Shown here one piece after another: positions 1-63,126 of a DNA stretch of 63,126 nucleotides (the first letter of the stretch is position 1; every line of letters begins with the position of its first letter). Location of the stretch: contig NZ_AKZI01000113.1 in the NCBI RefSeq assembly GCF_000293785.1, positions 1 through 63,126 on the forward strand, written 5' to 3'. The notes below the pieces were generated by a model. That model saw nothing but the letters and a program-made list of their open reading frames with translations. It made no database searches and had not been told where the DNA came from. Source of the DNA: Rhodovulum sp. PH10 (GTDB lineage Bacteria; Pseudomonadota; Alphaproteobacteria; Rhizobiales; Xanthobacteraceae). A program made the position numbers and the translations under genes.

Positions 1-49
1 GCGGCTCCGGCGCAGCCCCGTCGGAGTTCCCAAACGGGCTCTGAGCGCG

Positions 50-124
50 TCAGCGCAGGCCGAGGAAGGACAGAATGGCGAGAACCACCACGACCAAGCC
101 GACGAGATAAATGATGCTGTTCAT
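50..124 (-). CDS. 24-residue single-pass membrane miniprotein
   Basis: This very short gene encodes 24 residues that are almost entirely one hydrophobic helix (MNSIIYLVGLVVVVLAILSF) ending in Leu-Arg. The start is supported by a strong AGGAGG ribosome binding site six bases upstream of the ATG on the minus strand. Longer readings of the same frame continue upstream as Arg-rich low-complexity sequence with no start signal, so I take the short form. Similar tiny membrane peptides are, as I recall, widespread in alphaproteobacteria with no assigned role. It is divergent from the gene at 483. Confidence 0.65.
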   Translation of the reverse strand: MNSIIYLVGLVVVVLAILSFLGLR

Positions 125-482
125 GCGTTGCCTCCTGCGCACGGGCCGCTCCCGCGCGGCCGAACGGAGGGACAACGGGGCATGATGGTGATGGTTCCTG
201 CGGCTGGAACTCGGGTGGCGGGGGCGAGAGACGGCCGTCGAGAGAGGCCGTGGCGAGAGGCGGTCGAGACGGTGGCCGTCGAGACGGCTGCCGCGTGATG
301 CGCCATCACGCGACGCGTCACCTCGTGAGGCGCACGCCGGCGGCGTGCTTAAGCATGCATGCGCGTTTTCCTTGACCGTGCGGGAGCGCCCGGGTAGCGA
401 AGATTTGGTTTGCTCGAAATTCGTTGATGCTCGGCCGCGTCCGCTTTTTCCGTGAGCCGGACGCTCCGAACGGAGAGACGTG
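125..482. other. Divergent intergenic region
   Basis: This 358-base gap separates the divergent miniprotein gene and the gene at 483, so it should hold promoters for both. An 11-base word GGCCGTCGAGA recurs between about 230 and 290. I see no RNA gene and no convincing -35/-10 pair. Confidence 0.4.
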
Positions 483-719
483 ATGCGTACCCTCTTCGCT
501 GTTCTGGTCGTCGTTCTTCTTCTCTTCACGCTGTCGCGGCTGCCTTATCCCGGCGCGCCCAAGATGCCGGCGGCGCCCAAGCCCGCACCCGCCGTGGCGG
601 CCGCACCGGCCGAGGAGCCCGCGCCGCCGCCGGCGCCGAAATACGTCACCACCCGCGAGTGCGCCCACGGCTATTTCGGCAGCCGGAGCTGCAAGGAAGT
701 GACCACCGTAAAACCCTGA
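483..719 (+). CDS. Small exported or membrane-anchored Pro/Ala-rich protein
   Basis: A 78-residue protein of unknown function. Residues 1-20 form a hydrophobic signal or anchor helix (MRTLFAVLVVVLLLFTLSRL). Residues 25-53 are an Ala/Pro linker. The C-terminal 25 residues hold two Cys (in REC and SCK) that could form a disulfide outside the cytoplasm. The ATG at 483 follows a GGAGAG site at good spacing; a GTG one codon earlier is also possible. It lies just before the terminase genes but on base composition and content looks like an ordinary host gene. Confidence 0.6.
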   Translation: MRTLFAVLVVVLLLFTLSRLPYPGAPKMPAAPKPAPAVAAAPAEEPAPPPAPKYVTTRECAHGYFGSRSCKEVTTVKP

Positions 720-834
720 CGCGGCCGCTTTTCCGCCCGCCGGGTTTTTCTTCGGCGCCGCATCTCGTGGGATCGCCCCGCCGGGCCGACCTCTCGGCCC
801 GCGGGCCTCGTTTTCGTTCAGCGCAAGCGACGCC

Positions 835-1380
835 ATGCCGGACACGCGACCGATCCGAACGCTCGCGGCCGACGAGCGCGCCGCCCTGCGCCGCGCCTAT
901 GAAACCGCCGGGACGACGCTGAAGGGCGTCGCAAAAGACTTCGGCGTCTCGCCGTCGAGCCTGACGCTCGTCGCCGAGCGGGAAGGCTGGCGGCGCGGCG
1001 GCACTGCGGCTTCGCGCCCGAAAAGCAAGCCGCCGCAGGCACGGGTCCGCAGACAAAAGAAACGCTCGATGGCCGACCGGCTGGAGCGGCTGCTCGCCAA
1101 AGAGATTTCCCGTGTCGAGGCGGTGCGCCGCGACGCCGCCGCGCCCGACGTCGCCGACGCCGAGCGCGTCGCCCGCACGCTCGAGCGCCTCACCGACACG
1201 CTGGGAAAAGTGCGCCGGCTGCGCGAGCCCGAGGCCCGGGAGCCCGATGACGATCTGCCCCGCGACATCGACGAGTTCCGTCGCGTGCTTGCGCGCCGCA
1301 TTGCGGAGCTCGTGCAGGACGAGGACGACGGCGCGGGTGCTGGAGGCGTTGAGCCCGGCGAGCCTGACGCGTCTGGCTGA
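835..1380 (+). CDS. GTA/phage small terminase-like protein with helix-turn-helix
   Basis: A 181-residue protein directly before, and overlapping, the large terminase gene. Residues 11-50 contain a helix-turn-helix stretch (LKGVAKDFGVSPSSLTLVAE) of the kind used by small terminases to bind packaging-site DNA. The rest is rich in Arg, Glu and Asp and probably helical, with repeated ERLxxxL heptad-like patterns between residues 80 and 130. In GTA clusters gp1 occupies this position. Its assignment rests mainly on position plus the HTH, since small terminases diverge fast. The last 44 bases overlap the GTG start of the large terminase, which suggests translational coupling. Confidence 0.6.
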   Translation: MPDTRPIRTLAADERAALRRAYETAGTTLKGVAKDFGVSPSSLTLVAEREGWRRGGTAASRPKSKPPQARVRRQKKRSMADRLERLLAKEISRVEAVRRDAAAPDVADAERVARTLERLTDTLGKVRRLREPEAREPDDDLPRDIDEFRRVLARRIAELVQDEDDGAGAGGVEPGEPDASG

Positions 1381-2614
1381 CGATTTTGCGATCTTTGCGC
1401 ATGCCCATCAGGAGCATCGCGACGCCGGCAACGACGGCACGCCCTGGACCACCTGGCTGGTGCTCGGCGGGCGGGGCGCCGGAAAAACCCGGCTCGGCGC
1501 CGAATGGGTGCGCGCGCTGGTCGGCGGCATTCCGCCCTGGGCGGACCACGCCTATGGCGCGCTGGCGCTGATCGGCGAGAGCGAGCGCGACGCTCGCGAC
1601 GTGATGGTGGAGGGGGCTTCGGGGCTGTTGAAGATCTCGCCGCCGCGCGAGCGGCCGGTGTGGATCGCCACGCGCCGCCGGCTGGAATGGCCGAACGGCG
1701 CGGTCGCCCAGATCTTTTCCGCGGAGGATCCCGACAGCTTGCGTGGCCCGCAGTTCGAGGCCGCCTGGTGCGACGAGCTGGCGAAATGGCGCCACGCCGA
1801 GGCGGCGTTCGACATGCTGCAGTTCGGGCTGCGGCTCGGGCCGTCGCCGCGCCAGATGATCACCACCACGCCGCGGCCGATCCCGCTGATCCGCCGGCTG
1901 ATCGCCGATCCGCGCACGCGGGTGACGCGGGCCGGCACCGCCGCCAACAGGGCGCACCTGTCGCCTGCCTTTCTGGAAACCGTGGTCGCGCGCTATGCCG
2001 GCACGCGGCTCGGCCGCCAAGAACTCGACGGCGAGCTGATCGAGGACCGTCCCGATGCGCTGTGGTCGCGCGGGCTTCTGGAGGCCTGCCGGATTTCTGC
2101 CGCGCCGCCGCTCGGCCGGATCGTGGTGGGGCTCGATCCGCCGGGCTCCTCGCGCCGCACGGCGGATGCCTGCGGCATCGTCGCCGCGGGCAGGGCCGAG
2201 GACGGCACGGTGTTCGTGCTGGAGGACGCGTCCGCAAACGGCCTCACGCCGTCCGCCTGGGCGGCGCGGGCGATCGCACTCTATCGCCGGCTCGCGGCCG
2301 ACGCGCTGATCGCCGAGACCAATATGGGCGGCGAGATGGTGAAGACCGTGCTGCGCGAGCTCGATGCCTCGGTGCCGGTCGTCGAGGTGCACGCGACGCG
2401 CGGCAAATGGGTGCGGGCCGAGCCGGTCGCCGCGCTCTACGAGCAGGGTCGGGTGAAGCATGTCGGCGCCTTCCCGGCGCTCGAGGACGAGATGTGCGAT
2501 TTCGGGCTCGACGGGCTGTCGTCGGGCCGCTCGCCCGACCGGCTCGACGCTTTGGTGTGGGCGGTGACGGCCTTGATGTCCGGCCGTGGCCGGCCGCGGG
2601 TGCGGCAGCTGTGA
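1337..2614 (+). CDS. Large terminase subunit (GTA gp2-like)
   Basis: The DNA-packaging motor of a GTA or tailed phage. It pumps DNA into a prohead and cuts it. The GTG at 1337 gives 425 residues, the usual GTA gp2 length; the frame stays open further upstream but that part is an Arg/Ser-rich shadow of the small terminase. Walker A (GGRGAGKT) is at about residues 44-51. A Walker B-like segment (FEAAWCDEL) is near residue 130, and the C-terminal nuclease domain opens with IVVGLDPPGSS carrying its metal-binding Asp. All motifs look intact. Oddly, no portal, prohead protease or capsid gene follows, although this motor docks on the portal. Confidence 0.9.
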   Translation: MLEALSPASLTRLADDFAIFAHAHQEHRDAGNDGTPWTTWLVLGGRGAGKTRLGAEWVRALVGGIPPWADHAYGALALIGESERDARDVMVEGASGLLKISPPRERPVWIATRRRLEWPNGAVAQIFSAEDPDSLRGPQFEAAWCDELAKWRHAEAAFDMLQFGLRLGPSPRQMITTTPRPIPLIRRLIADPRTRVTRAGTAANRAHLSPAFLETVVARYAGTRLGRQELDGELIEDRPDALWSRGLLEACRISAAPPLGRIVVGLDPPGSSRRTADACGIVAAGRAEDGTVFVLEDASANGLTPSAWAARAIALYRRLAADALIAETNMGGEMVKTVLRELDASVPVVEVHATRGKWVRAEPVAALYEQGRVKHVGAFPALEDEMCDFGLDGLSSGRSPDRLDALVWAVTALMSGRGRPRVRQL

Positions 2615-2638
2615 TGCTTTATACGAAGGGCGCGGGCA

Positions 2639-3430
2639 TCACGGCGCGGCCGGGCTGCCGACCGAACTGCCGAGTGCGCGGGCGGTGTCGACGATCCAGC
2701 CGCGGTAGCGGATCAGCGGCGTCACGCCGGTGAGCCCGCCGCAGCCGGCCGAGAGTTTTGGCCCGGTCGACCAGCTCACCACGCCGGCGATCGCCGGAGC
2801 GGCGCCGAGCGAAAAAACCGGTGCGCCGGAATCGCCGGTGCAGGCGCCGGCCCCCGGCCGCTCGCCCTTGGTCGCCGGATCCATCAAGCGGAGCTGCAAC
2901 GTGCCCGGCCTGCCGGTCGCGATCAGATCGGCGGCGCGCACGGTGCCGCCGCTGCGGCCGTCGCCGCGCACCGCGACGCCCATGCCGGCGACCGTGAACC
3001 TTTGGCCGACCGACAGCGTCTCGAGCCTTGCCAGCGGGGCCGGCGAAAAGGTCTCCGGCAGCGACGCCGCCGTCTTCATCAGCGCGACATCGGCGGTCGC
3101 CCGGTGCCCGAGCAGGCTTTTCATGTCGAAGCCGGGATGGCGGGCGATGGTCGCGACGTCGAGCAGCGTCGGCTGCCGCGCCGCGTCGAACGTCACCAGC
3201 TTGTAGTCGGAGCCCGGCTGCACGCAGTGCGCCGCCGTCAGCACGAGGTTTTTCGCGAGCACCGCGCCGGTGCAGGACGTGCCGTGCGAGCCGACGATCA
3301 GCACGACGTGGCGGGCGAGCGAAGCCGGCGCGTCGGCCGCGCCGACCATCGCGGCGGCGGGACGAGCCTGCGTCACGACGAGCGACACGAGCAGCGGAAG
3401 ACACAGCCGCGAGGCGGGGAGGGCGCGCAT
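2639..3430 (-). CDS. Secreted trypsin-like serine protease (S1 family)
   Basis: A 263-residue secreted chymotrypsin-fold protease. Residues 1-27 are a signal peptide ending in an Ala-rich cleavage site (RPAAA). The catalytic triad is complete: His68 in LTAAHC, Asp114 in ADVALMK and Ser201 in GDSGAPVF, and paired Cys surround them. An earlier in-frame ATG at 3472 would add 14 residues before the signal peptide. The gene lies on the strand opposite to the GTA genes, filling the 870-base interval between large terminase and head-tail connector. In known GTA clusters portal, prohead protease and capsid lie there. It is not a prohead protease, which has a different fold and no signal peptide, so I infer host-type cargo or a replacement. 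Confidence 0.88.
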   Translation of the reverse strand: MRALPASRLCLPLLVSLVVTQARPAAAMVGAADAPASLARHVVLIVGSHGTSCTGAVLAKNLVLTAAHCVQPGSDYKLVTFDAARQPTLLDVATIARHPGFDMKSLLGHRATADVALMKTAASLPETFSPAPLARLETLSVGQRFTVAGMGVAVRGDGRSGGTVRAADLIATGRPGTLQLRLMDPATKGERPGAGACTGDSGAPVFSLGAAPAIAGVVSWSTGPKLSAGCGGLTGVTPLIRYRGWIVDTARALGSSVGSPAAP

Positions 3431-3484
3431 GCGCGCGAGGAACCGCAGCCGGCCCGGCTTGTCAACATCCATCGGAAAAACCCC

Positions 3485-4054
3485 ATGGCCATGCTTCTCC
3501 AACCTCCCGCCGCGGAGCCCTTGTCGCTCGCCGAGGCAAAGCTCGTCCTGCGGGTGGAGCACGACACGGACGACGATTTGATCGCCACGTTGATTGCGGC
3601 GGCGCGCCGGCATGTCGAGGCGGTGACCCGGCGGGCGCTCCTCGTCCAGACTTGGCGGCTCGCCCGCGACGCCTGGCCCGCGAGCGGCCGGATCGCGGTG
3701 CTGCCGGCGCCCTTGCGCACGGTGGTCGCGGCACGGGTGTTCGACGCCGCCGGCACCGCTCGGGCGATCGACCCGGAGATTTTCACGCTCGACCCGACGA
3801 ACGCGCCCGGCGTGATCGCGGTGGCTCCGCACGTGCCGCGCGCGCCCGGCCGGCGCACCGCCGGCATCGAGATCGACGTTTCGGTCGGCTATGGCGAGAC
3901 CGCCGCCGAGGTGCCGGCGCCGCTCGTCCAGGCGGTGCGGATGCTGCTCGCTCATTGGTACGCGAACCGCGCGGTGGTCGCCGAGACGAGCGCCCAGCCC
4001 TTGCCGCTCGGCGTCGCCGCGCTGCTCGCGCCGTGGCGGGTGCTGTTGCCATGA
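3485..4054 (+). CDS. Head-tail connector protein (GTA gp6-like)
   Basis: A 189-residue protein resembling the phage gp6-like head-tail connector family (phiE125 gp8 type). It forms the ring below the portal that joins head and tail. The N-terminus shows the family pattern of a short hydrophobic start followed by SLAEAKLVLRVEHDTDDDLI and helices ending in RHVEAVTRRAL. The middle part carries beta-rich segments and the C-terminus another helix (LVQAVRMLLAHWYANR). The ATG at 3485 is chosen because upstream sequence belongs to the divergent protease promoter. The stop overlaps the ATG of the next gene. The presence of a connector without a portal gene nearby is unusual. Confidence 0.8.
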   Translation: MAMLLQPPAAEPLSLAEAKLVLRVEHDTDDDLIATLIAAARRHVEAVTRRALLVQTWRLARDAWPASGRIAVLPAPLRTVVAARVFDAAGTARAIDPEIFTLDPTNAPGVIAVAPHVPRAPGRRTAGIEIDVSVGYGETAAEVPAPLVQAVRMLLAHWYANRAVVAETSAQPLPLGVAALLAPWRVLLP

Positions 4055-4371
4055 TGCGCGATCCGGGACGCCTGAACCGCCGCCTCGTGCTGGAGGCGCC
4101 GGCCGAGACCGACGACGGCGCCGGCGGCGTCGTCCGCACATTTGCCGAGGTCGCCACGCTGTGGGCCGCGGTGACGCCGGTCTCCGCCACCCATGGCAGC
4201 GAGGCCGATGCACACGGTGCGACGGTCGCCTGGCGGATCGTGATGCGCGCGCCGCGCGAGATCACCACCCGCCATCGCCTCCGGCTCGGCGCCCGGATCT
4301 TGCGCGTGCTGGCGGTGCGCGATCCGGGTTTCGGCTTTCTCGAGATCGACGCCGAGGAGTGGACCGACTGA
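4051..4371 (+). CDS. Head-tail adaptor / head closure protein (GTA gp7-like)
   Basis: A 106-residue protein of the phage head-tail adaptor (head closure, SPP1 gp16-like) family, which seals the connector before the tail attaches. The opening RDPGRLNRRLVLEAPAE and the later TLWAAVTPVSA and RIVMRAP segments are typical of the family. The ATG overlaps the stop of the connector gene by one base (ATGA), which indicates coupling. An alternative start is the next codon, also ATG. It sits in the standard GTA order. Confidence 0.82.
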   Translation: MMRDPGRLNRRLVLEAPAETDDGAGGVVRTFAEVATLWAAVTPVSATHGSEADAHGATVAWRIVMRAPREITTRHRLRLGARILRVLAVRDPGFGFLEIDAEEWTD

Positions 4372-4437
4372 CGCGTTCGGCGTCGCCGCGCCTCGCACAC
4401 CACCGCTTCCTTCTCCACCAACCGAGGTGACAAAAAA

Positions 4438-4845
4438 ATGACAGAGGCCGCGGTGGCGCTGCGCAGCGCCGTGCGTTCCGCGCTCGTTGCCGACGGCGCG
4501 CTGGTCGCGCTGCTCGGCGGCGCGCGGGTTTTCGACGAGGTGCCGCGCGGCGCTTCGTTTCCTTATGTGACCCTCGGCGAGGCGCGGGTGACCGACTACG
4601 GCTCCGACGAGGCGCCGGCGACCGAGCACGCGCTGGTGCTGCATGCCTGGTCGCGCCAGGGCGGCCACCGCGAGGCGCATCTGATCGCCGGCGCGCTGCT
4701 GCAGGCGCTCGACGACGCCGACCTGTCGCTCGCCGGCCACCGGCTGATCAATCTGCGCTTCGCGCTCGCCGACGTGAGACGCGAGGCGGACGGCCTCACC
4801 CACCACGCCCAGGTGCGCTTTCGCGCCGTCACCTCGCCGGCGTGA
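4438..4845 (+). CDS. DUF3168 tail terminator-like protein (GTA gp8-like)
   Basis: A 135-residue DUF3168 family protein. Family members act as tail completion or terminator proteins at the head-proximal end of the tail tube. Visible hallmarks are AALRSAVRSALVAD near the N-terminus, RVFDEVPRGASFPYVTLGE in the middle and the helix REAHLIAGALLQALDDADLSL. A GAGGTGAC ribosome binding site lies before an A-rich spacer and the ATG. The gene keeps the GTA order between adaptor and major tail protein. Confidence 0.85.
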   Translation: MTEAAVALRSAVRSALVADGALVALLGGARVFDEVPRGASFPYVTLGEARVTDYGSDEAPATEHALVLHAWSRQGGHREAHLIAGALLQALDDADLSLAGHRLINLRFALADVRREADGLTHHAQVRFRAVTSPA

Positions 4846-4909
4846 CACGCCTCGCTTGGTGTGCCGCGCCGCGGCGAGCCGCTTTCGCAATACGCTTCGG
4901 AGAGCTGCC

Positions 4910-5317
4910 ATGACGGCCCAGAAAGGCAAGGATCTGCTGCTCAAGCTGGAGGAGGGCGGCAGCTTCGTGACGGTCGCCGGCCTGCGCTCGCGCCGCATCG
5001 CCTTCAACGCCGAGACGGTCGACACCACGCATGCGGAGTCGGTCGACCGCTGGCGCGAGCTTTTGGATGGCGCGGGCGTCAAGCGCGCCTCGCTGTCCGG
5101 CCGCGGCCTGTTCGTCGACGCGACGTCCGACGCCCTGCTGCGCGAAATCTTCTTCGAGGGGGCGGTGCGCACCTGGCGCGTGGTGATCCCGGACTTCGGC
5201 ACCGTCACGGGGCCGTTCCAGATCACCAGCCTGGAATTTGCCGGCGAGCACAATGGCGAGGTGACCTTCGAGCTGGCGCTCGAGTCGGCCGGCGCGCTCG
5301 CCTTCGCCGCGACGTGA
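4910..5317 (+). CDS. Major tail protein (GTA gp9-like, TP901-1 family)
   Basis: A 135-residue tail tube protein that would polymerise into the tube of a siphovirus-type tail. It opens with the family signature AQKGKDLLLKLEEGGSFVTV followed by AGLRSRRIAFNAETVDTT and ends in FELALESAGALAF. The ATG at 4910 follows GGAGAG; upstream codons of the same frame look like non-coding sequence. After this gene the GTA series is broken by about 4.8 kb of minus-strand genes before gp10 resumes at 10149. Confidence 0.87.
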   Translation: MTAQKGKDLLLKLEEGGSFVTVAGLRSRRIAFNAETVDTTHAESVDRWRELLDGAGVKRASLSGRGLFVDATSDALLREIFFEGAVRTWRVVIPDFGTVTGPFQITSLEFAGEHNGEVTFELALESAGALAFAAT

Positions 5318-5330
5318 GATCGCCGCGCCG

Positions 5331-5369
5331 GACAAGAAAAAGGACCGGGGCGAGACGCGCCCCGGTCCT
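5331..5369 (-). terminator. Intrinsic terminator between converging genes
   Basis: A perfect 12-base-pair stem (AGGACCGGGGCG, 5341-5352, with its complement at 5358-5369) encloses a 5-base loop. Read on the minus strand it is followed by TTTTCTTG, so it looks like a Rho-independent terminator for the DUF992 gene. It may also stop + strand transcription leaving the major tail gene, though no U-tract follows on that side. Confidence 0.8.
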
Positions 5370-5421
5370 GTCACGATACGGTCGTATCCGATCGTCGCCG
5401 TCGGCGGCGCCGGTCGTTCTC

Positions 5422-5892
5422 TCACTCGAGCGTCAGGCCGGTGATGCCGAGCGCCACATTGACGCCGACCACGTTCTGCAGCGCGAGCGGCTGCAGCGCG
5501 ATCCCGCGGGCCGGGCCGCCGAGCAGCTCGGTGCTGCTGCCGGCGCCGGCACCGATCGCCAGCGCGCTGCTGGTGCCGGTGTAGCGGCCGACCAGGCCGT
5601 GCCGCTGGATGCGGCGGGTCGGCGCCCAGACGCTCCAGGTGAGACGGCTGCCTTCGGTGATCCCGACGTCCAGGCCCACCCGCGAGATGGCGCCGTGATA
5701 GACCTCGCGGCGCCGGCTGTTGTTGGCCCGGAAGACACACCGCACCGGCTGCGTCGAGCCGACCACCAGCCCCACCGCGGGCGCCACCTCGCAGCTCAGA
5801 ACGCCGATGTTCATCGCCGACTGCGCCGCCGCCGGCAGCGGCGCGAGAAGCGCAGCCGCTGCGGCCACGAGAGCCACTTTCAACCGAGACAT
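5422..5892 (-). CDS. Exported DUF992 family protein
   Basis: A 156-residue DUF992 protein of unknown function. A signal peptide spans residues 1-24 (MSRLKVALVAAAAALLAPLP, then AAAQS). The mature part shows the family pattern: one Cys in GVLSCEVAPAVG, a second in VRCVF, then YHGAISRVGLDVGIT, a WSVWAP segment, Gly/Ala-rich stretches and a hydrophobic C-terminus. The two Cys may pair in the periplasm. It converges with the major tail gene and shares a terminator hairpin with it. DUF992 genes are ordinary chromosomal genes in rhizobia, so here it is best seen as non-GTA content within the GTA region. Confidence 0.85.
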   Translation of the reverse strand: MSRLKVALVAAAAALLAPLPAAAQSAMNIGVLSCEVAPAVGLVVGSTQPVRCVFRANNSRRREVYHGAISRVGLDVGITEGSRLTWSVWAPTRRIQRHGLVGRYTGTSSALAIGAGAGSSTELLGGPARGIALQPLALQNVVGVNVALGITGLTLE

Positions 5893-6228
5893 ATCCCCTC
5901 CGATCGATCCGGACACGCGCCGTCGCGACTCGCGACCGGCAAAAACGGATCGCTCCGGAGCTAAAATATCATCCTCGCAGGGAGTCAATGGACTGCGTGG
6001 CGGCGCGAGCGGCGAGACCCGTGAGGTGTTGCCGCCGTGCTCCGTCCGAGCCGATCGGCCGCATCTTGCCTTGGTTCGGGCACGATCCGGTGAAATGATG
6101 AGGTCCGCGACCATTGTTTTGTCGGCCGCCTCCTGCAGCGCCCGTGCTGTTTCGCGCGCACGGAGTTTGCTCGCGCAGGCGTCACGCGTGTGGTTCTCGT
6201 GCGTGAAAATTCACGCGCGCCGCGCGAC
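5893..6228. other. Intergenic region upstream of the DUF992 gene
   Basis: A 336-base gap between two minus-strand genes. It should carry the promoter of the DUF992 gene. A shortish AT-richer stretch (AAAATATCATCC, about 5960-5975) lies 70-80 bases before its start and could be part of that promoter. I see no hairpin or RNA gene. Confidence 0.35.
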
Positions 6229-7590
6229 TCATGCGCCGTTCGTGCAGTCCTTGCGCAGCATCGTCAGAAAACGGCCGACCTCGGCCTTCAGCCGCCCGCT
6301 CTGCTCCGACAGCGAGAGCGCCGCCTGATGCACGTCGCCGGCGGCCGTTCCGGTTTCCGCCGCGCGCGTGTTCACCTCGGTGATGTGGCCCGTCACCTGG
6401 GCGGCGCCGGCGGCGGCGTGCTGGATGTTGCGGGCGATCTCCTGGGTGGCGATGCCCTGCTGCTCGGCGGCGGCGGCGATCGCCCCGGTGATCTCGGAGA
6501 TGCGCAGGATGGTCGCGCCGATCTCCTTGATCGCGGCGACCGAGTCCTCGGTGGCGCTGCGCATCCCGGAGACGTGCGAGGCGATCTCCTCGGTCGCCTT
6601 GGCGGTCTGGGTGGCGAGCGCCTTCACCTCCTGCGCCACCACGGCGAAGCCCTTGCCGGCCTCGCCGGCGCGCGCCGCCTCGATGGTCGCGTTGAGCGCG
6701 AGCAGGTTGGTCTGGTCGGCCACGCTGCCGATCAGCTGGACGATGTCGCCGATGCGGCCGGCGGCCTGCGACAGCGCGGTGATGCGCGCGTCGGTCTTCT
6801 CCGCCTGGGCGACCGCCTCGCCGGCGATGCGGCTCGAGTCGTGAACCTGCCGGGTCACCTCGGCGACCGAGGAGGTCAGCTCCTCGGCGGCAGCGGCGAC
6901 CGAGCCGACATTGGTGGAGGCCTCCTCCGAGCCGGCGGCGACCGCCAGCGCGACCTCCTGGGTGTCGTCGGCGGTCTTGTCGAGCGTGCGCGACGCCCCT
7001 TCGAGGTGGCACGAGGCTTCGGCGACCGAATTGGCGATGCCGCCGATCTCGCGCTCGAAGGCGGCGGCGATGCGCTCCAGCGCATTCTGCTTGTCGCGCT
7101 CGCCGGCCTCCAGATAGACCGAGATCGCGAAGTCCATGTCGAGCATCGCCGCCTTGACGAAGGCGCCGAGCAGCTTCGCCTTCTTCTCGGCGCCGCGGCC
7201 GAACAGGCCGGACGGGATCGCGTGCTCGATCGTCGCGAGCAGGCGCACCGCGACGAAGGAGTAGCCGCCGATGTACCAGCGCGGCTCGAGACCGAGGGTG
7301 TTGTGCGCCTCGCCGATCCGCCGCACCGAGCGCACGTAGTCGTCGCTGAACTCGGCGGCCGCGATGGTGTCCCAATGCGCGAGCTGCTTGTCGCGGGCGT
7401 GCCGGATGTGGCGGTCGTCGCGGAACATCTTCGCCGCCGGCGGGTGGCGCTTCACCTGGCGGTAGAAGTCGTCGAGGATGCCGGGCAGATGGGCGGCGAT
7501 CAGCGGCCGAAGCTCGCGCAGCAGCGCGCGGGTCTCCGCGTCGATTTCCACGAACGCCAAACGCTCGTCGAGCTGGTGGGAAGCGGTCAT
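6229..7590 (-). CDS. Globin-coupled methyl-accepting chemotaxis protein (HemAT-like)
   Basis: A 453-residue soluble chemoreceptor. Residues 1-175 are a protoglobin-type sensor domain that should bind heme; His96 in IGEAHNTLG is the likely proximal heme ligand and Tyr/Trp residues follow in [10 protein letters not shown]. Residues 190-445 are the methyl-accepting signalling coiled coil, with the conserved hairpin tip [20 protein letters not shown]. There is no membrane segment and no CheR-binding pentapeptide at the C-terminus. By family analogy it senses oxygen or another gas and signals to CheA/CheW. The start at 7590 ([10 protein letters not shown]) is preferred to an ATG 17 codons upstream because the globin domain begins right after it. 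No chemotaxis core genes are in the window. Confidence 0.9.
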
Positions 7591-7815
7591 GTGCGGGAGT
7601 CCGTTGCCTCGGTCGTTCGCAGCCGCTCGAACTATCCGCAACTTCCGGTTAAATGAGCATTAAGTGCGAAGGTCTCTCGTTACTTATCTCGGGTTGTTCC
7701 GGCCCGGCCCGGCCGGTGTCGGGCCGTCCGGTCCTGCGATGGCGGCGCGCCCGCGAACGGTCGGCCCGCGGGACGCGGTGGCGATGACGCGGTGGCGATC
7801 CGGCCGCCGCCCGGA

Positions 7816-9912
7816 TCAGGCGGCGCGGATCTTCTGCAGGAACCCGTCGATCCGGTGGCGCAGCGTGTCGGACTGGCGGTTCAGCACCTCGGCGCTGGTC
7901 TTCACGCCTTCGGCCGCCGCGCCCGTCGCATCGGCATCGGTCGTCACGCCGGCGATGTTGTCGGACACGGTCATGGTGCGGCGCGCGGCCTCCTGGGTGT
8001 TGCGGGTGATCTCCTGGGTCGCCGCACCCTGCTGCTCGACCGCGGCGGCGATCGAGCTCGCGACCGACGACACCTCGGCGATCGTGCTGCCGATCCGCCG
8101 CATCGCCGCGAGCGCCTGGTCGGCGACCTCGCGGATGGCGCCGACCTGCGAGGAGATGTCCTCGGTCGCCTTGGCGGTCTGGCCGGCCAGCGTCTTGACC
8201 TCGGAGGCGACCACGGCGAACCCCTTGCCGGCCTCGCCGGCGCGCGCCGCCTCGATCGTCGCGTTCAGCGCCAGAAGGTTGGTCTGGTTGGCGATCGCCG
8301 TGATCAGGCTGACGATCTCGCCGATCCGGTGCGCCGCCTCGGTGAGGCCCTGGACGGTGCCGTCGGTCTCCTCGGCCTCGGTCACCGCGCGCTTGGCGAT
8401 GGTCGCCGCGTGGGAGACCTGACGGCCGATCTCTTCCACCGAGGCGCTGAGCTCCTCGGAGGCGGCCGCCACGGTCTGCACGTTGTGCGAGGCGTCGGTG
8501 GAGGCGGCGGCCGCTTCGCGCGCCTGGTCGTTGGTCCGGGCGGCGGTGCCGGTGAGGATGTTGGAGGTCTCCTGCATCTCGCCGGCCGCGCCGGCGAGCG
8601 CCCGCAGCGCCTCGCCGATGCCGGCCTCGAACTCGGCGATGTGGCGCTCGATCGTCTGCTGGCGTTGCACCGCCTGCTCGCGGTTGCGGGTCTCGGCCGC
8701 CTCGATGTGGGCCTTCTCCTCGGCGTTCTGCTTGAAGGTGGCGAGCGCGCCGGCGAGGCTGCCGATCTCGTCCGAGCGGCCGCGATAGGGCACCTCGGTC
8801 GAAAGATCGCCGGCGGCGACCTTCAGCATCGCGGCGCGGATCGCCTGTAGCGGCCCGATCACCCGGCGCGACACCAGCACGATGCCGCCGGCCGCGATCA
8901 CCACCGCGCCGACCAGGAGCACCAGCCGCAGGATCAGATCGGTCCGCGCGGCGTCGACCATATCGCGTGCGTGGCTCTCGGCGACGTCGAGGGCGGTCTC
9001 GGCGACCTCGAGGACGGTCTTCAGACGCGGCACCGAATCGAGGGTCCATTCGCTGGTCGCCATCGCGATCGGCTGGTCGGACGAGAGCATCGCCACGATC
9101 CGCTTGCGCTTGTCGACGAACGCCGGGGCGAAGAAGGACGCCTCGGCCCTGTCGATCGCCTGCACCACGGGCGAGTCCGGGCCGAGCCCGACCCGCAGCG
9201 TCTCCAGCATGGCGAAGGCGCCCCGCCCGTGGCCGACCAGCTCGGCGAGCTGCTCCAAGCCCTCGGGCGACAGCCGCTTCTTGAAGGCGATCGCGTTGGA
9301 GAGCGTGACCGACATGTTGCCGCCGTCCTCCCGCGCCATCCAGGCGGCGTCCTTGATCAGCATCATCTGATCGACGAACGCGTCCTGGCCGCGGGCGCTG
9401 GCTTCGACCGCCCCGCTCATCCGCTGGATCAGCGCGAGCATCGCGGTGGCGGTCGACTGCAGATCCTCGGCGAGCGCCGGGCGCCGCTCGGCTTTCGGCT
9501 TGGCCATGTCGGCGGCGGTGTCGCGATAGAGATCGCCGAGCCTGGCGACCAGCCGGTCGAACTCCGGCAGGTCGGTCTCGCGCCCGGCAAAGTCGATCGC
9601 GGGAAGCATGCGCGACGCCGCCTGCAGCGCCGGCCAGCCGGCCGCGCGCGCGTCGTCGATCTGCTTGCGCTGGCCGGGGTCGATGCTGCCGTCGAGGCCG
9701 AGCGCCCGCACCGTGAGCGCGCGATCGAGCCGCAGGTTCGCCATGGCGCGGAACATCCGCCCCTGCACGTCGGCGACCGCAGCGAGCCGGCTCGCCGCGG
9801 CGAGCTCTCGCGAGGTGCTCCACGCGCCGAGTGCCAGCACCAGAACGAGCCCGGCAGCCATCAGCGCGATGACCGCCTTCAAGAGAATGTTCGACGACAC
9901 CCGGTTCAGCAT
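7816..9912 (-). CDS. Transmembrane methyl-accepting chemotaxis protein
   Basis: A 698-residue chemoreceptor. A membrane helix at about residues 12-30 leads into a roughly 290-residue periplasmic helical ligand domain. A second membrane helix ([19 protein letters not shown]) follows near residue 325, then a HAMP linker with [10 protein letters not shown], and the signalling domain with the tip [20 protein letters not shown]. The ATG at 9912 has an AGAGG site six bases upstream. The ligand is unknown. It lies head to tail with the globin-coupled receptor; their signalling tips are nearly identical, so both probably feed one CheA/CheW array. Together they split the tail gene series of the GTA-like cluster. 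Confidence 0.92.
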
Positions 9913-10148
9913 GATTGCCTCTGAGTGAGAATTATTCACATCGCACGCTGCACCGAACCTCTTAAATGGACATGAATACGAGCTGGGGGTGAAAGAGAAA
10001 GATGTATTCGATGAATGAATACGTAAAACATCTAGCCGCGGCGGGCTAATAACTATGAAAAAGGAATTGCCGAAAAACCGGTTCGCGCCGGCGCCCGTGC
10101 CGGGATGCCCCGGTGGTCGACCCCGCTCCGGCGACGAGGAGGCGTGTC
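9913..10148. other. AT-rich intergenic region between chemoreceptor and gp10
   Basis: This 236-base divergent gap is much richer in A and T than its surroundings, especially 9925-10080, with words such as GAATTATTCAC and GATGTATTCGATGAATGAAT. It should carry promoters for the chemoreceptor on one side and for the second half of the GTA-like cluster on the other. The unusual composition may reflect the junction of an insertion. Confidence 0.5.
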
Positions 10149-10550
10149 ATGGCCAACCGCCATCGCGGTGAGATCGACGCCGAGCTGAACGGCGTGTCGC
10201 GCCGGCTGGTGCTCACGCTCGGCGCGCTCGCCGAGCTCGAGGCCGCGTGCGGCGCCGACGATCTGGTGGCGCTCGCCGACCGCTTCGCCTCCGGCCGCAT
10301 CAAGGCGGCCGATCTGGTGCGGATCGTCGGCGCCGGCCTGCGCGGCGCAGGCGATGCCGTGACCGATGCCGAGGTCGCGGCGATGACGACGCCGGGCGGC
10401 GCCGCCGGCTTTGCCGCGATCGCCGCCGACCTTTTGGTCGCGACCTTCGGCGCCGGCTCGCCGGTTGGCTCGGCGGCTCCGGGCGGAGAGCGCGGGGATG
10501 CGAGTGCTCAGAAAAACCCTCCGGCGCCGCAGGACAGGGGCAACGGTTGA
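10149..10550 (+). CDS. GTA gp10-like tail assembly protein (GTA TAM family)
   Basis: A 133-residue protein of the small family found after the major tail gene in GTA clusters and often called gene transfer agent family protein. The core (RHRGEIDAELNG, LTLGALAELEAACGADDLVA, ADLVRIVGAGLRGAG) is helical and likely acts in tape measure or tail assembly. The ATG at 10149 is chosen because GAGGAGG lies seven bases upstream; an ATG further up lacks a site. The last 35 residues are low-complexity. Its stop overlaps the TTG start of the next gene. Confidence 0.82.
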   Translation: MANRHRGEIDAELNGVSRRLVLTLGALAELEAACGADDLVALADRFASGRIKAADLVRIVGAGLRGAGDAVTDAEVAAMTTPGGAAGFAAIAADLLVATFGAGSPVGSAAPGGERGDASAQKNPPAPQDRGNG

Positions 10551-10738
10551 AACCGTTTCCCTGGGACGAGGCGATCGGTGTCGGCCTCGCCGTCCTGCGG
10601 CTTTCTCCCGACGTGTTTTGGCGCACCACCCCGCGCGAGCTCGCACTGGCGCTGCGGGCGCGGCACGGGCTTGCACCCGCGCCGCCCGACCGGGCGGTGC
10701 TCGCCGACCTGATGAGGCGGTTTCCCGATGCCCGATGA
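10547..10738 (+). CDS. Phage tail assembly chaperone (GTA gp10.1-like)
   Basis: A 63-residue protein that matches the small GTA tail chaperone (rcc01693 type). Hallmarks are PFPWDEAIGVGLAVLRLSPD near the start, then FWRTTPRELALALRARHG and a short helical tail. The only sensible start is the TTG at 10547, which overlaps the gp10 stop (TTGA) and follows an AGGACAGGGG site, implying translational coupling. Such proteins shield the tape measure before tube assembly. A start this rare is easily missed by gene callers. Confidence 0.78.
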   Translation: MKPFPWDEAIGVGLAVLRLSPDVFWRTTPRELALALRARHGLAPAPPDRAVLADLMRRFPDAR

Positions 10739-11339
10739 CACCGACAAGCTCGTGCAGACGAGCGAAAGCCTCGCCACCGCGACCGAGACGGCGGATGCGC
10801 TGTCGCTCAAGCTCGGCGATCTGGAGAGCGGCGCCGATGCGGTGGCCCGCGCCACCACCCGCGCCTTCACGCAGGCCGTCTCGAGCGGTCGCCAGCTCGA
10901 CGACGTGCTGAAGTCGCTGGCGCTGCGCCTTTCCGATCTCGCGCTCAAATCCGCGCTGCAGCCGCTCACCGGCGGGATCTCCTCGTCGCTGCAGTCTCTC
11001 GTCGGGCTGTTCGGCAGCTTCGGCGGCGGCACGCAGCTGACCGCCGCGAGCGGGGCGATCAAACCGTTCGCGACCGGCGGGGTGATCGGCACGCCGACCT
11101 ATTTTCCGCTCGCGAGCGGCGGGCTCGGGCTCGCCGGCGAGGCGGGGCTGGAGGCGATCGTGCCGCTCGCCCGCGGCGCCGACGGCGCGCTCGGCATCGC
11201 CGCGAGCGGGGGCGGGGGTACCGCGACGCAGGTGACGGTCAACATCGCCGCGCAGGACGTTTCCAGCTTCCGCGGCTCCGAGGTTTATCTCACCGGCCAG
11301 ATCGCCCGCGCCGTCGCCCGCGGGCGGCGCGGACTCTGA
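10728..11339 (+). CDS. Tail tape measure protein (GTA gp11-like)
   Basis: A 203-residue tape measure protein. GTA tape measures are short (about 220 residues), so this length is normal. It opens with a helical Ser/Thr/Ala-rich region and then has the family segment LKSLALRLSDLALKSALQPL. A Gly-rich hydrophobic part follows (GGVIGTPTYFPLASGGLGLA, then GEAGLEAIVPLARG), typical of the C-terminal part of short tape measures. It overlaps the tail chaperone gene by 11 bases. Confidence 0.85.
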   Translation: MPDDTDKLVQTSESLATATETADALSLKLGDLESGADAVARATTRAFTQAVSSGRQLDDVLKSLALRLSDLALKSALQPLTGGISSSLQSLVGLFGSFGGGTQLTAASGAIKPFATGGVIGTPTYFPLASGGLGLAGEAGLEAIVPLARGADGALGIAASGGGGTATQVTVNIAAQDVSSFRGSEVYLTGQIARAVARGRRGL

Positions 11340-11360
11340 TCGAGCAAACCGGGGGTCGGG

Positions 11361-11996
11361 ATGGCCGCCTTCCACGAGGTGCTGTTTCCACTCGACATCG
11401 CGCTGAGAAGCGCGGGCGGGCCGGAGCGGCGCACCGAGATCGTCACGCTCGGCTCCGGCCGCGAGGAGCGCAACGCGCGCTGGGCGCATTCGCGCCGCCG
11501 CTGGGACGCCGGCTACGGCGTGCGCACCATCGCGGCGTTGTCGACGGTGGTGGCCTTCTTCGAGGAGCGGCGCGGCCGTTTGCACGGCTTTCGCTGGCGC
11601 GATCGGCTCGACCATTCGTCCGGCGCGGGCCCGCCGAGCCCGCTCGACCAAGCCCTCGGCACCGGCGACGGCGAGACTGCGGTGTTTCCGCTGGTGAAGA
11701 TCTACGGCTCGGTGCATGCGCCTTATCGGCGGACCATCGAAAAGCCGGTGGCGGGCAGCGTGCGGGTCGCGGTCGGCGGGATCGAGCAGACGGAAGGCGC
11801 AGCCTTCGTGTGCGACACGACGACCGGCGCGGTGACGTTTCTCGGCGGCCACCTGCCGGTCGCGGGCGCCGCCGTCACCGCGGGCTTTCTGTTCGACGTG
11901 CCGGTGCGGTTCGACACCGATTATCTCGAGGTCGATCTGACGGCGTTCGAGGCGGGGGCGATCCCGAAAATTCCGCTGGTCGAGATCAGGCCGTGA
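11361..11996 (+). CDS. Distal tail protein, DUF2460 family (GTA gp12-like)
   Basis: A 211-residue DUF2460 protein forming the ring at the tail tip. Family marks are FHEVLFPLDIALRSAGGPER, the repeated Arg-rich HSRRRWDAGYGVRT, FFEERRGRLHGFRWRDRLDH and the C-terminal VRFDTDYLEVDLTAFEAG. It lies in the normal order gp11-gp12-gp13 with a 21-base gap on each side, consistent with one transcript. Confidence 0.92.
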   Translation: MAAFHEVLFPLDIALRSAGGPERRTEIVTLGSGREERNARWAHSRRRWDAGYGVRTIAALSTVVAFFEERRGRLHGFRWRDRLDHSSGAGPPSPLDQALGTGDGETAVFPLVKIYGSVHAPYRRTIEKPVAGSVRVAVGGIEQTEGAAFVCDTTTGAVTFLGGHLPVAGAAVTAGFLFDVPVRFDTDYLEVDLTAFEAGAIPKIPLVEIRP

Positions 11997-12015
11997 CCGA
12001 CGTCGGAGGTCTTTC

Positions 12016-12870
12016 ATGCGCACTCTTCCGGCCGCTTTGCAGGCAAAGTTGGAGACCGGCGTCACCACGCTGTGCCGCTGCTGGCTGATCCGCCGACGCG
12101 ACGGCGTCGTGCTCGGCTTCACCGATCACGACGAGGACGTTTCGCTCGGCGGGATCGTCTGCCTCGCCGGCACGGGCCTCGACGCCTCGGAGGCGACTGC
12201 ACGGCTCGGGCTGCAGATCGACGGCGGCGAGGTGTCGGGCGCGCTCGCCTCCGACTCGCTCGCGGAGACCGACCTCGCCGCCGGACGATACGACGCCGCA
12301 ACGGTGGAGACGCATCTGGTCGACTGGAGCGAGCCGGCGCTCTCGGTGCTGCTCTTCGCCGGCACGCTCGGCGAGGTGCGCCGCGAAGGTCTCGCCTTCA
12401 CCGCGGAGCTGCGCGGCATCGCCGACCGCTTGGCGCAGACCAGCGGCCGCCTCTACACCGCCGACTGCACCGCAAGTCTCGGCGACGCGAAATGCCGCGT
12501 GGACCTTTCCTCCGCCGCGCATCGCGCCGACGGCACCGTGACGAGCTTGCTCGGTACCTCGATGATGCGGGTGTCGGGCTGCGAGGCATTTGCCGACGGC
12601 GCGTTCACCGCCGGCCGCCTGACATTTGCGAGCGGCGCCAATGCGGGCGTCGAGAGCGAGGTGAAGCGCCACGCGATCGATCCACAGGGTGTCGTCATCA
12701 CCCTGTGGCAAGCGATGCCGGAGCCGATCGCGCCGGGCGATGGATTCGTGATCACGTCGGGCTGCGACAAGCGCTTCGTCACCTGCCGCGACCGCTTTGC
12801 CAACACGGCGAATTTCCGCGGATTTCCGCACATTCCCGGCAACGATTTCGTCATCCGCTATCCGTCCTGA
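12016..12870 (+). CDS. Tail hub protein, DUF2163/BR0599 family (GTA gp13-like)
   Basis: A 284-residue baseplate hub protein. The N-terminal half is DUF2163, with the conserved TLCRCWLIRRRDGVVLGFTD and DHDEDVSLGG segments. The C-terminal 80 residues are the phage BR0599 domain, ending in GCDKRFVTCRDRFANTANFR and GFPHIPGND. Two pairs of Cys (YTADCTA, DAKCRV, GCDK, VTCRD) are as in homologues. In the structure of the Rhodobacter capsulatus particle this protein binds an iron-sulfur cluster through Cys residues, which I recall but did not check here. A GGAGG site precedes the ATG. Confidence 0.92.
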   Translation: MRTLPAALQAKLETGVTTLCRCWLIRRRDGVVLGFTDHDEDVSLGGIVCLAGTGLDASEATARLGLQIDGGEVSGALASDSLAETDLAAGRYDAATVETHLVDWSEPALSVLLFAGTLGEVRREGLAFTAELRGIADRLAQTSGRLYTADCTASLGDAKCRVDLSSAAHRADGTVTSLLGTSMMRVSGCEAFADGAFTAGRLTFASGANAGVESEVKRHAIDPQGVVITLWQAMPEPIAPGDGFVITSGCDKRFVTCRDRFANTANFRGFPHIPGNDFVIRYPS

Positions 12871-12893
12871 TTCACGGCGCTTCGAGACCCACC

Positions 12894-13328
12894 ATGATCG
12901 AACGAGAAAGAATCGTCGCGGAGGCGCGGCGCTGGATCGGCACGCCTTATCGCCACCAAGCGTCGCTGTGCGGCGTCGGTTGTGACTGCCTCGGCCTCGT
13001 ACGCGGCGTGTGGCGCGCGCTCTACGGGGGCGAGCCGGAAGCGCCGCCGCCCTACACGCCGGACTGGGCGGAGGCGCGCGGCCGCGACACGCTGCTCGAG
13101 GCGGCGACACGCCATCTGATCAGGATCGAGCCGTCGGAAGTATCGCCGGGCGACGTGCTGCTGTTTCGCTGGCGTGACAACCTTCCGGCCAAGCACGCGG
13201 CGATCGTCACGACGCGCGAGACGATGGTGCATGCGCACGACGGCGCACGTGTCGCCGAGGTGGCGATCGCGCCATGGTGGCGGCGAAAGCTCGCCGCGGC
13301 GTTCCGCTTTCCCGGTGTCGAAGCGTAG
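12894..13328 (+). CDS. Tail-tip peptidase, NlpC/P60 family (GTA gp14-like)
   Basis: A 144-residue NlpC/P60 cell-wall peptidase of the tail tip. The probable catalytic Cys is Cys32 in GCDCLGLVRGVW and the probable His is His101 in AKHAAIV. It would open the murein of a target cell during entry. The ATG at 12894 begins the family N-terminus (IERERIVAEARRWIGTPYRH). Gene order gp13-gp14-gp15 is intact and spacing is short. Confidence 0.92.
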   Translation: MIERERIVAEARRWIGTPYRHQASLCGVGCDCLGLVRGVWRALYGGEPEAPPPYTPDWAEARGRDTLLEAATRHLIRIEPSEVSPGDVLLFRWRDNLPAKHAAIVTTRETMVHAHDGARVAEVAIAPWWRRKLAAAFRFPGVEA

Positions 13329-13336
13329 GACCTGCC

Positions 13337-16300
13337 ATGGCCGCTCTCGTTCTCTCCGTCGCCGGCGCCGCGGTCGGCAGCGTGTTCGGGCCGATCGGGG
13401 CGATCGCCGGGCGGATCGCCGGCGCGGTCGCCGGCAATCTGATCGACCACGCGCTGCTCGGCGGCGGCAACGACCGAACGGTGGAGGGCCCGCGCCTCGC
13501 CGACCTCGACGTGATGGCCTCGACCGAAGGCGCGCCGATTCCGCGTGTCTACGGCCGGGTGCGCCTGTCCGGCCAGGTAATCTGGGCGACCGATATCGAG
13601 GAGGTGATCTCGACCACCACCGAGACGACCGGCGGCAAGGGGATGGGAGCGTCGAGCACAACCACGACCACCACCTATACCTACTATGCCAACATCGCAG
13701 TCGGCCTGTGCGAAGGGCCGATCGGCCGGGTGGGCCGCATCTGGGCGGACGGCAGTCTGCTCGATCTCGATGGCCTCGTGGTGCGCACCTATTCCGGAGC
13801 CGAGGACCAGACCGCCGATCCGCTGATCGTCGCAAAGGAGCCGGACGGCGCGCCGGCCTATCGCGGCCTCGCTTACGTGGTGTTCGAGCGGCTGCCGCTC
13901 GCTCAGTTCGGCAACCGCATTCCGCAGCTCTCCTTCGAGGTGCTGCGTCCGGTCGGCGCGTTGGAGAAGATGGTGCGCGCGGTGACGCTGATCCCCGGCA
14001 CCACCGAGTTCGGCTACGAGCCCTCCACCGTGGTGCAGGCCCGCGGCCGCGGCGCCTCGAGCCCGGAGAACCGCCACGTCACCACTGCGCCGTCGGACGT
14101 CGAGGTCGCGCTCGACGAGCTCGCCGCCGTGTGCCCGAATCTCGAACGGGTCGCGCTGGTGGTCGCCTGGTTCGGCGACGACCTTCGCACCGGCGTGTGC
14201 ACCGTGCAGCCGGGGGTCGACGACGCGGCGAAAATCACTCATCCGGACACGTGGTCGGTGGCGGGCCTTTCGCGCGCCGAGGCCCATCTCGTCTCGCAGA
14301 TCGACGGCCGCCCGGCTTATGGCGGCACACCCTCCGACGACAGCGTCGTCCATCTGATCAGGTCGCTGAAGGCGCGCGGCTGGAAGGTGACGCTCTATCC
14401 GTTCGTGATGGTGGACATCCCGGCCGGCAACGGGCGGCCCGACCCGTGGAGCGATGCGGGCTCGCAGCCGGTGCATCCGTGGCGTGGCCGCATCACCTGC
14501 GATCCGGCGCCGGGTCGGCCCGGCTCGCCGGACGGCACTGCGGCCGCGCAGGCGCAGATCGATGCCTTTTTCGGTATCGGCTCGGCGACCCCCGACAATT
14601 ACCGAAAGCTCGTGCTGCATTGCGCCTCGCTCGCGGCGGAGGCGGGCGGTGTCGATGCGTTTCTGATCGGCTCGGAGCTGCGCAGCCTCACCCGCGTGCG
14701 CAGCGCCTCCGGCGTCTATCCTGCGGTCGAGGCGCTCGTGACACTCGCGGCCGAGGTGAAGGCGATGCTGGGCGCGGGCACGCTCGTCACCTACGGCGCC
14801 GACTGGACCGAATACGGCGCGCACGTGGTCGACGAGGCGGCCACCGAGATCCGCTTTCCGCTCGATCGTCTGTGGGGCTCGACCGCGATCGATGCGATCG
14901 GCATCGACGATTACGCGCCGTTGTCCGACTGGCGTGACGGTGCCGATCATCTCGACCGCGCGCAAGCCGACACGCCCTACGACCGCGTCTATCTCGCCGC
15001 CAATGTCCGCGCCGGCGAAGCCTTCGATTGGTACTACGCCGACGATGCCGCACGCGCCGCGCAAGCCCGCACGCCGATCACCGACGGCCTGGAAAAACCG
15101 TGGATCCATCGCGCAAAAGATTTCTGGAACTTTTGGAGCAATCCTCATCACGAGCGGGTCGGCGGCGTCGAGCTTTCGGCACCGACCGCCTGGGTGCCGC
15201 AATCGAAGCCGATCTGGCTCACCGAGGTCGGCTGCCCGGCGGTCGACAAGGGCGCCAATCAGCCGAGCGTGTTTCCGGACACCAAATCGTCGGAGAGCGG
15301 CACGCCGTGGTTTTCCAACGGCCGTCGCGACGACGTGATTCAGCGCCGCAGCCTCGAGGCCGTTCTCACGGCATTCGATCCCGCGCTCGGCGCGACCGCG
15401 GGAAATCCGATCTCCTCGGTCTATGGCGGGCCGATGGTGGAGCCCTCCGCGATCCATCTGTGGACCTGGGACGCGCGGCCGTTTCCGATGTTTCCCGCCG
15501 CGACCGAGGTGTGGAGCGAGGGGCCGAACTGGGAGACCGGGCACTGGCTCACCGGCCGGCTCGGCGCGTGCCCGCTCGACGGGCTGATCGCGCAAATCCT
15601 GACCGATGCGGGCGTGACCGGCATCGACACCTCGGCGCTCGCCGACACGCTCGACGGCTATCTGATCGATCGGCCGATGACGCCGCGCGCTGCGATCGAG
15701 CCGTTGGCGCAGGCTTTTGCGTTCGACGCGGTGGCGGACGGGGCGACGCTGGCCTTTCGTCGTCGCGGTGGGCTTCCGGTCGCGGAAATCGACGAGAACG
15801 ATCTGATCACGTCGGACAGTGGCGCCTCGTCCAAGCTCGTCCGCGCGCAGGAGACCGAGCTGCCGGCCGCGGTCGCGATCGGCTTCACCGATCTTGCGAC
15901 CGACTATCGCCGCGCGGCGGTGCAGTCACGCAAGCTGGTCGGCGGCTCGATGGCGGTCTCCCAGGTCGATCTCGCCGCCGTCACCACCCGCAGCGCCGCC
16001 ACGCGGCGCGCAGAAATTCTGCTTCAGGACGCGTGGGCCTCGCGTGAGAGCGCCACGTTCGCACTGCCGCCGAGCCGGCTCGCATTGGCGCCCGGCGACG
16101 TGATCGGCCTCACGGTCGCCGGGCGGCGGCGGCTCGTCGAGGTGCGCGAGCTGGTCGATGCGGGCGCGCGCAGCGTCACGGCGCGGGCAATCGATCCGGA
16201 GGTGTTTTCGTTGCCACTGCCGCGGCTGGCCTGGAGCGCGCCGGTGATGGCGGCCTCCGCCGGCCCGCCGCATCTCCTCGTGATGGCGCTGCCGACCTTG

Positions 16301-17203
16301 CCTGGCGATGCCGACGACGCGCCGGTGCTGCTGCGCGCCGCGGTGTTCGCAAATCCGTGGCCGGGGCCGATCGCGATCTGGCGCTCGTTCGACGGCGCCT
16401 ATTTCGAGCGGATCGCGGTGATGCCGGCGCCGGCCGTGACCGGCGAGACGCTCGACCCGCTCTTTTCCGGCCCGACTGGGCGGTTCGACGTGATAAACCA
16501 GTTTCGTGTGCGGCTCGACGGTGGCGCGCTCGCCTCCGTCAGCGACGAGGCGCTGTTCGCCGGCGCCAATGCCGCGGTGGTGCAGCGGCCGGACGGGGTG
16601 TGCGAGGTGCTTCAGTTCGCGAATGCCGAGCTGGTGGACCAGCGCACCTACATGCTCTCGCGTTTCTTGCGGGGGCAGGCGGGCAGCGAATACGCGATGG
16701 CCGATCCGGTGCCGCCGGGGGCGAGCTTCGTGCGGCTCGGCGAGGCGGTGACGCCGCTGGTGCGGGGGCTGGAAAACCTCGGGCGATCGATCGAGCTGCG
16801 CGCGGTCGCTGCCGACAGGAGCCACGGTGAGGCGAGCGCCACCATTCTTCACGTGACGCCCGACGCGACGGCGGCAAAACCGCTCGCACCGGTGCACGTG
16901 CGGGGACGACGGACGGCCGAGGGTCTCGTGATCAGATGGGTTCGCCGCACCCGGCGCGACGGCGATTCCTGGGAGATTTCCGAGGTGCCGCTCGGCGAAA
17001 GCGTCGAGGCCTACGAGGTCGACATCCTGTCCGGCGACACCGTGCTTCGCACGCTCGGGAGCACGATGCCGAGTGCTCTCTATTCCGCGGCGAGCGAGCT
17101 CGCCGATTTCGGGGCGCCGCAATCGGCGCTCGCAGTACGCGTCTTCCAGCTCTCCGGCACGGTCGGCCGCGGCTTTCCTGCCGCCGTGACGCTCTGGCTC
17201 TGA
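13337..17203 (+). CDS. GTA host-specificity/tail fibre hub protein (gp15-like, TIM barrel)
   Basis: A 1,288-residue megatron-type protein at the tail tip that carries receptor recognition and glycan binding. Residues 1-35 are a Gly/Ala-rich hydrophobic region. A TIM-barrel-like domain runs from about residue 330 to 720, with RSLKARGWKVTLYPFVMVDI, LVTYGADWTEYG, DAIGIDDYAPLSDWRDG and IHLWTWDARPFP. A Phage-tail_3 domain follows at about 760-930 and beta-rich domains fill the C-terminus. The ATG at 13337 is eight bases after the gp14 stop. Length and motifs agree with full-size GTA gp15, so this end of the cluster is intact. Confidence 0.93.
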   Translation: MAALVLSVAGAAVGSVFGPIGAIAGRIAGAVAGNLIDHALLGGGNDRTVEGPRLADLDVMASTEGAPIPRVYGRVRLSGQVIWATDIEEVISTTTETTGGKGMGASSTTTTTTYTYYANIAVGLCEGPIGRVGRIWADGSLLDLDGLVVRTYSGAEDQTADPLIVAKEPDGAPAYRGLAYVVFERLPLAQFGNRIPQLSFEVLRPVGALEKMVRAVTLIPGTTEFGYEPSTVVQARGRGASSPENRHVTTAPSDVEVALDELAAVCPNLERVALVVAWFGDDLRTGVCTVQPGVDDAAKITHPDTWSVAGLSRAEAHLVSQIDGRPAYGGTPSDDSVVHLIRSLKARGWKVTLYPFVMVDIPAGNGRPDPWSDAGSQPVHPWRGRITCDPAPGRPGSPDGTAAAQAQIDAFFGIGSATPDNYRKLVLHCASLAAEAGGVDAFLIGSELRSLTRVRSASGVYPAVEALVTLAAEVKAMLGAGTLVTYGADWTEYGAHVVDEAATEIRFPLDRLWGSTAIDAIGIDDYAPLSDWRDGADHLDRAQADTPYDRVYLAANVRAGEAFDWYYADDAARAAQARTPITDGLEKPWIHRAKDFWNFWSNPHHERVGGVELSAPTAWVPQSKPIWLTEVGCPAVDKGANQPSVFPDTKSSESGTPWFSNGRRDDVIQRRSLEAVLTAFDPALGATAGNPISSVYGGPMVEPSAIHLWTWDARPFPMFPAATEVWSEGPNWETGHWLTGRLGACPLDGLIAQILTDAGVTGIDTSALADTLDGYLIDRPMTPRAAIEPLAQAFAFDAVADGATLAFRRRGGLPVAEIDENDLITSDSGASSKLVRAQETELPAAVAIGFTDLATDYRRAAVQSRKLVGGSMAVSQVDLAAVTTRSAATRRAEILLQDAWASRESATFALPPSRLALAPGDVIGLTVAGRRRLVEVRELVDAGARSVTARAIDPEVFSLPLPRLAWSAPVMAASAGPPHLLVMALPTLPGDADDAPVLLRAAVFANPWPGPIAIWRSFDGAYFERIAVMPAPAVTGETLDPLFSGPTGRFDVINQFRVRLDGGALASVSDEALFAGANAAVVQRPDGVCEVLQFANAELVDQRTYMLSRFLRGQAGSEYAMADPVPPGASFVRLGEAVTPLVRGLENLGRSIELRAVAADRSHGEASATILHVTPDATAAKPLAPVHVRGRRTAEGLVIRWVRRTRRDGDSWEISEVPLGESVEAYEVDILSGDTVLRTLGSTMPSALYSAASELADFGAPQSALAVRVFQLSGTVGRGFPAAVTLWL

Positions 17204-17229
17204 TCATTTCCTCACAAGACGGGACTCTC

Positions 17230-18333
17230 ATGACCGACACGGTCCGGCTCGGCCTGCCGCTGCTCGCCGCGGCGCAGGCGCAGAAGCACGTCACCCACAA
17301 CGAGGCGTTGCTGATCATCGATGCGGTGGTGCAACTCTCGGTGATCGACAGCGAGCACACGTCGCCGCCGGAAACCGTGGTCGACGGCGACCGCTACCGC
17401 GTCGCCTCCGGCGCGACCGGCGAGTGGTCCGCCTGGGACCTCAATATCGCGCTGAAGCTCGACGGCGAGTGGCGCAAGCTGGTGCCGAAATCCGGCTGGA
17501 TCTGCTGGGACGAGACGGCGCAGCTTCTTTCGGTATGGACCGGCAGCGGCTGGACCGATTTCGGCGGCACGCTCGGCTTTCTCACCACCGGTGCGGTCGC
17601 GGACGGCAGCCTGTCGCGGATCGGCATTCTCACCGCGGCGGATGCCACGAACCGCCTCGCGGTGAAGACCGACACGGCGCTGTTCTCGCACGACGACGTG
17701 ACGCCGGGCTCGGGCGATCTGCGGCTCACGCTCAACAAGAGTGCGGCGGCGCGTGACGCCGGCTTCGTGTTTCAGGACGGCTGGAGCACCCGTGCGCTGT
17801 TCGGCCTTCTGGGCGACGACGATTTCACCGTCAAGGTGACGCCGGACGGCTCGAGCTTCTTTACCGGGCTGGTCGTGCGCAAGGGGGATGGCCGGGTCGA
17901 TCACGTCCGTGGCGCAAAATTCTCGGCCTATCTGAACTACGGGCAGGATTACGCCGCGGGCGCGTGGCGGGATCTTCTCTTCAACAATTTCCGTCACAAC
18001 GACCAGGGGGCGGCGGCGATCGTCTCCAACGTCCTGACCTTCACCGCGCCGACCGCGGGCGTTTATCTGTTCGGCCTCTCGGCGACCTACGAGGCGGGCA
18101 GCGCGCCGAGCAAGATGCAGGTCGGCCTGTCGGTGAGCGGCGCGACGCCGACCGCCGACACGCTCGGCACCACGGGCGACGCGACCTTCGTGTCCGGCGA
18201 GACGCAGTGCCGCACGACGGCACTCCTGTCGCTCGCGGCGGGCGCGACGGTCGGTCCAAAAATCTGGTTCACCGGCGCGAACGGTCGGGTGCTCGGCAAC
18301 GAGAACGTTTTTTGGGGGGTGCGGATCGCGTGA
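17230..18333 (+). CDS. DUF2793 protein with C1q-like C-terminal domain (putative tail fibre)
   Basis: A 367-residue protein. Residues 1-110 are DUF2793, marked by LGLPLLAAAQAQKHVTHNEA and by the Trp-rich WSAWDLNIAL and GWICWDETAQLLSVW. The middle is beta-rich and fibre-like. The C-terminal 130 residues resemble a C1q/TNF-type jelly roll, with AKFSAYLNYGQDY, FTAPTAGVYLFGLSATYEAG and a final WGVRIA. DUF2793 proteins commonly lie after gp15 in rhizobial GTA clusters as candidate fibres. The trimeric jelly roll would make a plausible adhesin for a host-cell surface. This is inference from domain shape and position. Confidence 0.78.
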   Translation: MTDTVRLGLPLLAAAQAQKHVTHNEALLIIDAVVQLSVIDSEHTSPPETVVDGDRYRVASGATGEWSAWDLNIALKLDGEWRKLVPKSGWICWDETAQLLSVWTGSGWTDFGGTLGFLTTGAVADGSLSRIGILTAADATNRLAVKTDTALFSHDDVTPGSGDLRLTLNKSAAARDAGFVFQDGWSTRALFGLLGDDDFTVKVTPDGSSFFTGLVVRKGDGRVDHVRGAKFSAYLNYGQDYAAGAWRDLLFNNFRHNDQGAAAIVSNVLTFTAPTAGVYLFGLSATYEAGSAPSKMQVGLSVSGATPTADTLGTTGDATFVSGETQCRTTALLSLAAGATVGPKIWFTGANGRVLGNENVFWGVRIA

Positions 18334-18384
18334 GGGCGCGCCCGCGATTGGATCACTTCATCTCATCACAATCGGGAGACGTGC

Positions 18385-19350
18385 ATGGCACCGACGCCCG
18401 CAGCGACCGCGGCCGGCTATCGCAATCTGTGGAGCCGCGCGGAGATCGACGCGGCGCGCCGCGACGACGCGGCAATGCTCGCAACGAGAATAGGCCGGGT
18501 GAAGGGCCGCTATGCCGCGGTCCAGGCCGCGACCGGCGTGCCGTGGCCGGTGATCGCCGCGCTCCATGTGCGCGAGAGCGATCTCTCCTTCGCCGGCCAT
18601 CTGCACAACGGCGACCCGCTGCGTGCGAAGACCAGGCGGGTGCCGAAGGGGCGCCCGAAGGTCGCGCACGGCCCGCCGTACGGCTGGGAGGAATCGGCGA
18701 TCGATGCACTCACCATGGCGGGGCACCGACTCGACCGGGTCGAAAACTGGTCGGTCGAGCGCATCCTCTACGAATGCGAGCGGTACAACGGCTGGGGCTA
18801 TCTCGGAAAGATCAACAGCCCGTATCTGTGGTCGTGGACCAATCTCTACCACGCCGGAAAATACGTTCGTGATCACGTCTATTCGCCGACCGCCACCGAC
18901 GCGCAGCCGGGCTGTGTCGCGGTGTTCAAGAGCTTGATCGCGTCCGATCCGGAGGCGGCGATCATCTTCTCGAAGGCGCCGGCCGAGGCGGCCCCGCCGA
19001 AGGCGGTGACGCGCGAGGCGACGCGAAAGGCGCGCGCGGTGCGCGACGCGGGTGCCGCGAGTGCCGCCGCCGGCACCGGCAGCGAGGTCGTGACGCAGAC
19101 GGGGACGGTCGAGCCCGATCATGCCCCCGTCCTGACGCCGCTCGTCGCCTCGACGCTGATCGGCAGCGGCGTCGCCGTCGTGCTGGTGGCCGGCTGGCTC
19201 GCGGTCCGGCGCAAAGCGCTGATCGAGCGGGCCTGGACCGGCGCCTCGGCGGGTCTCTGCCGCCTCGTCCTCGCCGCCGAGGAGAAGGCTTCGGCCGCGG
19301 TTCTCGCAGCGCGAGCGGTGGTCGTTCGGCGGATCGGCAGGGGAGGCTGA
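18385..19350 (+). CDS. Lysozyme-like endolysin with C-terminal membrane anchor
   Basis: A 321-residue protein. The N-terminal 200 residues look like a lysozyme or lytic-transglycosylase fold, with the candidate catalytic Glu64 in HVRESDLSF preceded by GVPWPVIAALH and followed by GDPL and the Gly/Tyr-rich YNGWGYLGKINSPYLWSWTN. Residues 200-245 form an Ala-rich linker, and about 248-278 are one membrane helix (TLIGSGVAVVLVAGWLAVRR). There is no signal peptide. A GGGAG site precedes the ATG. The next gene is a holin-like gene two bases on, so I read the pair as a lysis cassette. The C-terminal anchor is unusual for an endolysin. Confidence 0.78.
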   Translation: MAPTPAATAAGYRNLWSRAEIDAARRDDAAMLATRIGRVKGRYAAVQAATGVPWPVIAALHVRESDLSFAGHLHNGDPLRAKTRRVPKGRPKVAHGPPYGWEESAIDALTMAGHRLDRVENWSVERILYECERYNGWGYLGKINSPYLWSWTNLYHAGKYVRDHVYSPTATDAQPGCVAVFKSLIASDPEAAIIFSKAPAEAAPPKAVTREATRKARAVRDAGAASAAAGTGSEVVTQTGTVEPDHAPVLTPLVASTLIGSGVAVVLVAGWLAVRRKALIERAWTGASAGLCRLVLAAEEKASAAVLAARAVVVRRIGRGG

Positions 19351-19352
19351 CG

Positions 19353-19964
19353 ATGGATTGGCGCGATCTCGGCGGGCAGCTCGCGAAGGCGGGCGCTCCG
19401 ATCATCGGCACGGCGCTCGGCGGGCCGCTCGGTGGCCTTTTGGGCAACGCGGTCGGCGGCGTTTTGGCGGAAGCGCTCGGCGCCGAGCCGACGCCGGAGG
19501 CGGTCGATGCCGCCATCGCCGCGACGGCGCCGGCCGAGCTTTCGGCCAAGCTCGCCGGCGCCGAGAGCGAGGCGCTCGCCAAATGGCCGGCGCTCGCCGA
19601 TATCGCCAAGGCGCGCGCCGACCTTTTGGGCCGGGCGCTCGGCGAGACGCAGGCGACCATGCGGGCCGAGGCCTTGGCGGGCGATCCGGTGCAGCGCTGG
19701 TGGCGCCCGCTCTACGGCTTCGAGCTGACCGTCGAGTGCGCCGCCTTCTGGGGGGTGGTCGTGTGGGCGCTCGCCCGCGGCGACGTCGCGCCGTTGAACG
19801 CCGCCGTCGAGGCGACCGGGCTCCTGGGCCTCTATTGGGGCGCGCGCTTCGCCGTGCTCGGCGTCTATGTCGAGGGCCGCTCGCGGGAGAAGACCGCGCT
19901 CGCCACCGGCCAGCCGGTGCCCTCGCTGGTCGGCCGCGTGATCGGCGCGGCGCGGGCACGCTGA
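19353..19964 (+). CDS. Holin-like protein (3TM holin family)
   Basis: A 203-residue protein resembling the 3TM holin family found in GTA and prophage lysis cassettes. The N-terminus has a Gly-rich hydrophobic stretch (GTALGGPLGGLLGNAVGGVL). A helical middle with many Ala follows, then the marker QRWWRPLYGFELTVECAAFW and two membrane helices at about residues 119-140 and 155-173. Its start is two bases after the stop of the endolysin, so both are translated from one message. It would make the hole that releases the endolysin. Confidence 0.8.
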   Translation: MDWRDLGGQLAKAGAPIIGTALGGPLGGLLGNAVGGVLAEALGAEPTPEAVDAAIAATAPAELSAKLAGAESEALAKWPALADIAKARADLLGRALGETQATMRAEALAGDPVQRWWRPLYGFELTVECAAFWGVVVWALARGDVAPLNAAVEATGLLGLYWGARFAVLGVYVEGRSREKTALATGQPVPSLVGRVIGAARAR

Positions 19965-19972
19965 GGAGGCGC

Positions 19973-20005
19973 GCCGAGGAAGTGTGCCGAGGAAGTGTGC
20001 CGAGG
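19973..20005 (+). repeat. 13-bp tandem repeat after the lysis genes
   Basis: The 13-base word GCCGAGGAAGTGT occurs twice in tandem at 19973-19985 and 19986-19998, followed by a partial third copy to 20005. It lies just past the holin stop. Confidence 0.8.
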
Positions 20006-20174
20006 CGACGAAACGCGCCGCCTGCGGCGTCGGGTGGACTTTGCGTCGCCGCAATGTGCCCCTAAATACGCCGAAAGGGCAGGGGCCGGCGGCAATGCGC
20101 CGCCGGACTGTCCGGAGCAACGGACGGGCCGGCGCCGCCGGGCGGCGCGGCAAAGGTCGGCGGGCGTGATCGTC

Positions 20175-20579
20175 ATGACGCGAGAAGCCGGGAGGCGAAA
20201 CGGCCGGCACACGGCCGGAACGGTTCTGCTCGCGCTGGGGCTGCTCGCCGGCTGCGGCGTGTTTCGCGCGCCGGCCGCGGAGCAGAGCGGCGCCCGGCCG
20301 CATGCGGCGAGCCCTGCCCAGCAGAAGCGCGAGCCGGCGCCCGGCGGTCCGCGCTGCCTCACCCGCGCCGAGCAGCGCACCCGCACGGCCAACCACACGG
20401 TGGTCTCGCTCGCCCGCGCGATGCACGCCGCAAAAGCTCGCCGCGGCGAGGTGGTGCGCGCCCGCCTGTGCGAGCAGAACGGCCGCCTCGTCTATCATCT
20501 CACTGTGTTGCCGCGCGGCGGAAAAGTGGTGCGGGCGACCGTCGACGCCGTCACCGGCAGCCTGATCGCCTCCCGCTGA
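20175..20579 (+). CDS. PepSY-domain lipoprotein
   Basis: A 134-residue lipoprotein. The signal peptide ends in a lipobox LLAGC at about residues 22-26, with Cys as the lipidated residue. The C-terminal half is PepSY-like (VVSLARAMHAAKARRGEVVR, then VYHLTVLPRGGKVVRATVDA), a fold often found in periplasmic modulators and inhibitors. A GTG nine bases earlier is an alternative start. It precedes a FeuP/FeuQ-like two-component pair on the same strand with a gap of 139 bases. In Sinorhizobium a small periplasmic protein, FeuN, encoded before feuP restrains FeuQ; by position this protein could play that part, which is inference. Confidence 0.72.
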   Translation: MTREAGRRNGRHTAGTVLLALGLLAGCGVFRAPAAEQSGARPHAASPAQQKREPAPGGPRCLTRAEQRTRTANHTVVSLARAMHAAKARRGEVVRARLCEQNGRLVYHLTVLPRGGKVVRATVDAVTGSLIASR

Positions 20580-20718
20580 CCCGCCTGCACGACACCGTCC
20601 GCAAGGGAGCGTTGCGCCACCGCCGTTTTTTGGACATTTTCGAAACCACAGTCGGGGTGATACGGCCATCCCGGCCGATCGGCGGATTCGTGCGCCGGCT
20701 CCGCCCGAGATTCTCTCC

Positions 20719-21390
20719 ATGCGGCTTCTCGTCGTCGAGGACGATCCCGACCTCAACCGTCAGCTTGCCACCGCGCTGACCGAGGCCGGCTATGTGGTGG
20801 ACCGCGCCTTCGACGGCGAGGAGGGCCACTATCTCGGCGAGACCGAGCCCTACGACGCGGTGATCCTCGATATCGGCCTGCCGCGGATGGACGGCCTCTC
20901 GGTGCTGGAGAGCTGGCGCCGCGCCGGCCGGGCGATGCCGGTGCTGATGCTCACCGCGCGCGACCGCTGGAGCGACAAGGTGCAGGCGTTCGACGCCGGC
21001 GCCGACGACTATGTGGCAAAACCGTTCCACCTCGAGGAGGTGTTGGCCCGCATGCGGGCGCTGCTGCGCCGCTCGGTCGGCCACGCCAAGGCGGAGTTTT
21101 TGTGCGGCCCCGTGCGGCTCGACTCCCGCACCGGCCGGGTGACGGTCGACGGCGCGCCGGTAAAACTCACCTCACACGAGTACCGGCTGCTCGCCTATCT
21201 GATGCACCACACCGGCCGGGTGGTGTCGCGCACCGAGCTGGTCGAGCACCTCTACGACCAGGACTTCGACCGCGACTCCAACACCATCGAGGTTTTCGTC
21301 GGGCGCATCCGGAAGAAGCTCGGGGTCGACGTGATCCAGACCGTGCGCGGGCTCGGCTATCTGCTGACGCCGCCGGGCGAGGCCCGCTGA
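20719..21390 (+). CDS. feuP: OmpR/PhoP-family response regulator (FeuP-like)
   Basis: A 223-residue response regulator. The receiver domain carries the acidic pair Asp8-Asp9 region, phospho-acceptor Asp51 (VILDIGLP), Thr79 and Lys101 (YVAKPF). A winged helix domain for DNA binding follows from about residue 125, with VKLTSHEYRLLAYLMHHTGR and the recognition region SNTIEVFVGRIRKKLG. The sequence is close to what I recall of FeuP, the regulator of rhizobial osmoadaptation and cyclic glucan export. The kinase gene starts four bases after its stop. The symbol is given from memory of the family and could also be stated as PhoP-like. Confidence 0.85.
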   Translation: MRLLVVEDDPDLNRQLATALTEAGYVVDRAFDGEEGHYLGETEPYDAVILDIGLPRMDGLSVLESWRRAGRAMPVLMLTARDRWSDKVQAFDAGADDYVAKPFHLEEVLARMRALLRRSVGHAKAEFLCGPVRLDSRTGRVTVDGAPVKLTSHEYRLLAYLMHHTGRVVSRTELVEHLYDQDFDRDSNTIEVFVGRIRKKLGVDVIQTVRGLGYLLTPPGEAR

Positions 21391-21394
21391 GATC

Positions 21395-22858
21395 ATGCCC
21401 GTGCGCGCCCACTCGCTCGCGCTCCGCCTCTTTCTCTCCGCCACCGCCTGGACCGTGGTGATCCTGCTCGCCACCGGCATCGGGCTGTCGTCGCTCTACC
21501 GGCAGGGCGTGGAGCGCTCGTTCGACCGCCGGCTCGGCGTCTATCTGCGCACGCTGGTGGCCGAGATCGCCGCCCCCGACGAGGGCGAGCGCGCGCCGAT
21601 GCCGCTCGGCGAGCCCTTGTTCGAGCTGCCGCTGTCCGGCTGGTACTGGCAGATCGGCCGGCTCGACGGCGACAAGGACACCCGCTCGTCGCATTCCCTG
21701 TGGGACTCGACCCTGCCGCACCTCGCCGATCTCGGCGTCGAGCCGGGGCCCGACGGCACCCGCCGCGGCTATGTCGACGGGCCCCAGGACCAGCGGCTGC
21801 GGCTCGTCGAGCGCATCATCGATCTCGGCGACGAGGGCCGCTTCCTGGTGTCGGTCGCCGGCGACCCGCAGGAGATCGACGAGGAGACCCGCTCGTTCGA
21901 CCGCACGCTCGGCGTCACCTTCGTGATGCTCGCGGCGGTGCTCGTGCTGATGACGGTGTTTCAGGTGCGGTTCGGCCTGGCGCCGCTCAAGCGCTTGTCG
22001 GACGGGCTCGCCGCCATCCGCGCCGGGCGCAGCGAAAAGCTCGAAGGCACGTTTCCCGACGAGATCGCCCCGCTCGCGCGCGAGACCAACGCGCTGATCG
22101 AGGCGAACCGCGAGATCGTCGAGCGCGCCCGCACCCATGTCGGCAATCTCGCGCACGCGCTGAAGACGCCGCTCACGGTGATCGTCAACGAGGCGGCCGG
22201 GCGCGACGACCCGCTGGCGGCAAAGGTGCGGGAGCAGGCGGCGATCATGCGCGACCAGGTGGCGCGGCAGCTCGAGCGTGCCCGGCTGGCCGCCCACCTC
22301 GAGGTGGTCGGCACCGTCACCGAGGTGCGGCCGGTGGTCGAGGCGCTCGCCAGGACGATGGAGAAGCTGCACCACGGCCGCGGCATCGTCATCGACGCCG
22401 ACGTGCCGGAAAACCTGCGGTTCCTCGGCGAGCGGCAGGACCTCGAGGAGATGGTCGGCAATCTGGTCGACAATGCCTGCAAATGGGCGCAAGGGCGCGT
22501 CTCGATCGAGGTTTTGGCGGTGCCGCTCGCGTCGTCGGAGCCGTCGCGCTCGACCGGCGGCGCGGCGGGCGCCGCCAGATCCGGGGCGCCGACCCCGGTC
22601 GCCGCCACCGGCGCGGCGAGCGGCCGGCTGCGGCCGAGCCTGCACCTTTTGGTCGACGACGACGGACCGGGCCTCTCGGTCGGCGAGCGCGAGCAGGTCG
22701 CCCGCCGCGGCAGCCGGCTCGACGAATCGAAGCCCGGCTCCGGCCTCGGCCTGTCGATCGTCACGGAGCTCGCCGGCCTCTATGGCGGCCGCCTGGTGCT
22801 CACCGACTCGCCGATGGGTGGCCTGCGCGCCGAGCTCACCCTGCCGGCGGCGGGGTAG
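21395..22858 (+). CDS. feuQ: Sensor histidine kinase (FeuQ/PhoQ-like)
   Basis: A 487-residue membrane kinase for the regulator just upstream. Two membrane helices at about residues 12-33 and 172-192 bracket a periplasmic sensor domain rich in acidic and aromatic residues (SGWYWQIGRLDGDKD). A HAMP region follows, then the dimerisation helix with His254 in LAHALKTPLTVI. The ATPase domain has the N box (EMVGNLVDNACKW), G1 (VDDDGPGL) and G2 (SGLGLSI). Between N box and G1 lies an unusual Ser/Ala/Pro-rich insert of about 35 residues. The acidic sensor face resembles PhoQ-type cation sensing, but the signal is unknown. Confidence 0.85.
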   Translation: MPVRAHSLALRLFLSATAWTVVILLATGIGLSSLYRQGVERSFDRRLGVYLRTLVAEIAAPDEGERAPMPLGEPLFELPLSGWYWQIGRLDGDKDTRSSHSLWDSTLPHLADLGVEPGPDGTRRGYVDGPQDQRLRLVERIIDLGDEGRFLVSVAGDPQEIDEETRSFDRTLGVTFVMLAAVLVLMTVFQVRFGLAPLKRLSDGLAAIRAGRSEKLEGTFPDEIAPLARETNALIEANREIVERARTHVGNLAHALKTPLTVIVNEAAGRDDPLAAKVREQAAIMRDQVARQLERARLAAHLEVVGTVTEVRPVVEALARTMEKLHHGRGIVIDADVPENLRFLGERQDLEEMVGNLVDNACKWAQGRVSIEVLAVPLASSEPSRSTGGAAGAARSGAPTPVAATGAASGRLRPSLHLLVDDDGPGLSVGEREQVARRGSRLDESKPGSGLGLSIVTELAGLYGGRLVLTDSPMGGLRAELTLPAAG

Positions 22859-22952
22859 GGCGGCGCTCGAGCCGGTGTTCCTCGACCGAAGGGGAGGTTT
22901 TCCTCTACACAACCTCGATCGACGTGCCTATCCTCTCGCCAGGGGCGAGGGC

Positions 22953-23207
22953 ATGTCGGACGACGGCTGGGGGCAGATTGTTGCCGAGATCATACGGAAC
23001 TATCCGCCGCAATGGACGCTTGCCATCGTTGCCGCGGGAATGCTGGTCTGGCGCTTGCCGGATATCGTCCGGGAGATTTTTACCGGCGCTCGGGAGCACA
23101 GGCGGATCGAGGCGGAGATAGAACGAAAGCGTTTGCTCGCTGCCCGTTCACTAAAGAAAAAGAAAGAGAGGCTGGAGAAGAAAAGACAGCGTGACCCGCC
23201 GGGATGA
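22953..23207 (+). CDS. Small membrane-anchored protein with basic coiled tail
   Basis: An 84-residue protein of unknown function. One membrane helix lies at about residues 22-40 (TLAIVAAGMLVWRLPDIV). The C-terminal 40 residues are highly charged and helical, rich in Arg, Lys and Glu (AEIERKRLLAARSLKKKKER). Its stop overlaps the ATG of the next gene, so the two form an operon. Base composition is visibly less GC-rich than in neighbouring genes, which hints at later acquisition. Confidence 0.65.
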   Translation: MSDDGWGQIVAEIIRNYPPQWTLAIVAAGMLVWRLPDIVREIFTGAREHRRIEAEIERKRLLAARSLKKKKERLEKKRQRDPPG

Positions 23208-23731
23208 ATGGCACCATGGCCTATGCGATCATATTCTTTGTTCTTTTCGTCTTTGCGGTCTATTACTGGACGAGGTGGAGAACAAAGCAAGAATTGATGT
23301 TCGAGCGGCATGCGAGCAAGTTCTACGAGAGCATCGCGCCGTTGCTCGATGATCCCGACACACCTTCAGGGATCGTCGAGCTGATCGAATTTCTCAACGA
23401 CATCATTTCCGACCGAAGCATCGCGAGCAAAATCCTCGGGCATCTGCTGTTTCGCCACAAGGGCTTCGAGGAGACGTACGACGATGCCGAGGACGACCCC
23501 GCAGTGTCCGACTTCTTGGGTCGCCGGAAGGAGCTGATGAAGCCGCTGATGGAAGCGATCGTGTCGTCGCTCGTGGCGATGACGTATCGCGGTCCCGTCG
23601 CCGGTGTGGTGCTGCGCAGGCTCGTGTTCTTCGACCTCGCGCGGGTTCGCAGCCGACCGGCCGTCGTCGCTTCGGAGCTGAAGTCCTTCTTTCCCGACCA
23701 CCACGGCGGGGCGGCCGCAACGGCCTGCTGA
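23204..23731 (+). CDS. Unknown membrane-anchored protein
   Basis: A 175-residue protein of unknown function. A membrane helix spans about residues 5-22 (MAYAIIFFVLFVFAVYYW) and is followed by Arg-rich and then acidic helical sequence (DDAEDDPAVSDFLGRRKELM). I do not recognise a domain. The ATG overlaps the stop of the 84-residue membrane protein gene (ATGA), so the pair is probably co-expressed and may work as a complex. The N-terminal codons are AT-rich compared with the surroundings. Confidence 0.65.
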   Translation: MNGTMAYAIIFFVLFVFAVYYWTRWRTKQELMFERHASKFYESIAPLLDDPDTPSGIVELIEFLNDIISDRSIASKILGHLLFRHKGFEETYDDAEDDPAVSDFLGRRKELMKPLMEAIVSSLVAMTYRGPVAGVVLRRLVFFDLARVRSRPAVVASELKSFFPDHHGGAAATAC

Positions 23732-23830
23732 CCATCCGGAACCGCCCCTCAGTTTTGCCCCATTTCTCACCCCATTGGGCCGGAGGGTCCACGAGCCGAC
23801 TTCGGCCGGCCGGGTGAGAGGGGGGTGACC

Positions 23831-24406
23831 ATGAGCGTCGACAGCGCGTCTGCGCGCGATTTTGCACCACGTGCGCGAGGAGCCGCGCGCGATTTCGCAC
23901 GAGGAGTCTCTCCGCGGAAAATCGTCGGGCGCGGGGTCGCGGTCGCGGCGGCGGCGCTGATGCTCGGCGCCTGCGCGGGCGATCCCAATTTCGGAACCGG
24001 CCCTCGTGAAAACACCGGCACGCTGCTCGGCGCGCTGGGCGGCGCGGCGCTGGGCGCGGCGGTCACCGGGGGCGGTGCGGGCTCGAAGATCGCCGGCGGC
24101 GTCGCCGGCGCGGCGATCGGCGGCTTGCTCGGCAATCGGATCGGCGCGGCGATGGACGACGAGGACCGCCGGCGCGCCTATGCGGCCGAGATGGCGGCGC
24201 TCGAGAGTGGCCGGTCGGGTGCACCGGTCAACTGGCGCAACCCGGATTCGGGGCGCTACGGCAGCGTGGTGCCGGGGCCGGCCTATCAGCAGGGGCCCTC
24301 GCAGTGCCGGAGCTACACCCACACGATCTATATCGACGGCACGCCGCAGACCGCCCGCGGCACCGCCTGCCGCAATCCGGACGGCAGCTGGCAGCCGGTC
24401 GGCTGA
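23831..24406 (+). CDS. Glycine-zipper outer membrane lipoprotein (17 kDa antigen-like)
   Basis: A 191-residue lipoprotein. An unusually long basic n-region (about 35 residues) leads to a hydrophobic core and lipobox LGAC near residue 49. A glycine-zipper repeat follows (LGALGGAALGAAVTGGGAGS, then IAGGVAGAAIGGLLGNRIGA), as in rickettsial 17 kDa antigen and related outer membrane proteins. The C-terminus has two Cys (SQCRSY, GTACRNPDGSW) with the family end QPVG. A GTG two codons upstream is an alternative start. It probably spans or coats the outer membrane; the precise role is unknown. Confidence 0.8.
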   Translation: MSVDSASARDFAPRARGAARDFARGVSPRKIVGRGVAVAAAALMLGACAGDPNFGTGPRENTGTLLGALGGAALGAAVTGGGAGSKIAGGVAGAAIGGLLGNRIGAAMDDEDRRRAYAAEMAALESGRSGAPVNWRNPDSGRYGSVVPGPAYQQGPSQCRSYTHTIYIDGTPQTARGTACRNPDGSWQPVG

Positions 24407-24724
24407 ACCAGGCCGACCCGCCGGCACGATCGGCCGGAGGCGGCCGGATTGCCTCCGGCGGCGACCTCTGTGGCGACCTTGTGCCGACCTCGGGGCGCGC
24501 GACATCGAGACGGACCGACATCGGAGGCGCGGGCAAAACCCGCGCTTCTCTCTCGCCTCGTCCAGCCCAGCCGCGGCCTCGGAGCGCCCGCCCGGAGCAG
24601 CCGGTCGGACGTGACCCCGCCACCCGTCCTCCGCGCGCTCGCTCGACCTTTCGGACATTTAACTGCTTCTTCAGACCACGTCCCTATACCGAACCGGAAG
24701 AAATTCCGTTTGCAGGGTGTGGGG
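24407..24724. other. Intergenic region
   Basis: A 318-base gap between two + strand genes. I see no gene, hairpin with U-tract or repeat in it. An AT-richer piece at about 24655-24720 (TTTAACTGCTTCTTCAG and following) is the likely promoter of the gene at 24725. Confidence 0.35.
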
Positions 24725-26176
24725 ATGGCAGGCGACGAGCAGTCCTCCGAGAAGCTGCGTGCCTATCTTCGCGGTCTCACGCCGGAGGCGCGGGCCATGC
24801 TGATGGCCGAGCTCGAGCGGGGAATTCTGCGGGGAGAGCAGATGCCGCAGTCGGACCTGCTGCTCGCCCATCTGCGCGAGGCGCTGTGGGAGGACGAGCG
24901 CGTCCCCGAGCGGATCGGCAATCCGGCCCGGCTGTTCTTCCTGCCGGTCGAGCCCTTCATCGTCGACGACGAGCCCGAGCACGCCCAGGAGGGCCGGCTC
25001 GCCCGCGCCGCCATCGGCCCCTTGTGGGATTGGGTGTCGACCGACATCGCCCCCGCCGAGGCCAAGATCTATCTCGCCGACGTCGCCCGCTTCCTGCTCG
25101 CCAAGGAGAGCGCCAAGGCCGACCAGGCCGCCCGCGTCCTGCAGGACGTGGTGGTGAAGCGGCTCGAGGAATCTCTCGAGGCCGCCCGCAAGGACGACAA
25201 GGCGCGCCGCCGCATCGCCTTCCGCATCGGCACCCCGCGCGCCCAGGACGACGTGCTGGAATTCTACACGATCCTCAAGGAGCGCGACGCGCTGGCCACC
25301 ATCGCCGGCCGGCTGCCCACCCGCATCCGCAGCGTCTCCGCCGATCAGCTCGACCAGGTGATCGCCGTGCTCGACGGCGCGCTCGCCCGCGACAAGCAGC
25401 TGTTGCGCCACGCGCTGGTCCTGGTGATGAACCGGATGCCGGCGGCCTGGCATCTCGTCCGGGTGGCGCTGCGGGCGGTGCAGTCCGACAAGGCCGACCG
25501 CATCGCCGAGAGCCCCTACGGGCTCGCGCTCGACATGGTGCTCGGCGACGTCGAGCGGCAGGTGCGCGACCTGGTGCGCGACTTCCGCCGCGGCCAGATG
25601 GTGCGGGCGATCGCCCAGCTCAAGGACGTCCACGAGGCGGTGCGCGGCTTGCGCAGCGAGGTCAACATGGTGGCGGGCACGCCGCCGGCCCGCCGCCTCG
25701 CCGCGGTGCGGGCAGGGGTCGCCGACGCCTTCAAGTCGGAACTCGAATCGATCCCCGGCCGGGTGCGCCGGGTGATCCGCATCGTGCCCGGCAAGCAGCT
25801 GCCGCGCGGCGCGACGATCGACCCGAGCGAGGTCGCCGAGATCGAGGGCTTGCTCGCCTTCGTCGCCGCCTGCAAGATTTACGCAGGCGAGCTGGCGCTC
25901 AACGAGATCACCCTGCGGGTGCTGTCCGATCTCCAGAGCCAGCTCGACAACGGCTCGCGCTCGATTCTCGACGTGTTGCGCGCCTGCGATCAGGCCGAGC
26001 TCGCCTACCGGACCGCGCAGATGGAGGCGGCGACCCGCTTCTGCGCAAAAATTCTCGGCGAGGAGTACGCGACGCTCTTGTCGCGGGCGGCCGAGGTGGC
26101 GGTCGGCAGCGAGCGCAAGGCGAAATCCGGCCAGCCGGCCAAGGCCGGTCAGGCGGCCAAGTCCGCCAAGGCCTGA
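24725..26176 (+). CDS. Conserved-looking cytoplasmic protein of unknown function
   Basis: A 483-residue, mostly helical, charged protein with no signal peptide or membrane helix. It opens EKLRAYLRGLTPEARAMLMA and has the striking aromatic segment RLFFLPVEPFIVDDEPEHAQ near residue 75. The last 30 residues are Lys/Ala/Gly repeats (AKSGQPAKAGQAAKSAKA). I recall unnamed proteins of this kind in related alphaproteobacteria but no function. The ATG at 24725 follows GGTGTGGGG. Nothing in the neighbourhood suggests a partner. Confidence 0.75.
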   Translation: MAGDEQSSEKLRAYLRGLTPEARAMLMAELERGILRGEQMPQSDLLLAHLREALWEDERVPERIGNPARLFFLPVEPFIVDDEPEHAQEGRLARAAIGPLWDWVSTDIAPAEAKIYLADVARFLLAKESAKADQAARVLQDVVVKRLEESLEAARKDDKARRRIAFRIGTPRAQDDVLEFYTILKERDALATIAGRLPTRIRSVSADQLDQVIAVLDGALARDKQLLRHALVLVMNRMPAAWHLVRVALRAVQSDKADRIAESPYGLALDMVLGDVERQVRDLVRDFRRGQMVRAIAQLKDVHEAVRGLRSEVNMVAGTPPARRLAAVRAGVADAFKSELESIPGRVRRVIRIVPGKQLPRGATIDPSEVAEIEGLLAFVAACKIYAGELALNEITLRVLSDLQSQLDNGSRSILDVLRACDQAELAYRTAQMEAATRFCAKILGEEYATLLSRAAEVAVGSERKAKSGQPAKAGQAAKSAKA

Positions 26177-26263
26177 CGGACCCGCCCGCGTCGCCGGCCG
26201 GCGCACGGCCGGCCGCTCACCCCCGTCCGTCCCCCTCTTCTTCACGCCCCTTCCACTTCCTCC

Positions 26264-26299
26264 CTCCTTTTCCTCCTTTTCCTCCTTTTCCTCCTCTTC
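26264..26299 (+). repeat. Polypyrimidine nonamer tandem repeat
   Basis: Three exact copies of CTCCTTTTC (26264-26290) and one variant CTCCTCTTC (26291-26299) lie inside a longer all-pyrimidine tract. Such mirror-like purine/pyrimidine tracts can slip in replication or form triplex DNA. Confidence 0.85.
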
Positions 26300-26334
26300 T
26301 TCCTCCCGCCTTCGTCCTCCTGCGCCCTCCCGCC

Positions 26335-26390
26335 ACTCGCCATTCGCCATTCGCCACTCGCTATTCCCCACTCGCCACTCGCCATCCCCC
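26335..26390 (+). repeat. Degenerate heptamer tandem repeat
   Basis: Eight consecutive seven-base units: ACTCGCC and ATTCGCC alternate, with variants ACTCGCT, ATTCCCC and ATCCCCC. The array is 56 bases long and ends about 155 bases before the ccmI start. A loose two-letter alternation (A-C or A-T at positions 1-2) is kept while GCC is nearly fixed. Confidence 0.85.
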
Positions 26391-26547
26391 TCGCCACAAT
26401 TTTCGCGCGCTCGTGCCGTATCGGCCCGCCGAGCCGGCCGGGGCCGGGCGCGGCTGCGCCGTTCCGCCGCTGCCGAGTTTTGACATTTGCCAAGGTGTGC
26501 CCGGGGGCGCCATGGTCAACAGGAGCCTCACGGGATAGGGTTTCGGC

Positions 26548-28158
26548 ATGTTCTGGTTGCTGTTCGCGCTGATGACGGCCGTGGCGGTCGGCGCCGCTCT
26601 GTGGCCGCTCCTGCGGCGCTCCGCGCCGGTGCGCGGCGGGGACGACGTCGCCGTCTATCGCGACCAGCTCGACGAGATCGAGCGCGATTTGTCGATGGGC
26701 GGCATCGGCCCGGCCGAGGCCGAGGCGGCCCGCATCGAGGTGTCGCGCCGGCTGATCGCCGCCGCCGACGCCAAGGGGACCGAGGCGGCGCGGAAGACCC
26801 CGGCGCTGCGCTCCAACCGCGGCATGGCCGGCGTGGTGCTCGTGGTGCTGCCGCTGTGCGCGGTCGGCTTCTATCTCGTCACCGGGTCGCCGGACCTGCC
26901 CGGCGAGCCCTTGGCCGAGCGGATCGCCCGCCTCCAGCAGGACGAGAAGACGGTCGCCGACCAGCAGGCCGCGATGGCCGACATGGTCGCCCGGGTGGAA
27001 GCGCATCTGCAGGCCAATCCCGACGACGGGCGCGGCTGGGGGGTGATCGCTCCGGTCTATATGCGGCTCGAACGCTATCCCGAGGCGGTGACCGCCTATC
27101 GCAACGTGATCCGCCTGCTCGGCGCCAGCGCCGACCGGGTCGCCGATCTCGGCGAGGCGATGACCGGGGTCGCCCGCGGCACCGTGACGCCGGAGGCGAA
27201 AGCGCAGTTCGAGCGGGCGCTGGCGCTCGATCCGCAGCACGTCTCGGCGCGCTTCTATCTCGGCCTCGCCGACAAGCAGGCCGGCCGGCCCGACGCCGCA
27301 AAGGCGCGCTGGGAGGCGCTGCTCGCCGGTGCGCCGGCCGACGCGCCGTGGACCGGCTTCGTCAAGAACGCACTCGCCTCGCTCGCCGCGCCCGCAGGGG
27401 CGCCGTCGGCCGGGCAGGCCGCGGCCGGTGCCGGTGGTCCGCCGGAGCTGACCGACGAGCAGCGCACCATGGTGCGCGGCATGATCGACGGGCTCGCCGC
27501 CAGGCTGAAGCAGGACGGCTCCGACGTGCAGGGCTGGCTGCGGCTGGTGCGCTCGCACGTGGTGATGGGCGACCGTGCCGCAGCGCTCGCCGCCGCGGCC
27601 GACGCCCGTGCGGCGCTCGCCGGCAATAGCGAGAAGCTCGCGCTGCTCGACCAGGGATTGCGTGAGACCGGGCTCGATCCGGCGGCGGCCGCCGCGTCGG
27701 TCGCCCCCGGCCCGCGGGTGACCGCCCCCGCCGGCCCGGCGATCGCGCTGCCGGCGTTGCCGGAGCAGTCCGCGCCGGCTGCGCGGGTGGAAGCCTCGGC
27801 GACGCCGACGGCGCCGGTCTCGGCCTCGGCCGAAAGCGCGGCTCCCGGCATGCCGGCTTCCGCCGGCGGGGCCTCCGGCACGGCGGCTTCCGCCGGCGGG
27901 ACGTCTGCCGGGTCCGAGGCGACGCTCGACGACTACGACGCCACCATGCGCGTTCTCACCGAGCGGCTGGCAAAGAAGCTCGCGGCCGACGGCTCCGACG
28001 TCGACGGTTGGGAGAAGCTGTTGCGCACTTATATGGCGCTGGGGCAGCGCGACCGCGCGAGCGCCGCGCTCGGCGACGCCCGCAAGGCGCTGGCCGGCGA
28101 CCCGGACAAGCTGAAGCGCCTCGACGGCGTGGTGAAGGAGCTCGGCATCACCGGCTGA
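26548..28158 (+). CDS. ccmI: Cytochrome c maturation protein CcmI (CycH)
   Basis: A 536-residue membrane protein that holds apocytochrome c for heme attachment. It has a membrane helix at residues 1-20, a cytoplasmic loop with the family motif VYRDQLDEIERDLSMGGIG, a second membrane helix near 95-113 and a periplasmic part with TPR repeats (WGVIAPVYMRLERYPEAVTA). The Ala/Pro-rich stretch at about residues 365-455 includes a 10-residue tandem duplication. The C-terminus repeats the TPR pattern (GSDVDGWEKLLRTYMALGQ). It is first in the ccmI-E-F-H set, on the strand of all four. Rhizobial name: cycH. Confidence 0.92.
   Translation: MFWLLFALMTAVAVGAALWPLLRRSAPVRGGDDVAVYRDQLDEIERDLSMGGIGPAEAEAARIEVSRRLIAAADAKGTEAARKTPALRSNRGMAGVVLVVLPLCAVGFYLVTGSPDLPGEPLAERIARLQQDEKTVADQQAAMADMVARVEAHLQANPDDGRGWGVIAPVYMRLERYPEAVTAYRNVIRLLGASADRVADLGEAMTGVARGTVTPEAKAQFERALALDPQHVSARFYLGLADKQAGRPDAAKARWEALLAGAPADAPWTGFVKNALASLAAPAGAPSAGQAAAGAGGPPELTDEQRTMVRGMIDGLAARLKQDGSDVQGWLRLVRSHVVMGDRAAALAAAADARAALAGNSEKLALLDQGLRETGLDPAAAAASVAPGPRVTAPAGPAIALPALPEQSAPAARVEASATPTAPVSASAESAAPGMPASAGGASGTAASAGGTSAGSEATLDDYDATMRVLTERLAKKLAADGSDVDGWEKLLRTYMALGQRDRASAALGDARKALAGDPDKLKRLDGVVKELGITG
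27841..27900 (+). repeat. 30-bp tandem duplication inside ccmI
   Basis: Two adjacent 30-base units (27841-27870, 27871-27900) agree at about 26 positions and share the core GGCTTCCGCCGGCGGG. They encode APGMPASAGG and ASGTAASAGG in the linker between TPR regions, so copy changes would stay in frame. Confidence 0.8.
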
Positions 28159-28284
28159 GCTTTTTCGGCACGCCGGCGAGCCGGCGGCGGCGAGAACACG
28201 ACGCGAGACGAAGACGACGAGACGACCACCGCGAATGCGACCACGACCGTTCGGGCGACGAGCGACAGGCGAGGAGACACCGCA

Positions 28285-28860
28285 ATGACCCGCAAGCAGC
28301 GCCGTTTCACCCTGATCGCCGGCGGCGTCGCCGTGCTGGCGGTGGCGGTCGGCCTGATCCTGCACGCGCTCGACGACAACATCGCCTTCTTCACCTCGCC
28401 GACCGAGCTGTCCGAAAAACCCGTCGGTCCCGGCACGCGGCTGCGCATCGGCGGGCTGGTGCAGCCCGGCTCCGTGGTGCGCCCGACAAAGCTCGACGTC
28501 CGCTTCGAGGTGACCGACGGCAACAAGGCGGTGCCGGTGACCTATACCGGCATCCTTCCCGATCTCTTCCGTGAAGGGCAGGGCGTGGTCGCCGAGGGCA
28601 TGATGGAGCCGGGCGGCGTGTTCAAGGCCGACACCGTGCTCGCCAAGCACGACGAGAAATACATGCCGCGCGAGGTCGCCGACGCGCTGAAGAAGCAGGG
28701 CCACTGGCAGACCGACTACGACAAGGCCGGCGCGAAAGCGCCCGCGGGCTCGCCCGCCTCGCCCGCCGCCGGCTCGCCGGCCGCGCCGGGGGCCGCTCCG
28801 GGGGCATCGAGCGCGCTTCCCGCACCGGTCGGCACCGCAGTCGCCGGAGCGACGCGATGA
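28285..28860 (+). CDS. ccmE: Heme chaperone CcmE (CycJ)
   Basis: A 191-residue periplasmic heme chaperone with one N-terminal membrane anchor (residues 9-28) and a beta-barrel OB-fold domain. The covalent heme-binding His122 and Tyr126 lie in [10 protein letters not shown]. Conserved FFTSPTEL and [12 protein letters not shown] segments are present. The last 55 residues are an Ala/Pro/Gly-rich tail. A GAGGAGA site precedes the ATG. The stop overlaps the ATG of ccmF by four bases, so both are co-translated. Rhizobial name: cycJ. Confidence 0.96.
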
Positions 28861-30836
28861 TCCCCGAGCTCGGCCATTACGCGCTGGTGCTGGCGCTCGC
28901 GCTCGCGCTCGCCCAGGCGATCGTGCCGCTCGCCGGTGTGCGCACCGGCGACGCCGCGCTGATGAGCGTCGCCCGCCCGACCGCGCTCGCCCAGCTCTTG
29001 TTCGCCGCGCTCGCCTTCGCCGCGCTGACGATCTGTTACGTCCAGTCGGACTTCTCGGTGCTCAACGTCGCCGAGAACTCCCACTCGACCATGCCGCTGA
29101 TCTACAAGATCACCAGCGTGTGGGGGAACCACGAGGGCTCGATGCTCCTGTGGGTGCTGATCCTCGCGCTGTTCGGCGCACTCCTCGCGCAATTCGGCCG
29201 CAACATCCCGCTCGATCTGCAGGCCGCCTCGCTCGCCGTGCAGGCGGTGATCGCGGTGTCGTTCTATCTGTTCGTGCTGCTCACCTCGAACCCGTTCACC
29301 CGCCTCGCGCAGCCGCCGTTCGAGGGCCGCGACCTCAACCCGATTCTTCAGGATCCCGGCCTCGCGATCCATCCGCCGCTTCTCTATGTCGGCTATGTCG
29401 GCTTCTCGGTGGCGTTCTCGTTCGCCGCCGCCGCGCTTTTGATCGGCCGCATCGACGCCGCCTGGGCGCGCTGGGTGCGGCCATGGACGCTGACCGCCTG
29501 GATCTTCCTCACGCTCGGCATCGCGATGGGCTCCTACTGGGCCTATTACGAGCTCGGCTGGGGCGGCTGGTGGTTCTGGGATCCGGTCGAGAACGCCTCG
29601 CTGATGCCGTGGCTCGCCGGCACCGCGCTCCTGCACTCCGCGCTCGTGATGGAGAAGCGCGACGCGCTCAAGGTGTGGACCGTGCTGCTCGCGATCCTCA
29701 CCTTCTCGCTGTCGCTGATCGGCACCTTCCTGGTGCGCTCGGGCGTTCTCACCTCGGTGCACGCCTTCGCCACCGACCCGACCCGCGGCGTGTTCATCCT
29801 GGCGATCCTGGTGATGTTCATCGGCGGCAGCCTCACGCTGTTCGCCTGGCGCGCGCCGATGCTTCGGCAGGGCGGCCTTTTCGCGCCGATCTCGCGCGAA
29901 GGCTCGCTGGTCTTCAACAATCTCTTTCTCACGACAGGCTGCGCGACGGTGTTCGTCGGCACGCTCTATCCGCTCGCGCTCGAGGCCACCACCGGCGACA
30001 AGATTTCGGTCGGCGCGCCGTTCTTCGACATGACCTTCGGGCCGCTGATGGTGCCGCTGCTGATCGCCGTGCCGTTCGGCCCGCTGCTCGCCTGGAAGCG
30101 CGGCGACATCCTCGGCGCCGCCCAGCGCCTGCTCGCCGCCGCCGCGCTGGCGATCCTCGCGCTCGGCGTCACCTTCATGATCCAGGGCAAGTCGGTGCTG
30201 GCGCCGTTCGGCATCGGCCTCGCGGTGTTCGTCATCGTCGGCGCGCTGACCGACGTCGCCGAGCGCACCGCGCTGTTCCGCACCTCGCTCGCGAACTCGC
30301 TGCGCCGTGCGGTCGGCCTGCCGCGCTCGGCCTGGGGCACCGCGGTCGCCCATGTCGGGCTCGGCGTGATGCTGCTCGGCATCGTCGGCGAGTCGCAGTG
30401 GAACATCGAGCGCATCGTCGCGATGAAGGCCGGCGACACCACCACCGTCGGCCGCTACGAGCTGACGCTCGACGGCATGCAGCAGCGCGCCGGTCCGAAT
30501 TTCACCGAGGTCCTGGTGAACTTCACGGTGCGCGAGGGCGGCGCAGTGGTGACCACGCTGTCGCCCTCCAAGCGCGCCTTCGCCAGCCGCCAGATGGCGA
30601 CCACCGAGGCGGCGCTGATGCGCCACGGCGTGAGCCAGCTCTATGTCTCGCTCGGCGACGTCGGCGAAGACGGCACGGTCGCGGTGCGCGCCTACGACAA
30701 GCCGCTGGTGCTCTTGATCTGGCTCGGCACGCTGGTGATGGCGGTGGGCGGCGGCCTGTCGCTGTCCGACCGGCGGCTGCGGGTCGGCGCGCCCCGCCCC
30801 TCCAAGGCCAAGCTCGGCCTCCAGCCGGCGGAGTGA
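28857..30836 (+). CDS. ccmF: Heme lyase CcmF (CycK)
   Basis: A 659-residue polytopic membrane protein that attaches heme from CcmE to apocytochrome c. The WWD domain is at about residues 234-251 ([18 protein letters not shown]), and the segments [34 protein letters not shown] and [20 protein letters not shown] match CcmF. Length is normal. It is followed by convergent toxin-antitoxin genes instead of ccmH, which is found 840 bases downstream. Rhizobial name: cycK. Confidence 0.96.
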
Positions 30837-30876
30837 GCCCGATGGACGGGGCCGTCGAGGTTTTTCGACGCCGGCT

Positions 30877-30896
30877 CTCCCCGGACGCGGGGGGAG
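30877..30896. terminator. Weak terminator-like hairpin after ccmF
   Basis: CTCCCC (30877-30882) can pair with GGGGAG (30891-30896) in the 77-base gap between the converging ccmF and antitoxin genes. There is no U-tract, so function as a terminator is a guess. Confidence 0.3.
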
Positions 30897-30913
30897 GGAA
30901 GTCGGCGCCGCGT

Positions 30914-31375
30914 TCAGCGACGCGGCTGCGATCGGCCCGGCCGGGTGACGCGCCGCGTGCGCTTCGCCGGGCTCGCGGGTTCGGGCGAAGCGCCGGCCGG
31001 CGCCAACAGATCGAGCGGCACGCCGAGGGCGCGGGCGATCTTCTGGTGAAGCTCGAGCGGACCTTTTCGTTTTCCGCCCTCGAGGTCGGACAGGTAGCCC
31101 TGGCCGATCTCGCTGGCTGCCGCCAGCTCGGCCTGCGTCAGCCCGCGAAATTTTCGCAGCACCCGGATCGGGTTCTCGCCATCGGCGAGCGCATTGGCGA
31201 CCGCGAGCGGAAACAGCGGCGCTCCCGCCGCGATCTCGCGCAAGGCGTCGTCGACGAGGCGCGCGGTGCCGGCATCCTCCTCCGCTTCCGCCGCGAGCGC
31301 GATCAGGCGCTCGTACTCGGCGCGCGGCACGATCGCCATCTCACCCTCGGGCGTCGTCTCGAAGCGCACCTTCAT
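30914..31375 (-). CDS. Xre-family antitoxin
   Basis: A 153-residue protein with a C-terminal Cro/CI-type helix-turn-helix at about residues 78-130 (LRKFRGLTQAELAAASEIGQ, then GYLSDLEGGKRKG and IARALGVPLDLL). The first 60 residues resemble a short regulator-like head (MKVRFETTPEGEMAIVPRAE). It follows the RelE-like toxin gene by nine bases on the same strand, so toxin precedes antitoxin as in HigBA modules. It should neutralise the toxin and repress the shared promoter, possibly through the palindrome at 31636. Confidence 0.85.
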   Translation of the reverse strand: MKVRFETTPEGEMAIVPRAEYERLIALAAEAEEDAGTARLVDDALREIAAGAPLFPLAVANALADGENPIRVLRKFRGLTQAELAAASEIGQGYLSDLEGGKRKGPLELHQKIARALGVPLDLLAPAGASPEPASPAKRTRRVTRPGRSQPRR

Positions 31376-31384
31376 CGCACCCTC

Positions 31385-31627
31385 TCAGTCGTAGATCTCG
31401 CGGCGGTGGCCGACGGCGGCGACCACGATCGTCTCGTCGTTCTGGTCGAAGATCACCCGCCAGTCGCCCACCCGCAGGCGCGCGCCGGCGCGGCCCTTCA
31501 GCACTTTCACGTCCCCGTGGCCGGTCGCCGCAAAAGCCTCCAGCCTGGCTCCGATCCGGGCGCGAACGGCAGGGGAGAGTTTTGTCCACTGCCGTGTGGC
31601 GGCCGGTGTGAACACGATCGACCGCAT
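31385..31627 (-). CDS. RelE/HigB-family mRNA-interfering toxin
   Basis: An 80-residue basic protein of the RelE/ParE superfamily. Typical parts are [18 protein letters not shown] near the N-terminus, the core [20 protein letters not shown] and the C-terminal [14 protein letters not shown], where Arg, His and Tyr fit a RelE-type active site. An upstream ATG would add five residues but lies inside the likely operator region. Only nine bases separate it from the antitoxin. The pair is antisense to the ccm genes and occupies the spot between ccmF and ccmH. Confidence 0.87.
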
Positions 31628-31635
31628 GCCGCAAT

Positions 31636-31650
31636 ATCGCACAATGCGAT
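31636..31650. promoter_or_regulatory. Palindrome in the toxin/ccmH divergent promoter
   Basis: ATCGCA and TGCGAT flank the spacer CAA in the 49-base gap between the toxin start and the ccmH start. It is eight bases upstream of the toxin ATG and is a candidate operator for the Xre antitoxin. The same site would influence ccmH if that gene has its own promoter. Confidence 0.55.
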
Positions 31651-31676
31651 GTCAACGTCGAGACGGGTCGCCTCCC

Positions 31677-32168
31677 ATGTTTCGTAAAGCTCTCGTGATC
31701 ACGACCGCCGTGCTGGCGCTTGCCGCCGTGTCGCCCGCTCTCGCCGTGCAGCCGGACGAGATGCTGAAGGACCCGGCGCTCGAGCAGCGGGCGCGCGACA
31801 TCTCCCAGCATTTGCGCTGCCTGGTCTGCCAGAACCAGTCGATCGACGATTCCGATGCCGGCCTCGCCAAGGATTTGCGCCTCCTGGTGCGCGAGCGGCT
31901 GGAGAAGGGCGACACCAATTCCGAGGTGGTCGACTTCCTGGTCAGCCGCTACGGCGAGTTCGTCCTGCTGAAGCCGCGCTTCGAGTGGCACACCGCGCTC
32001 CTGTGGATCGCGCCCGGGCTGGTGCTGCTCGCCGGCGCGATCGGCTTCGGCGTGATGCTGCACCGCCGCCGCGATCTCTCGTCCGGCGGCGCCCCGCGGC
32101 CGCTCACCGAGGCGGAGAAGAAGAAGCTCGCGGCACTGACCGACGGCGGCGGCCGTCCCGCCGCCTGA
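31677..32168 (+). CDS. ccmH: Cytochrome c maturation thiol reductase CcmH (CycL)
   Basis: A 163-residue protein with a signal peptide (residues 1-23), the redox motif LRCLVCQNQ with Cys48 and Cys51, and one membrane helix ([20 protein letters not shown]) near residues 103-124. It keeps apocytochrome Cys residues reduced for heme attachment. It normally follows ccmF directly; here a toxin-antitoxin pair on the other strand lies between. The 49-base leader leaves little room for a promoter, so expression may depend on read-through from ccmF. Rhizobial name: cycL. Confidence 0.95.
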
Positions 32169-32202
32169 TCCGAATTTTTCGCGCGACGCATCCGCGGCCA
32201 CC

Positions 32203-32239
32203 GCAACACTGGCCGACGCAACACTGGCCGACGCAACAC
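32203..32239 (+). repeat. 15-bp tandem repeat after ccmH
   Basis: GCAACACTGGCCGAC occurs in two exact tandem copies (32203-32217, 32218-32232) plus seven bases of a third, in the gap between the converging ccmH and the exported protein gene. Confidence 0.85.
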
Positions 32240-32304
32240 ACGGGCCGCTGCCACGCCCCCCGTTCACGCGCCTCTCGCTCGGGCCGCTCCGGCGCTCGCC
32301 GTCG

Positions 32305-34269
32305 TCACTTCCCGCCGCTCGTGTCCGGCCCGGTGGGGGCGGGGTTTCGGGTGGTGACCGAAATCGTCAGCCGGCTCACGATCTCCGGGCCGAGCGAGAC
32401 GATCTCGGGCAGCCGGATCGAGGTGCGGCCGCCGCGCGGGCGCAGCGTGATCGCGATCTCGCCGGGCTGCCGCACGAACCGCACGACGCGGTCGAGATCG
32501 GCGGCCGACAGCGCGCTGCCGAACGTTTTTCGCGTGTCCTCCTCGACGCGGCGGGCGATCTCGTCGCGCACCGCCTGCGGCGTGTCGCCGGAGCGGCGGG
32601 CGAGCGCCGCATAAATCCGCTGGGCGAGGCCGAGATCCGTCACCTCGAGCCGCACCTCGCGCACCGCGGCGCGGTCGAGAATCGCGTCGGCCCGCTCCGG
32701 CGCGGCGGTCAGCGCCGCGAGGTCGAGGCCGGCGACCTGCGCCGCCAGCCCGATCCGCCCGGCGTCCTGGAGCGTGACGGCGGTGCCCTCCAGCGTCAGC
32801 GTCTCGTCGTCGGGCGACCACCGCACGGTGGTCGTCGCGTCGAGCTTCAGCGTCTCGTAGCCGAGATCGACCAGCTCCTCGTGCTCCTTGCCCGAGGTCA
32901 TCGTGCCGACCGGCACGGAGAGGCCGGCGAGCGCGAAGGACAGCCGCCGCGGAATGCCGTCCGGCCCGTTGTCGGCCTCGAGCGCGAGCCGGTCGAGGCT
33001 CACCGGGCCCTGCGGCGTGCCGACCGACAGCCCCGCGACCCGCACCGCCGCCGCCTGCACGCGGTCGCCGAGGCCGCCCGGCGGGATCACCGGCTCCTCG
33101 CCGCGGGCGAGCGCATCGAGCACCAGATCGACCAGGCCGCCCCAGCTCACCTTCTCCACCGCGAAGCGGTCGAGCCGGAAGTGCTCGCTCGGCTGCTCGA
33201 CCGAAATTCCCTCCACCGCGAACAGGTCGAAGCCGCGGCCGCCGAACCCGTCGAGCCCGATCCGGTCGATCGAGACCTTGGTCTCGGCATCGGTCGCGGC
33301 GATGCCCTCGAAGCGGTAGGTCTCGATGCGGAAATCGCGCAGCAGATGGCGGTACCAGCGGGCGGCGGCGGCGAGCACCGCCGGGTCGGCGCTCTTGGCC
33401 GGGTCGGGCATCTCCATCAGCGCGACCAGCTCGGGCGGCAGCGGCTCGCGCGGCACCGCCATCACGACGTTGCCGACCTCGTAGCGGCCGATCCGCATCG
33501 TCAGGTCGTCGGCGGTGATCGTCAGGCCGTCGATCGAGGCGTGCTCGAGCAAGCGCTTGGCGGTGCCGTCGCCGCCGCCGACGACGATGCGCAGCGCATT
33601 GCCGATGTCGAGCGTGCGGTAGCGCAGCTCGCCGGATTCGATCCGCACCGTCTTGCCCGGCGCGGGCGTGGTGGTGGCGGTGAACGCGCCGAGGCGGGCC
33701 GAGCCGACCACGCCGTCGGCGAGCCCGGTGAGCACGAAGCCGCTCAGCGTCTGCTCGAAGCGCTTGGCGGTGTCGGCGACGGTGATGCGGTCGATCGTCA
33801 CCATGTCGGCCTTCACACCGAGAAACAGCGCGACCCACGGCGTGTCGGGCCCGCCACCTTCGGTGAGCGCACGGTAGAGCCGGTCGGGCAGCCGCACGTC
33901 GGCGAGATGGACGTCGGGGATGCGGACGGTCTGGGCGGCGACCCGCATCTCGACCGCCTCGACGTCGATGCGCTCGGCCAGGATGGCGTCGCCGTCGCGC
34001 GAAAAGCCCTTGAAGGCGATCCGGCCGATGCCGATTGCGGCGCCCGCGCCGCCGTCGATCGCGATGTCGCGCAGCTCGACCGTGCCGGCGCGCAGCCGGG
34101 GTGCGGCATCCGCGGCGCCGGTGCCGGCGTCTTGCGCCCGCGCGGCGCCGGGCGGCGGAAGGCATGTCAGCAGGGCCAGCGCCGAGGCCGACAGGAACCG
34201 GATCGCGGCAGTTCGGATCGCAGTCCGGATCGCGGTCGAAGTCGCGGCACGCCGAGCGGTCGTGGTCAT
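32305..34269 (-). CDS. Large exported protein of unknown function
   Basis: A 654-residue protein with a long basic N-terminus, a hydrophobic signal core (FLSASALALLTCLPPPG) and a cleavage site near residue 46. The mature part is built of repeated beta-type segments that pair GLxxRD/GLxLxD-like motifs (VELRDIAIDGGAGAAIGIG, IDGLTITADDLTMRIGRYEV, VSIDRIGLDGFGGRGFDLFA), which gives it an AsmA-like or scaffold-like look. I do not recognise a named domain. The C-terminus has RPRGGRTSIRLPEIVSLGPE. It converges with ccmH and runs behind corA on the same strand. Periplasmic location is inferred. Confidence 0.75.
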   Translation of the reverse strand: MTTTARRAATSTAIRTAIRTAAIRFLSASALALLTCLPPPGAARAQDAGTGAADAAPRLRAGTVELRDIAIDGGAGAAIGIGRIAFKGFSRDGDAILAERIDVEAVEMRVAAQTVRIPDVHLADVRLPDRLYRALTEGGGPDTPWVALFLGVKADMVTIDRITVADTAKRFEQTLSGFVLTGLADGVVGSARLGAFTATTTPAPGKTVRIESGELRYRTLDIGNALRIVVGGGDGTAKRLLEHASIDGLTITADDLTMRIGRYEVGNVVMAVPREPLPPELVALMEMPDPAKSADPAVLAAAARWYRHLLRDFRIETYRFEGIAATDAETKVSIDRIGLDGFGGRGFDLFAVEGISVEQPSEHFRLDRFAVEKVSWGGLVDLVLDALARGEEPVIPPGGLGDRVQAAAVRVAGLSVGTPQGPVSLDRLALEADNGPDGIPRRLSFALAGLSVPVGTMTSGKEHEELVDLGYETLKLDATTTVRWSPDDETLTLEGTAVTLQDAGRIGLAAQVAGLDLAALTAAPERADAILDRAAVREVRLEVTDLGLAQRIYAALARRSGDTPQAVRDEIARRVEEDTRKTFGSALSAADLDRVVRFVRQPGEIAITLRPRGGRTSIRLPEIVSLGPEIVSRLTISVTTRNPAPTGPDTSGGK

Positions 34270-34413
34270 CGATGAGCCCTCTCGTGGCCGTCGAGCGACG
34301 CTGGTCGGGCCGCCGGCGAACGGCGCCGCGACCTTACCACAACCGCGCGCGCCGCGCCGCCGGCCAAGTCCCGCGCCGCCGGCCCGGCCGGGCCAGACGC
34401 CCCGCGCCGGCCT

Positions 34414-35613
34414 TCACAGCCACTTCACCCGCTTGAACCACCAGAACAGCCCGCCGCACATCGCGACGATCGCGCCGAGCACGACGAAATAGCCGTACCG
34501 CCAGTGCAGCTCCGGCATGTTGGAGAAATTCATCCCGTAGATGCCGGCGACCGCGGTCGGCACCGCCAGGATGGCGGCCCAGGCGGCGAGCTGGCGGGTG
34601 ATCACGGTCTGCTGCGACTGGCCGATCATCAGCCCCGCCTCGAAGGCGAACGCCAGCACCTCGCGCAGCGTGTCGATCTCCGACTGGACGCGCTTGATGT
34701 GGTCGGTGACGTCGCGAAACAGCGGCTGCAGCTCGGGATCGACCACCGTGAGCTTGGAATGCTCGAGCCTTTGGCAGACGTCGACCAGCGGGCCGGCGGC
34801 GTTGCGCAGCCGCAGGAGGTCGCGCCGCAGCATGTAGAGGCGGTTCACCTCGTCGCCGGTGAGGTTGCGCACCAGCACGCAATCCTCGATCGCCTCCACC
34901 TCGTCGGTCACCGTCTCGAGCACCGGGGCGTAATTGTCGACGATGAAGTCGAGCACGGCATAGAGGATGTAGTCCTCGCCGTTGATCAGCATGTCGGGCG
35001 CCGCCTCGCAGCGCTGGCGCACGTCGGCATACGAGATCGACGGGCCGTGCCGCACGCTCACCACGTAGCCGCGGCCGACGAACAGATGCGTCTCGCCGAA
35101 CACGATGCGCCCTTCGGCCATCTGCGCCGTGCGGGCGACCACGAACAGCGTGTCGCCATAGAGCTCGAGCTTCGGCTGCTGATGCGCCTTCTCGGCGTCC
35201 TCGATGGCGAGCGGATGCAGCGAGAACTGCGCCTGCACGCGGGCGAGCAGGTCGTGGCCCGGCTCGAACAGGCCGATCCACACCACGTGCTCCGGCTTTT
35301 GCGCCCACAGCCCGGCATGCTCGATCGCGACGTCGCCGATCTTCTTGCCGTGCCGATAGACCACCGCGTTGACGACGCCCGGCTCGTGCAGGGTGGCGCA
35401 GGCCGCCACCTGGTCGGGCAGCGCGGCGGCGGCCGGGGAGGGCGGCACCGCCGGTAGCGTCGGCGCGTCGTCGCGCAGATCGTCTTCTTCGCGCAGGTCG
35501 CCTTCTTCGGACCCGTGGTCCTCGGCGCGGGGATCGGGCGGGGCGGGGTCGGGCCGGTCGGGGTCGGACGGGACGGCGGGCGGGACGGCGGGCGGGGCCG
35601 GGATCGGGGGCAT
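34414..35613 (-). CDS. corA: CorA-family magnesium/divalent cation transporter
   Basis: A 399-residue CorA transporter. The signature GMN lies in AVAGIYGMNFSNMPEL near the C-terminus between two membrane helices, and the cytoplasmic stalk helix is intact. The protein ends in the basic tail FKRVKWL. The first 70 residues are a Pro/Asp/Glu-rich extension (MPPIPAPPAVPPAVPS and an acidic run) not usual for CorA. A longer frame exists upstream, but the ATG at 35613 starts where coding character begins. It is divergent from degP across a repeat array. Confidence 0.92.
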   Translation of the reverse strand: MPPIPAPPAVPPAVPSDPDRPDPAPPDPRAEDHGSEEGDLREEDDLRDDAPTLPAVPPSPAAAALPDQVAACATLHEPGVVNAVVYRHGKKIGDVAIEHAGLWAQKPEHVVWIGLFEPGHDLLARVQAQFSLHPLAIEDAEKAHQQPKLELYGDTLFVVARTAQMAEGRIVFGETHLFVGRGYVVSVRHGPSISYADVRQRCEAAPDMLINGEDYILYAVLDFIVDNYAPVLETVTDEVEAIEDCVLVRNLTGDEVNRLYMLRRDLLRLRNAAGPLVDVCQRLEHSKLTVVDPELQPLFRDVTDHIKRVQSEIDTLREVLAFAFEAGLMIGQSQQTVITRQLAAWAAILAVPTAVAGIYGMNFSNMPELHWRYGYFVVLGAIVAMCGGLFWWFKRVKWL

Positions 35614-36040
35614 GGGCGGCTCTCGGACGCGCGCCGTTCCGGCGGCGCTGGTTCTCGGTCGGATCGGGCGCTCGGCGTCCGGACGGGCGGCGAGCGAAGA
35701 CAATGTAGGCGCGATCCCGCTCGCCCGCGACCGGCGGGCGTCCGGTCGTACCTCTTGCCCGCGACCGCCGGGGGCGGTCGTGCCTCTTGCCCGCGACCGC
35801 CCGGGGCGGTCGTTCCTCTTGCCAGCGACCGCCGGGAGCGGTCGTTCCCGGGTCCGGAACGCGCGACATTACCGATGTTTAATCCCGCGGTCAGGACACC
35901 GTAATCCGGCCTCTCCCATCTTCCCCGGCAACGGCGCTGCGGTTCTCCGCCTCGCCATCTCGCCGACCGGCCGGCCAGGACCCCGACCGGACGGGTCACC
36001 CGAGAAACCCGCGTTCACGATCGAGCTTTTGGAGCCTCGC
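35614..36040. other. Divergent corA/degP intergenic region with palindrome array
   Basis: A 427-base gap between divergent corA and degP. Promoters for both should lie here. Its middle part holds tandem 32-bp palindromic units. The piece next to degP (about 35870-36040) has an AT-richer TTTAATCCCGCGG. Confidence 0.5.
35719..35846 (+). repeat. Tandem array of four 32-bp palindromic units
   Basis: Three nearly identical 32-base units (35751-35782, 35783-35814, 35815-35846) follow one diverged unit (35719-35750). Each starts CCTCTTGCC and contains an inverted repeat CGACCGCC...GGCGGTCG with a short loop, able to form a hairpin. Differences between units keep pairing in the stem, as in selected or copied structural repeats. 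There is no unique spacer between units. Confidence 0.88.
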
Positions 36041-37585
36041 ATGACCGAAACGACGAAGAAGGCGCGCCGCCCGCTGTCCGTCCGCCGCCTCGCTCTCCTC
36101 GCCACCGTCGGCGCCGTCGGCACCGGCGTGCTGTTCGCCGCGCCCGGCTTCGCCCCGCAGAGCGGCGGCCCGGTGCTGGCGAGCCCCGCCTATGCGCAGA
36201 ACATGCAGCGCCCGGCCGGCTTCGCCGACATCGTCGAGAAGGTGAAGCCCGCGGTGATGTCGGTGCGCGTCAAGATGAGCGACCCGTCGCCCCGCATGGG
36301 AGCGACCAGCGACGACCCGTTCGGTCCCGGTTCGCCGTTCGAGTTCTTCTTCCGCCGCTTCGGCCAGGGCGACGACATGCCGGGCCGCACGCCGCGCCAT
36401 CACCGCCGCCGCCACTTCACCACCGGCCAGGGGTCGGGCTTCTTCATCTCCGCCGACGGCTATGCGGTGACCAACAACCACGTGGTCGACAAGGCCGAGA
36501 CCGTCCAGGTCACCACCGACGACGGCCAGAGCTACGACGCCAAGGTGATCGGCACCGATCCGCGCACCGACCTCGCGCTGATCAAGGTCGACGGCAAGGG
36601 CCGGACCTTCCCGACGGTGGCGCTCGCCGACAAGGCGCCGCGCATCGGCGACTGGGTGCTGGCGGTCGGCAACCCGTTCGGCCTCGGCGGCACCGTCACC
36701 GCCGGTATCGTCTCGGCGCGTGGGCGCGACATCGGCTCCGGCCCCTACGACGACTTCATCCAGATCGACGCGCCGGTGAACCGCGGCAATTCCGGCGGCC
36801 CGAGCTTCGACGTCGACGGCAACGTGATCGGCGTCAACACGGCGATCTTCTCGCCGTCCGGCGGCTCGGTCGGCATCGCCTTCGCGATCCCCGCGGAGAC
36901 CGTGCGCAACGTGGTCGACCAGCTCAAGGACAAGGGGCAGGTGACCCGCGGCTGGATCGGCGTGCAGATCCAGCCGGTGAGCGACGACATCGCCGACAGC
37001 CTGGGGCTCAAGAAGGCCGAGGGCGCGCTGGTCGCCGAGCCGCAGGACGGCAGCCCGGCCGACAAGGCGGGCATCAAGTCCGGCGACGTGATCATGTCGG
37101 TGAACGGCGATCCGGTGAAGGACGCCCGCTCGCTCGCCCGCACCATCTCGGCGATGCCGCCCGGCACCTCGGTCAAGCTCGGCCTCTACCGCAACGGTAA
37201 GACCGAGGACGTCACCTTGACGCTCGGCGAGCTGCCCAAGCAGCGCACCGCCCGCGCCGACCGTGACGACGGCGATCGCGGCCGCGGCGGCCGGCAGGAC
37301 ACCGAGGTGTCGCGGCTCGGCCTGACGCTCGCGCCGGCCGACAACGTGGCGGGCGCCGGCGGCGAGGGCGTGGTGGTCACCGAGGTCGATCCGGACGGCG
37401 CGGCCGCCGACCGGGTGCGCACCGGCGACGTGATCCTCGACGTGGCCGGCACCGCGGTCTCCACCCCGCGCGACGTCCGCCGGGCGCTCGCCGACGCCAC
37501 CGACGGCGGCAAGAAGACCGTGCTGATGCGCATCAAGTCGGGCCAGAACACCCGCTTCGTCGCGGTGCCGCTCGGCAAGGGCTGA
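36041..37585 (+). CDS. degP: Do/DegP-family periplasmic serine protease
   Basis: A 514-residue HtrA-type protease and chaperone for misfolded envelope proteins. A signal region covers residues 1-52, ending in PAYAQ. The catalytic triad is His147 (NNHVVD), Asp177 (RTDLALIKV) and Ser251 (GNSGGPSF). Two PDZ domains follow at about residues 310-395 (GWIGVQIQPVSDDIA) and 420-510 (LTLAPADNVAG, VVVTEVDPDG). A His/Arg-rich loop (RHHRRRHF) near residue 120 is distinctive. In rhizobia degP lies in the same place after the ccm genes. A terminator hairpin follows. Confidence 0.93.
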   Translation: MTETTKKARRPLSVRRLALLATVGAVGTGVLFAAPGFAPQSGGPVLASPAYAQNMQRPAGFADIVEKVKPAVMSVRVKMSDPSPRMGATSDDPFGPGSPFEFFFRRFGQGDDMPGRTPRHHRRRHFTTGQGSGFFISADGYAVTNNHVVDKAETVQVTTDDGQSYDAKVIGTDPRTDLALIKVDGKGRTFPTVALADKAPRIGDWVLAVGNPFGLGGTVTAGIVSARGRDIGSGPYDDFIQIDAPVNRGNSGGPSFDVDGNVIGVNTAIFSPSGGSVGIAFAIPAETVRNVVDQLKDKGQVTRGWIGVQIQPVSDDIADSLGLKKAEGALVAEPQDGSPADKAGIKSGDVIMSVNGDPVKDARSLARTISAMPPGTSVKLGLYRNGKTEDVTLTLGELPKQRTARADRDDGDRGRGGRQDTEVSRLGLTLAPADNVAGAGGEGVVVTEVDPDGAAADRVRTGDVILDVAGTAVSTPRDVRRALADATDGGKKTVLMRIKSGQNTRFVAVPLGKG

Positions 37586-37906
37586 TCGGCCGTTTCCGCA
37601 GGAGGAGATTGCCAAGAGGCTGCCGTCGGCAACCGTCGCCCCCGCCAGGCAGCCTCTGAGGGGCGGACCCTCGGGTCCGTCCCTCGCCGTTCCGCCGGTC
37701 CCCGCCGGTCCGCTCGCGGGCGCCCTCGCAGTCCGTGCGGCGAGCCGGGACGGCGAGCCGGGGACGGCAAGTCGGGATGGATTGTCATCGCGTCGGGGGA
37801 TCGTTACTTGTCGATCGGAGGTCGGGCCATGTCGCCCATGTCGCGTCTGTCGTCGGCCGAGCAGGACACCGCAACCGGAAGCACCGGCGCCGACAAGGGG
37901 CACGCC
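37586..37906. other. Intergenic region between degP and the response regulator
   Basis: A 321-base gap. The first 100 bases hold terminator-like hairpins after degP. The rest is GC-rich with repeated GGCGAGCCGGGACGGC-type words around 37735-37775. The ATG at 37907 could be preceded by a leader; an in-frame ATG at 37808 also exists. Confidence 0.4.
37615..37683 (+). terminator. Terminator-like hairpins after degP
   Basis: AGAGGCTGCC (37615-37624) pairs exactly with GGCAGCCTCT (37648-37657) over a 23-base loop. A second smaller hairpin, GGACCC-TCG-GGGTCC, follows at about 37665-37680. No long U-tract follows. They are placed to end degP transcription. Confidence 0.6.
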
Positions 37907-38587
37907 ATGCGTCTCTTGGTCATCGAAGACGATCGCGATGCCGCCGAGTATCTGGTCAAGGCATTGCGCGAGGTCGGCCACGTCGCCGACCACGCCGCCG
38001 ACGGCGAGGAGGGCTTGGCGCTCGCACTCGCCGAATCCTACGACGTGCTGATCGTCGACCGCATGCTGCCCAAGCGCGACGGCCTCGCGGTGATCGGTGC
38101 GTTGCGCGGCAAGGGCGTCACCACCCCGGCGCTGATCCTGTCGGCGCTCGGCGCGGTCGACGACCGCGTGAAAGGCTTGCGCGCCGGTGGCGACGACTAT
38201 CTCGCAAAGCCCTACTCGTTCGCCGAGCTTCTGGCCCGCATCGAGGTGCTGGCCCGCCGCCACGGTGGGCGGGAGGAGACCGTCTACCGGGTCGGCGACC
38301 TCGAGCTCGACCGCCTGTCGCACCGGGTGGTGCGCGGCGAGGAGGAGATCGTGCTGCAGCCGCGCGAGTTCCGCCTGCTCGAATATCTGATGAAGCACGC
38401 CGGCCAGGTGGTGACCCGCACCATGCTGCTGGAAAACGTGTGGGACTACCATTTCGACCCGCAGACCAACGTGATCGACGTCCACGTCTCGCGGCTGCGC
38501 GCGAAGATCGACAAGGGTTTTTCACAGCCGCTGCTGCACACCGTGCGCGGCGCCGGCTACATGATCCGGGACACGGTCGCCGGATGA
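37907..38587 (+). CDS. OmpR-family response regulator
   Basis: A 226-residue response regulator. The receiver has phospho-acceptor Asp51 in LIVDRMLP, and the Lys of YLAKPYS. The winged-helix DNA-binding domain has REFRLLEYLMKHAGQVVTRT and NVIDVHVSRLRAKIDKG. An in-frame ATG at 37808 would add 33 low-complexity residues. I prefer 37907 because AAGGGG lies just upstream and the receiver starts immediately (MRLLVIEDD). Its kinase follows 61 bases later. The pair lies between degP and glnE, as I recall for rhizobial genomes. Confidence 0.9.
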   Translation: MRLLVIEDDRDAAEYLVKALREVGHVADHAADGEEGLALALAESYDVLIVDRMLPKRDGLAVIGALRGKGVTTPALILSALGAVDDRVKGLRAGGDDYLAKPYSFAELLARIEVLARRHGGREETVYRVGDLELDRLSHRVVRGEEEIVLQPREFRLLEYLMKHAGQVVTRTMLLENVWDYHFDPQTNVIDVHVSRLRAKIDKGFSQPLLHTVRGAGYMIRDTVAG

Positions 38588-38648
38588 CCCGCTCCCTCCC
38601 GGTGTCGGGCGTCTGCTCGTGGCGCTCCCGCGCCGGCGTGGCGGCCCG

Positions 38649-40247
38649 ATGACGCTGTTCCGCTCCCTCGGTCCCGCCATGTCGGCGCTCGCCAAGCTTC
38701 TGCGCACCACGGCGTTCCGCCTCACCCTCGTCTATCTTCTGGTGGTCGCGCTGTTCGCGGCCTTCCTGCTCGGCTATTTCGCGCTCAACACCCGCCGCCT
38801 GATCAACGAGCAGATCGAGCGCACGGTGACCAGCGAGGTCTCCGAGCTGTCCGACCAGTACGACATCGGCGGGCTGCGCCGGCTCGTCTACATCGTCGAG
38901 AGCCGCGCCAACCAGCCGGGCTCGAACCTCTATCTCGTCACCATGCCGAACGGCGCGGCCCTCGCGGGAAACGTCGGCTCGCTGGAGCCCGGCGTGATCG
39001 AGAGCGTCGGCTGGGTCGAGACCGCCTATCGCCGGCTCGACGAGACCGAGGGCGAGGGTCATGTCGCGCTCGTCAAGGTGGCCGAGCTGCCGGGCGGCTT
39101 CCGCCTGCTGGTCGGCCGCGACCTCGCCGAGCGCGAGCGGCTGTTTCGCATCGTCGCCACCGCCGGCCGCTGGTCGGTCGCGATCGTGCTGGTGCTCGGT
39201 CTCGCCGGCGGGCTGTTCGTCAGCCGCCGGGTGCTGCGCCGCGTCGATGCGATGACCGACACCACCCGCACCATCATGGCCGGCGATCTCACCGGCCGCT
39301 TGCCGATCGCCGGCACCGGCGACGAGCTGGACCGCCTCGCCTCCAACCTCAATGTCATGCTCGACCGCATCGAGGCCTTGATGCGCGGGCTGAAGGAGGT
39401 GTCCGACAACGTCGCCCACGACCTCAAGACGCCGCTCACCCGGCTGCGCAACCAGGCGGAGGCGGCGCTGCGCAATGCCGACGGCGAGGGCGACTATCGC
39501 GCGGCGCTGGAGAAGACGATCGCCGAGTCGGACGGGCTGATCCGCACCTTCGACGCCCTCCTGATGATCGCGCGGGCGGAATCCGGCGAGCTGCGGGACA
39601 ATATGGCGGCGTTCGATGCGGCCGGCATCGCCCGCGACGTCGGCGAGCTGTACGAGCCGCTGGCCGAGGAGAAGGGTCTGTCGCTTCGGGTCGAGGCGGT
39701 GGCGACGGCGCCGGTGCGCGGCAATCGCGAGCTGGTCGGGCAGGCGATCGCCAATCTGATCGACAACGCCATCAAATATTCCGTGCTCACGCTGGAAGCC
39801 GAAGAGAAGGCCGCGCAAGCGCCTGCGCCGGCGCTCGCTGAGGTCGCGGGCCGGCCGGCCGGCGGGCCGGACGAGATCGAGCACGCCCCGGCTTCCGCCG
39901 GATCTCCGCTTTCGCCGGGACGAGCGGAGGGTGCGGAGGAGGCGGGCCAGCAAGCCCCGCGTGCGGGCGACAATGCGCCGCCGGAGATCGTGGTGCGCGC
40001 CCGCATCGTCGCCGACCGCGTCGAGCTCGAGGTGGCCGATCGTGGCCCCGGCATCGGTGCGGGCGACCGCGTGCGCGTGCTCGACCGCTTCGTCCGGCTG
40101 GAGCAGAGCCGGTCGCAGCCGGGCTCCGGGCTCGGATTGAGCCTTGCATCCGCGATCGCCCGGCTTCATGGAGGGGACCTTCGGCTCGAAGACAATGCGC
40201 CGGGTCTTCGTGCCGTCCTGTCCCTGCCGCGGGCGGCGCCGCCGTGA
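38649..40247 (+). CDS. Sensor histidine kinase with disordered linker in the ATPase domain
   Basis: A 532-residue membrane kinase paired with the regulator just before it. Membrane helices at about residues 26-46 and 175-192 flank a periplasmic sensor region. The HAMP domain follows, then His257 in NVAHDLKTPLTRL. The N box is NLIDNAIKYSV, and G1 is VADRGPGIG, with G2 GSGLGLSLASA. Between N box and G1 there is an insert of some 65 residues, Ala/Pro/Gly-rich (about residues 380-445), that contains a sequence like an intergenic palindromic repeat. Kinases of this family normally have only a short loop there. Function and stimulus are unknown. Confidence 0.88.
   Translation: MTLFRSLGPAMSALAKLLRTTAFRLTLVYLLVVALFAAFLLGYFALNTRRLINEQIERTVTSEVSELSDQYDIGGLRRLVYIVESRANQPGSNLYLVTMPNGAALAGNVGSLEPGVIESVGWVETAYRRLDETEGEGHVALVKVAELPGGFRLLVGRDLAERERLFRIVATAGRWSVAIVLVLGLAGGLFVSRRVLRRVDAMTDTTRTIMAGDLTGRLPIAGTGDELDRLASNLNVMLDRIEALMRGLKEVSDNVAHDLKTPLTRLRNQAEAALRNADGEGDYRAALEKTIAESDGLIRTFDALLMIARAESGELRDNMAAFDAAGIARDVGELYEPLAEEKGLSLRVEAVATAPVRGNRELVGQAIANLIDNAIKYSVLTLEAEEKAAQAPAPALAEVAGRPAGGPDEIEHAPASAGSPLSPGRAEGAEEAGQQAPRAGDNAPPEIVVRARIVADRVELEVADRGPGIGAGDRVRVLDRFVRLEQSRSQPGSGLGLSLASAIARLHGGDLRLEDNAPGLRAVLSLPRAAPP
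39889..39924 (-). repeat. Dispersed-repeat-like segment inside the kinase gene
   Basis: Read on the minus strand, the segment starts TCGTCCCGGCGAAAGCGGAG and then runs into ATCCGGCGGAAGCCGG. This resembles the palindromic CCCGGCGAAAGCCGG-type elements common between genes in many alphaproteobacteria. Here it is translated in frame within the linker of the sensor kinase. Confidence 0.55.
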
Positions 40248-40256
40248 GGATCCGAC

Positions 40257-43238
40257 GTGGACGACCATGTGGACGACCAGGCCGCTGCCGAGACCGTCGA
40301 CGGCTCGCCGGCCTTGGCCCGGCGCATCGTCGCGGTGCCCCTTTGTGCCGACCCCGAGGGTGCGAGCGAGACCGTCGCGCGCTGGCGTGAAACCCTCGAC
40401 CCGGCGGGAGCGGCGGCGGTCGAGCGGGCGCTCGACGTCGCGCCCACCGTCGCGCCGCTGCTCGAGGCGCTGGCCGACGGCTCGCCCTATCTGTGGGAGC
40501 TGGTGCAGCGCGACCCGCAGCGCTTCGCGGCGCTGCTCGCCTGCGACCCCGACCGCCGCCTCGCCGAAATCCTCGCCGACACGTTTCGCGCCGTCGCCGC
40601 GAGCCGCGACGAGGCCGAGGCGATGCGCCTCCTGCGCACCCTCAAGGCCGAGGCGGCGCTCCTGATCGCGCTCGCCGACATCGGCGGCGTGTGGCCGGTC
40701 GAGCGGGTGACGGGGGCCTTGTCCGATCTCGCCGACACCACCGTGCGCGCCGCGGTGCGCTTCCTGCTCGACGGCTTGGTGCGCGCCGGCAAGCTGGTGC
40801 CGCCCGATCCCGACCACGTTGCCGAGCACTGCGGCTACGTGGTGTTCGCCATGGGCAAGATGGGCGCCCACGAGCTGAACTATTCGAGCGACATCGACCT
40901 CATCGTCTTCTACGACCCGACCGCGCCGCTCGCCCCCGGCCTCGAGCCGGGGCCCTTGTTCGTGCGGCTCACCCGCAGCCTGATCAAGCTTCTCTCCGAG
41001 CGCACCGTCGACGGCTACGTGTTTCGCGTCGACCTGCGGCTCAGGCCCGATCCCTCGTCCACCCAGGTGGCGGTGTCGGTGCCGGCGGCGCTCGACTATT
41101 ACGAGAGCACCGGCCAGAACTGGGAGCGTGCGGCCTTCATCAAGGCGCGCCCCTGTGCCGGCGACCTCGCGCTCGGCGGCTACATTCTGAAGGAGCTGTC
41201 GCCGTTCGTCTGGCGCAAATATCTCGACTTCGCGACGCTCGCCGACGTCCACGCGATGAAGCGGCGGATTCATGCCTACAAGGGCCACGGCGCGATCGCG
41301 GTCGAGGGGCACAATGTGAAGCTCGGCCGTGGCGGCATCCGCGAGATCGAGTTCTTCGTGCAGACCCAGCAGCTCATCGCCGGTGGCCGCAACCCGGTGC
41401 TGCGCGGGCGGGAAACGCTGGCGACGCTCGACGCACTCGCCGAAGGCCAGTGGATCACGCCGGAGGCGGCGGCCGAGCTGGCGCGGGCCTACCGCTTTCT
41501 CCGCACCGTCGAGCATCGCCTGCAAATGGTCGCCGACGAGCAGACCCACACGCTGCCGGCCGACCGCGAGTCTTTGGAAAAGTTCGCCCGCTTCCTCGGC
41601 TTCGAGAGCCGCGACGCGTTCGCCGCCGCGCTGGTCGCCGAGCTCGAGGTGGTGCAGCGCCATTACGCCGCGCTGTTCGAGGACGCCGCCGCCCGCGCCG
41701 CCGAGCAGCGCGGCCTCGTCTTTCCGCCCGACCAGGACGACCGCGAGACGCTCGACAAGCTCGCCACGATGGGGTTTCAGAAGCCGCTCGAGGTGTCCGC
41801 CCGCGTGCGGCACTGGCTGACCGGCGCGCCGCGCGGCCTGCGCGGCGAGTTCGCGCGAAGCCAGTTCGCCCAGCTGGTGCCGGGCCTGATCGATCAGTTC
41901 GCCCACGCCGAAAGCCCCGATGCGGCGGTGCTCGCCTTCGACCGCTTCGTCTCCGGCCTGCACGCCGGTGGCCGGCTGTTCGCGCTGCTCGTCCAGAATC
42001 CCGATCTCGTCACGCTGCTCGGCGTGCTGCTCGGCACCGCGCCGCGGCTCGCCGACATCCTCGCCGAGCACCCGCAGGTGATGGACCCGCTGATCGAGCC
42101 GGCCTTCTTCGGCGCGCTGCCGGATGCCGCGCAGCTCGACGCCGAGCTCGGCCGCTCGCTCGCGCTCGCCCGCTCGGACGAGGATTTTCTCGACCGCGTG
42201 CGCCTGTTCGGCCAGGAGCAGATGTTCCTGATCGGCGCGCGGATTCTCTCCGGCACGGTGTCGGCGGTGCAGGCCGGCGACGCGTTCGCCGGGCTCGCCG
42301 ACGTGGTGATCCGCGCGCTGCATCGCTCCGTCGACGCGACCTTCACCGCGACCTACGGAAAAATCCCGAACGGCGAGAGCGCGGTGCTGGCGATGGGCAA
42401 GCTCGGCGGCCGCGAGATGACCGCCTCGTCCGACCTCGATCTGATCGTGATCTACGACTTCGATCCCGACCACCCGGAGTCGGACGGCGCCCGCTCGCTC
42501 TATGGCAGCCAGTATTACGCCCGCTTCACCCAGCGGCTGATCAATGCGCTGACCACCCGGACCAATCACGGCCGGCTCTACGAGGTGGACATGCGGCTGC
42601 GCCCGTCCGGCCGCGCCGGGCCGGTCGCCACCTCGCTCGCCGCCTTCCGCGACTATCAGCGCACCGAGGCCTGGACGTGGGAGCACATGGCGCTCACCCG
42701 CGCCCGCGTGGTGTCGGCCTCGCCGGAGTTCGCGGCCGCGGTGGACGGGGCGATCCGCGCCGTGCTGGCGGTGCCGCGCGACCGTGAGCGGATCGCCGGC
42801 GACGTCGTCGAGATGCGCCGGGCGATCGCCGCCGAGAAGGGCGACGACAAGCGGTGGGACCTGAAATACGTCGCCGGCGGGCTGGTCGACATCGAGTTCG
42901 TCACGCAGTACCTGCAGCTCGTCCACGCCGCCGAGCAGCCGAAGATTCTCGACACCTCGACCATAAGGGTGCTCGAGAAGGCGGCCCGCCTCGGCCTCCT
43001 GTCGGCCGAGGACGCCGAGGTGCTGCGCCCGGCGGCGCGGCTCTATCACGACCTCGGCCACATCCTGCGGCTGTGCCTGTCCGGGCCGTTCGTGCCGGAG
43101 CAGGCCGGCGCCGGCCTGTTGGCGCTGCTCACCCGCGCCGGCGACGTGCCGGACTTCGCCACCCTCGAGGCGCACGTGGTCGAGACCCAGGAGAAGGTGC
43201 GCAAGTGCTTCGTTCGGATTTTGGGAGAGGAGCCGTAG
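40257..43238 (+). CDS. glnE: Bifunctional glutamine synthetase adenylyltransferase/deadenylase
   Basis: A 993-residue protein that adenylylates and deadenylylates glutamine synthetase in response to PII. It has two nucleotidyltransferase domains, with the metal-binding motif in KMGAHELNYSSDIDLIVFYD (about residue 199, deadenylylating half) and KLGGREMTASSDLDLIVIYD (about 711, adenylylating half). Both copies of the catalytic Asp-x-Asp are intact. The GTG at 40257 is the only start near the kinase stop ten bases upstream and no ATG lies in the first codons. Its close spacing to the kinase gene suggests shared transcription. Confidence 0.96.
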   Translation: MDDHVDDQAAAETVDGSPALARRIVAVPLCADPEGASETVARWRETLDPAGAAAVERALDVAPTVAPLLEALADGSPYLWELVQRDPQRFAALLACDPDRRLAEILADTFRAVAASRDEAEAMRLLRTLKAEAALLIALADIGGVWPVERVTGALSDLADTTVRAAVRFLLDGLVRAGKLVPPDPDHVAEHCGYVVFAMGKMGAHELNYSSDIDLIVFYDPTAPLAPGLEPGPLFVRLTRSLIKLLSERTVDGYVFRVDLRLRPDPSSTQVAVSVPAALDYYESTGQNWERAAFIKARPCAGDLALGGYILKELSPFVWRKYLDFATLADVHAMKRRIHAYKGHGAIAVEGHNVKLGRGGIREIEFFVQTQQLIAGGRNPVLRGRETLATLDALAEGQWITPEAAAELARAYRFLRTVEHRLQMVADEQTHTLPADRESLEKFARFLGFESRDAFAAALVAELEVVQRHYAALFEDAAARAAEQRGLVFPPDQDDRETLDKLATMGFQKPLEVSARVRHWLTGAPRGLRGEFARSQFAQLVPGLIDQFAHAESPDAAVLAFDRFVSGLHAGGRLFALLVQNPDLVTLLGVLLGTAPRLADILAEHPQVMDPLIEPAFFGALPDAAQLDAELGRSLALARSDEDFLDRVRLFGQEQMFLIGARILSGTVSAVQAGDAFAGLADVVIRALHRSVDATFTATYGKIPNGESAVLAMGKLGGREMTASSDLDLIVIYDFDPDHPESDGARSLYGSQYYARFTQRLINALTTRTNHGRLYEVDMRLRPSGRAGPVATSLAAFRDYQRTEAWTWEHMALTRARVVSASPEFAAAVDGAIRAVLAVPRDRERIAGDVVEMRRAIAAEKGDDKRWDLKYVAGGLVDIEFVTQYLQLVHAAEQPKILDTSTIRVLEKAARLGLLSAEDAEVLRPAARLYHDLGHILRLCLSGPFVPEQAGAGLLALLTRAGDVPDFATLEAHVVETQEKVRKCFVRILGEEP

Positions 43239-43285
43239 GGGCGAGGGCAGGACCCAGGTGAGGGGAGGGCCGGGCGAACCGGGCG

Positions 43286-43313
43286 GATTTCACCGCGTTG
43301 ACGCTGTGAAATC
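43286..43313. promoter_or_regulatory. Operator palindrome upstream of the Xre/RES pair
   Basis: GATTTCAC (43286-43293) and its exact complement GTGAAATC (43306-43313) are separated by 12 bases, centred about 50 bases before the antitoxin ATG. TTGACG lies in the spacer, like a -35 element. It fits an operator bound by the Xre antitoxin across its own promoter. Confidence 0.7.
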
Positions 43314-43348
43314 GAAATGCAATCCTCCGCCGGGAGGACGAGACGCCC

Positions 43349-43687
43349 ATGTCCACCGCGGTCGGCCGGATCATCGCCCATCTCCGTGACGACGGAGGGC
43401 TCCAGGGCAAGGACATCGCCAACATCGTCGCGGTCTCGCCGGCGACCGTGTCGCGCTGGTCGAGCGGCAAGGCGACGCCCGATCTGCGCACCCAGACGGT
43501 GATCGCCGAGCTGCGCTACGTGGTCGACCGGCTCGCCGACCTCTACACGCCCGACGAGACCCGGCTGTGGCTGCATGCGGCGCATCCGATGCTCGGTGGC
43601 GAGCGGGCGATCGACCTGATCAATGCCGGCCGCACCGAGGAGGTGCTGGCGCTCGTCGAGGCGCTGGAGACCGGAGCCCACACCTGA
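43349..43687 (+). CDS. Xre/MbcA/ParS-like antitoxin of a RES-Xre system
   Basis: A 112-residue antitoxin. Residues 8-50 form a helix-turn-helix (GKDIANIVAVSPATVSRWSS). The C-terminal half is the MbcA/ParS/Xre toxin-binding domain (VVDRLADLYTPDETRLWLHA, HPMLGGERAIDLINAGRTEE). It is separated from the RES toxin gene by one base. It binds and blocks the toxin and should repress the operon through the palindrome at 43286-43313. Confidence 0.9.
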   Translation: MSTAVGRIIAHLRDDGGLQGKDIANIVAVSPATVSRWSSGKATPDLRTQTVIAELRYVVDRLADLYTPDETRLWLHAAHPMLGGERAIDLINAGRTEEVLALVEALETGAHT

Positions 43688-43688
43688 C

Positions 43689-44252
43689 ATGGCGGACGAT
43701 CCGCCCGGCGGCATGCGTCGCGCCCGCGACCTCGCGCTGCTCGACGCGATCGACGCCTTTCCACGCGAGGCGTTCGAGGGCCGGGTGTGGCGGGTGGTGC
43801 GCGAGGAGCGCGATCCGACGCTCGGCGGACCCTCGCGCAGCCGCTGGTGCGACGGCTCGTTCGACGTGCTCTACACCTCGCTCGCGCGCGACGGGGCGAT
43901 CGCCGAGATCGACGCGCTTCTCTCCCTGCAGCCGGTGTTTCCCTCCAAGATCCGGTGGCTCGTCCACACGCTGCGGGTCGTCACCGCGCGCACGCTGCGG
44001 CTCGCCGATCCGTCCGCGCTCGCGCGGCTCGGCGTCGTCACCGAACGCTGGGCCGATCGTGATTACCTCCGGTCTCAGGCGATCGCCGAGGCGGCGTTCT
44101 TTCTCGGCTTCGACGGCCTGATCGCACCCAGCGCCCGCTGGCCGTGCGACACGCTGGTGCTCTTCGACGAGCAGATGGCGCCGGGCGCCGTCACCGTCGT
44201 CGCCTCCGAGCCGGTCGATCTCGTGGCCTGGCGTCGCGATCCCGACCGCTGA
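43689..44252 (+). CDS. RES-domain toxin
   Basis: A 187-residue RES-domain toxin. Characterised relatives degrade NAD+ or ADP-ribosylate a target. Conserved features are an Arg in FEGRVWRVV, Arg plus Tyr in SRWCDGSFDVLYTSLA, the Glu in AIAEIDALLSLQP and the C-terminal stretch FDGLIAPSARWPCDTLVLF. The ATG at 43689 follows the antitoxin stop with one base between, so the genes are coupled, antitoxin first. An in-frame upstream ATG inside the antitoxin gene gives no family residues. Confidence 0.9.
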   Translation: MADDPPGGMRRARDLALLDAIDAFPREAFEGRVWRVVREERDPTLGGPSRSRWCDGSFDVLYTSLARDGAIAEIDALLSLQPVFPSKIRWLVHTLRVVTARTLRLADPSALARLGVVTERWADRDYLRSQAIAEAAFFLGFDGLIAPSARWPCDTLVLFDEQMAPGAVTVVASEPVDLVAWRRDPDR

Positions 44253-44259
44253 CACTTTC

Positions 44260-45198
44260 TCACGCGATCGGCAGGGCGGGGGCGTCGGGCTCGGCGAACT
44301 CGGCGAGCAGCCAGTCGCGAAACAGCCGCACCGCCTCGTGCCGGCCGTGGCCGTGCGGCACCGTGACGAAATAGCCGGACGACGACTGCAGGCTGTGCGC
44401 CCATGGCGCGACCAGTCGTCCGCGCGCGAGATCTTCCGCCACCACCGGCGTGCGCCCCATCACCACGCCGATGCCGTTGGCCGCCAGCTCGAAGCACGAA
44501 TAGAGCAGGTCGCAGGCGATCTCGTCGGCGAAGGCGAGGCCCGGCGCGCCGGCGGTCTCGAGCCACAGCGGCCAGTCGTCCCGCAGCAGGAGCGGCGTGG
44601 TGGCGCGGATCACCCGGTGGTGCGCGAGCTCGGCCGGATCGAGCGGCGCCGTCTTGCCGGCGAGCAGCGCCGGGCCGCACACCGGAAAGATGCGCTCGTA
44701 GGAGATGCGGTCGGAGTCGTGGCCGGCGAAGGCGCCGAGCCCGTAGCGGATCGCGAGGTCGAGCCCCTTGAAGGGGCCGGTGCCGTCGCGGTCGCCCGTG
44801 TCGTACGGGTTGAGCGTGCGCAACCGCACGTCGATGTCCGGATGCTTCTCGATGAAGCCGTCGATGCGCGGCACCAGGCATTTGAGCAGGAAGGTGCCGG
44901 GGCACCCGATCATCAAGGTCTCGCCGGTGCCGTGCGCCACCCGATCGGTCGCGTGAGCGATGCCGACGATCATGGGACGTATGTCCGCGAGGTATTGCTC
45001 GCCGGGCGGCGTCAACCGCACCGTGCCGCCTTTTCTGGTGAACAGCTCGATGCCGAGAAGAGTCTCCAGCTTGCGAATCTGGTGGCTGATCGCCGTCTGC
45101 GTGAGATTCAGCTCGACTGCGGCGCGTCCGAAACTGCAGTGGCGCGCCACCGCCTCGGCGGCGCGCAGGCAGGCGATCGAGGGAAGACGGCCGGGCAT
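44260..45198 (-). CDS. LysR-family transcriptional regulator
   Basis: A 312-residue LysR regulator, closest in style to the GcvA-type group. The N-terminal winged helix is at residues 1-65 (FGRAAVELNLTQTAISHQIR). The effector-binding domain covers about 90-300. It is divergent from an MFS transporter gene and probably controls it. A perfect palindrome, CATGACG-TTT-CGTCATG, lies in the gap between the two. The stop is only eight bases from the RES toxin stop, in convergent orientation. The effector is unknown. Confidence 0.9.
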   Translation of the reverse strand: MPGRLPSIACLRAAEAVARHCSFGRAAVELNLTQTAISHQIRKLETLLGIELFTRKGGTVRLTPPGEQYLADIRPMIVGIAHATDRVAHGTGETLMIGCPGTFLLKCLVPRIDGFIEKHPDIDVRLRTLNPYDTGDRDGTGPFKGLDLAIRYGLGAFAGHDSDRISYERIFPVCGPALLAGKTAPLDPAELAHHRVIRATTPLLLRDDWPLWLETAGAPGLAFADEIACDLLYSCFELAANGIGVVMGRTPVVAEDLARGRLVAPWAHSLQSSSGYFVTVPHGHGRHEAVRLFRDWLLAEFAEPDAPALPIA

Positions 45199-45229
45199 TC
45201 GCGGATCACTCCGTCGCGATCGGTGGCGA

Positions 45230-45246
45230 CATGACGTTTCGTCATG
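45230..45246. promoter_or_regulatory. LysR/MFS intergenic palindrome
   Basis: A perfect inverted repeat of seven bases on each side (CATGACG, CGTCATG) with TTT between. It sits 32 bases upstream of the LysR start and 80 bases before the MFS start. I take it as the candidate binding site for the LysR protein; its arms lack the canonical T-N11-A layout, so another regulator is possible. Confidence 0.5.
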
Positions 45247-45326
45247 CTGGACTGGTTATTTATCATTTGCCAGCGGCCCCCCGGGCGATTTCTGATTTCC
45301 TCGGACACCGAAAAAGCGGGGGCAAG

Positions 45327-46673
45327 ATGACGAATATTCAAGATCGCCTCGTCGGGCAAGGAGACGCGGCGAGTGGTTCGGATCCCTGGTATGCAGGGTT
45401 GACGCCGCGTCACTGGCGCATCCTGTGGGGCAGCTACATGGGGTGGATCTTCGACGGCTTCGAGGCGTTCGCCCTGGTCGTCGCGCTGCCCTCCGCGCTG
45501 CGCACGCTGCTCACCCCCGAGCAGGCGCAGACGCCGGCCTTCTATGCCGGCACGGCGATCGGCATCACCCTGCTCGGCTGGGGCATCGGCGGCCTGATCG
45601 GCGGCGTCCTGTGCGACTATATCGGCCGCAAGCGGATGATGATGCTGGCGGTATTCTTCTACGCGCTGTTCACCGGCCTCACCTGCTTCTCCACCAGCTT
45701 CGAGATGCTGGCGGTGATGCGCTTCATCACCGGGCTCGCGATCGGCAGCGAGTGGAGCACCGGCGTCGCGCTGGTGTCCGAGACCTGGCCGGACAAGGCG
45801 CGGCCGAAGGGCTGCGGTTTCCTGCATTCGGGCTTCGGCGGCGGCGCGCTGCTCGCCTCGGCGGTGTGGTTCCTGCTCGCCACCTTCCAGCCGCTCGGCA
45901 GCGAGAGCTGGCGGCTGATCTTCGTCGCCGGCGCGCTGCCCGCCTTCTGCGTGCTCTATCTGCGCCGCGCGCTCGACGAGTCCGAGAAGTGGGTCGCCGC
46001 GGTCAAGGCGCAGCGCGCCGTCGCCGCGAGCCACGGCGAGAGCACCCGGCCGTTCACGCTGTCGGAGATCTTCCGTGATCCCGAGAGCCGCCGCCGCGTG
46101 CTCTTGACCACCATCCTGTCGTTCGCCACCACGGTCGGCTGGTGGGCGGTGTCGAGCTGGATGCCGGCCTATACCGAGCAGCTCGCGCATCTGCACGGCG
46201 AGCCGGCCGGCGTGTGGGCGCCGCGCATGTCGCTCATCTACAATGTCGGGGCGATCATCGCCTATGTCTCGTCCGGCTTCATCGCCGATGCGATCGGGCG
46301 GCGGCCGTATCTTCTCATGACGTTCGCCGGCTCGCTGGTGATGTCGATCCTCACTTACACCTGGACCGGCGACCTCTACACCTTCATGGTGATCGCCTTC
46401 TTCAACGGCGTGTTCACCCTCGGCTTCGCCTTCTCGTGGATGGCGATCTATCTGGTCGAGCTGTTCCCCACCGCGGTGCGCGCCACCGCCGCCGGCTTCA
46501 TCTTCAACGCCGCGCGGCTGATCGCCTGGCTCTTCCCGATCATCGCCGGTGCGCTGGTCGCCAGCCTCGGCGGGCTGTCGAGCGCGGCGCTGACCATGGC
46601 CAGCGTGTTCGTGCTCGGCGTGATCGTGCCGTGGTTCCTGCCGGAGACCGCCGGCAAGCCCTTGCCGGATTGA
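45327..46673 (+). CDS. MFS transporter, sugar/organic acid type
   Basis: A 448-residue major facilitator with 12 predicted membrane helices. The inter-helix 2-3 motif CDYIGRKRMMML and the later DAIGRRPYLLM are typical of the metabolite:H+ symporter (aromatic acid or sugar) subfamily. The ATG at 45327 follows GCGGGGGC. It is divergent from a LysR gene, which suggests substrate-inducible uptake of an organic acid. The substrate cannot be read from the sequence. Confidence 0.88.
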   Translation: MTNIQDRLVGQGDAASGSDPWYAGLTPRHWRILWGSYMGWIFDGFEAFALVVALPSALRTLLTPEQAQTPAFYAGTAIGITLLGWGIGGLIGGVLCDYIGRKRMMMLAVFFYALFTGLTCFSTSFEMLAVMRFITGLAIGSEWSTGVALVSETWPDKARPKGCGFLHSGFGGGALLASAVWFLLATFQPLGSESWRLIFVAGALPAFCVLYLRRALDESEKWVAAVKAQRAVAASHGESTRPFTLSEIFRDPESRRRVLLTTILSFATTVGWWAVSSWMPAYTEQLAHLHGEPAGVWAPRMSLIYNVGAIIAYVSSGFIADAIGRRPYLLMTFAGSLVMSILTYTWTGDLYTFMVIAFFNGVFTLGFAFSWMAIYLVELFPTAVRATAAGFIFNAARLIAWLFPIIAGALVASLGGLSSAALTMASVFVLGVIVPWFLPETAGKPLPD

Positions 46674-46720
46674 CCCCCGGTTCGGCGGAGGGGTCGCGAA
46701 ACCTCCTCGACGAACGGCCG

Positions 46721-46752
46721 ACGCGCCCCGATTCTCTCGGATCGGGGCGCGT
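46721..46752. terminator. Hairpin between converging MFS and hydrolase genes
   Basis: A perfect 12-base-pair stem, ACGCGCCCCGAT (46721-46732) with ATCGGGGCGCGT (46741-46752), around an eight-base loop. It sits 30-50 bases beyond the stops of the converging genes and can end transcription from both sides. There is no clear U-tract. Confidence 0.65.
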
Positions 46753-46782
46753 TCGCGTTCGGTGCGAAGGGTGGAGGGCGTC

Positions 46783-47751
46783 TCAGAACAGATAACGCTT
46801 GCCGGCGGCGAGCGGTGACACCGTCGCCTTGCCGAAGGTCTCGACGAGCGCGTCGATCGCCCGCCAGCCGGTGCAGTGGCCGGCGGCGATCCGGGCGAGG
46901 TCGAAGTCGCGCAGCGCCTCCACCGTCTGCGGGATGATGCGCTCGTTCGTGCCGGCGAGATGCAGGCCGCCGACCACGCCGTGCAGCGGCACGTCGGGAT
47001 GGATCTCGCGCGCGTGCTTCAGCACGTTGACGATGCCGGCGTGCGAGCAGGCGGTCAGCACGACGATGCCCTTGCCGGCGACGTTCACCGTGAGAAAGCG
47101 CTCGTCGGTGATCAGCGGGTCGGGCTCCCACTCGCCCTCGGCGTTGCGGCGCAGGTCACCCGGAAGGCCCTTCTCGAACGGCACGACGCGCGGAATTTCT
47201 CCGGTGAGATGCACCATGCCGTCGAGCAGCTCCTGCGGCTCGGTCGCGTCGATCACCACGGCGCCGTGCGCGGCGAGCGTGACGGGGGAGGGGATGTCTT
47301 CCAGAATCCGCAGGCTGCCGTCGGCGCGCTTCGAGCCGCGCTGGGCGAACATGCCGGGATGCACGTAGAGCGGCACCGGCTTCTCGCCGTTCGCCGCGCG
47401 GATCAGGTCGAGCGCGGCCGGCAGGCCGCAGGCATGGTCCCAGTGGCCGTGCGACAGCACCACCGCCTCGACGGCGCCGAGATCGATGCCGAGCCGCGTC
47501 GTGTTGCGCTCGAAGGCGTAGCCCTCGGGCCCCGCGTCGAACAAGAGGCTGCGGGCGACGCCGTCGCGCCGCACCGTGACGAGGCAGGCGAGGCCGTGCA
47601 CCGCGCAGCACAGCACGTCGGAGGAGACCTCGTGGCCGCGCCGCACCTGATAAGGCCATTCGGCCTCGATGCCGGCGGGCACCGACGACAGGCTGTCGAC
47701 CGTGTTGTCGACCAGGATGTGCACTTCGAGGGAATCGACGGGGACCGGCAT
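46783..47751 (-). CDS. Metallo-beta-lactamase-fold hydrolase (dihydropterin-type)
   Basis: A 322-residue MBL-fold metalloprotein. The metal-binding motif is LSHGHWDHACGL, with further His in the C-terminal ACSHAGIVNVL and VVGGLHLAG segments. The layout matches proteins related to the dihydromethanopterin-type 5'-phosphate synthase group, whose actual roles in bacteria are mostly unproved. The start ATG at 47751 begins MPVPVDSLEVHILVDNTVDS, the usual family opening. The gene converges with the MFS gene. The substrate is not inferable. Confidence 0.82.
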   Translation of the reverse strand: MPVPVDSLEVHILVDNTVDSLSSVPAGIEAEWPYQVRRGHEVSSDVLCCAVHGLACLVTVRRDGVARSLLFDAGPEGYAFERNTTRLGIDLGAVEAVVLSHGHWDHACGLPAALDLIRAANGEKPVPLYVHPGMFAQRGSKRADGSLRILEDIPSPVTLAAHGAVVIDATEPQELLDGMVHLTGEIPRVVPFEKGLPGDLRRNAEGEWEPDPLITDERFLTVNVAGKGIVVLTACSHAGIVNVLKHAREIHPDVPLHGVVGGLHLAGTNERIIPQTVEALRDFDLARIAAGHCTGWRAIDALVETFGKATVSPLAAGKRYLF

Positions 47752-48068
47752 GTTCGAGAACCTGCGCTGCCGCCCGTGCGAGGCACGCGGGTCTCCGCGC
47801 ACAGCGCAGCAGGGGGCGGGTGGACGAGGAAAAGCCGCAGGTGCTTTTTTACGCCATGCGCTCGCCCGCTTGAAGCGCGCGGGGCGGCGGCCGGCGGCTC
47901 GTCTCGCGCATCCCGGGTTTTCGCGTCGCTCGGCCCATGGGGACGACCGGCTCTTGGCAGCGCATCGGGATCATGCGACAGCGGCCGGCCACGTCTCCCG
48001 CGGCCGGCCGGTCCGGTCTTCATCCTAGATCGTGTTTCGGACGTCGGTGCGGCGCGCGGGCCGAGCCC
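47752..48068. other. Intergenic region between the hydrolase and HAD genes
   Basis: A 317-base gap between two minus-strand genes that contains the likely promoter of the MBL hydrolase. No gene, repeat or strong hairpin was found. Confidence 0.35.
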
Positions 48069-48959
48069 TCAGGCCGCCTCCGGCGCGGGGGCGGTCGGCA
48101 CCGTCTCTGCGTCCACCTCCAACTCGGACCCCACCTCGGATCCGGGCTCGGCCGCCACCGGCGCGGCGGCGTGCTCGGGCAGCGCGAGCGCCGAATGCAG
48201 GCTGCGCGGATCGAGAAACACCGCCTGGCAGCCGGCATTCACGAGATCGGCCTTGGCATAGAGCCCGCTCAGCATGCCGACCGCGCGCATGCGCACGTGA
48301 TGGGCGGCTTCCGCGTCGTAGGGGGTGTCGCCGATCAGCAGCGCGTCGCCCGGATGCCGCGTGCCGAGCCGCTCGAGCACCGCCTCGAGAAGATCGGGAT
48401 GCGGCATGCCGCGCTCCACTTCGCCGCCCGACACCACGGTGTCCACCAGATCGTCGACCTCGATCAGGCTGCGATAATGCGCGAGCTCCTCGTCGCGCGC
48501 GGTGGTCACCAGCGCGACCGCGGCGCCGCGGCTCTTCAGGTCGGCGATCAGCGTGCGTACGCCGGGAAAGGCGCGCAGCGTCGGCAACACCTCGGTGCGC
48601 ATCCGCCAGCGATACTTGTCGAGCACCAGCTCGCGCGTCTCGCGGCATTCGCTCTCGGGCAGCAGCTCGGTCAGCATGTCCTCGGCATCCATGCCCTCGT
48701 AGCGATGGATGTCGGCGGTGCGGAAGGTGTGGCCGAACTCGGCGAGCGTTTGGGTCCAGCAGTTCAGCGAGGGCAGCACGGTGTCGACCAGCGTGCCTTC
48801 GATGTCGAACACATAGACCCGCGCCTCGGCCAGCGAGCCGCCGGTGCGCGAGCGTACCGCGAGGTGCGGGACGGACGGACGGCGGGGCTCGGGCGCTTGC
48901 GGTGTCTTCTTCGCGGCGTTCATCCAGCCGCGTCGGCGTATCCTGCGAGCAACAGCCAT
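48069..48959 (-). CDS. HAD-superfamily protein with altered catalytic motifs
   Basis: A 296-residue HAD-like protein. Motif I is FDIEGTLVDT: the nucleophile Asp52 is present but the second Asp (the usual acid/base) is replaced by Glu54. Motif II is VALVTTARD. The usual Lys of motif III, before PHPD, is Met in RGMPHPDLLEAV. Motif IV (LIGDTPYDAEAA) is intact. The fold resembles phosphoglycolate phosphatase-like HADs. The ATG at 48959 is preferred since GAGGACC precedes it; a start at 48923 would also work. Substrate and even phosphatase activity are uncertain because of the changed residues. Confidence 0.8.
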   Translation of the reverse strand: MAVARRIRRRGWMNAAKKTPQAPEPRRPSVPHLAVRSRTGGSLAEARVYVFDIEGTLVDTVLPSLNCWTQTLAEFGHTFRTADIHRYEGMDAEDMLTELLPESECRETRELVLDKYRWRMRTEVLPTLRAFPGVRTLIADLKSRGAAVALVTTARDEELAHYRSLIEVDDLVDTVVSGGEVERGMPHPDLLEAVLERLGTRHPGDALLIGDTPYDAEAAHHVRMRAVGMLSGLYAKADLVNAGCQAVFLDPRSLHSALALPEHAAAPVAAEPGSEVGSELEVDAETVPTAPAPEAA

Positions 48960-49280
48960 TGAGGTCCTCGTTCCACTCCCCCGCCCGTGCCTTGAGGGTT
49001 CGAGTCCGGGAGCCATGCGAGGGGCGATGCCTCGGCGACCGGTCCGGCAACTCCTGCATAGAACCGCTTCGCTTCCGCGCGGTTCCGCCACAGGCGAACG
49101 AAATTCCCGTGAAGTCTCCGTTGTGTCGGCTACCCGTCGGCGGCGATCGCCGGCCGGTGACCGGGTGGTGACCCGGCAGGGCGGCCGGCAGGGCGACCCC
49201 GGACTCCGGCGGGCCGGCAAATCTCTTTAAATCCGCCGGCGGCCGGCTTACATCGCTCGGTACCAGCCGAAGGACATCCC
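48960..49280. other. Divergent intergenic region before pepN
   Basis: A 321-base gap between the divergent HAD gene and pepN. It should carry promoters for both. An AT-richer stretch (AAATCTCTTTAAATC, 49218-49232) lies about 50 bases before the pepN start and is the best promoter candidate. Confidence 0.4.
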
Positions 49281-51932
49281 ATGCGTACAGAGCAAGCCCG
49301 TCCGGTCCGCCTCGCGGACTATCGCCCCCCCGACTGGCTGGTCGACACGGTCGATCTCGACGTCTCGCTCGATCCCGCCCGCACGCGGGTGAAAGCGCGG
49401 CTGTCGCTGCGGCCGAACCCGGCGGCGGCGGCGCCCGCGCCGGTCACGCTCGACGGCGACGAGCTGACCCCGGTGTCGGTGGCGATCGACGGCACGCGCC
49501 TCGCGCCGGAAGACTATCTCGCCACCGCCGACGGCCTGACCATCCCGCAGCCGCCCTCCGGCCCGTTCGTGCTGGAGATCGAGACCGAGCTGAACCCGTC
49601 GGCCAACACCAAGCTGATGGGGCTCTACCGCTCGAGCGGCAACTACTGCACCCAGTGCGAGGCGGAAGGCTTTCGCCGCATCACCTATTTCCCCGACCGG
49701 CCGGACGTGATGGCGGTCTACACCACCCGCATCGAGGCCGCGAAGGACGAGGCGCCGGTGCTGCTCGGCAATGGCAACCCGGTCGAGGCGGGCGACATTC
49801 CCGGCACCGGCCGGCATTATGCCGTGTGGCACGATCCGCACCCGAAGCCGTCCTATCTGTTCGCGCTGGTCGGCGGCCGGCTCGCTGCCCGCACCGCGAG
49901 CTTCACCACCATGTCGGGCCGTACCGTCGCGCTCGGCGTCTATGTCGAGACCGGCAAGGAGGACCGCGCGGCTTACGCCCTCGAGGCGCTGCAGCGGGCG
50001 ATGCGCTGGGACGAGGAGGTGTTCGGCCGCGAGTACGACCTCGACGTCTTCAACATCGTCGCGGTCGCCGACTTCAACATGGGGGCGATGGAGAACAAGG
50101 GCCTCAACGTCTTCAACGACAAGTACGTGCTGGCCTCCACCGACACCGCGACCGACCAGGATTTCGCCGGCATCGAGGCGGTGATCGCCCACGAGTACTT
50201 CCACAACTGGACCGGCGACCGCATCACCTGCCGCGACTGGTTCCAGCTGTGCCTGAAGGAAGGCCTCACCGTCTTCCGTGATCAGGAGTTCTCCTCCGAC
50301 ATGCGCTCGCGCCCGGTGAAGCGCATCGCCGACGTGCGGGTGCTGCGCGGCCATCAGTTCGTCGAGGACGCCGGCCCGCTCGCCCACCCGGTGCGCCCGG
50401 AGGTGTATCGCGAGATCAACAATTTCTACACGGCGACCGTGTACGAGAAGGGCGCCGAGGTGGTGCGGATGCTGAAGACCCTGCTGGGTCCGGAAAAATT
50501 CCGCGCCGGCATGGACCTCTATTTCGCGCGCAACGACGGCCGCGCGGCGACCATCGAGGATTTCGTCTCCTGCTTCGCCGACGCCGGCAAGGTCGATCTG
50601 ACGCAGTTCATGCTGTGGTACGCGCAGGCCGGCACGCCCGAGATCGCGGTGACCACGACGCACGATCCGCATGCCAAGACCTTGACGCTCGAGCTCGCCC
50701 AGATGGTGCCTCCGACGCCCGGCCAGCCTTCCAAGGCGCCGATGGCGATCCCGCTCGCGCTCGGCCTGGTCGGCCCGGACGGCGACGATCTTCCGCTGGT
50801 GCTGGAGGGCCACGGGCCGGTCGAGCGCGGCGTGATCGTGCTGACCAAGCCGGCGGAGACCTTCGTGTTCACCGGCATCGCCGAGCGGCCGGTGCCTTCG
50901 CTCGGTCGCGGCTTCTCGGCGCCGGTCAAGATCCAGGCGGATCTGTCGAGCGACGATCTGCGCTTCCTCGCCGCCCACGATTCCGACCCGTTCAATCGCT
51001 GGCAGGCGGTGCAGACGCTCGCCTCGTCTCTCCTCATCGACAACGTGGCGGCGATCCGCTCGGCCGGCAACCTGCATCACGACGGCGGGCTGGTGCACGC
51101 GCTCGGCACGCTGCTCGCCGACCAGACGCTGGAGCCCGCCTTCGTCGCGCAGGTGCTGTCGATCCCCTCCGAGGGCGACATCGCCCGCGACCTCGGCCGC
51201 GAGGTCGATCCCGAGGCGATCTTCCTCGCCCGCCGCGCGCTGCGACGCGCGATCGGCAACGAGCTCGCGCCCGCACTCGCCGCGACCCGCGGCCGGATGC
51301 GCACCGGCGCGCCCTATGGCCCCGACGCCGCCAGTGCCGGCCGCCGCGCGCTCGCCAATGCCTGCCTCGATCTGATGGCGGCGCCCGGCGGGGCGGAGGC
51401 GATCGCGCTCGCCGCGGCGCAGTATGCCGAGGCCGACAACATGACCGACCGGATGGCGGCGCTGTCGACCCTCTCGCTGCATCCGGGAGATGCGCGCGAA
51501 AACGCGCTGGCCGACTTCCTGCAGCGCTACGAGGCGAACCCGCTGGTGATCGACAAGTGGCTCGCCCTGCAGGCGATGATCCCGGAGGCGGGAACGCTCG
51601 ACCGGGTGCGCCGGCTCACCGAGCACTCGGCCTTCTCGCTCGGCAACCCGAACCGCGTGCGGGCGCTGATCGGCTCGTTCGCGCAGGCCAACCACACCCA
51701 GTTCAACCGCGCCGACGGGGCCGGCTACGCCTTCGTCGCCGACATCGTGCTGGAGCTCGATGGGCGCAACCCGCAGGTCGCCGCCCGCATGATGACCGCG
51801 TTCCGCTCGTGGCGGGCGCTCGAGCCCGCGCGGCGGGCCAAGGCGCGTGCGGCGATCGAGCGGGTGGGGGCGGCGGCGTCGCTGTCGCGCGACCTCGCCG
51901 ACATCGTGCAGCGCTCGCTCGGCGACGCCTGA
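49281..51932 (+). CDS. pepN: Aminopeptidase N (M1 family)
   Basis: An 883-residue zinc aminopeptidase that trims N-terminal residues from peptides in the cytoplasm. The substrate motif GAMENKGLNVF is at about residue 268 and the zinc site HEYFHNWTGDRI at about 304, with the third ligand Glu in CLKEGLTVF. Proteobacterial PepN proteins have this length. A good AAGGA ribosome binding site lies before the ATG. It is transcribed alone with a 303-base gap before the next gene. Confidence 0.96.
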   Translation: MRTEQARPVRLADYRPPDWLVDTVDLDVSLDPARTRVKARLSLRPNPAAAAPAPVTLDGDELTPVSVAIDGTRLAPEDYLATADGLTIPQPPSGPFVLEIETELNPSANTKLMGLYRSSGNYCTQCEAEGFRRITYFPDRPDVMAVYTTRIEAAKDEAPVLLGNGNPVEAGDIPGTGRHYAVWHDPHPKPSYLFALVGGRLAARTASFTTMSGRTVALGVYVETGKEDRAAYALEALQRAMRWDEEVFGREYDLDVFNIVAVADFNMGAMENKGLNVFNDKYVLASTDTATDQDFAGIEAVIAHEYFHNWTGDRITCRDWFQLCLKEGLTVFRDQEFSSDMRSRPVKRIADVRVLRGHQFVEDAGPLAHPVRPEVYREINNFYTATVYEKGAEVVRMLKTLLGPEKFRAGMDLYFARNDGRAATIEDFVSCFADAGKVDLTQFMLWYAQAGTPEIAVTTTHDPHAKTLTLELAQMVPPTPGQPSKAPMAIPLALGLVGPDGDDLPLVLEGHGPVERGVIVLTKPAETFVFTGIAERPVPSLGRGFSAPVKIQADLSSDDLRFLAAHDSDPFNRWQAVQTLASSLLIDNVAAIRSAGNLHHDGGLVHALGTLLADQTLEPAFVAQVLSIPSEGDIARDLGREVDPEAIFLARRALRRAIGNELAPALAATRGRMRTGAPYGPDAASAGRRALANACLDLMAAPGGAEAIALAAAQYAEADNMTDRMAALSTLSLHPGDARENALADFLQRYEANPLVIDKWLALQAMIPEAGTLDRVRRLTEHSAFSLGNPNRVRALIGSFAQANHTQFNRADGAGYAFVADIVLELDGRNPQVAARMMTAFRSWRALEPARRAKARAAIERVGAAASLSRDLADIVQRSLGDA

Positions 51933-52235
51933 CGCACCGGCGTCGGCACCGCGCCGGCAGCGCGGCACTGCCGACGCGACACCGGCGACGCGACGCGGGC
52001 GAGCCGGCCGTCGCGCCGGCCGCCTACCGTCCGGCCCGGCCGGATGCCGCCGCGACGGCACCCGAGTCCGGCCGGACTCCCTGAAAACACGTAGGCTTTC
52101 GGCATTGTGGCCAAAAGCCGCCAAAAATGATTCGGCGACTCTCGACAAATCACTCGTCTTCGATTCAAATCCGATCGTTCGGGAGATGCGGCACATCCTT
52201 CCGACTTTCAGGAACGATCCGAACGGAGGCTGGCG
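51933..52235. other. Intergenic region between pepN and the PAS kinase
   Basis: A 303-base gap. Its first half is GC-rich with repeated GGCGACGCGAC-like words. The second half (52090-52170) is much AT-richer, as expected for the promoter of the kinase gene. No tRNA or other RNA gene was seen. Confidence 0.4.
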
Positions 52236-54575
52236 ATGGCGCCCGCTCACGGTGCGAGCGCGTCTGCGAGTACCGATTCCATCAAGGGACTGGCGCAATC
52301 GGTCGCGAGGCCGACCTATCGCCGGCTCTTGATCGCCGAGCCGGTGCTGCGGCGCGCCGTGCCGGTGCTGATCATCGTCTTTCTGATCACGATCGCGGCC
52401 GGCGCGGCGGTGCAGATCCGTGACGCGCGTCATCACGCCGCCGGCATGGTGGCGAACGAGATCGAGATCCTCGCCGCGTTGCTGGTCGAGCGCTTGGGCG
52501 ACGTCACGGTGGGCGCCGGCGCCGATCCGGTCCGTCTGCAGGAGGCGGTGAGCCGCCTGATCGGCAGCGATCCGGCGCTGAAGGACCGCGACGTGTTCGT
52601 CACCGACGCGAACGACGTGGTGATCGCCTCGACGCCGCCGGAGCGCGCCCGCGGCCACGGGCTCGCCGATCTCGTGTCGGCGACCGCGGGCGAGGATTTG
52701 CTCGGGCGCCGCGCGAGCGTGCTGCTGGTCGATCTTCCCGACGGACGCCGCGGGTTGTCGACGCTGCGCCGGCTCGCCGCTCCGCTCGGGCACGTGCTGG
52801 TGATCGCACCCGATCCGCCGGCGCTGTCGGTATGGCGCTCCGACACCGCGCTGACCATCACGCTGTCGGCGACGACGAGCTTCGTCGTGCTGATCCTCGG
52901 CTTCGCCTTCCATTGGCAGACGGTGCGCGCCCGCGAGGCCGATCTCATTCACGACACCGTCCGCCACCGCATCGACACCGCGCTCAATCGCGGCCGCTGC
53001 GGCCTGTGGGACTGGGACCTGTCGTCCGGCCGGATCTTCTGGTCGCACTCGATGTTCGCGATCCTCGGCATGGAGGCGAGCGACGAGCTTCTGACCTTCG
53101 GCGACGTCGAGGCGCTGGTGAACCCGCAGGACGTCGACCTCTATGCGCTCGCCGCCCAGATCAGCGACGGCAAGACCAAGGCGATCGACCGCGCCTTCCG
53201 CATTCGCCACGCCCGTGGCGACTGGGTGTGGGTGCGGGTGCGTTGTGAGATCATCCGCGAGGCGCACGAGCGCGGCCTGCATCTGATCGGCATCGCGGTC
53301 GACATCACCGAGCAGAAGAGCTTGGTCGAGAAGACCGTCGCGGCGGACCTGCGGCTGCGCGACGCGATCGAGACGGTGCCGGAAGCCTTCGTCCTGTGGG
53401 ACTGTGAGAACCGCCTCGTTCTGTGCAACTCCAATTTCCAGCAGCTCTACAATCTGTCGGACTCCGCCGTGGTCGCCGGCACCTCCTACGAGGCGGTGCT
53501 GGCCGCCGGCAGCCAGCACGTGGTGCGCACCATCGTCAACGAGACCGGCGCTGCGGCGCCGGGTGGGCGCACCTTCGAGGCGCAGCTCGACGACGGCCGC
53601 TGGCTGCAAATCAGCGAGCGCCGCACCAAGGACGGCGGCTACGTCTCGGTCGGCACCGACATCACCAAGATCAAGCGGCACGAGGAGAAGCTGATCGAGA
53701 GCGAGCGCCGGCTGATGGCGACGGTGCGCGATCTGAGAACGTCCCAGCAGGCGCTGCAGAGCCAGGCCCGTCAGCTCGCCGAGCTCGCCGAGAAATACGC
53801 CGAGGAGAAGACCCGCGCCGAGGTCGCCAACCAGGCGAAGTCCAAATTCCTCGCCAATATGAGCCACGAGCTGAGAACGCCGCTCAATGCCATCATCGGC
53901 TTTTCCGAGATCATGGAGGCGCGGCTGTTCGGCCCGCTCGGCGTCGACCGCTACGACGAGTACTGCCGCGACATCCGCGCGAGCGGCCAGTATCTGCTCG
54001 AGGTGATCAACGACATTCTCGACATGTCGCGCATCGAGGCGGGCCGGCTGCGGCTCGACGTCGAGGAGGTCGAGGTCGACCGCATCCTCGCCGACGCGAT
54101 CCGCGTGGTGTCGAAGCGCGCGCTGGACAAGTCGCTGACGGTGACGTCGAGCATCGGCGAGGGCCTGGTGCTCGACGCCGACCGGCGCGCCATCAAGCAG
54201 GTGGTGCTGAACCTTCTGTCGAACGCGGTGAAGTTCACGCCGGACGGCGGCGAGGTGCGGGTGCACGGCCGGCTGAAGAAGAACGCGGTGGTGGTGGCGA
54301 TCGCCGACACCGGCATCGGCATCTCGCGCAAGGCGCTGGAGCGGCTCGGCCGGCCGTTCGAGCAGGTCGAGGATCAGTTCACCAAATCGCACCAGGGCTC
54401 GGGGCTCGGCCTGGCGATCTCGAAATCGCTGATCGAGCTGCATTCCGGGACGATGCGGATGCGCTCGACCCCCGGCCGCGGCACCGTCGTGGTGGTGCGC
54501 TTCCCGCTCGACGACGAGGCGCGGGAGGTGTCACGACTGATGCCCGAGCGCGAATCCGAGCGCGAGGTCGCCTGA
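52236..54575 (+). CDS. pleC: PAS-domain sensor histidine kinase, PleC/PdhS-like
   Basis: A 779-residue membrane kinase. Two membrane helices (about residues 41-62 and 205-225) enclose a periplasmic domain. Two PAS-like domains follow (GLWDWDLSSGRIFWSHSMF at about 260, and one near 375 with VLWDCENRLVLCNSNFQQLY). The dimerisation domain has His544 in ANMSHELRTPLNAIIGFSEI, the exact style of the PleC/DivJ/PdhS group that acts on DivK. The ATPase carries NLLSNAVKFT, ADTGIGIS and GSGLGLAISKSLIELH. In Sinorhizobium pleC lies near glnE, which supports the name. A GGAGG site precedes the ATG. Which PdhS member it is needs a tree. Confidence 0.82.
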   Translation: MAPAHGASASASTDSIKGLAQSVARPTYRRLLIAEPVLRRAVPVLIIVFLITIAAGAAVQIRDARHHAAGMVANEIEILAALLVERLGDVTVGAGADPVRLQEAVSRLIGSDPALKDRDVFVTDANDVVIASTPPERARGHGLADLVSATAGEDLLGRRASVLLVDLPDGRRGLSTLRRLAAPLGHVLVIAPDPPALSVWRSDTALTITLSATTSFVVLILGFAFHWQTVRAREADLIHDTVRHRIDTALNRGRCGLWDWDLSSGRIFWSHSMFAILGMEASDELLTFGDVEALVNPQDVDLYALAAQISDGKTKAIDRAFRIRHARGDWVWVRVRCEIIREAHERGLHLIGIAVDITEQKSLVEKTVAADLRLRDAIETVPEAFVLWDCENRLVLCNSNFQQLYNLSDSAVVAGTSYEAVLAAGSQHVVRTIVNETGAAAPGGRTFEAQLDDGRWLQISERRTKDGGYVSVGTDITKIKRHEEKLIESERRLMATVRDLRTSQQALQSQARQLAELAEKYAEEKTRAEVANQAKSKFLANMSHELRTPLNAIIGFSEIMEARLFGPLGVDRYDEYCRDIRASGQYLLEVINDILDMSRIEAGRLRLDVEEVEVDRILADAIRVVSKRALDKSLTVTSSIGEGLVLDADRRAIKQVVLNLLSNAVKFTPDGGEVRVHGRLKKNAVVVAIADTGIGISRKALERLGRPFEQVEDQFTKSHQGSGLGLAISKSLIELHSGTMRMRSTPGRGTVVVVRFPLDDEAREVSRLMPERESEREVA

Positions 54576-54716
54576 GCCCTTCGCGCGCCGTCTCGTCTCG
54601 ATGGCCTCTCGAGCTTCATTGTTCGATGTCCCGTACGGGGCGTGCGGTTCTCCCACTGTTTCCGAGCGCTCCGGTCGTGCACATCTGAGCCGGGGAGCTT
54701 TTCAGGGAGATCGATC

Positions 54717-55592
54717 ATGACCAGCATCGAGAAGGCCGGCACCCACGTGCTCGGCGACCGCGCGGTGAGGCGGCTCGGCTACGGCGCCATGCAGCTCGCC
54801 GGGCCCGGCGTGTTCGGGCCGCCGAAGGATCGTGCTGCGGCGATCGCCGTGCTGCGCGAGGCGGTGGCGAGCGGCGTGAACCACATCGACACCAGCGACT
54901 TTTACGGGCCGCACGTCACCAACCAGCTGATCCGCGAGGCGCTCGCGCCCTATCCGGACGATCTCGTGCTGGTCACCAAGATCGGCGCGGTGCGCGGCGC
55001 CGACGCCTCGTGGAACCCGGCCTTCTCGGCCGAGCAGCTCACCGCGGCGGTGCACGACAATCTGCGCAATCTCGGGCTCGACGTGCTGGAGGTGGTCAAT
55101 CTGCGGCTGATGTTCGGCGTTCACGGTCCGGCGGAAGGCTCGCTCGAGGCGCCGCTCACGGCGCTGGCGGAGCTGCAGCGCAAGGGGCTCGTCCGCCACA
55201 TCGGGCTGTCCAACGTCACCCCGACCCAGATCGCCGAGGGCCGGCGCATCTGCGCGATCGCCTGCGTGCAGAACATGTACAACGTGATGCACCGGGACGA
55301 CGACGCGCTGATCGACGACCTCGCGCGCGAAAACGTGCCCTATGTGCCGTTCTTTCCGCTCGGCGGCTTCACGCCGCTGCAGTCGACCGTGCTGTCTCGG
55401 GTGGCGGCGCGGCTCGGGGCGACGCCGATGCAGGTCGCGCTCGCCTGGCTCCTGAGGCGCGCGCCGAACATTCTGCTGATCCCGGGCACGGGGTCGGTCG
55501 CGCATCTGCGGGAAAACCTCGCGGCGGCCGAGCTGTCCTTGCCGGACGATGCGGTCGCCGAGCTCGAGGGGGCGGCGCGCACCGCCGCCTGA
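54717..55592 (+). CDS. Aldo/keto reductase
   Basis: A 291-residue NADPH-dependent oxidoreductase of the AKR family. The catalytic Asp-Tyr pair lies in HIDTSDFYGPH, the Lys in LVLVTKIGAV, and the cofactor-binding C-terminal signature in LLIPGTGSVAHLRENLAA. The ATG follows a good GGGAG site. It is convergent with the MFS gene of the IclR-DapA-MFS group and a strong terminator lies between them. It may add a reduction step to that pathway, but this is only proximity. Confidence 0.9.
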   Translation: MTSIEKAGTHVLGDRAVRRLGYGAMQLAGPGVFGPPKDRAAAIAVLREAVASGVNHIDTSDFYGPHVTNQLIREALAPYPDDLVLVTKIGAVRGADASWNPAFSAEQLTAAVHDNLRNLGLDVLEVVNLRLMFGVHGPAEGSLEAPLTALAELQRKGLVRHIGLSNVTPTQIAEGRRICAIACVQNMYNVMHRDDDALIDDLARENVPYVPFFPLGGFTPLQSTVLSRVAARLGATPMQVALAWLLRRAPNILLIPGTGSVAHLRENLAAAELSLPDDAVAELEGAARTAA

Positions 55593-55670
55593 TCTCTGGC
55601 CCGCCGTCGATGGAGAGGGGGGGCGGCCACGCCCCTCCGCTTTCCTCGCAGCAGCGAAAAACACCCTGGG

Positions 55671-55715
55671 AAAAAAAAACGCCCCGCCCGGATCGTGCGA
55701 CCGGCACGACGGGGC
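55671..55715 (-). terminator. Strong intrinsic terminator of the MFS transcript
   Basis: On the minus strand a long GC-rich hairpin (55680-55715, pairing CGCCCCG with CGGGGCG and TCGTGC with GCACGA) is followed by nine T residues (55671-55679). It lies about 100 bases beyond the MFS stop and is the clearest Rho-independent terminator in the window. Confidence 0.85.
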
Positions 55716-55815
55716 GGAGCGCCATTCTTGTTCTTGTTGTCGGTCTTCGAGGTCTTCTTCTTTTTATTGGTCGTCGAGCGAGCCGGCCGCGCCAGGCGGC
55801 CGGCGTCGCGTCACA

Positions 55816-57201
55816 TCATGGAGAAAGCTCCTCCAGCGACTTGCCCTTCGTCTCGATCGCGAACAGCGCGGTGATCAGGCCGCCGATCAACGCGACACCC
55901 GCAAAGGCCGCGAACACCCAGCGGATGCCGTAGCCCGCCATGATGAAGCCGACCATCGCCGGACCGATCGACGAGCCCGCCCTGAGCCACGCGCTGCCGA
56001 GCGCCGTGCCGATCGCGCGCATGCGGGTCGGATAGAGCTCGGAGGAGTAGAGGTAGAGCGAGAAGGCGATGGTCTGCAGCACGGCGTAGACCATGGTCGC
56101 GAAGATCAGGATCTGCGTCGCCGAGGTGCCGCCGAGCACCGCCAGGGTCGCCAGCGGGATCACCGCGATCACGAACGCCGCGATGTACCAGGGCTTGCGG
56201 CCGACCTTGTCGATCAGCAGCGCGCAGGCGACCGAAGCCAGCACGCCGAAGGCCGAGGTGGTCCAGCCATAGGCGAGCGCGGTCTGCAGCGGCAGCTTGA
56301 ACACGCCTTTGTAGAGCGTGGGCAGCCAGGTGATCATGCCGTTGTTGATCGTGTACGCACACACCCAGAGCGCCCAGATGGTCAGCGTCCGCTTGCGGTA
56401 GATGCCCTTGAACAGCTCGCGCCAGTCCGACTTGGCGGTCGCACGCGGATCGACCGGGCGCGGGGTCGGCTCGGGCAGCGGCAGGCCACGCTTGGTCGCC
56501 TCGTCCTCGAGCTTGGTGACGATCTTGTCGGCCTCGGCGAAGTGGCCCTTGGAGGCGAGCCAGCGCGGCGATTCCGGCATCAGCCACCGCAGCGGGATCG
56601 ACAGCACCGACGGCACCAGGCCGACGATGAACATCGCCCGCCAGCCGTACACCGGCACCAGGAAGTAGCCGATCAGGCCCGCGAACATCAGGCCGACCGG
56701 GAAGATCACCTCGTAGAGAAGGAAGAACCGGCCGCGCTTGCGGGCGCCGATGAACTCGTTGATGTAGGCGCTCGCGACCGGCACCTCGCCGCCCGTGCCG
56801 ATGCCCTGCATGAAGCGGAAGGCCATCATCGACATGCCGCTCCAGGCGAACAGGCAGGCGAAGTCCATCGCGACGAACAGGAGAATGGTGATCAGCAGGA
56901 CGTGAAGGCGGCCGATCTTCTCGGCGAGCCACCCGAAGAACACGGCGCCGACCAGCTGGCCGATATACCCGGCCGCGATGATCAGGCCGACCTCTTTCGG
57001 GGTCAGGTGCCATTCCGCCACCAGCTGCGGCATCGCGAAGGCGATGGCGAGCACGGTGTAGGCGTCGAAGAACGTGGCGACGCCGACGATGACGCGGATG
57101 GTCATCAACCGGCGCGTGATCGGGAGACGCTCGATCCGGGCGACGATCATTTGCATCGCTTGGGATGCCGATGAGCCGCCCACGGCTTGTGCCGTCGTCA
57201 T
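55816..57201 (-). CDS. MFS transporter, sugar/acid symporter type
   Basis: A 461-residue transporter with 12 predicted helices. The typical motif is GWLAEKIGR between helices 2 and 3, then RFMQGIGTGGEVPVASAYIN and the PESPRWL loop motif of the sugar porter and related groups. It is last in a minus-strand series IclR-DapA-MFS with short gaps of 77 and 153 bases. The ATG at 57201 begins MTTAQAVGG and follows AGGGG. By context it imports the compound degraded by the DapA-family enzyme. Confidence 0.9.
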   Translation of the reverse strand: MTTAQAVGGSSASQAMQMIVARIERLPITRRLMTIRVIVGVATFFDAYTVLAIAFAMPQLVAEWHLTPKEVGLIIAAGYIGQLVGAVFFGWLAEKIGRLHVLLITILLFVAMDFACLFAWSGMSMMAFRFMQGIGTGGEVPVASAYINEFIGARKRGRFFLLYEVIFPVGLMFAGLIGYFLVPVYGWRAMFIVGLVPSVLSIPLRWLMPESPRWLASKGHFAEADKIVTKLEDEATKRGLPLPEPTPRPVDPRATAKSDWRELFKGIYRKRTLTIWALWVCAYTINNGMITWLPTLYKGVFKLPLQTALAYGWTTSAFGVLASVACALLIDKVGRKPWYIAAFVIAVIPLATLAVLGGTSATQILIFATMVYAVLQTIAFSLYLYSSELYPTRMRAIGTALGSAWLRAGSSIGPAMVGFIMAGYGIRWVFAAFAGVALIGGLITALFAIETKGKSLEELSP

Positions 57202-57354
57202 GGTGAACCCCTGTGCTGCGACGGCCGCTCGTCGGGGGAACGAGGAAACCCACCCGGGGAAGGTGAGCCGGGTGGCCCGCGCGGCCACCCGGCAGACGTC
57301 GCGTCTGCGGTTACGACACGGTGCCGGTCACCGGCACCTATGGGAGCCTCGCCC

Positions 57355-58314
57355 TCAGGCGGCGGCTTTCGCGGACTTGCCGGCGAGGCCGAGGCCCGCC
57401 GCCTTCATCGCGTTCGCGATCTCGACGTCGGCGCCCTCCGGCAGCGGCAGGAGCGGCGTGCGCACCGTCGCGTGCTCGAGGATGCCGCGGGCGACCAGGG
57501 CGTGCTTGAGCGCCACCGTGCCTTCCATGTGCGAGCCGCGGTGGTACACGGCCTTGGTCACCGGCAGCAGACGGTCGTGCACGGCGCGGGCCTTGGCGTA
57601 GTCCTTCGCCTTGCCGGCGGCGATCAGCTCGACCAGCGGCTCCGGCGCGATGTTGCCGTAGCCGACCAGCGCGCCGTCGACGTCGAACATGGTGTGCAGC
57701 AGATACTCGTCGTGGCAGGTGAGCACCTGGAGGTCCGGCTGGGCGGCACGGATCACCGGGATCTCGGTGTCCCAGCGGCGCATGTTGCGCACGCCGTTCT
57801 TCATCGCGAACACGCCGGGCTGCGCGGCGATCTCGAGCAGCGTCTCGAGATTGTAGGTCGCCTTGGTCACGTCCGGGTACTGGAACAGGATCAGCGGCAG
57901 GCCGCTCGCCTCGTAGACGGCCTTGTAACGATCCTGCGGCGCGCCCTTCTGATAGCCGAAGCGCAGCCAGCCGTGCGACGGATAGAGCAGGCCGGCCTTG
58001 GCGCCCGCCTTCACCGCGCGGGCGGCTTCCGTGCCGGCGATGCCGGTGCCCTCGCGGGTGATGCCGGCGATGATCGGGATGCGGTCCTCGACCGACTTCA
58101 CGAAGCTCTCGATGACGGCGATCTGCTCGTCGTCGGTGAGGAAGGTGCCCTCGCCGGCATGGCCGAGCACGACGAGGCCCTTCACGCCGTCGATCGAGCC
58201 GAGCCAGGAGCCGAGCCGTTGGATCGCGGCATGGTCCACCGCGCCGTCGCGGGTGAACGGCGTCACGGGTGCGGGTACGAGACCCCGGACGTCGAGCTTG
58301 TTCTTGGTCGTCAT
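57355..58314 (-). CDS. DapA-family Schiff-base aldolase/lyase
   Basis: A 319-residue member of the dihydrodipicolinate synthase/N-acetylneuraminate lyase family. The Schiff-base Lys is Lys172 in VFAMKNG, with Tyr146 in LFQYPD. The loop usually GTTGE reads GHAGEGTF here. A strong AAGGAGAG site precedes the ATG. The gene sits between an IclR regulator and an MFS transporter, so a catabolic aldolase or dehydratase for a sugar acid is more likely than lysine synthesis. The true substrate cannot be read from the sequence. Confidence 0.88.
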   Translation of the reverse strand: MTTKNKLDVRGLVPAPVTPFTRDGAVDHAAIQRLGSWLGSIDGVKGLVVLGHAGEGTFLTDDEQIAVIESFVKSVEDRIPIIAGITREGTGIAGTEAARAVKAGAKAGLLYPSHGWLRFGYQKGAPQDRYKAVYEASGLPLILFQYPDVTKATYNLETLLEIAAQPGVFAMKNGVRNMRRWDTEIPVIRAAQPDLQVLTCHDEYLLHTMFDVDGALVGYGNIAPEPLVELIAAGKAKDYAKARAVHDRLLPVTKAVYHRGSHMEGTVALKHALVARGILEHATVRTPLLPLPEGADVEIANAMKAAGLGLAGKSAKAAA

Positions 58315-58391
58315 CGAACTCTCCTTTTTTGGGTTCGGTCTCGGTTTCTCGGCACGTACGACCCGGCGGGACCAGCCGGGGCGCAGCGCGG

Positions 58392-59261
58392 TCAGCGGAT
58401 GCCGACCGCGCTGGTCGATCCGCTCGCTTCCTGGGCGCGGGCGATGTGGCGGGCGGCCTCTTGCATCGGGCCGAGCGCGCGGGCGGTGAGATCCTCCGGC
58501 GAGGACTGGATCGCCGGGGTCACCACGCTGATGGAGCCGGTGGCGAAGCCGTCGCGGGCGAGCACCGGCACCGCCAGCACGCGCAGCCCGTTCGACACCC
58601 GCGAATCCTCCAGCACGTAGCCGGCCTCGCGGATGCGGGCGAGGAGGGCGTCGAGCTCCGGCCGCTCGGGCGGCCGCAGCGTGGTCGGGTGGCGCGGCGG
58701 CATCGCCAGCACGCGCTCGAGCCGCTTCTCGGGGGTGAAAGCGAGAATCGCCCGGCCGATCGAGGTGACCGCCGCCGGGATGGTGGTGCCGATGCGGATG
58801 TCGACGCCGAGCCGGGTGAAGCCGGCGCGCACGCGCTCGATATAGAGGGCGTCGGCGTCCTCCAGCACCGCGAAGCTCGCCGCCTCGCTCACCTCGTCGA
58901 CCAGCGATTGCAGCAGCGGCCGCACCAGCGCCCGCAAATCCTTGTGGGCGATCGCGTTGAAGCCGAGATCGAGCACCTTCAGCGACAGCCGGAAGCGCCG
59001 GCTCTCGGGAATGCGCACGACGTAGCCGACCTCGACCAGCGTGTTGAGCATGCGGAAGGTGGTGCCGGCATCGAGCCCGGAGACCGCGGCGATCTCCGAC
59101 AGCGTCATCTCGTCGGCGTCGCTCGAGAACGCCTCGAGGACCCGCAAGCCCTTGGCGAGAGACTGGACGGAGCTCTTGCCGTCCTTCGGATCGAGGCGCC
59201 GCAAGCCGAGCGGCTTGGTCGCGTCGGACGCCGAAGCGGACTTCCCGTTGGGCAGTGTCAT
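58392..59261 (-). CDS. IclR-family transcriptional regulator
   Basis: A 289-residue IclR regulator. The N-terminal winged helix (about residues 30-95) contains MTLSEIAAVSGLDAGTTFRM. The effector-binding domain follows, with LGVDIRIGTTIPAAVTSIGR. The ATG at 59261 has GAGGGACC just before it; a start 15 codons earlier lacks this. It should control the DapA-family and MFS genes that follow on the same strand, and an AT-rich palindrome 28 bases upstream of its start may be its own operator. Confidence 0.92.
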   Translation of the reverse strand: MTLPNGKSASASDATKPLGLRRLDPKDGKSSVQSLAKGLRVLEAFSSDADEMTLSEIAAVSGLDAGTTFRMLNTLVEVGYVVRIPESRRFRLSLKVLDLGFNAIAHKDLRALVRPLLQSLVDEVSEAASFAVLEDADALYIERVRAGFTRLGVDIRIGTTIPAAVTSIGRAILAFTPEKRLERVLAMPPRHPTTLRPPERPELDALLARIREAGYVLEDSRVSNGLRVLAVPVLARDGFATGSISVVTPAIQSSPEDLTARALGPMQEAARHIARAQEASGSTSAVGIR

Positions 59262-59590
59262 GGGTCCCTCCGGCCGGTTTTTCGGATAGCGAAAATTTTT
59301 TCGCATCTATGAGCGGAAGCTAGAGAGGCCCCAGGAGCGTGTCAACGACGGCACGGATGCCGCCGACGCGGAGCAGCCCGGCGATAAATGCAGGCATAAC
59401 GGGAGGGAATTTCACTCGGCAGCCGGTCGCTGCAGCGCAGCAATAACCCGATCGGATCGGGGCTTCGGAGAGTTACGGACATTCTCCGAAACCCTCGCCG
59501 ACGACCGATTCTGTCGACCACGCATCGCCTCTTGGCACGTCGGGCGAGACCGCTTACCTCGGTCCGGGACAGCATGCACAAGGGATGCCG
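59262..59590. other. Divergent intergenic region
   Basis: A 329-base gap between the divergent IclR gene and the hydrolase gene at 59591. It holds an AT-rich palindrome near the IclR end and otherwise GC-rich sequence without repeats. Confidence 0.45.
59289..59304. promoter_or_regulatory. AT-rich palindrome, candidate IclR operator
   Basis: GCGAAAA-TT-TTTTCGC forms a perfect inverted repeat with seven-base arms, within a longer loosely symmetric ATAGCG...CGCATCTAT. IclR-type operators are short AT-rich palindromes of this kind. It overlaps where the IclR promoter should be, so autoregulation is likely. Confidence 0.6.
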
Positions 59591-60505
59591 ATGGCCGCCG
59601 ACCTCGTCTTCGACAAGAGCTTCGATCTCGCGCCGGGACGGGCCGAGGAGGTGTATCCGGGGGTTCGCCGGCTTTTGTGTGACAATCCCGGACCGTTCAC
59701 CTGGAAGGGCACGGTGAGCTACGTGCTCGGCCGCGGGCGGGTGGCGATCGTCGATCCGGGGCCGGACGACGAGCGGCACGTTTCGGCGCTGCTCGATTCG
59801 GTGCGCGGCGAGACGGTGACCCACGTGCTGGTCACCCACACGCATCGCGACCATTCACCGGCGGCGGCGCGAATCAAGGCGGCGACCGGCGCCGAGATCT
59901 TGGCGGAAGGGCCGCACCGGCCGGCGCGGCCCTTGAATGTCGGCGAGGCGCCGCGGCTCGAGGCCTCGAACGACGTCGATTTCCGGCCCGACCGGACGCT
60001 CGTGGACGGCGAGACGGTCGAGGCCGGCGGCTTCGTGATCGAGGCGGTGGCGACCCCCGGCCACACGGCGAATCACCTGGCCTTCGCGCTGCGCGGCACC
60101 GAGGTGCTGCTGGTCGGCGACCACGTGATGGCGTGGGCGACCTCGGTGGTGGCGCCGCCCGACGGCGCGATGAGCGACTACATGGCCTCGCTCGAGAAGC
60201 TCGCCGCGCGCGACGAGCAAATCTATCTGCCCGGCCACGGCGGCGCGGTGCGCGACGCCAAAAACTTCGTCGGCGGCTATATCGAGCACCGGCGTGGCCG
60301 CGAGGCGTCGATTCTCGGCCGGCTGCGCAAGGGCGCGGCCGACATCCCGACGCTGGTGCGGGCGATCTATATCGGCCTCGATCCGCGCCTGGTCGGGGCC
60401 GCCGGCCTGTCGGTGCTCGCCCATCTCGAGGATTTGGTCGGGCGTGGCGTGGTCGCGACCGACGACGGCGTGCCGTCGGCCGCCGGCACCTATCGCCTCG
60501 CCTGA
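59591..60505 (+). CDS. Metallo-beta-lactamase-fold hydrolase (LACTB2-like)
   Basis: A 304-residue MBL-fold protein. The metal site reads LVTHTHRDHSPAAAR, with later His in ATPGHTANH, the Asp in LVGDHVMAW and His in YLPGHGGAV. A C-terminal winged-helix-like part (RKGAADIPTLVRAIYIGLDP) matches the LACTB2 type, where RNA endonuclease or thioesterase roles are known. An ATG two codons upstream is also possible, but the second ATG is better placed after AAGGG. Its 3' end overlaps the DUF1499 gene by 16 bases in convergence. Confidence 0.88.
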   Translation: MAADLVFDKSFDLAPGRAEEVYPGVRRLLCDNPGPFTWKGTVSYVLGRGRVAIVDPGPDDERHVSALLDSVRGETVTHVLVTHTHRDHSPAAARIKAATGAEILAEGPHRPARPLNVGEAPRLEASNDVDFRPDRTLVDGETVEAGGFVIEAVATPGHTANHLAFALRGTEVLLVGDHVMAWATSVVAPPDGAMSDYMASLEKLAARDEQIYLPGHGGAVRDAKNFVGGYIEHRRGREASILGRLRKGAADIPTLVRAIYIGLDPRLVGAAGLSVLAHLEDLVGRGVVATDDGVPSAAGTYRLA

Positions 60506-61320
60506 CCGCGCCGGGCCGGCTCCGCCGGTTTCGGCGGCGGCTCCGGCTTGATGCCGGCGGCGAGCGTGTCGAGGTCCTCGAGGAAGTGCGTCACGCGCGC
60601 GGCGTTGATGCCGAGGTCGCGGTCGCCGTAGCGGGACGAGGAGCGCATGTCGACCCGCGTGCCGGCGCCGATCGCGCGGAAGCGTAGCGCCACGTCGTCA
60701 CGGAACGTCATCACCGGGGTGAGCGCCACCGCCTCGATGAAGCCGTCGCGCCGCATGGTCACCGGCGGACGGGCGTTCACCACCTTCCATTTGCGCTTCT
60801 CGACCAGCTTCAGCGCCGCGCGATAGACCGCCTCGGGCGGGGCGTCGAGCATCAGGGGCTCGATGTCGGGATAGGCGCTGCGTTGCAACTCGGCGGCATA
60901 GAGGCCGGCATACATCACCGGATTGGCGGCGCGGGTGCGCAGCTGCGCGATCGCCTCGTAGCGCGGCGGATCGAGCGCGTCGGTGGTGATGTCGGTGATC
61001 GGCGGCAGCTTCCAGGTGGTCGCGGCGAGATAGGCGGGATAGGCGAGGATCACGAGCCCGAGCGCGATCGCCGACACCGCCCGCCCGAAGCCGGAGGCGC
61101 CGGTGTGCCAGATCACCGCGAAGGCGAGCAAGGCGACCAGGATGCCGAGCACCGAGAGGGCGAGGCCGGCGCCGAGCGTCACCACCACCGGCACGGTGTC
61201 GAGCAGGCCGGCGCGGGCGATCACGATCGCCAGGAGCACGACGGCGAGCGAGAACAACACCAGCCGCTGCGACCACAGCGCGAGACGGGAGGGCGGCTCC
61301 TCGGCGATCCGGCGGCGCAT
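60490..61320 (-). CDS. DUF1499 family membrane protein
   Basis: A 276-residue membrane protein. Three hydrophobic segments in the first 115 residues (SLAVVLLAIVIARAGLLDTV and the next two) anchor it. The soluble part is DUF1499: a NPVMYAGLYAAELQRS region, ITDITTDALDPPRYEA, then RDDVALRFRAIGAGTRVDMR and SSSRYGDRDLGINAARVTHF. The function of the family is not known. The ATG at 61320 (MRRRIAEEPP) follows AAAGG. It is divergent from the aminotransferase gene. Confidence 0.88.
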   Translation of the reverse strand: MRRRIAEEPPSRLALWSQRLVLFSLAVVLLAIVIARAGLLDTVPVVVTLGAGLALSVLGILVALLAFAVIWHTGASGFGRAVSAIALGLVILAYPAYLAATTWKLPPITDITTDALDPPRYEAIAQLRTRAANPVMYAGLYAAELQRSAYPDIEPLMLDAPPEAVYRAALKLVEKRKWKVVNARPPVTMRRDGFIEAVALTPVMTFRDDVALRFRAIGAGTRVDMRSSSRYGDRDLGINAARVTHFLEDLDTLAAGIKPEPPPKPAEPARRGQARR

Positions 61321-61530
61321 GTCGACCTTTCCGTGCGGCGGCTCGATCGCCGTGCGGCGCCACCGATAGTGCGAAGCGCCGTGGCTGGCAACGGCGGTTC
61401 TCGCGCGATCGATCCGGTGGTTGCCGCGCACCGCGAACGGGTCGCCCCGCGTGCCGAGCGGGCGTGCGATAGCGGCCGCATTGGCGTATGGTCGAGGCCC
61501 GTTCCGCCCGCCTTTTCGAAAGTTTCAGCA

Positions 61531-62904
61531 ATGACCGTTTCCGGAAATCAGGCCGTTCGCGACATCGAGACACTCGTTCACCCCTACACTGATCTCGCCA
61601 CCCACAGAGACACCGGGCCGCTGCTGCTCGAGCGCGGGCAGGGCGTGTTCGTCTACGACACCGCGGGCAAGGATTACATCGAGGGCATGGCCGGCCTGTG
61701 GTGCCTGTCGCTCGGCCACGGCAACGAGGAGCTGATCGAGGCGGCGACCACGCAGATGCGCCGGCTCTCCTTCGCGCATCTGTTCAACGGCAAGAGCCAC
61801 GATCCGGCGATCGAGCTGGCCGAGACTCTCAAGGCGATGGCGCCGGTGCCGACCTCGAAGGTCTTTTTCTGCAACTCCGGATCCGAGGCCAACGACACCC
61901 AGGTCAAGCTGGTGCGCTACATGAACAACGCGCTCGGCCGCCCGCAGAAGAAGAAGATCGTTGCGCGCGAAAAGGCCTATCACGGGGTGACGGTGGCCTC
62001 CGCCTCGCTCACCGGCCTGCCGGCCAATCACGCCGATTTCGACCTGCCGATTCCCGGCATCCTGCACACCGGCTGCCCCTATCATTATCGCATGGCGCAG
62101 GAGGGCGAGACCGAGGAGGAGTTCTCCACCCGGCTCGCCGCCGAGCTGGAAGCGCTGATCGAGCGCGAAGGGCCGGAGACGGTCGCCGCCTTCATCGCCG
62201 AGCCGGTGATGGGGGCCGGTGGGGTGGTGGTGCCGCCCGCCGGCTATTTCCCGAAGATCCAGGCGGTGTGCGACAAGTACGACCTCTACGTGATCTCCGA
62301 CGAGGTGATTTGTGGGTTCGGGCGGCTCGGAAAAATGTTCGGCTGCGAGGTGCTCGGCTTCCGGCCCGATTCGCTGTCGGTCGCCAAGGCACTGTCGTCG
62401 GCCTATCTGCCGATCGCCGCGGTGACGGTGCCGGAGACGATGTACGACGCCATGCTCGACGAGAGCCGAAAGCTCGGCTCGTTCGCGCATGGCTGGACCT
62501 ATTCCGGCCATCCGGTGGCGGCCGCGGTGGCGCTCAAGACCCTCGAAATCTATCAGCGCGACAAGATCGTCGAGCAGGTGCAGGCCAAGATCCCGCAGTT
62601 CCGGCAGCACCTCGCGCAATGCGCCGAGCATGTGCTGGTCGGGCAGGCGCGGGGCGTCGGGCTGGTCGCCGGGCTCGAGCTGGTCGCCGACAAGGCGACC
62701 AAGCGGGCGTTCGAGCCGTCGAAAGGGGTCGCGGCGCGCTGCGTGCGGTTCGCCGAGGAGGAGGGCTTGATCGTGCGCGCGCTGTCGAACGACACCGTGT
62801 CGGTCTGCCCGCCGCTGATCATTTCGCCCGAGGAGATCGACGAGCTTTTTGCGCGCCTCGGCCGTGCGCTCGACCGCACGCTCGCCTGGGTGCGGCAGGG
62901 CTGA
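61531..62904 (+). CDS. Class III pyridoxal-phosphate aminotransferase
   Basis: A 457-residue omega-aminotransferase-type enzyme. The PLP-binding Lys is Lys286 in SVAKALSSAYLPI, with the cofactor Asp in VISDEVICGFGRLGKMFG, and the substrate region FCNSGSEANDTQVKL is typical. The opening THRDTGPLLLERGQGVFVYD belongs to the putrescine/beta-alanine/taurine:pyruvate transaminase subgroup. The exact amine substrate is not clear. Its ATG is well placed after GAAAGTTTCAGCA. It is the last gene in the window. Confidence 0.93.
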   Translation: MTVSGNQAVRDIETLVHPYTDLATHRDTGPLLLERGQGVFVYDTAGKDYIEGMAGLWCLSLGHGNEELIEAATTQMRRLSFAHLFNGKSHDPAIELAETLKAMAPVPTSKVFFCNSGSEANDTQVKLVRYMNNALGRPQKKKIVAREKAYHGVTVASASLTGLPANHADFDLPIPGILHTGCPYHYRMAQEGETEEEFSTRLAAELEALIEREGPETVAAFIAEPVMGAGGVVVPPAGYFPKIQAVCDKYDLYVISDEVICGFGRLGKMFGCEVLGFRPDSLSVAKALSSAYLPIAAVTVPETMYDAMLDESRKLGSFAHGWTYSGHPVAAAVALKTLEIYQRDKIVEQVQAKIPQFRQHLAQCAEHVLVGQARGVGLVAGLELVADKATKRAFEPSKGVAARCVRFAEEEGLIVRALSNDTVSVCPPLIISPEEIDELFARLGRALDRTLAWVRQG

Positions 62905-63026
62905 AGCGCCTTCGCCGGTGCCGGGCGCGTTCCACGGCCGTTCGGTTCGTGCTCGGGAGATGCCACGCGTGCAGCGCTGCTCCCTCTTCCCGCAAGCGCT
63001 ACGGCATGCACACGAGGGCAAAAAAC

Positions 63027-63060
63027 GTGGGATTTCGATGAGAGTGGGATTTCGCTGAGA
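63027..63060 (+). repeat. 17-bp tandem duplication
   Basis: GTGGGATTTCGATGAGA (63027-63043) is followed at once by GTGGGATTTCGCTGAGA (63044-63060), a single-mismatch tandem copy in the gap after the aminotransferase gene. Confidence 0.85.
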
Positions 63061-63087
63061 AAGGTGGAGCTCGCCAGGACCTCCGCC

Positions 63088-63119
63088 GTCATCGCCGGGC
63101 TTCGACCCGGCGATCCATC
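63088..63119 (+). repeat. Palindromic dispersed-type repeat at window end
   Basis: GTC, then ATCGCCGGG (63091-63099), a six-base loop and the exact complement CCCGGCGAT (63106-63114), then CCATC. Elements of this CGCCGGG-loop-CCCGGCG form are common between genes in Hyphomicrobiales genomes. Confidence 0.7.
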
Positions 63120-63126
63120 AAACCGA

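Follow-up and report, generated by a model that had tools for sequence, protein, structure and literature searches.

RcGTA-like type I GTAs (Rhodogtaviriformidae) are characterized by one cluster with the order gp1-gp2-portal-protease-capsid-gp6 to gp15, by structural proteins of RcGTA type, by open frames under purifying selection, by the lack of replication or integration genes of their own, by particles that package random host DNA, and by inheritance of their genes as a vertical unit; passages of PMC9662315 describe RcGTA-like GTAs as mostly vertically inherited. The window analysed here is a stretch of 63,126 nucleotides, contig C113 of a 272-contig draft genome of Rhodovulum sp. PH10, which shares its genus with Rhodoplanes serenus. 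Its GTA resembles type I in TerL, portal, protease, capsid, connectors, tail tube, distal tail, hub and NlpC/P60 protein, and RcGTA chains are the best solved relatives of portal (E 3.3e-129), capsid (E 7e-89), tail tube and distal tail. In contrast to type I, its TerS-TerL pair stands behind the capsid gene, antisense trypsin and chemoreceptor-like genes cut the cluster, and the TerL and portal trees disagree. We read the window as the motor, connector and tail of a Rhodoplanes RcGTA-like GTA, with its head genes upstream on contig C132 and TerS-TerL relocated behind the capsid gene; judged from sequence, the probability of this reading is about 0.87. The features are as follows.

1..42, no strand: right half of a dispersed palindromic repeat (~187 bp), an assembly break point; the left half ends contig C132
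483..719, +: gene for a small secreted-looking protein, also just before gp1 in G001, G003 and G004
835..1380, +: gp1, small terminase subunit (TerS); phrog_1206, E 1.8e-5; adjoins TerL in relatives too
1337..2614, +: gp2, large terminase subunit (TerL) of the relocated lineage; PF03237, PF17289
2639..3430, -: exported trypsin-like (S1) protease, catalytic triad intact, probably a host gene; PF00089, 2.4e-22
3485..4054, +: gp6, head-tail connector; TIGR02215, PF05135
4051..4371, +: gp7, head completion protein; PF05521
4438..4845, +: gp8, tail completion protein; PF11367
4910..5317, +: gp9, major tail tube protein; TIGR02126; RcGTA tail tube 6tba, 1.2e-48
5422..5892, -: small secreted-looking protein; follows gp9 in each of the five mapped Rhodoplanes genomes
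6229..9939, -: a pair of chemoreceptor-like genes, at 6229-7641 and 7816-9939, named from sequence reading
10113..10738, +: gp10 (10113-10550; PF11836 'GTA-gp10') and a short gene to 10738; kept in relatives
10728..11339, +: gp11, short tape-measure protein; phrog_1716, 3.3e-13
11361..11996, +: gp12, distal tail protein; TIGR02217; RcGTA 6tba, 5.6e-64
12016..12870, +: gp13, baseplate hub; TIGR02218
12894..13328, +: gp14, NlpC/P60 peptidase; TIGR02219
13274..17203, +: gp15 (1309 aa), tail tip / host-specificity protein with a provisional start codon; the alignment covers 14-1307 in G003 and, in G033, 1-1307
17230..18333, +: tail-fibre-like gene, same strand as gp15
18385..19350, +: gene without family name, same strand as gp15
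19353..19964, +: phrog_1544 gene
19995..22858, +: host genes of the right flank, for a small protein (19995-20579), a response-regulator-like protein (20719-21390) and a kinase-like protein (21395-22858), names from sequence reading

A preliminary description of positions 835-5317 had given the order terminase, trypsin-like protease on the opposite strand, then connector, adaptor and tail genes, with no portal, prohead protease or capsid gene, and had considered the tail-tip genes through gp15 full length. The Pfam, TIGR, phrog and 6tba matches bear out this order, as TerS-TerL, antisense trypsin, gp6, gp7, gp8 and gp9, and the lack of portal, protease and capsid genes between TerL and gp6, and gp10-gp15 (10113-17203) have open frames. 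The TerL is the sole GTA-type TerL found in the genome at E <= 1e-20, and a Pfam search with the TerS at 835-1380 gave no match. That description missed a second interruption, at 5422-9939, where the secreted-looking protein and the two chemoreceptor-like genes split gp9 from gp10. Some sister species have a nuclease-like cassette after gp9; the window has none. Polymorphic-toxin-like cassettes were also seen inside related GTA clusters, some of them fused to the portal.

The head genes were found by the genome search that the same description had proposed. The end of contig C132 carries an operon of portal, two small genes, protease and capsid, in which portal, protease and capsid are of RcGTA type and have open frames; the nearest phage records reach 57-60% for portal and TerL. 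Two other contigs were considered as head sources and are read as prophages: C22 has an RcGTA-like capsid (3.5e-81) and a portal only 28% alike to the GTA portal (residues 47-295), and C50 gave no PF04860 portal match and has a capsid 37-40% alike. The cluster had been thought possibly headless, making a tailocin-like, tail-only particle after loss of the head genes. Like tailocins, the locus has a tail gene block, and the window itself has no portal, protease or capsid; tailocins, however, are defined by the lack of capsid, portal and terminase, whereas here terminase and connector are retained, open RcGTA-type head genes exist in the same genome, and these adjoin TerL in three sister species. 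We give the headless particle almost no credence; the locus instead resembles one for a full DNA-transfer particle of phage descent. Where draft genomes are screened for the canonical order, clusters with a relocated motor may be scored as incomplete or headless.

Window base 1 is a contig end, and the terminase-to-tail region lies at the left end of C113. One dispersed repeat is split between C113 and C132, whose ends bear its complementary halves; the repeat arm has 68 matches, on many contig ends, and alone cannot pick the partner of C113. Neither a read nor a contig spans the C132-C113 gap in the draft, and we infer the join in Rhodovulum sp. PH10 from its relatives. On unbroken contigs of sister species the gene order is portal, protease, capsid, spacer, TerS-TerL, trypsin (antisense) and gp6. 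R. serenus DSM 18633 carries the relocated order within a single contig. The comparison with relatives, also suggested earlier, thus places the head genes before TerL: in G001, G003 and G004 the portal is upstream of TerL on one contig and one strand, and in G002 the two are on two contigs. In G003 and G004 the portal is preceded by a YcgN-like gene known from the C132 flank. In portal-less relatives the right-flank regulator and kinase genes adjoin the trypsin gene in five of seven genomes, the YcgN-like gene lies nearby in three, and matches to GTA genes are absent from all seven corresponding stretches. Since GTA-free relatives bring the outer flanks of C132 and C113 close together, the head operon most likely lies directly left of the window, the contigs having broken at the dispersed repeat.

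A truly dispersed GTA, with the head operon at a distant locus of the same chromosome, would also explain the two halves on different contigs, and RcGTA genes are known from five loci according to passages of PMC9662315; the gene order in G001, G003 and G004, the flanks common to relatives and the repeat halves matching at both contig ends make it very improbable. The proposal that the head genes are elsewhere in the genome is right for the assembly, where they are on C132; in the chromosome their most likely place is immediately adjacent, ahead of the terminase. Likewise, the idea that the gap is an assembly artefact stands in so far as relatives point to a broken contig, but the head genes precede the terminase rather than lying between TerL and gp6, and a true permutation of gene order therefore remains.

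Among five genomes compared, pN/pS was 0.21-0.38 for the portal and 0.20-0.30 for TerL, in contrast to 0.81-1.13 for the spacer gene; gp1 is fast (0.52-0.89). The structural genes thus combine open frames with purifying selection across the five genomes, with stops counted in some protease comparisons. This speaks against a permuted cluster in decay that yields no working particle. Decay would agree with the antisense host genes that cut the cluster into blocks, with the rapid evolution of gp1, with the gp12 match in G002, which is weak (44%; in G001 gp12 is on another contig), and with degraded GTA loci known among relatives (e.g. L038, L044, L050 and L069), yet on balance we hold it to be unlikely. 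In the preferred reading of a relocated motor, the particle would assemble as in RcGTA, with C132 supplying the head, the window its motor and connector, and gp8-gp15 the tail. Several promoters would probably be needed, because antisense host genes separate the blocks. A search for a shared motif upstream of the gene blocks returned only G+C-rich 9-mers, none of them in more than 12 of the 15 regions, where five shuffles gave 8-10; TGTCAA, which precedes gp6 in 12 of 32 loci, was dropped as a candidate. There is no sigma-70-like site in 1-20000, and no RNA family was found in the window or in L008.

The usual GTA place of TerS-TerL is before the portal. Here the pair sits behind the capsid gene and before the trypsin-gp6 boundary, an order kept in the five Rhodoplanes genomes mapped. 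Canonical Nitrobacteraceae/Xanthobacteraceae GTAs (Variibacter, G033; Rhodopseudomonas faecalis, L037) share the gene set and the antisense trypsin between capsid and gp6, but have the terminase in front, and no chemoreceptor-like genes were seen between their gp9 and gp10. The GTA of Tardiphaga robiniae LMG 26467 (G030) likewise has the relocated pair behind the capsid; unlike Rhodoplanes it has kept the front pair too, and two capsid 3' pieces lie behind its capsid. In the TerL tree nine relocated TerLs form one clade (support 100/98), with labels given by a simple rule: L065, called 'remnant', is actually a cluster whose portal match is split in two, and the label 'permuted' was given to L033 with no portal in view and to L045 with no tail in view. 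In the portal tree the Rhodoplanes portals are one clade, while the portals of all relocated-TerL hosts are not. The trees are in conflict (AU p below 0.001, for groups named only after the trees were seen). By phylogeny, the Rhodoplanes TerL lineage is separate from the TerL at the usual site.

Five stand-alone TerS-TerL pairs of the same family form the sister group of the relocated clade; three of them have a common downstream neighbour region. We propose as most likely that a second pair was gained behind the capsid, as Tardiphaga with both would still reflect, that loss of the front pair followed, and that the pair passed between genera at least once. An origin without transfer, by ancient duplication of TerS-TerL in the family and parallel losses, with the rear pair kept by some, the front by most and both by Tardiphaga, is a serious competitor, if somewhat the less probable: the two pairs of Tardiphaga and the same-family stand-alone sisters fit it, but it requires repeated parallel losses and would unite TerLs of hosts whose portals lie apart in the conflicting trees. 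Tardiphaga with its two motors is a natural experiment. A motor with its own phylogeny, whose new position is kept across the Rhodoplanes mapped, suggests that the DNA-uptake part of a GTA can be swapped. More speculatively, and with considerable doubt, Hyphomicrobiales GTAs may consist of exchangeable modules, in which TerS-TerL moves or is replaced as a cassette, gaps dock toxin/immunity cassettes, some portal-fused, and toxin-bearing particles favour recipients sharing the immunity gene; the moved motor of the five Rhodoplanes genomes agrees with the first half, and the nuclease-like cassette behind gp9 of some sister species with the second. The toxin cassettes of related clusters, if real, would tie gene transfer to kin discrimination.

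In 31 of the 47 named loci where capsid and gp6 can both be seen, they flank the antisense trypsin gene. This recurrent position, together with the trypsin-like LypA and LypC, which act in GTA release in Caulobacter according to passages of PMC13236601, makes a role as GTA accessory or lysis factor attractive. That role is weakened by the distribution in the family, where the gene occurs in 21 of 22 portal-bearing genomes and persists in 7 of 14 portal-less ones, three of the 14 being less than 85% complete; it is therefore probably a host bystander and no head substitute. In two of the seven portal-less genomes compared at the flanks (G008 and G028), the trypsin gene is located away from the GTA-flank site.

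The stretch at 835-5317 of the window has the gene order TerS (gp1), TerL (gp2), an exported S1 protease on the minus strand (2639-3430; trypsin below), gp6, gp7, gp8 and gp9, which bears out the preliminary description: behind the terminase stand a secreted trypsin on the opposite strand, then the connector and tail genes. Every gene here except gp1 matched a curated family; gp1 matched a PHROG of small terminase subunits, and gp1 of RcGTA is the small terminase. The genes gp10-gp15 are located at 10113-17203, beyond an interruption of three antisense genes. At 5422-9939, gp9 and gp10 are separated by a gene for a small, secreted-looking protein and a pair of chemoreceptor-like genes; the gp9-gp10 gap of the mapped sister species also holds chemoreceptor-like genes, with three copies in the Rhodoplanes genome G004. 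The names YcgN, EAL, chemoreceptor, regulator and kinase were given by reading the sequences alone. The cluster had been described as being without portal, protease and capsid genes. A genome search for a GTA-type portal, an HK97-like capsid and a prohead protease found all three, of RcGTA type, on another contig of the same genome (C132):

C132:5686 to 2162, minus strand: portal, two small genes (x1, x2), protease and capsid, pointing to the first base of the contig

Genome-wide, there are two portals (C132 and C22), three HK97-type capsids (C50, C132 and C22) and two prohead proteases (C132 and C50). The best solved relatives of the C132 portal and capsid are RcGTA chains (3.3e-129, next 3.4e-22, and 7e-89, next 5e-52, respectively). 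The C22 capsid is RcGTA-like as well (3.5e-81), little more distant from the RcGTA capsid than that of C132, and the C22 portal is not close to the GTA portal. The two further HK97-type head loci, on C22 (L009) and C50 (L010), are probably prophages.

In three Rhodoplanes sister genomes (G001, G003 and G004) the portal shares strand and contig with TerL and lies upstream of it. Mapped in the sisters, the genes run portal, x1, x2, protease, capsid, then, behind 0.6-3.5 kb of spacer, small secreted-looking gene, gp1, TerL, antisense trypsin and gp6; the first part of this order corresponds to C132 and the second part to the window. In the sister genome G002, portal and TerL are on separate contigs, both close to a contig end, and the genome G005 (58% complete) has neither. 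With the head genes on C132, and the portal upstream of TerL in sister species, the suggestion of a headless particle does not stand. The draft genome has 4.83 Mb in 272 contigs, of which the window is all of C113, and the cluster starts 835 bases from its left end. Bases 1-42 of the window are identical to the right part of a palindromic repeat of about 187 bp, whole at C75:21949-22135; its left part recurs without mismatch, as the reverse complement, in 40 bases near base 1 of C132. This repeat is dispersed over the genome, and the assembly is broken there repeatedly. Its arm has 68 matches at ≤1 mismatch, and 32 of the 33 forward matches begin ≤168 bases from a contig's first base. The contig break at the window start is therefore explained by the dispersed repeat at both contig ends; the repeat alone does not single out C132 as the partner of the window. 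Regarding the flanks, the YcgN-like gene on the far side of C132 also precedes the portal in G003 and G004, and a partial EAL-like gene does so in G004 and G002. The trypsin region was also fetched from seven portal-less relatives, and no GTA gene was matched in any of these stretches. In five of them, trypsin is adjoined by the response-regulator and kinase genes known from the right flank of the window, and in three of the five the YcgN-like gene lies 2-7 kb away on the opposite side of trypsin. In the other two (G008 and G028) the trypsin gene is at another site. As these flanks are shared by sister and portal-less genomes, the outer flanks of C132 and the window represent one chromosomal site. 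A split cluster, as proposed earlier, is true of the assembly, where the head is on another contig, and most likely not of the chromosome. The RcGTA-like cluster is most likely complete, with a permuted and interrupted gene order, and a contig end cuts through it.

The trypsin gene, with a signal-peptide-like N-terminus, is the sole match of its kind in the genome at E ≤ 1e-6, and all 45 aligned rows (two of them one genome) retain the catalytic His, Asp and Ser. Among 47 named loci showing both capsid and gp6, trypsin lies between them in 31 (Nitrobacteraceae 7/7, Xanthobacteraceae 6/6, Methylobacteriaceae 4/4, Beijerinckiaceae 3/3, Salinarimonadaceae 2/2, Chelatococcaceae 1/1, unplaced records 8/9, and 0/15 over nine other families), and is therefore no mark of a lost head. 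All 36 copies are antisense. Because 7 of the family's 14 portal-less genomes have it too, trypsin probably has a function in its own right. RcGTA-like GTAs are reported to occur in many Hyphomicrobiales with mostly vertical inheritance (PMC9662315), and GTA gene loss is reported in nodulating Rhizobiales (PMC7363004), in agreement with the portal-less relatives found here.

The interest of the cluster is in its moved packaging motor (TerS and TerL), with its own phylogeny, and also in the toxin-like cassettes of its relatives. After removal of four duplicates of fetched genomes from 80 named TerL loci, 76 were classed by a simple rule, giving 62 with TerL then portal, three permuted (L031, L033 and L045), five stand-alone and six remnants. 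All five Rhodoplanes genomes mapped have the permuted cluster, with TerS-TerL behind the capsid, two of them (the present genome and G002) across a contig break. Outside Rhodoplanes it was found in G032 and, with one part of the cluster out of view, in Rhodopseudomonas sp. BR0M22 (L033, lacking the head in view) and a Hyphomicrobiales MAG (L045, lacking the tail in view). Tardiphaga robiniae has two TerS-TerL pairs, one before the portal and one after the capsid. In the TerL tree (91 rows), all nine relocated copies fall into a single clade (100/98), to which five stand-alone pairs are sister (joint node 100/97); three other stand-alone rows are placed elsewhere, and the front copy of Tardiphaga groups with Nitrobacteraceae front copies. 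In the portal tree, made from 36 of 74 portals chosen by hand, Rhodoplanes and L045 are together (96/90), and Tardiphaga and G032 fall inside a Nitrobacteraceae clade (100/99). AU tests, with groups defined only after the trees had been seen, rejected a single clade of the permuted hosts' portals (p 0.0005 with Tardiphaga, 0.0008 without) and the joining to front copies of the relocated TerLs of G032 and L033, either alone (p 0.0009) or with the Tardiphaga rear copy (p 0.0002). Given the conflict between the two trees and these rejections, the motor has a history separate from the head, via transfer or via duplication and loss. In the available literature on rearranged GTA clusters, on GTA with trypsin or serine protease and on GTA with Rhodoplanes, no description was recognised as this arrangement.

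The stand-alone pairs sister to the relocated pair, without adjoining head genes, are L024 and L025 (both in G016), L030 (G008), L043 and L049. One G016 copy, L043 and L049 have a common downstream neighbour region, so some pairs are old residents. Four remnants (L038, L044, L050 and L069) have one shape: gp1, TerL, the front part of a portal, then a homologue of the window gene at 19353-19964. In L032 (5968-6171 and 7358-7582), L023 and L077, the full capsid gene is followed by repeated capsid 3' pieces, which have small cargo genes between them.

Across the five Rhodoplanes genomes, pN/pS was 0.21-0.38 for the portal, 0.20-0.30 for TerL, 0.18-0.30 for the tail tube, 0.33-0.59 for the capsid and 0.52-0.89 for gp1, in contrast to 0.81-1.13 for a spacer gene. 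What was reported as a stop in the G003 portal is the gene's natural end. The gp12 gene is 82-83% alike in G001, where it is on a different contig, G003 and G004; the best found in G002 was a 44% match. These gene-level data support maintenance of the GTA in Rhodoplanes.

In related GTA clusters, intergenic gaps of the structural genes contain ORFs that combine a linker of the type NPDQPRVPAG...GGQWT with variable nuclease-like ends and often precede small immunity-like genes. One blast cluster has 16 of these ORFs from 12 loci and a second has 15 from 8 loci, one member being DUF2019 (1.1e-40). A motif scan of the window and the collected loci found 28 matches, spread over 18 loci and in every case on the GTA strand (two being one genome counted twice), and none in the window or C132. 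Portals of four loci continue into such an end:

L073:11455-13374: portal fused to a polymorphic-toxin-like C-terminal end, CdiA-CT RNase A domain above the Pfam cut-off
L080:11351-13159: portal fused to a polymorphic-toxin-like C-terminal end, CdiA-CT RNase A domain above the Pfam cut-off
L091:4319-5986: portal running into a polymorphic-toxin-like C-terminal end
L105:9303-11024 and 12099-12863: portal running into a polymorphic-toxin-like C-terminal end

All four have displaced portal 3' pieces behind them, which resemble the orphan tips of Rhs/CDI loci. Of ten proteins tested, six had no toxin family at E ≤ 0.01; one of the ten was immunity-like and one had a weak PD-(D/E)XK match below the cut-off. 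Among described systems, the MuF toxins from phage head modules come closest (PMC5576092, PMC3482391), in sources whose accessible text does not contain "gene transfer agent"; in the available literature on GTA and polymorphic toxins, no description was recognised as matching the cassettes. A nuclease-like toxin cassette is directly behind gp9 in G002 (L018:7097-8038), apparently interrupted in G001 (L012, around 1856) and present in part only in G004 (C14:20083-20340). The window lacks it and has the antisense genes of 5422-9939 at this site. When the G002 cassette was searched against 60 related genomes, there were 23 matches including itself, of which 14 are in GTA clusters by coordinates, the 10 best among them.
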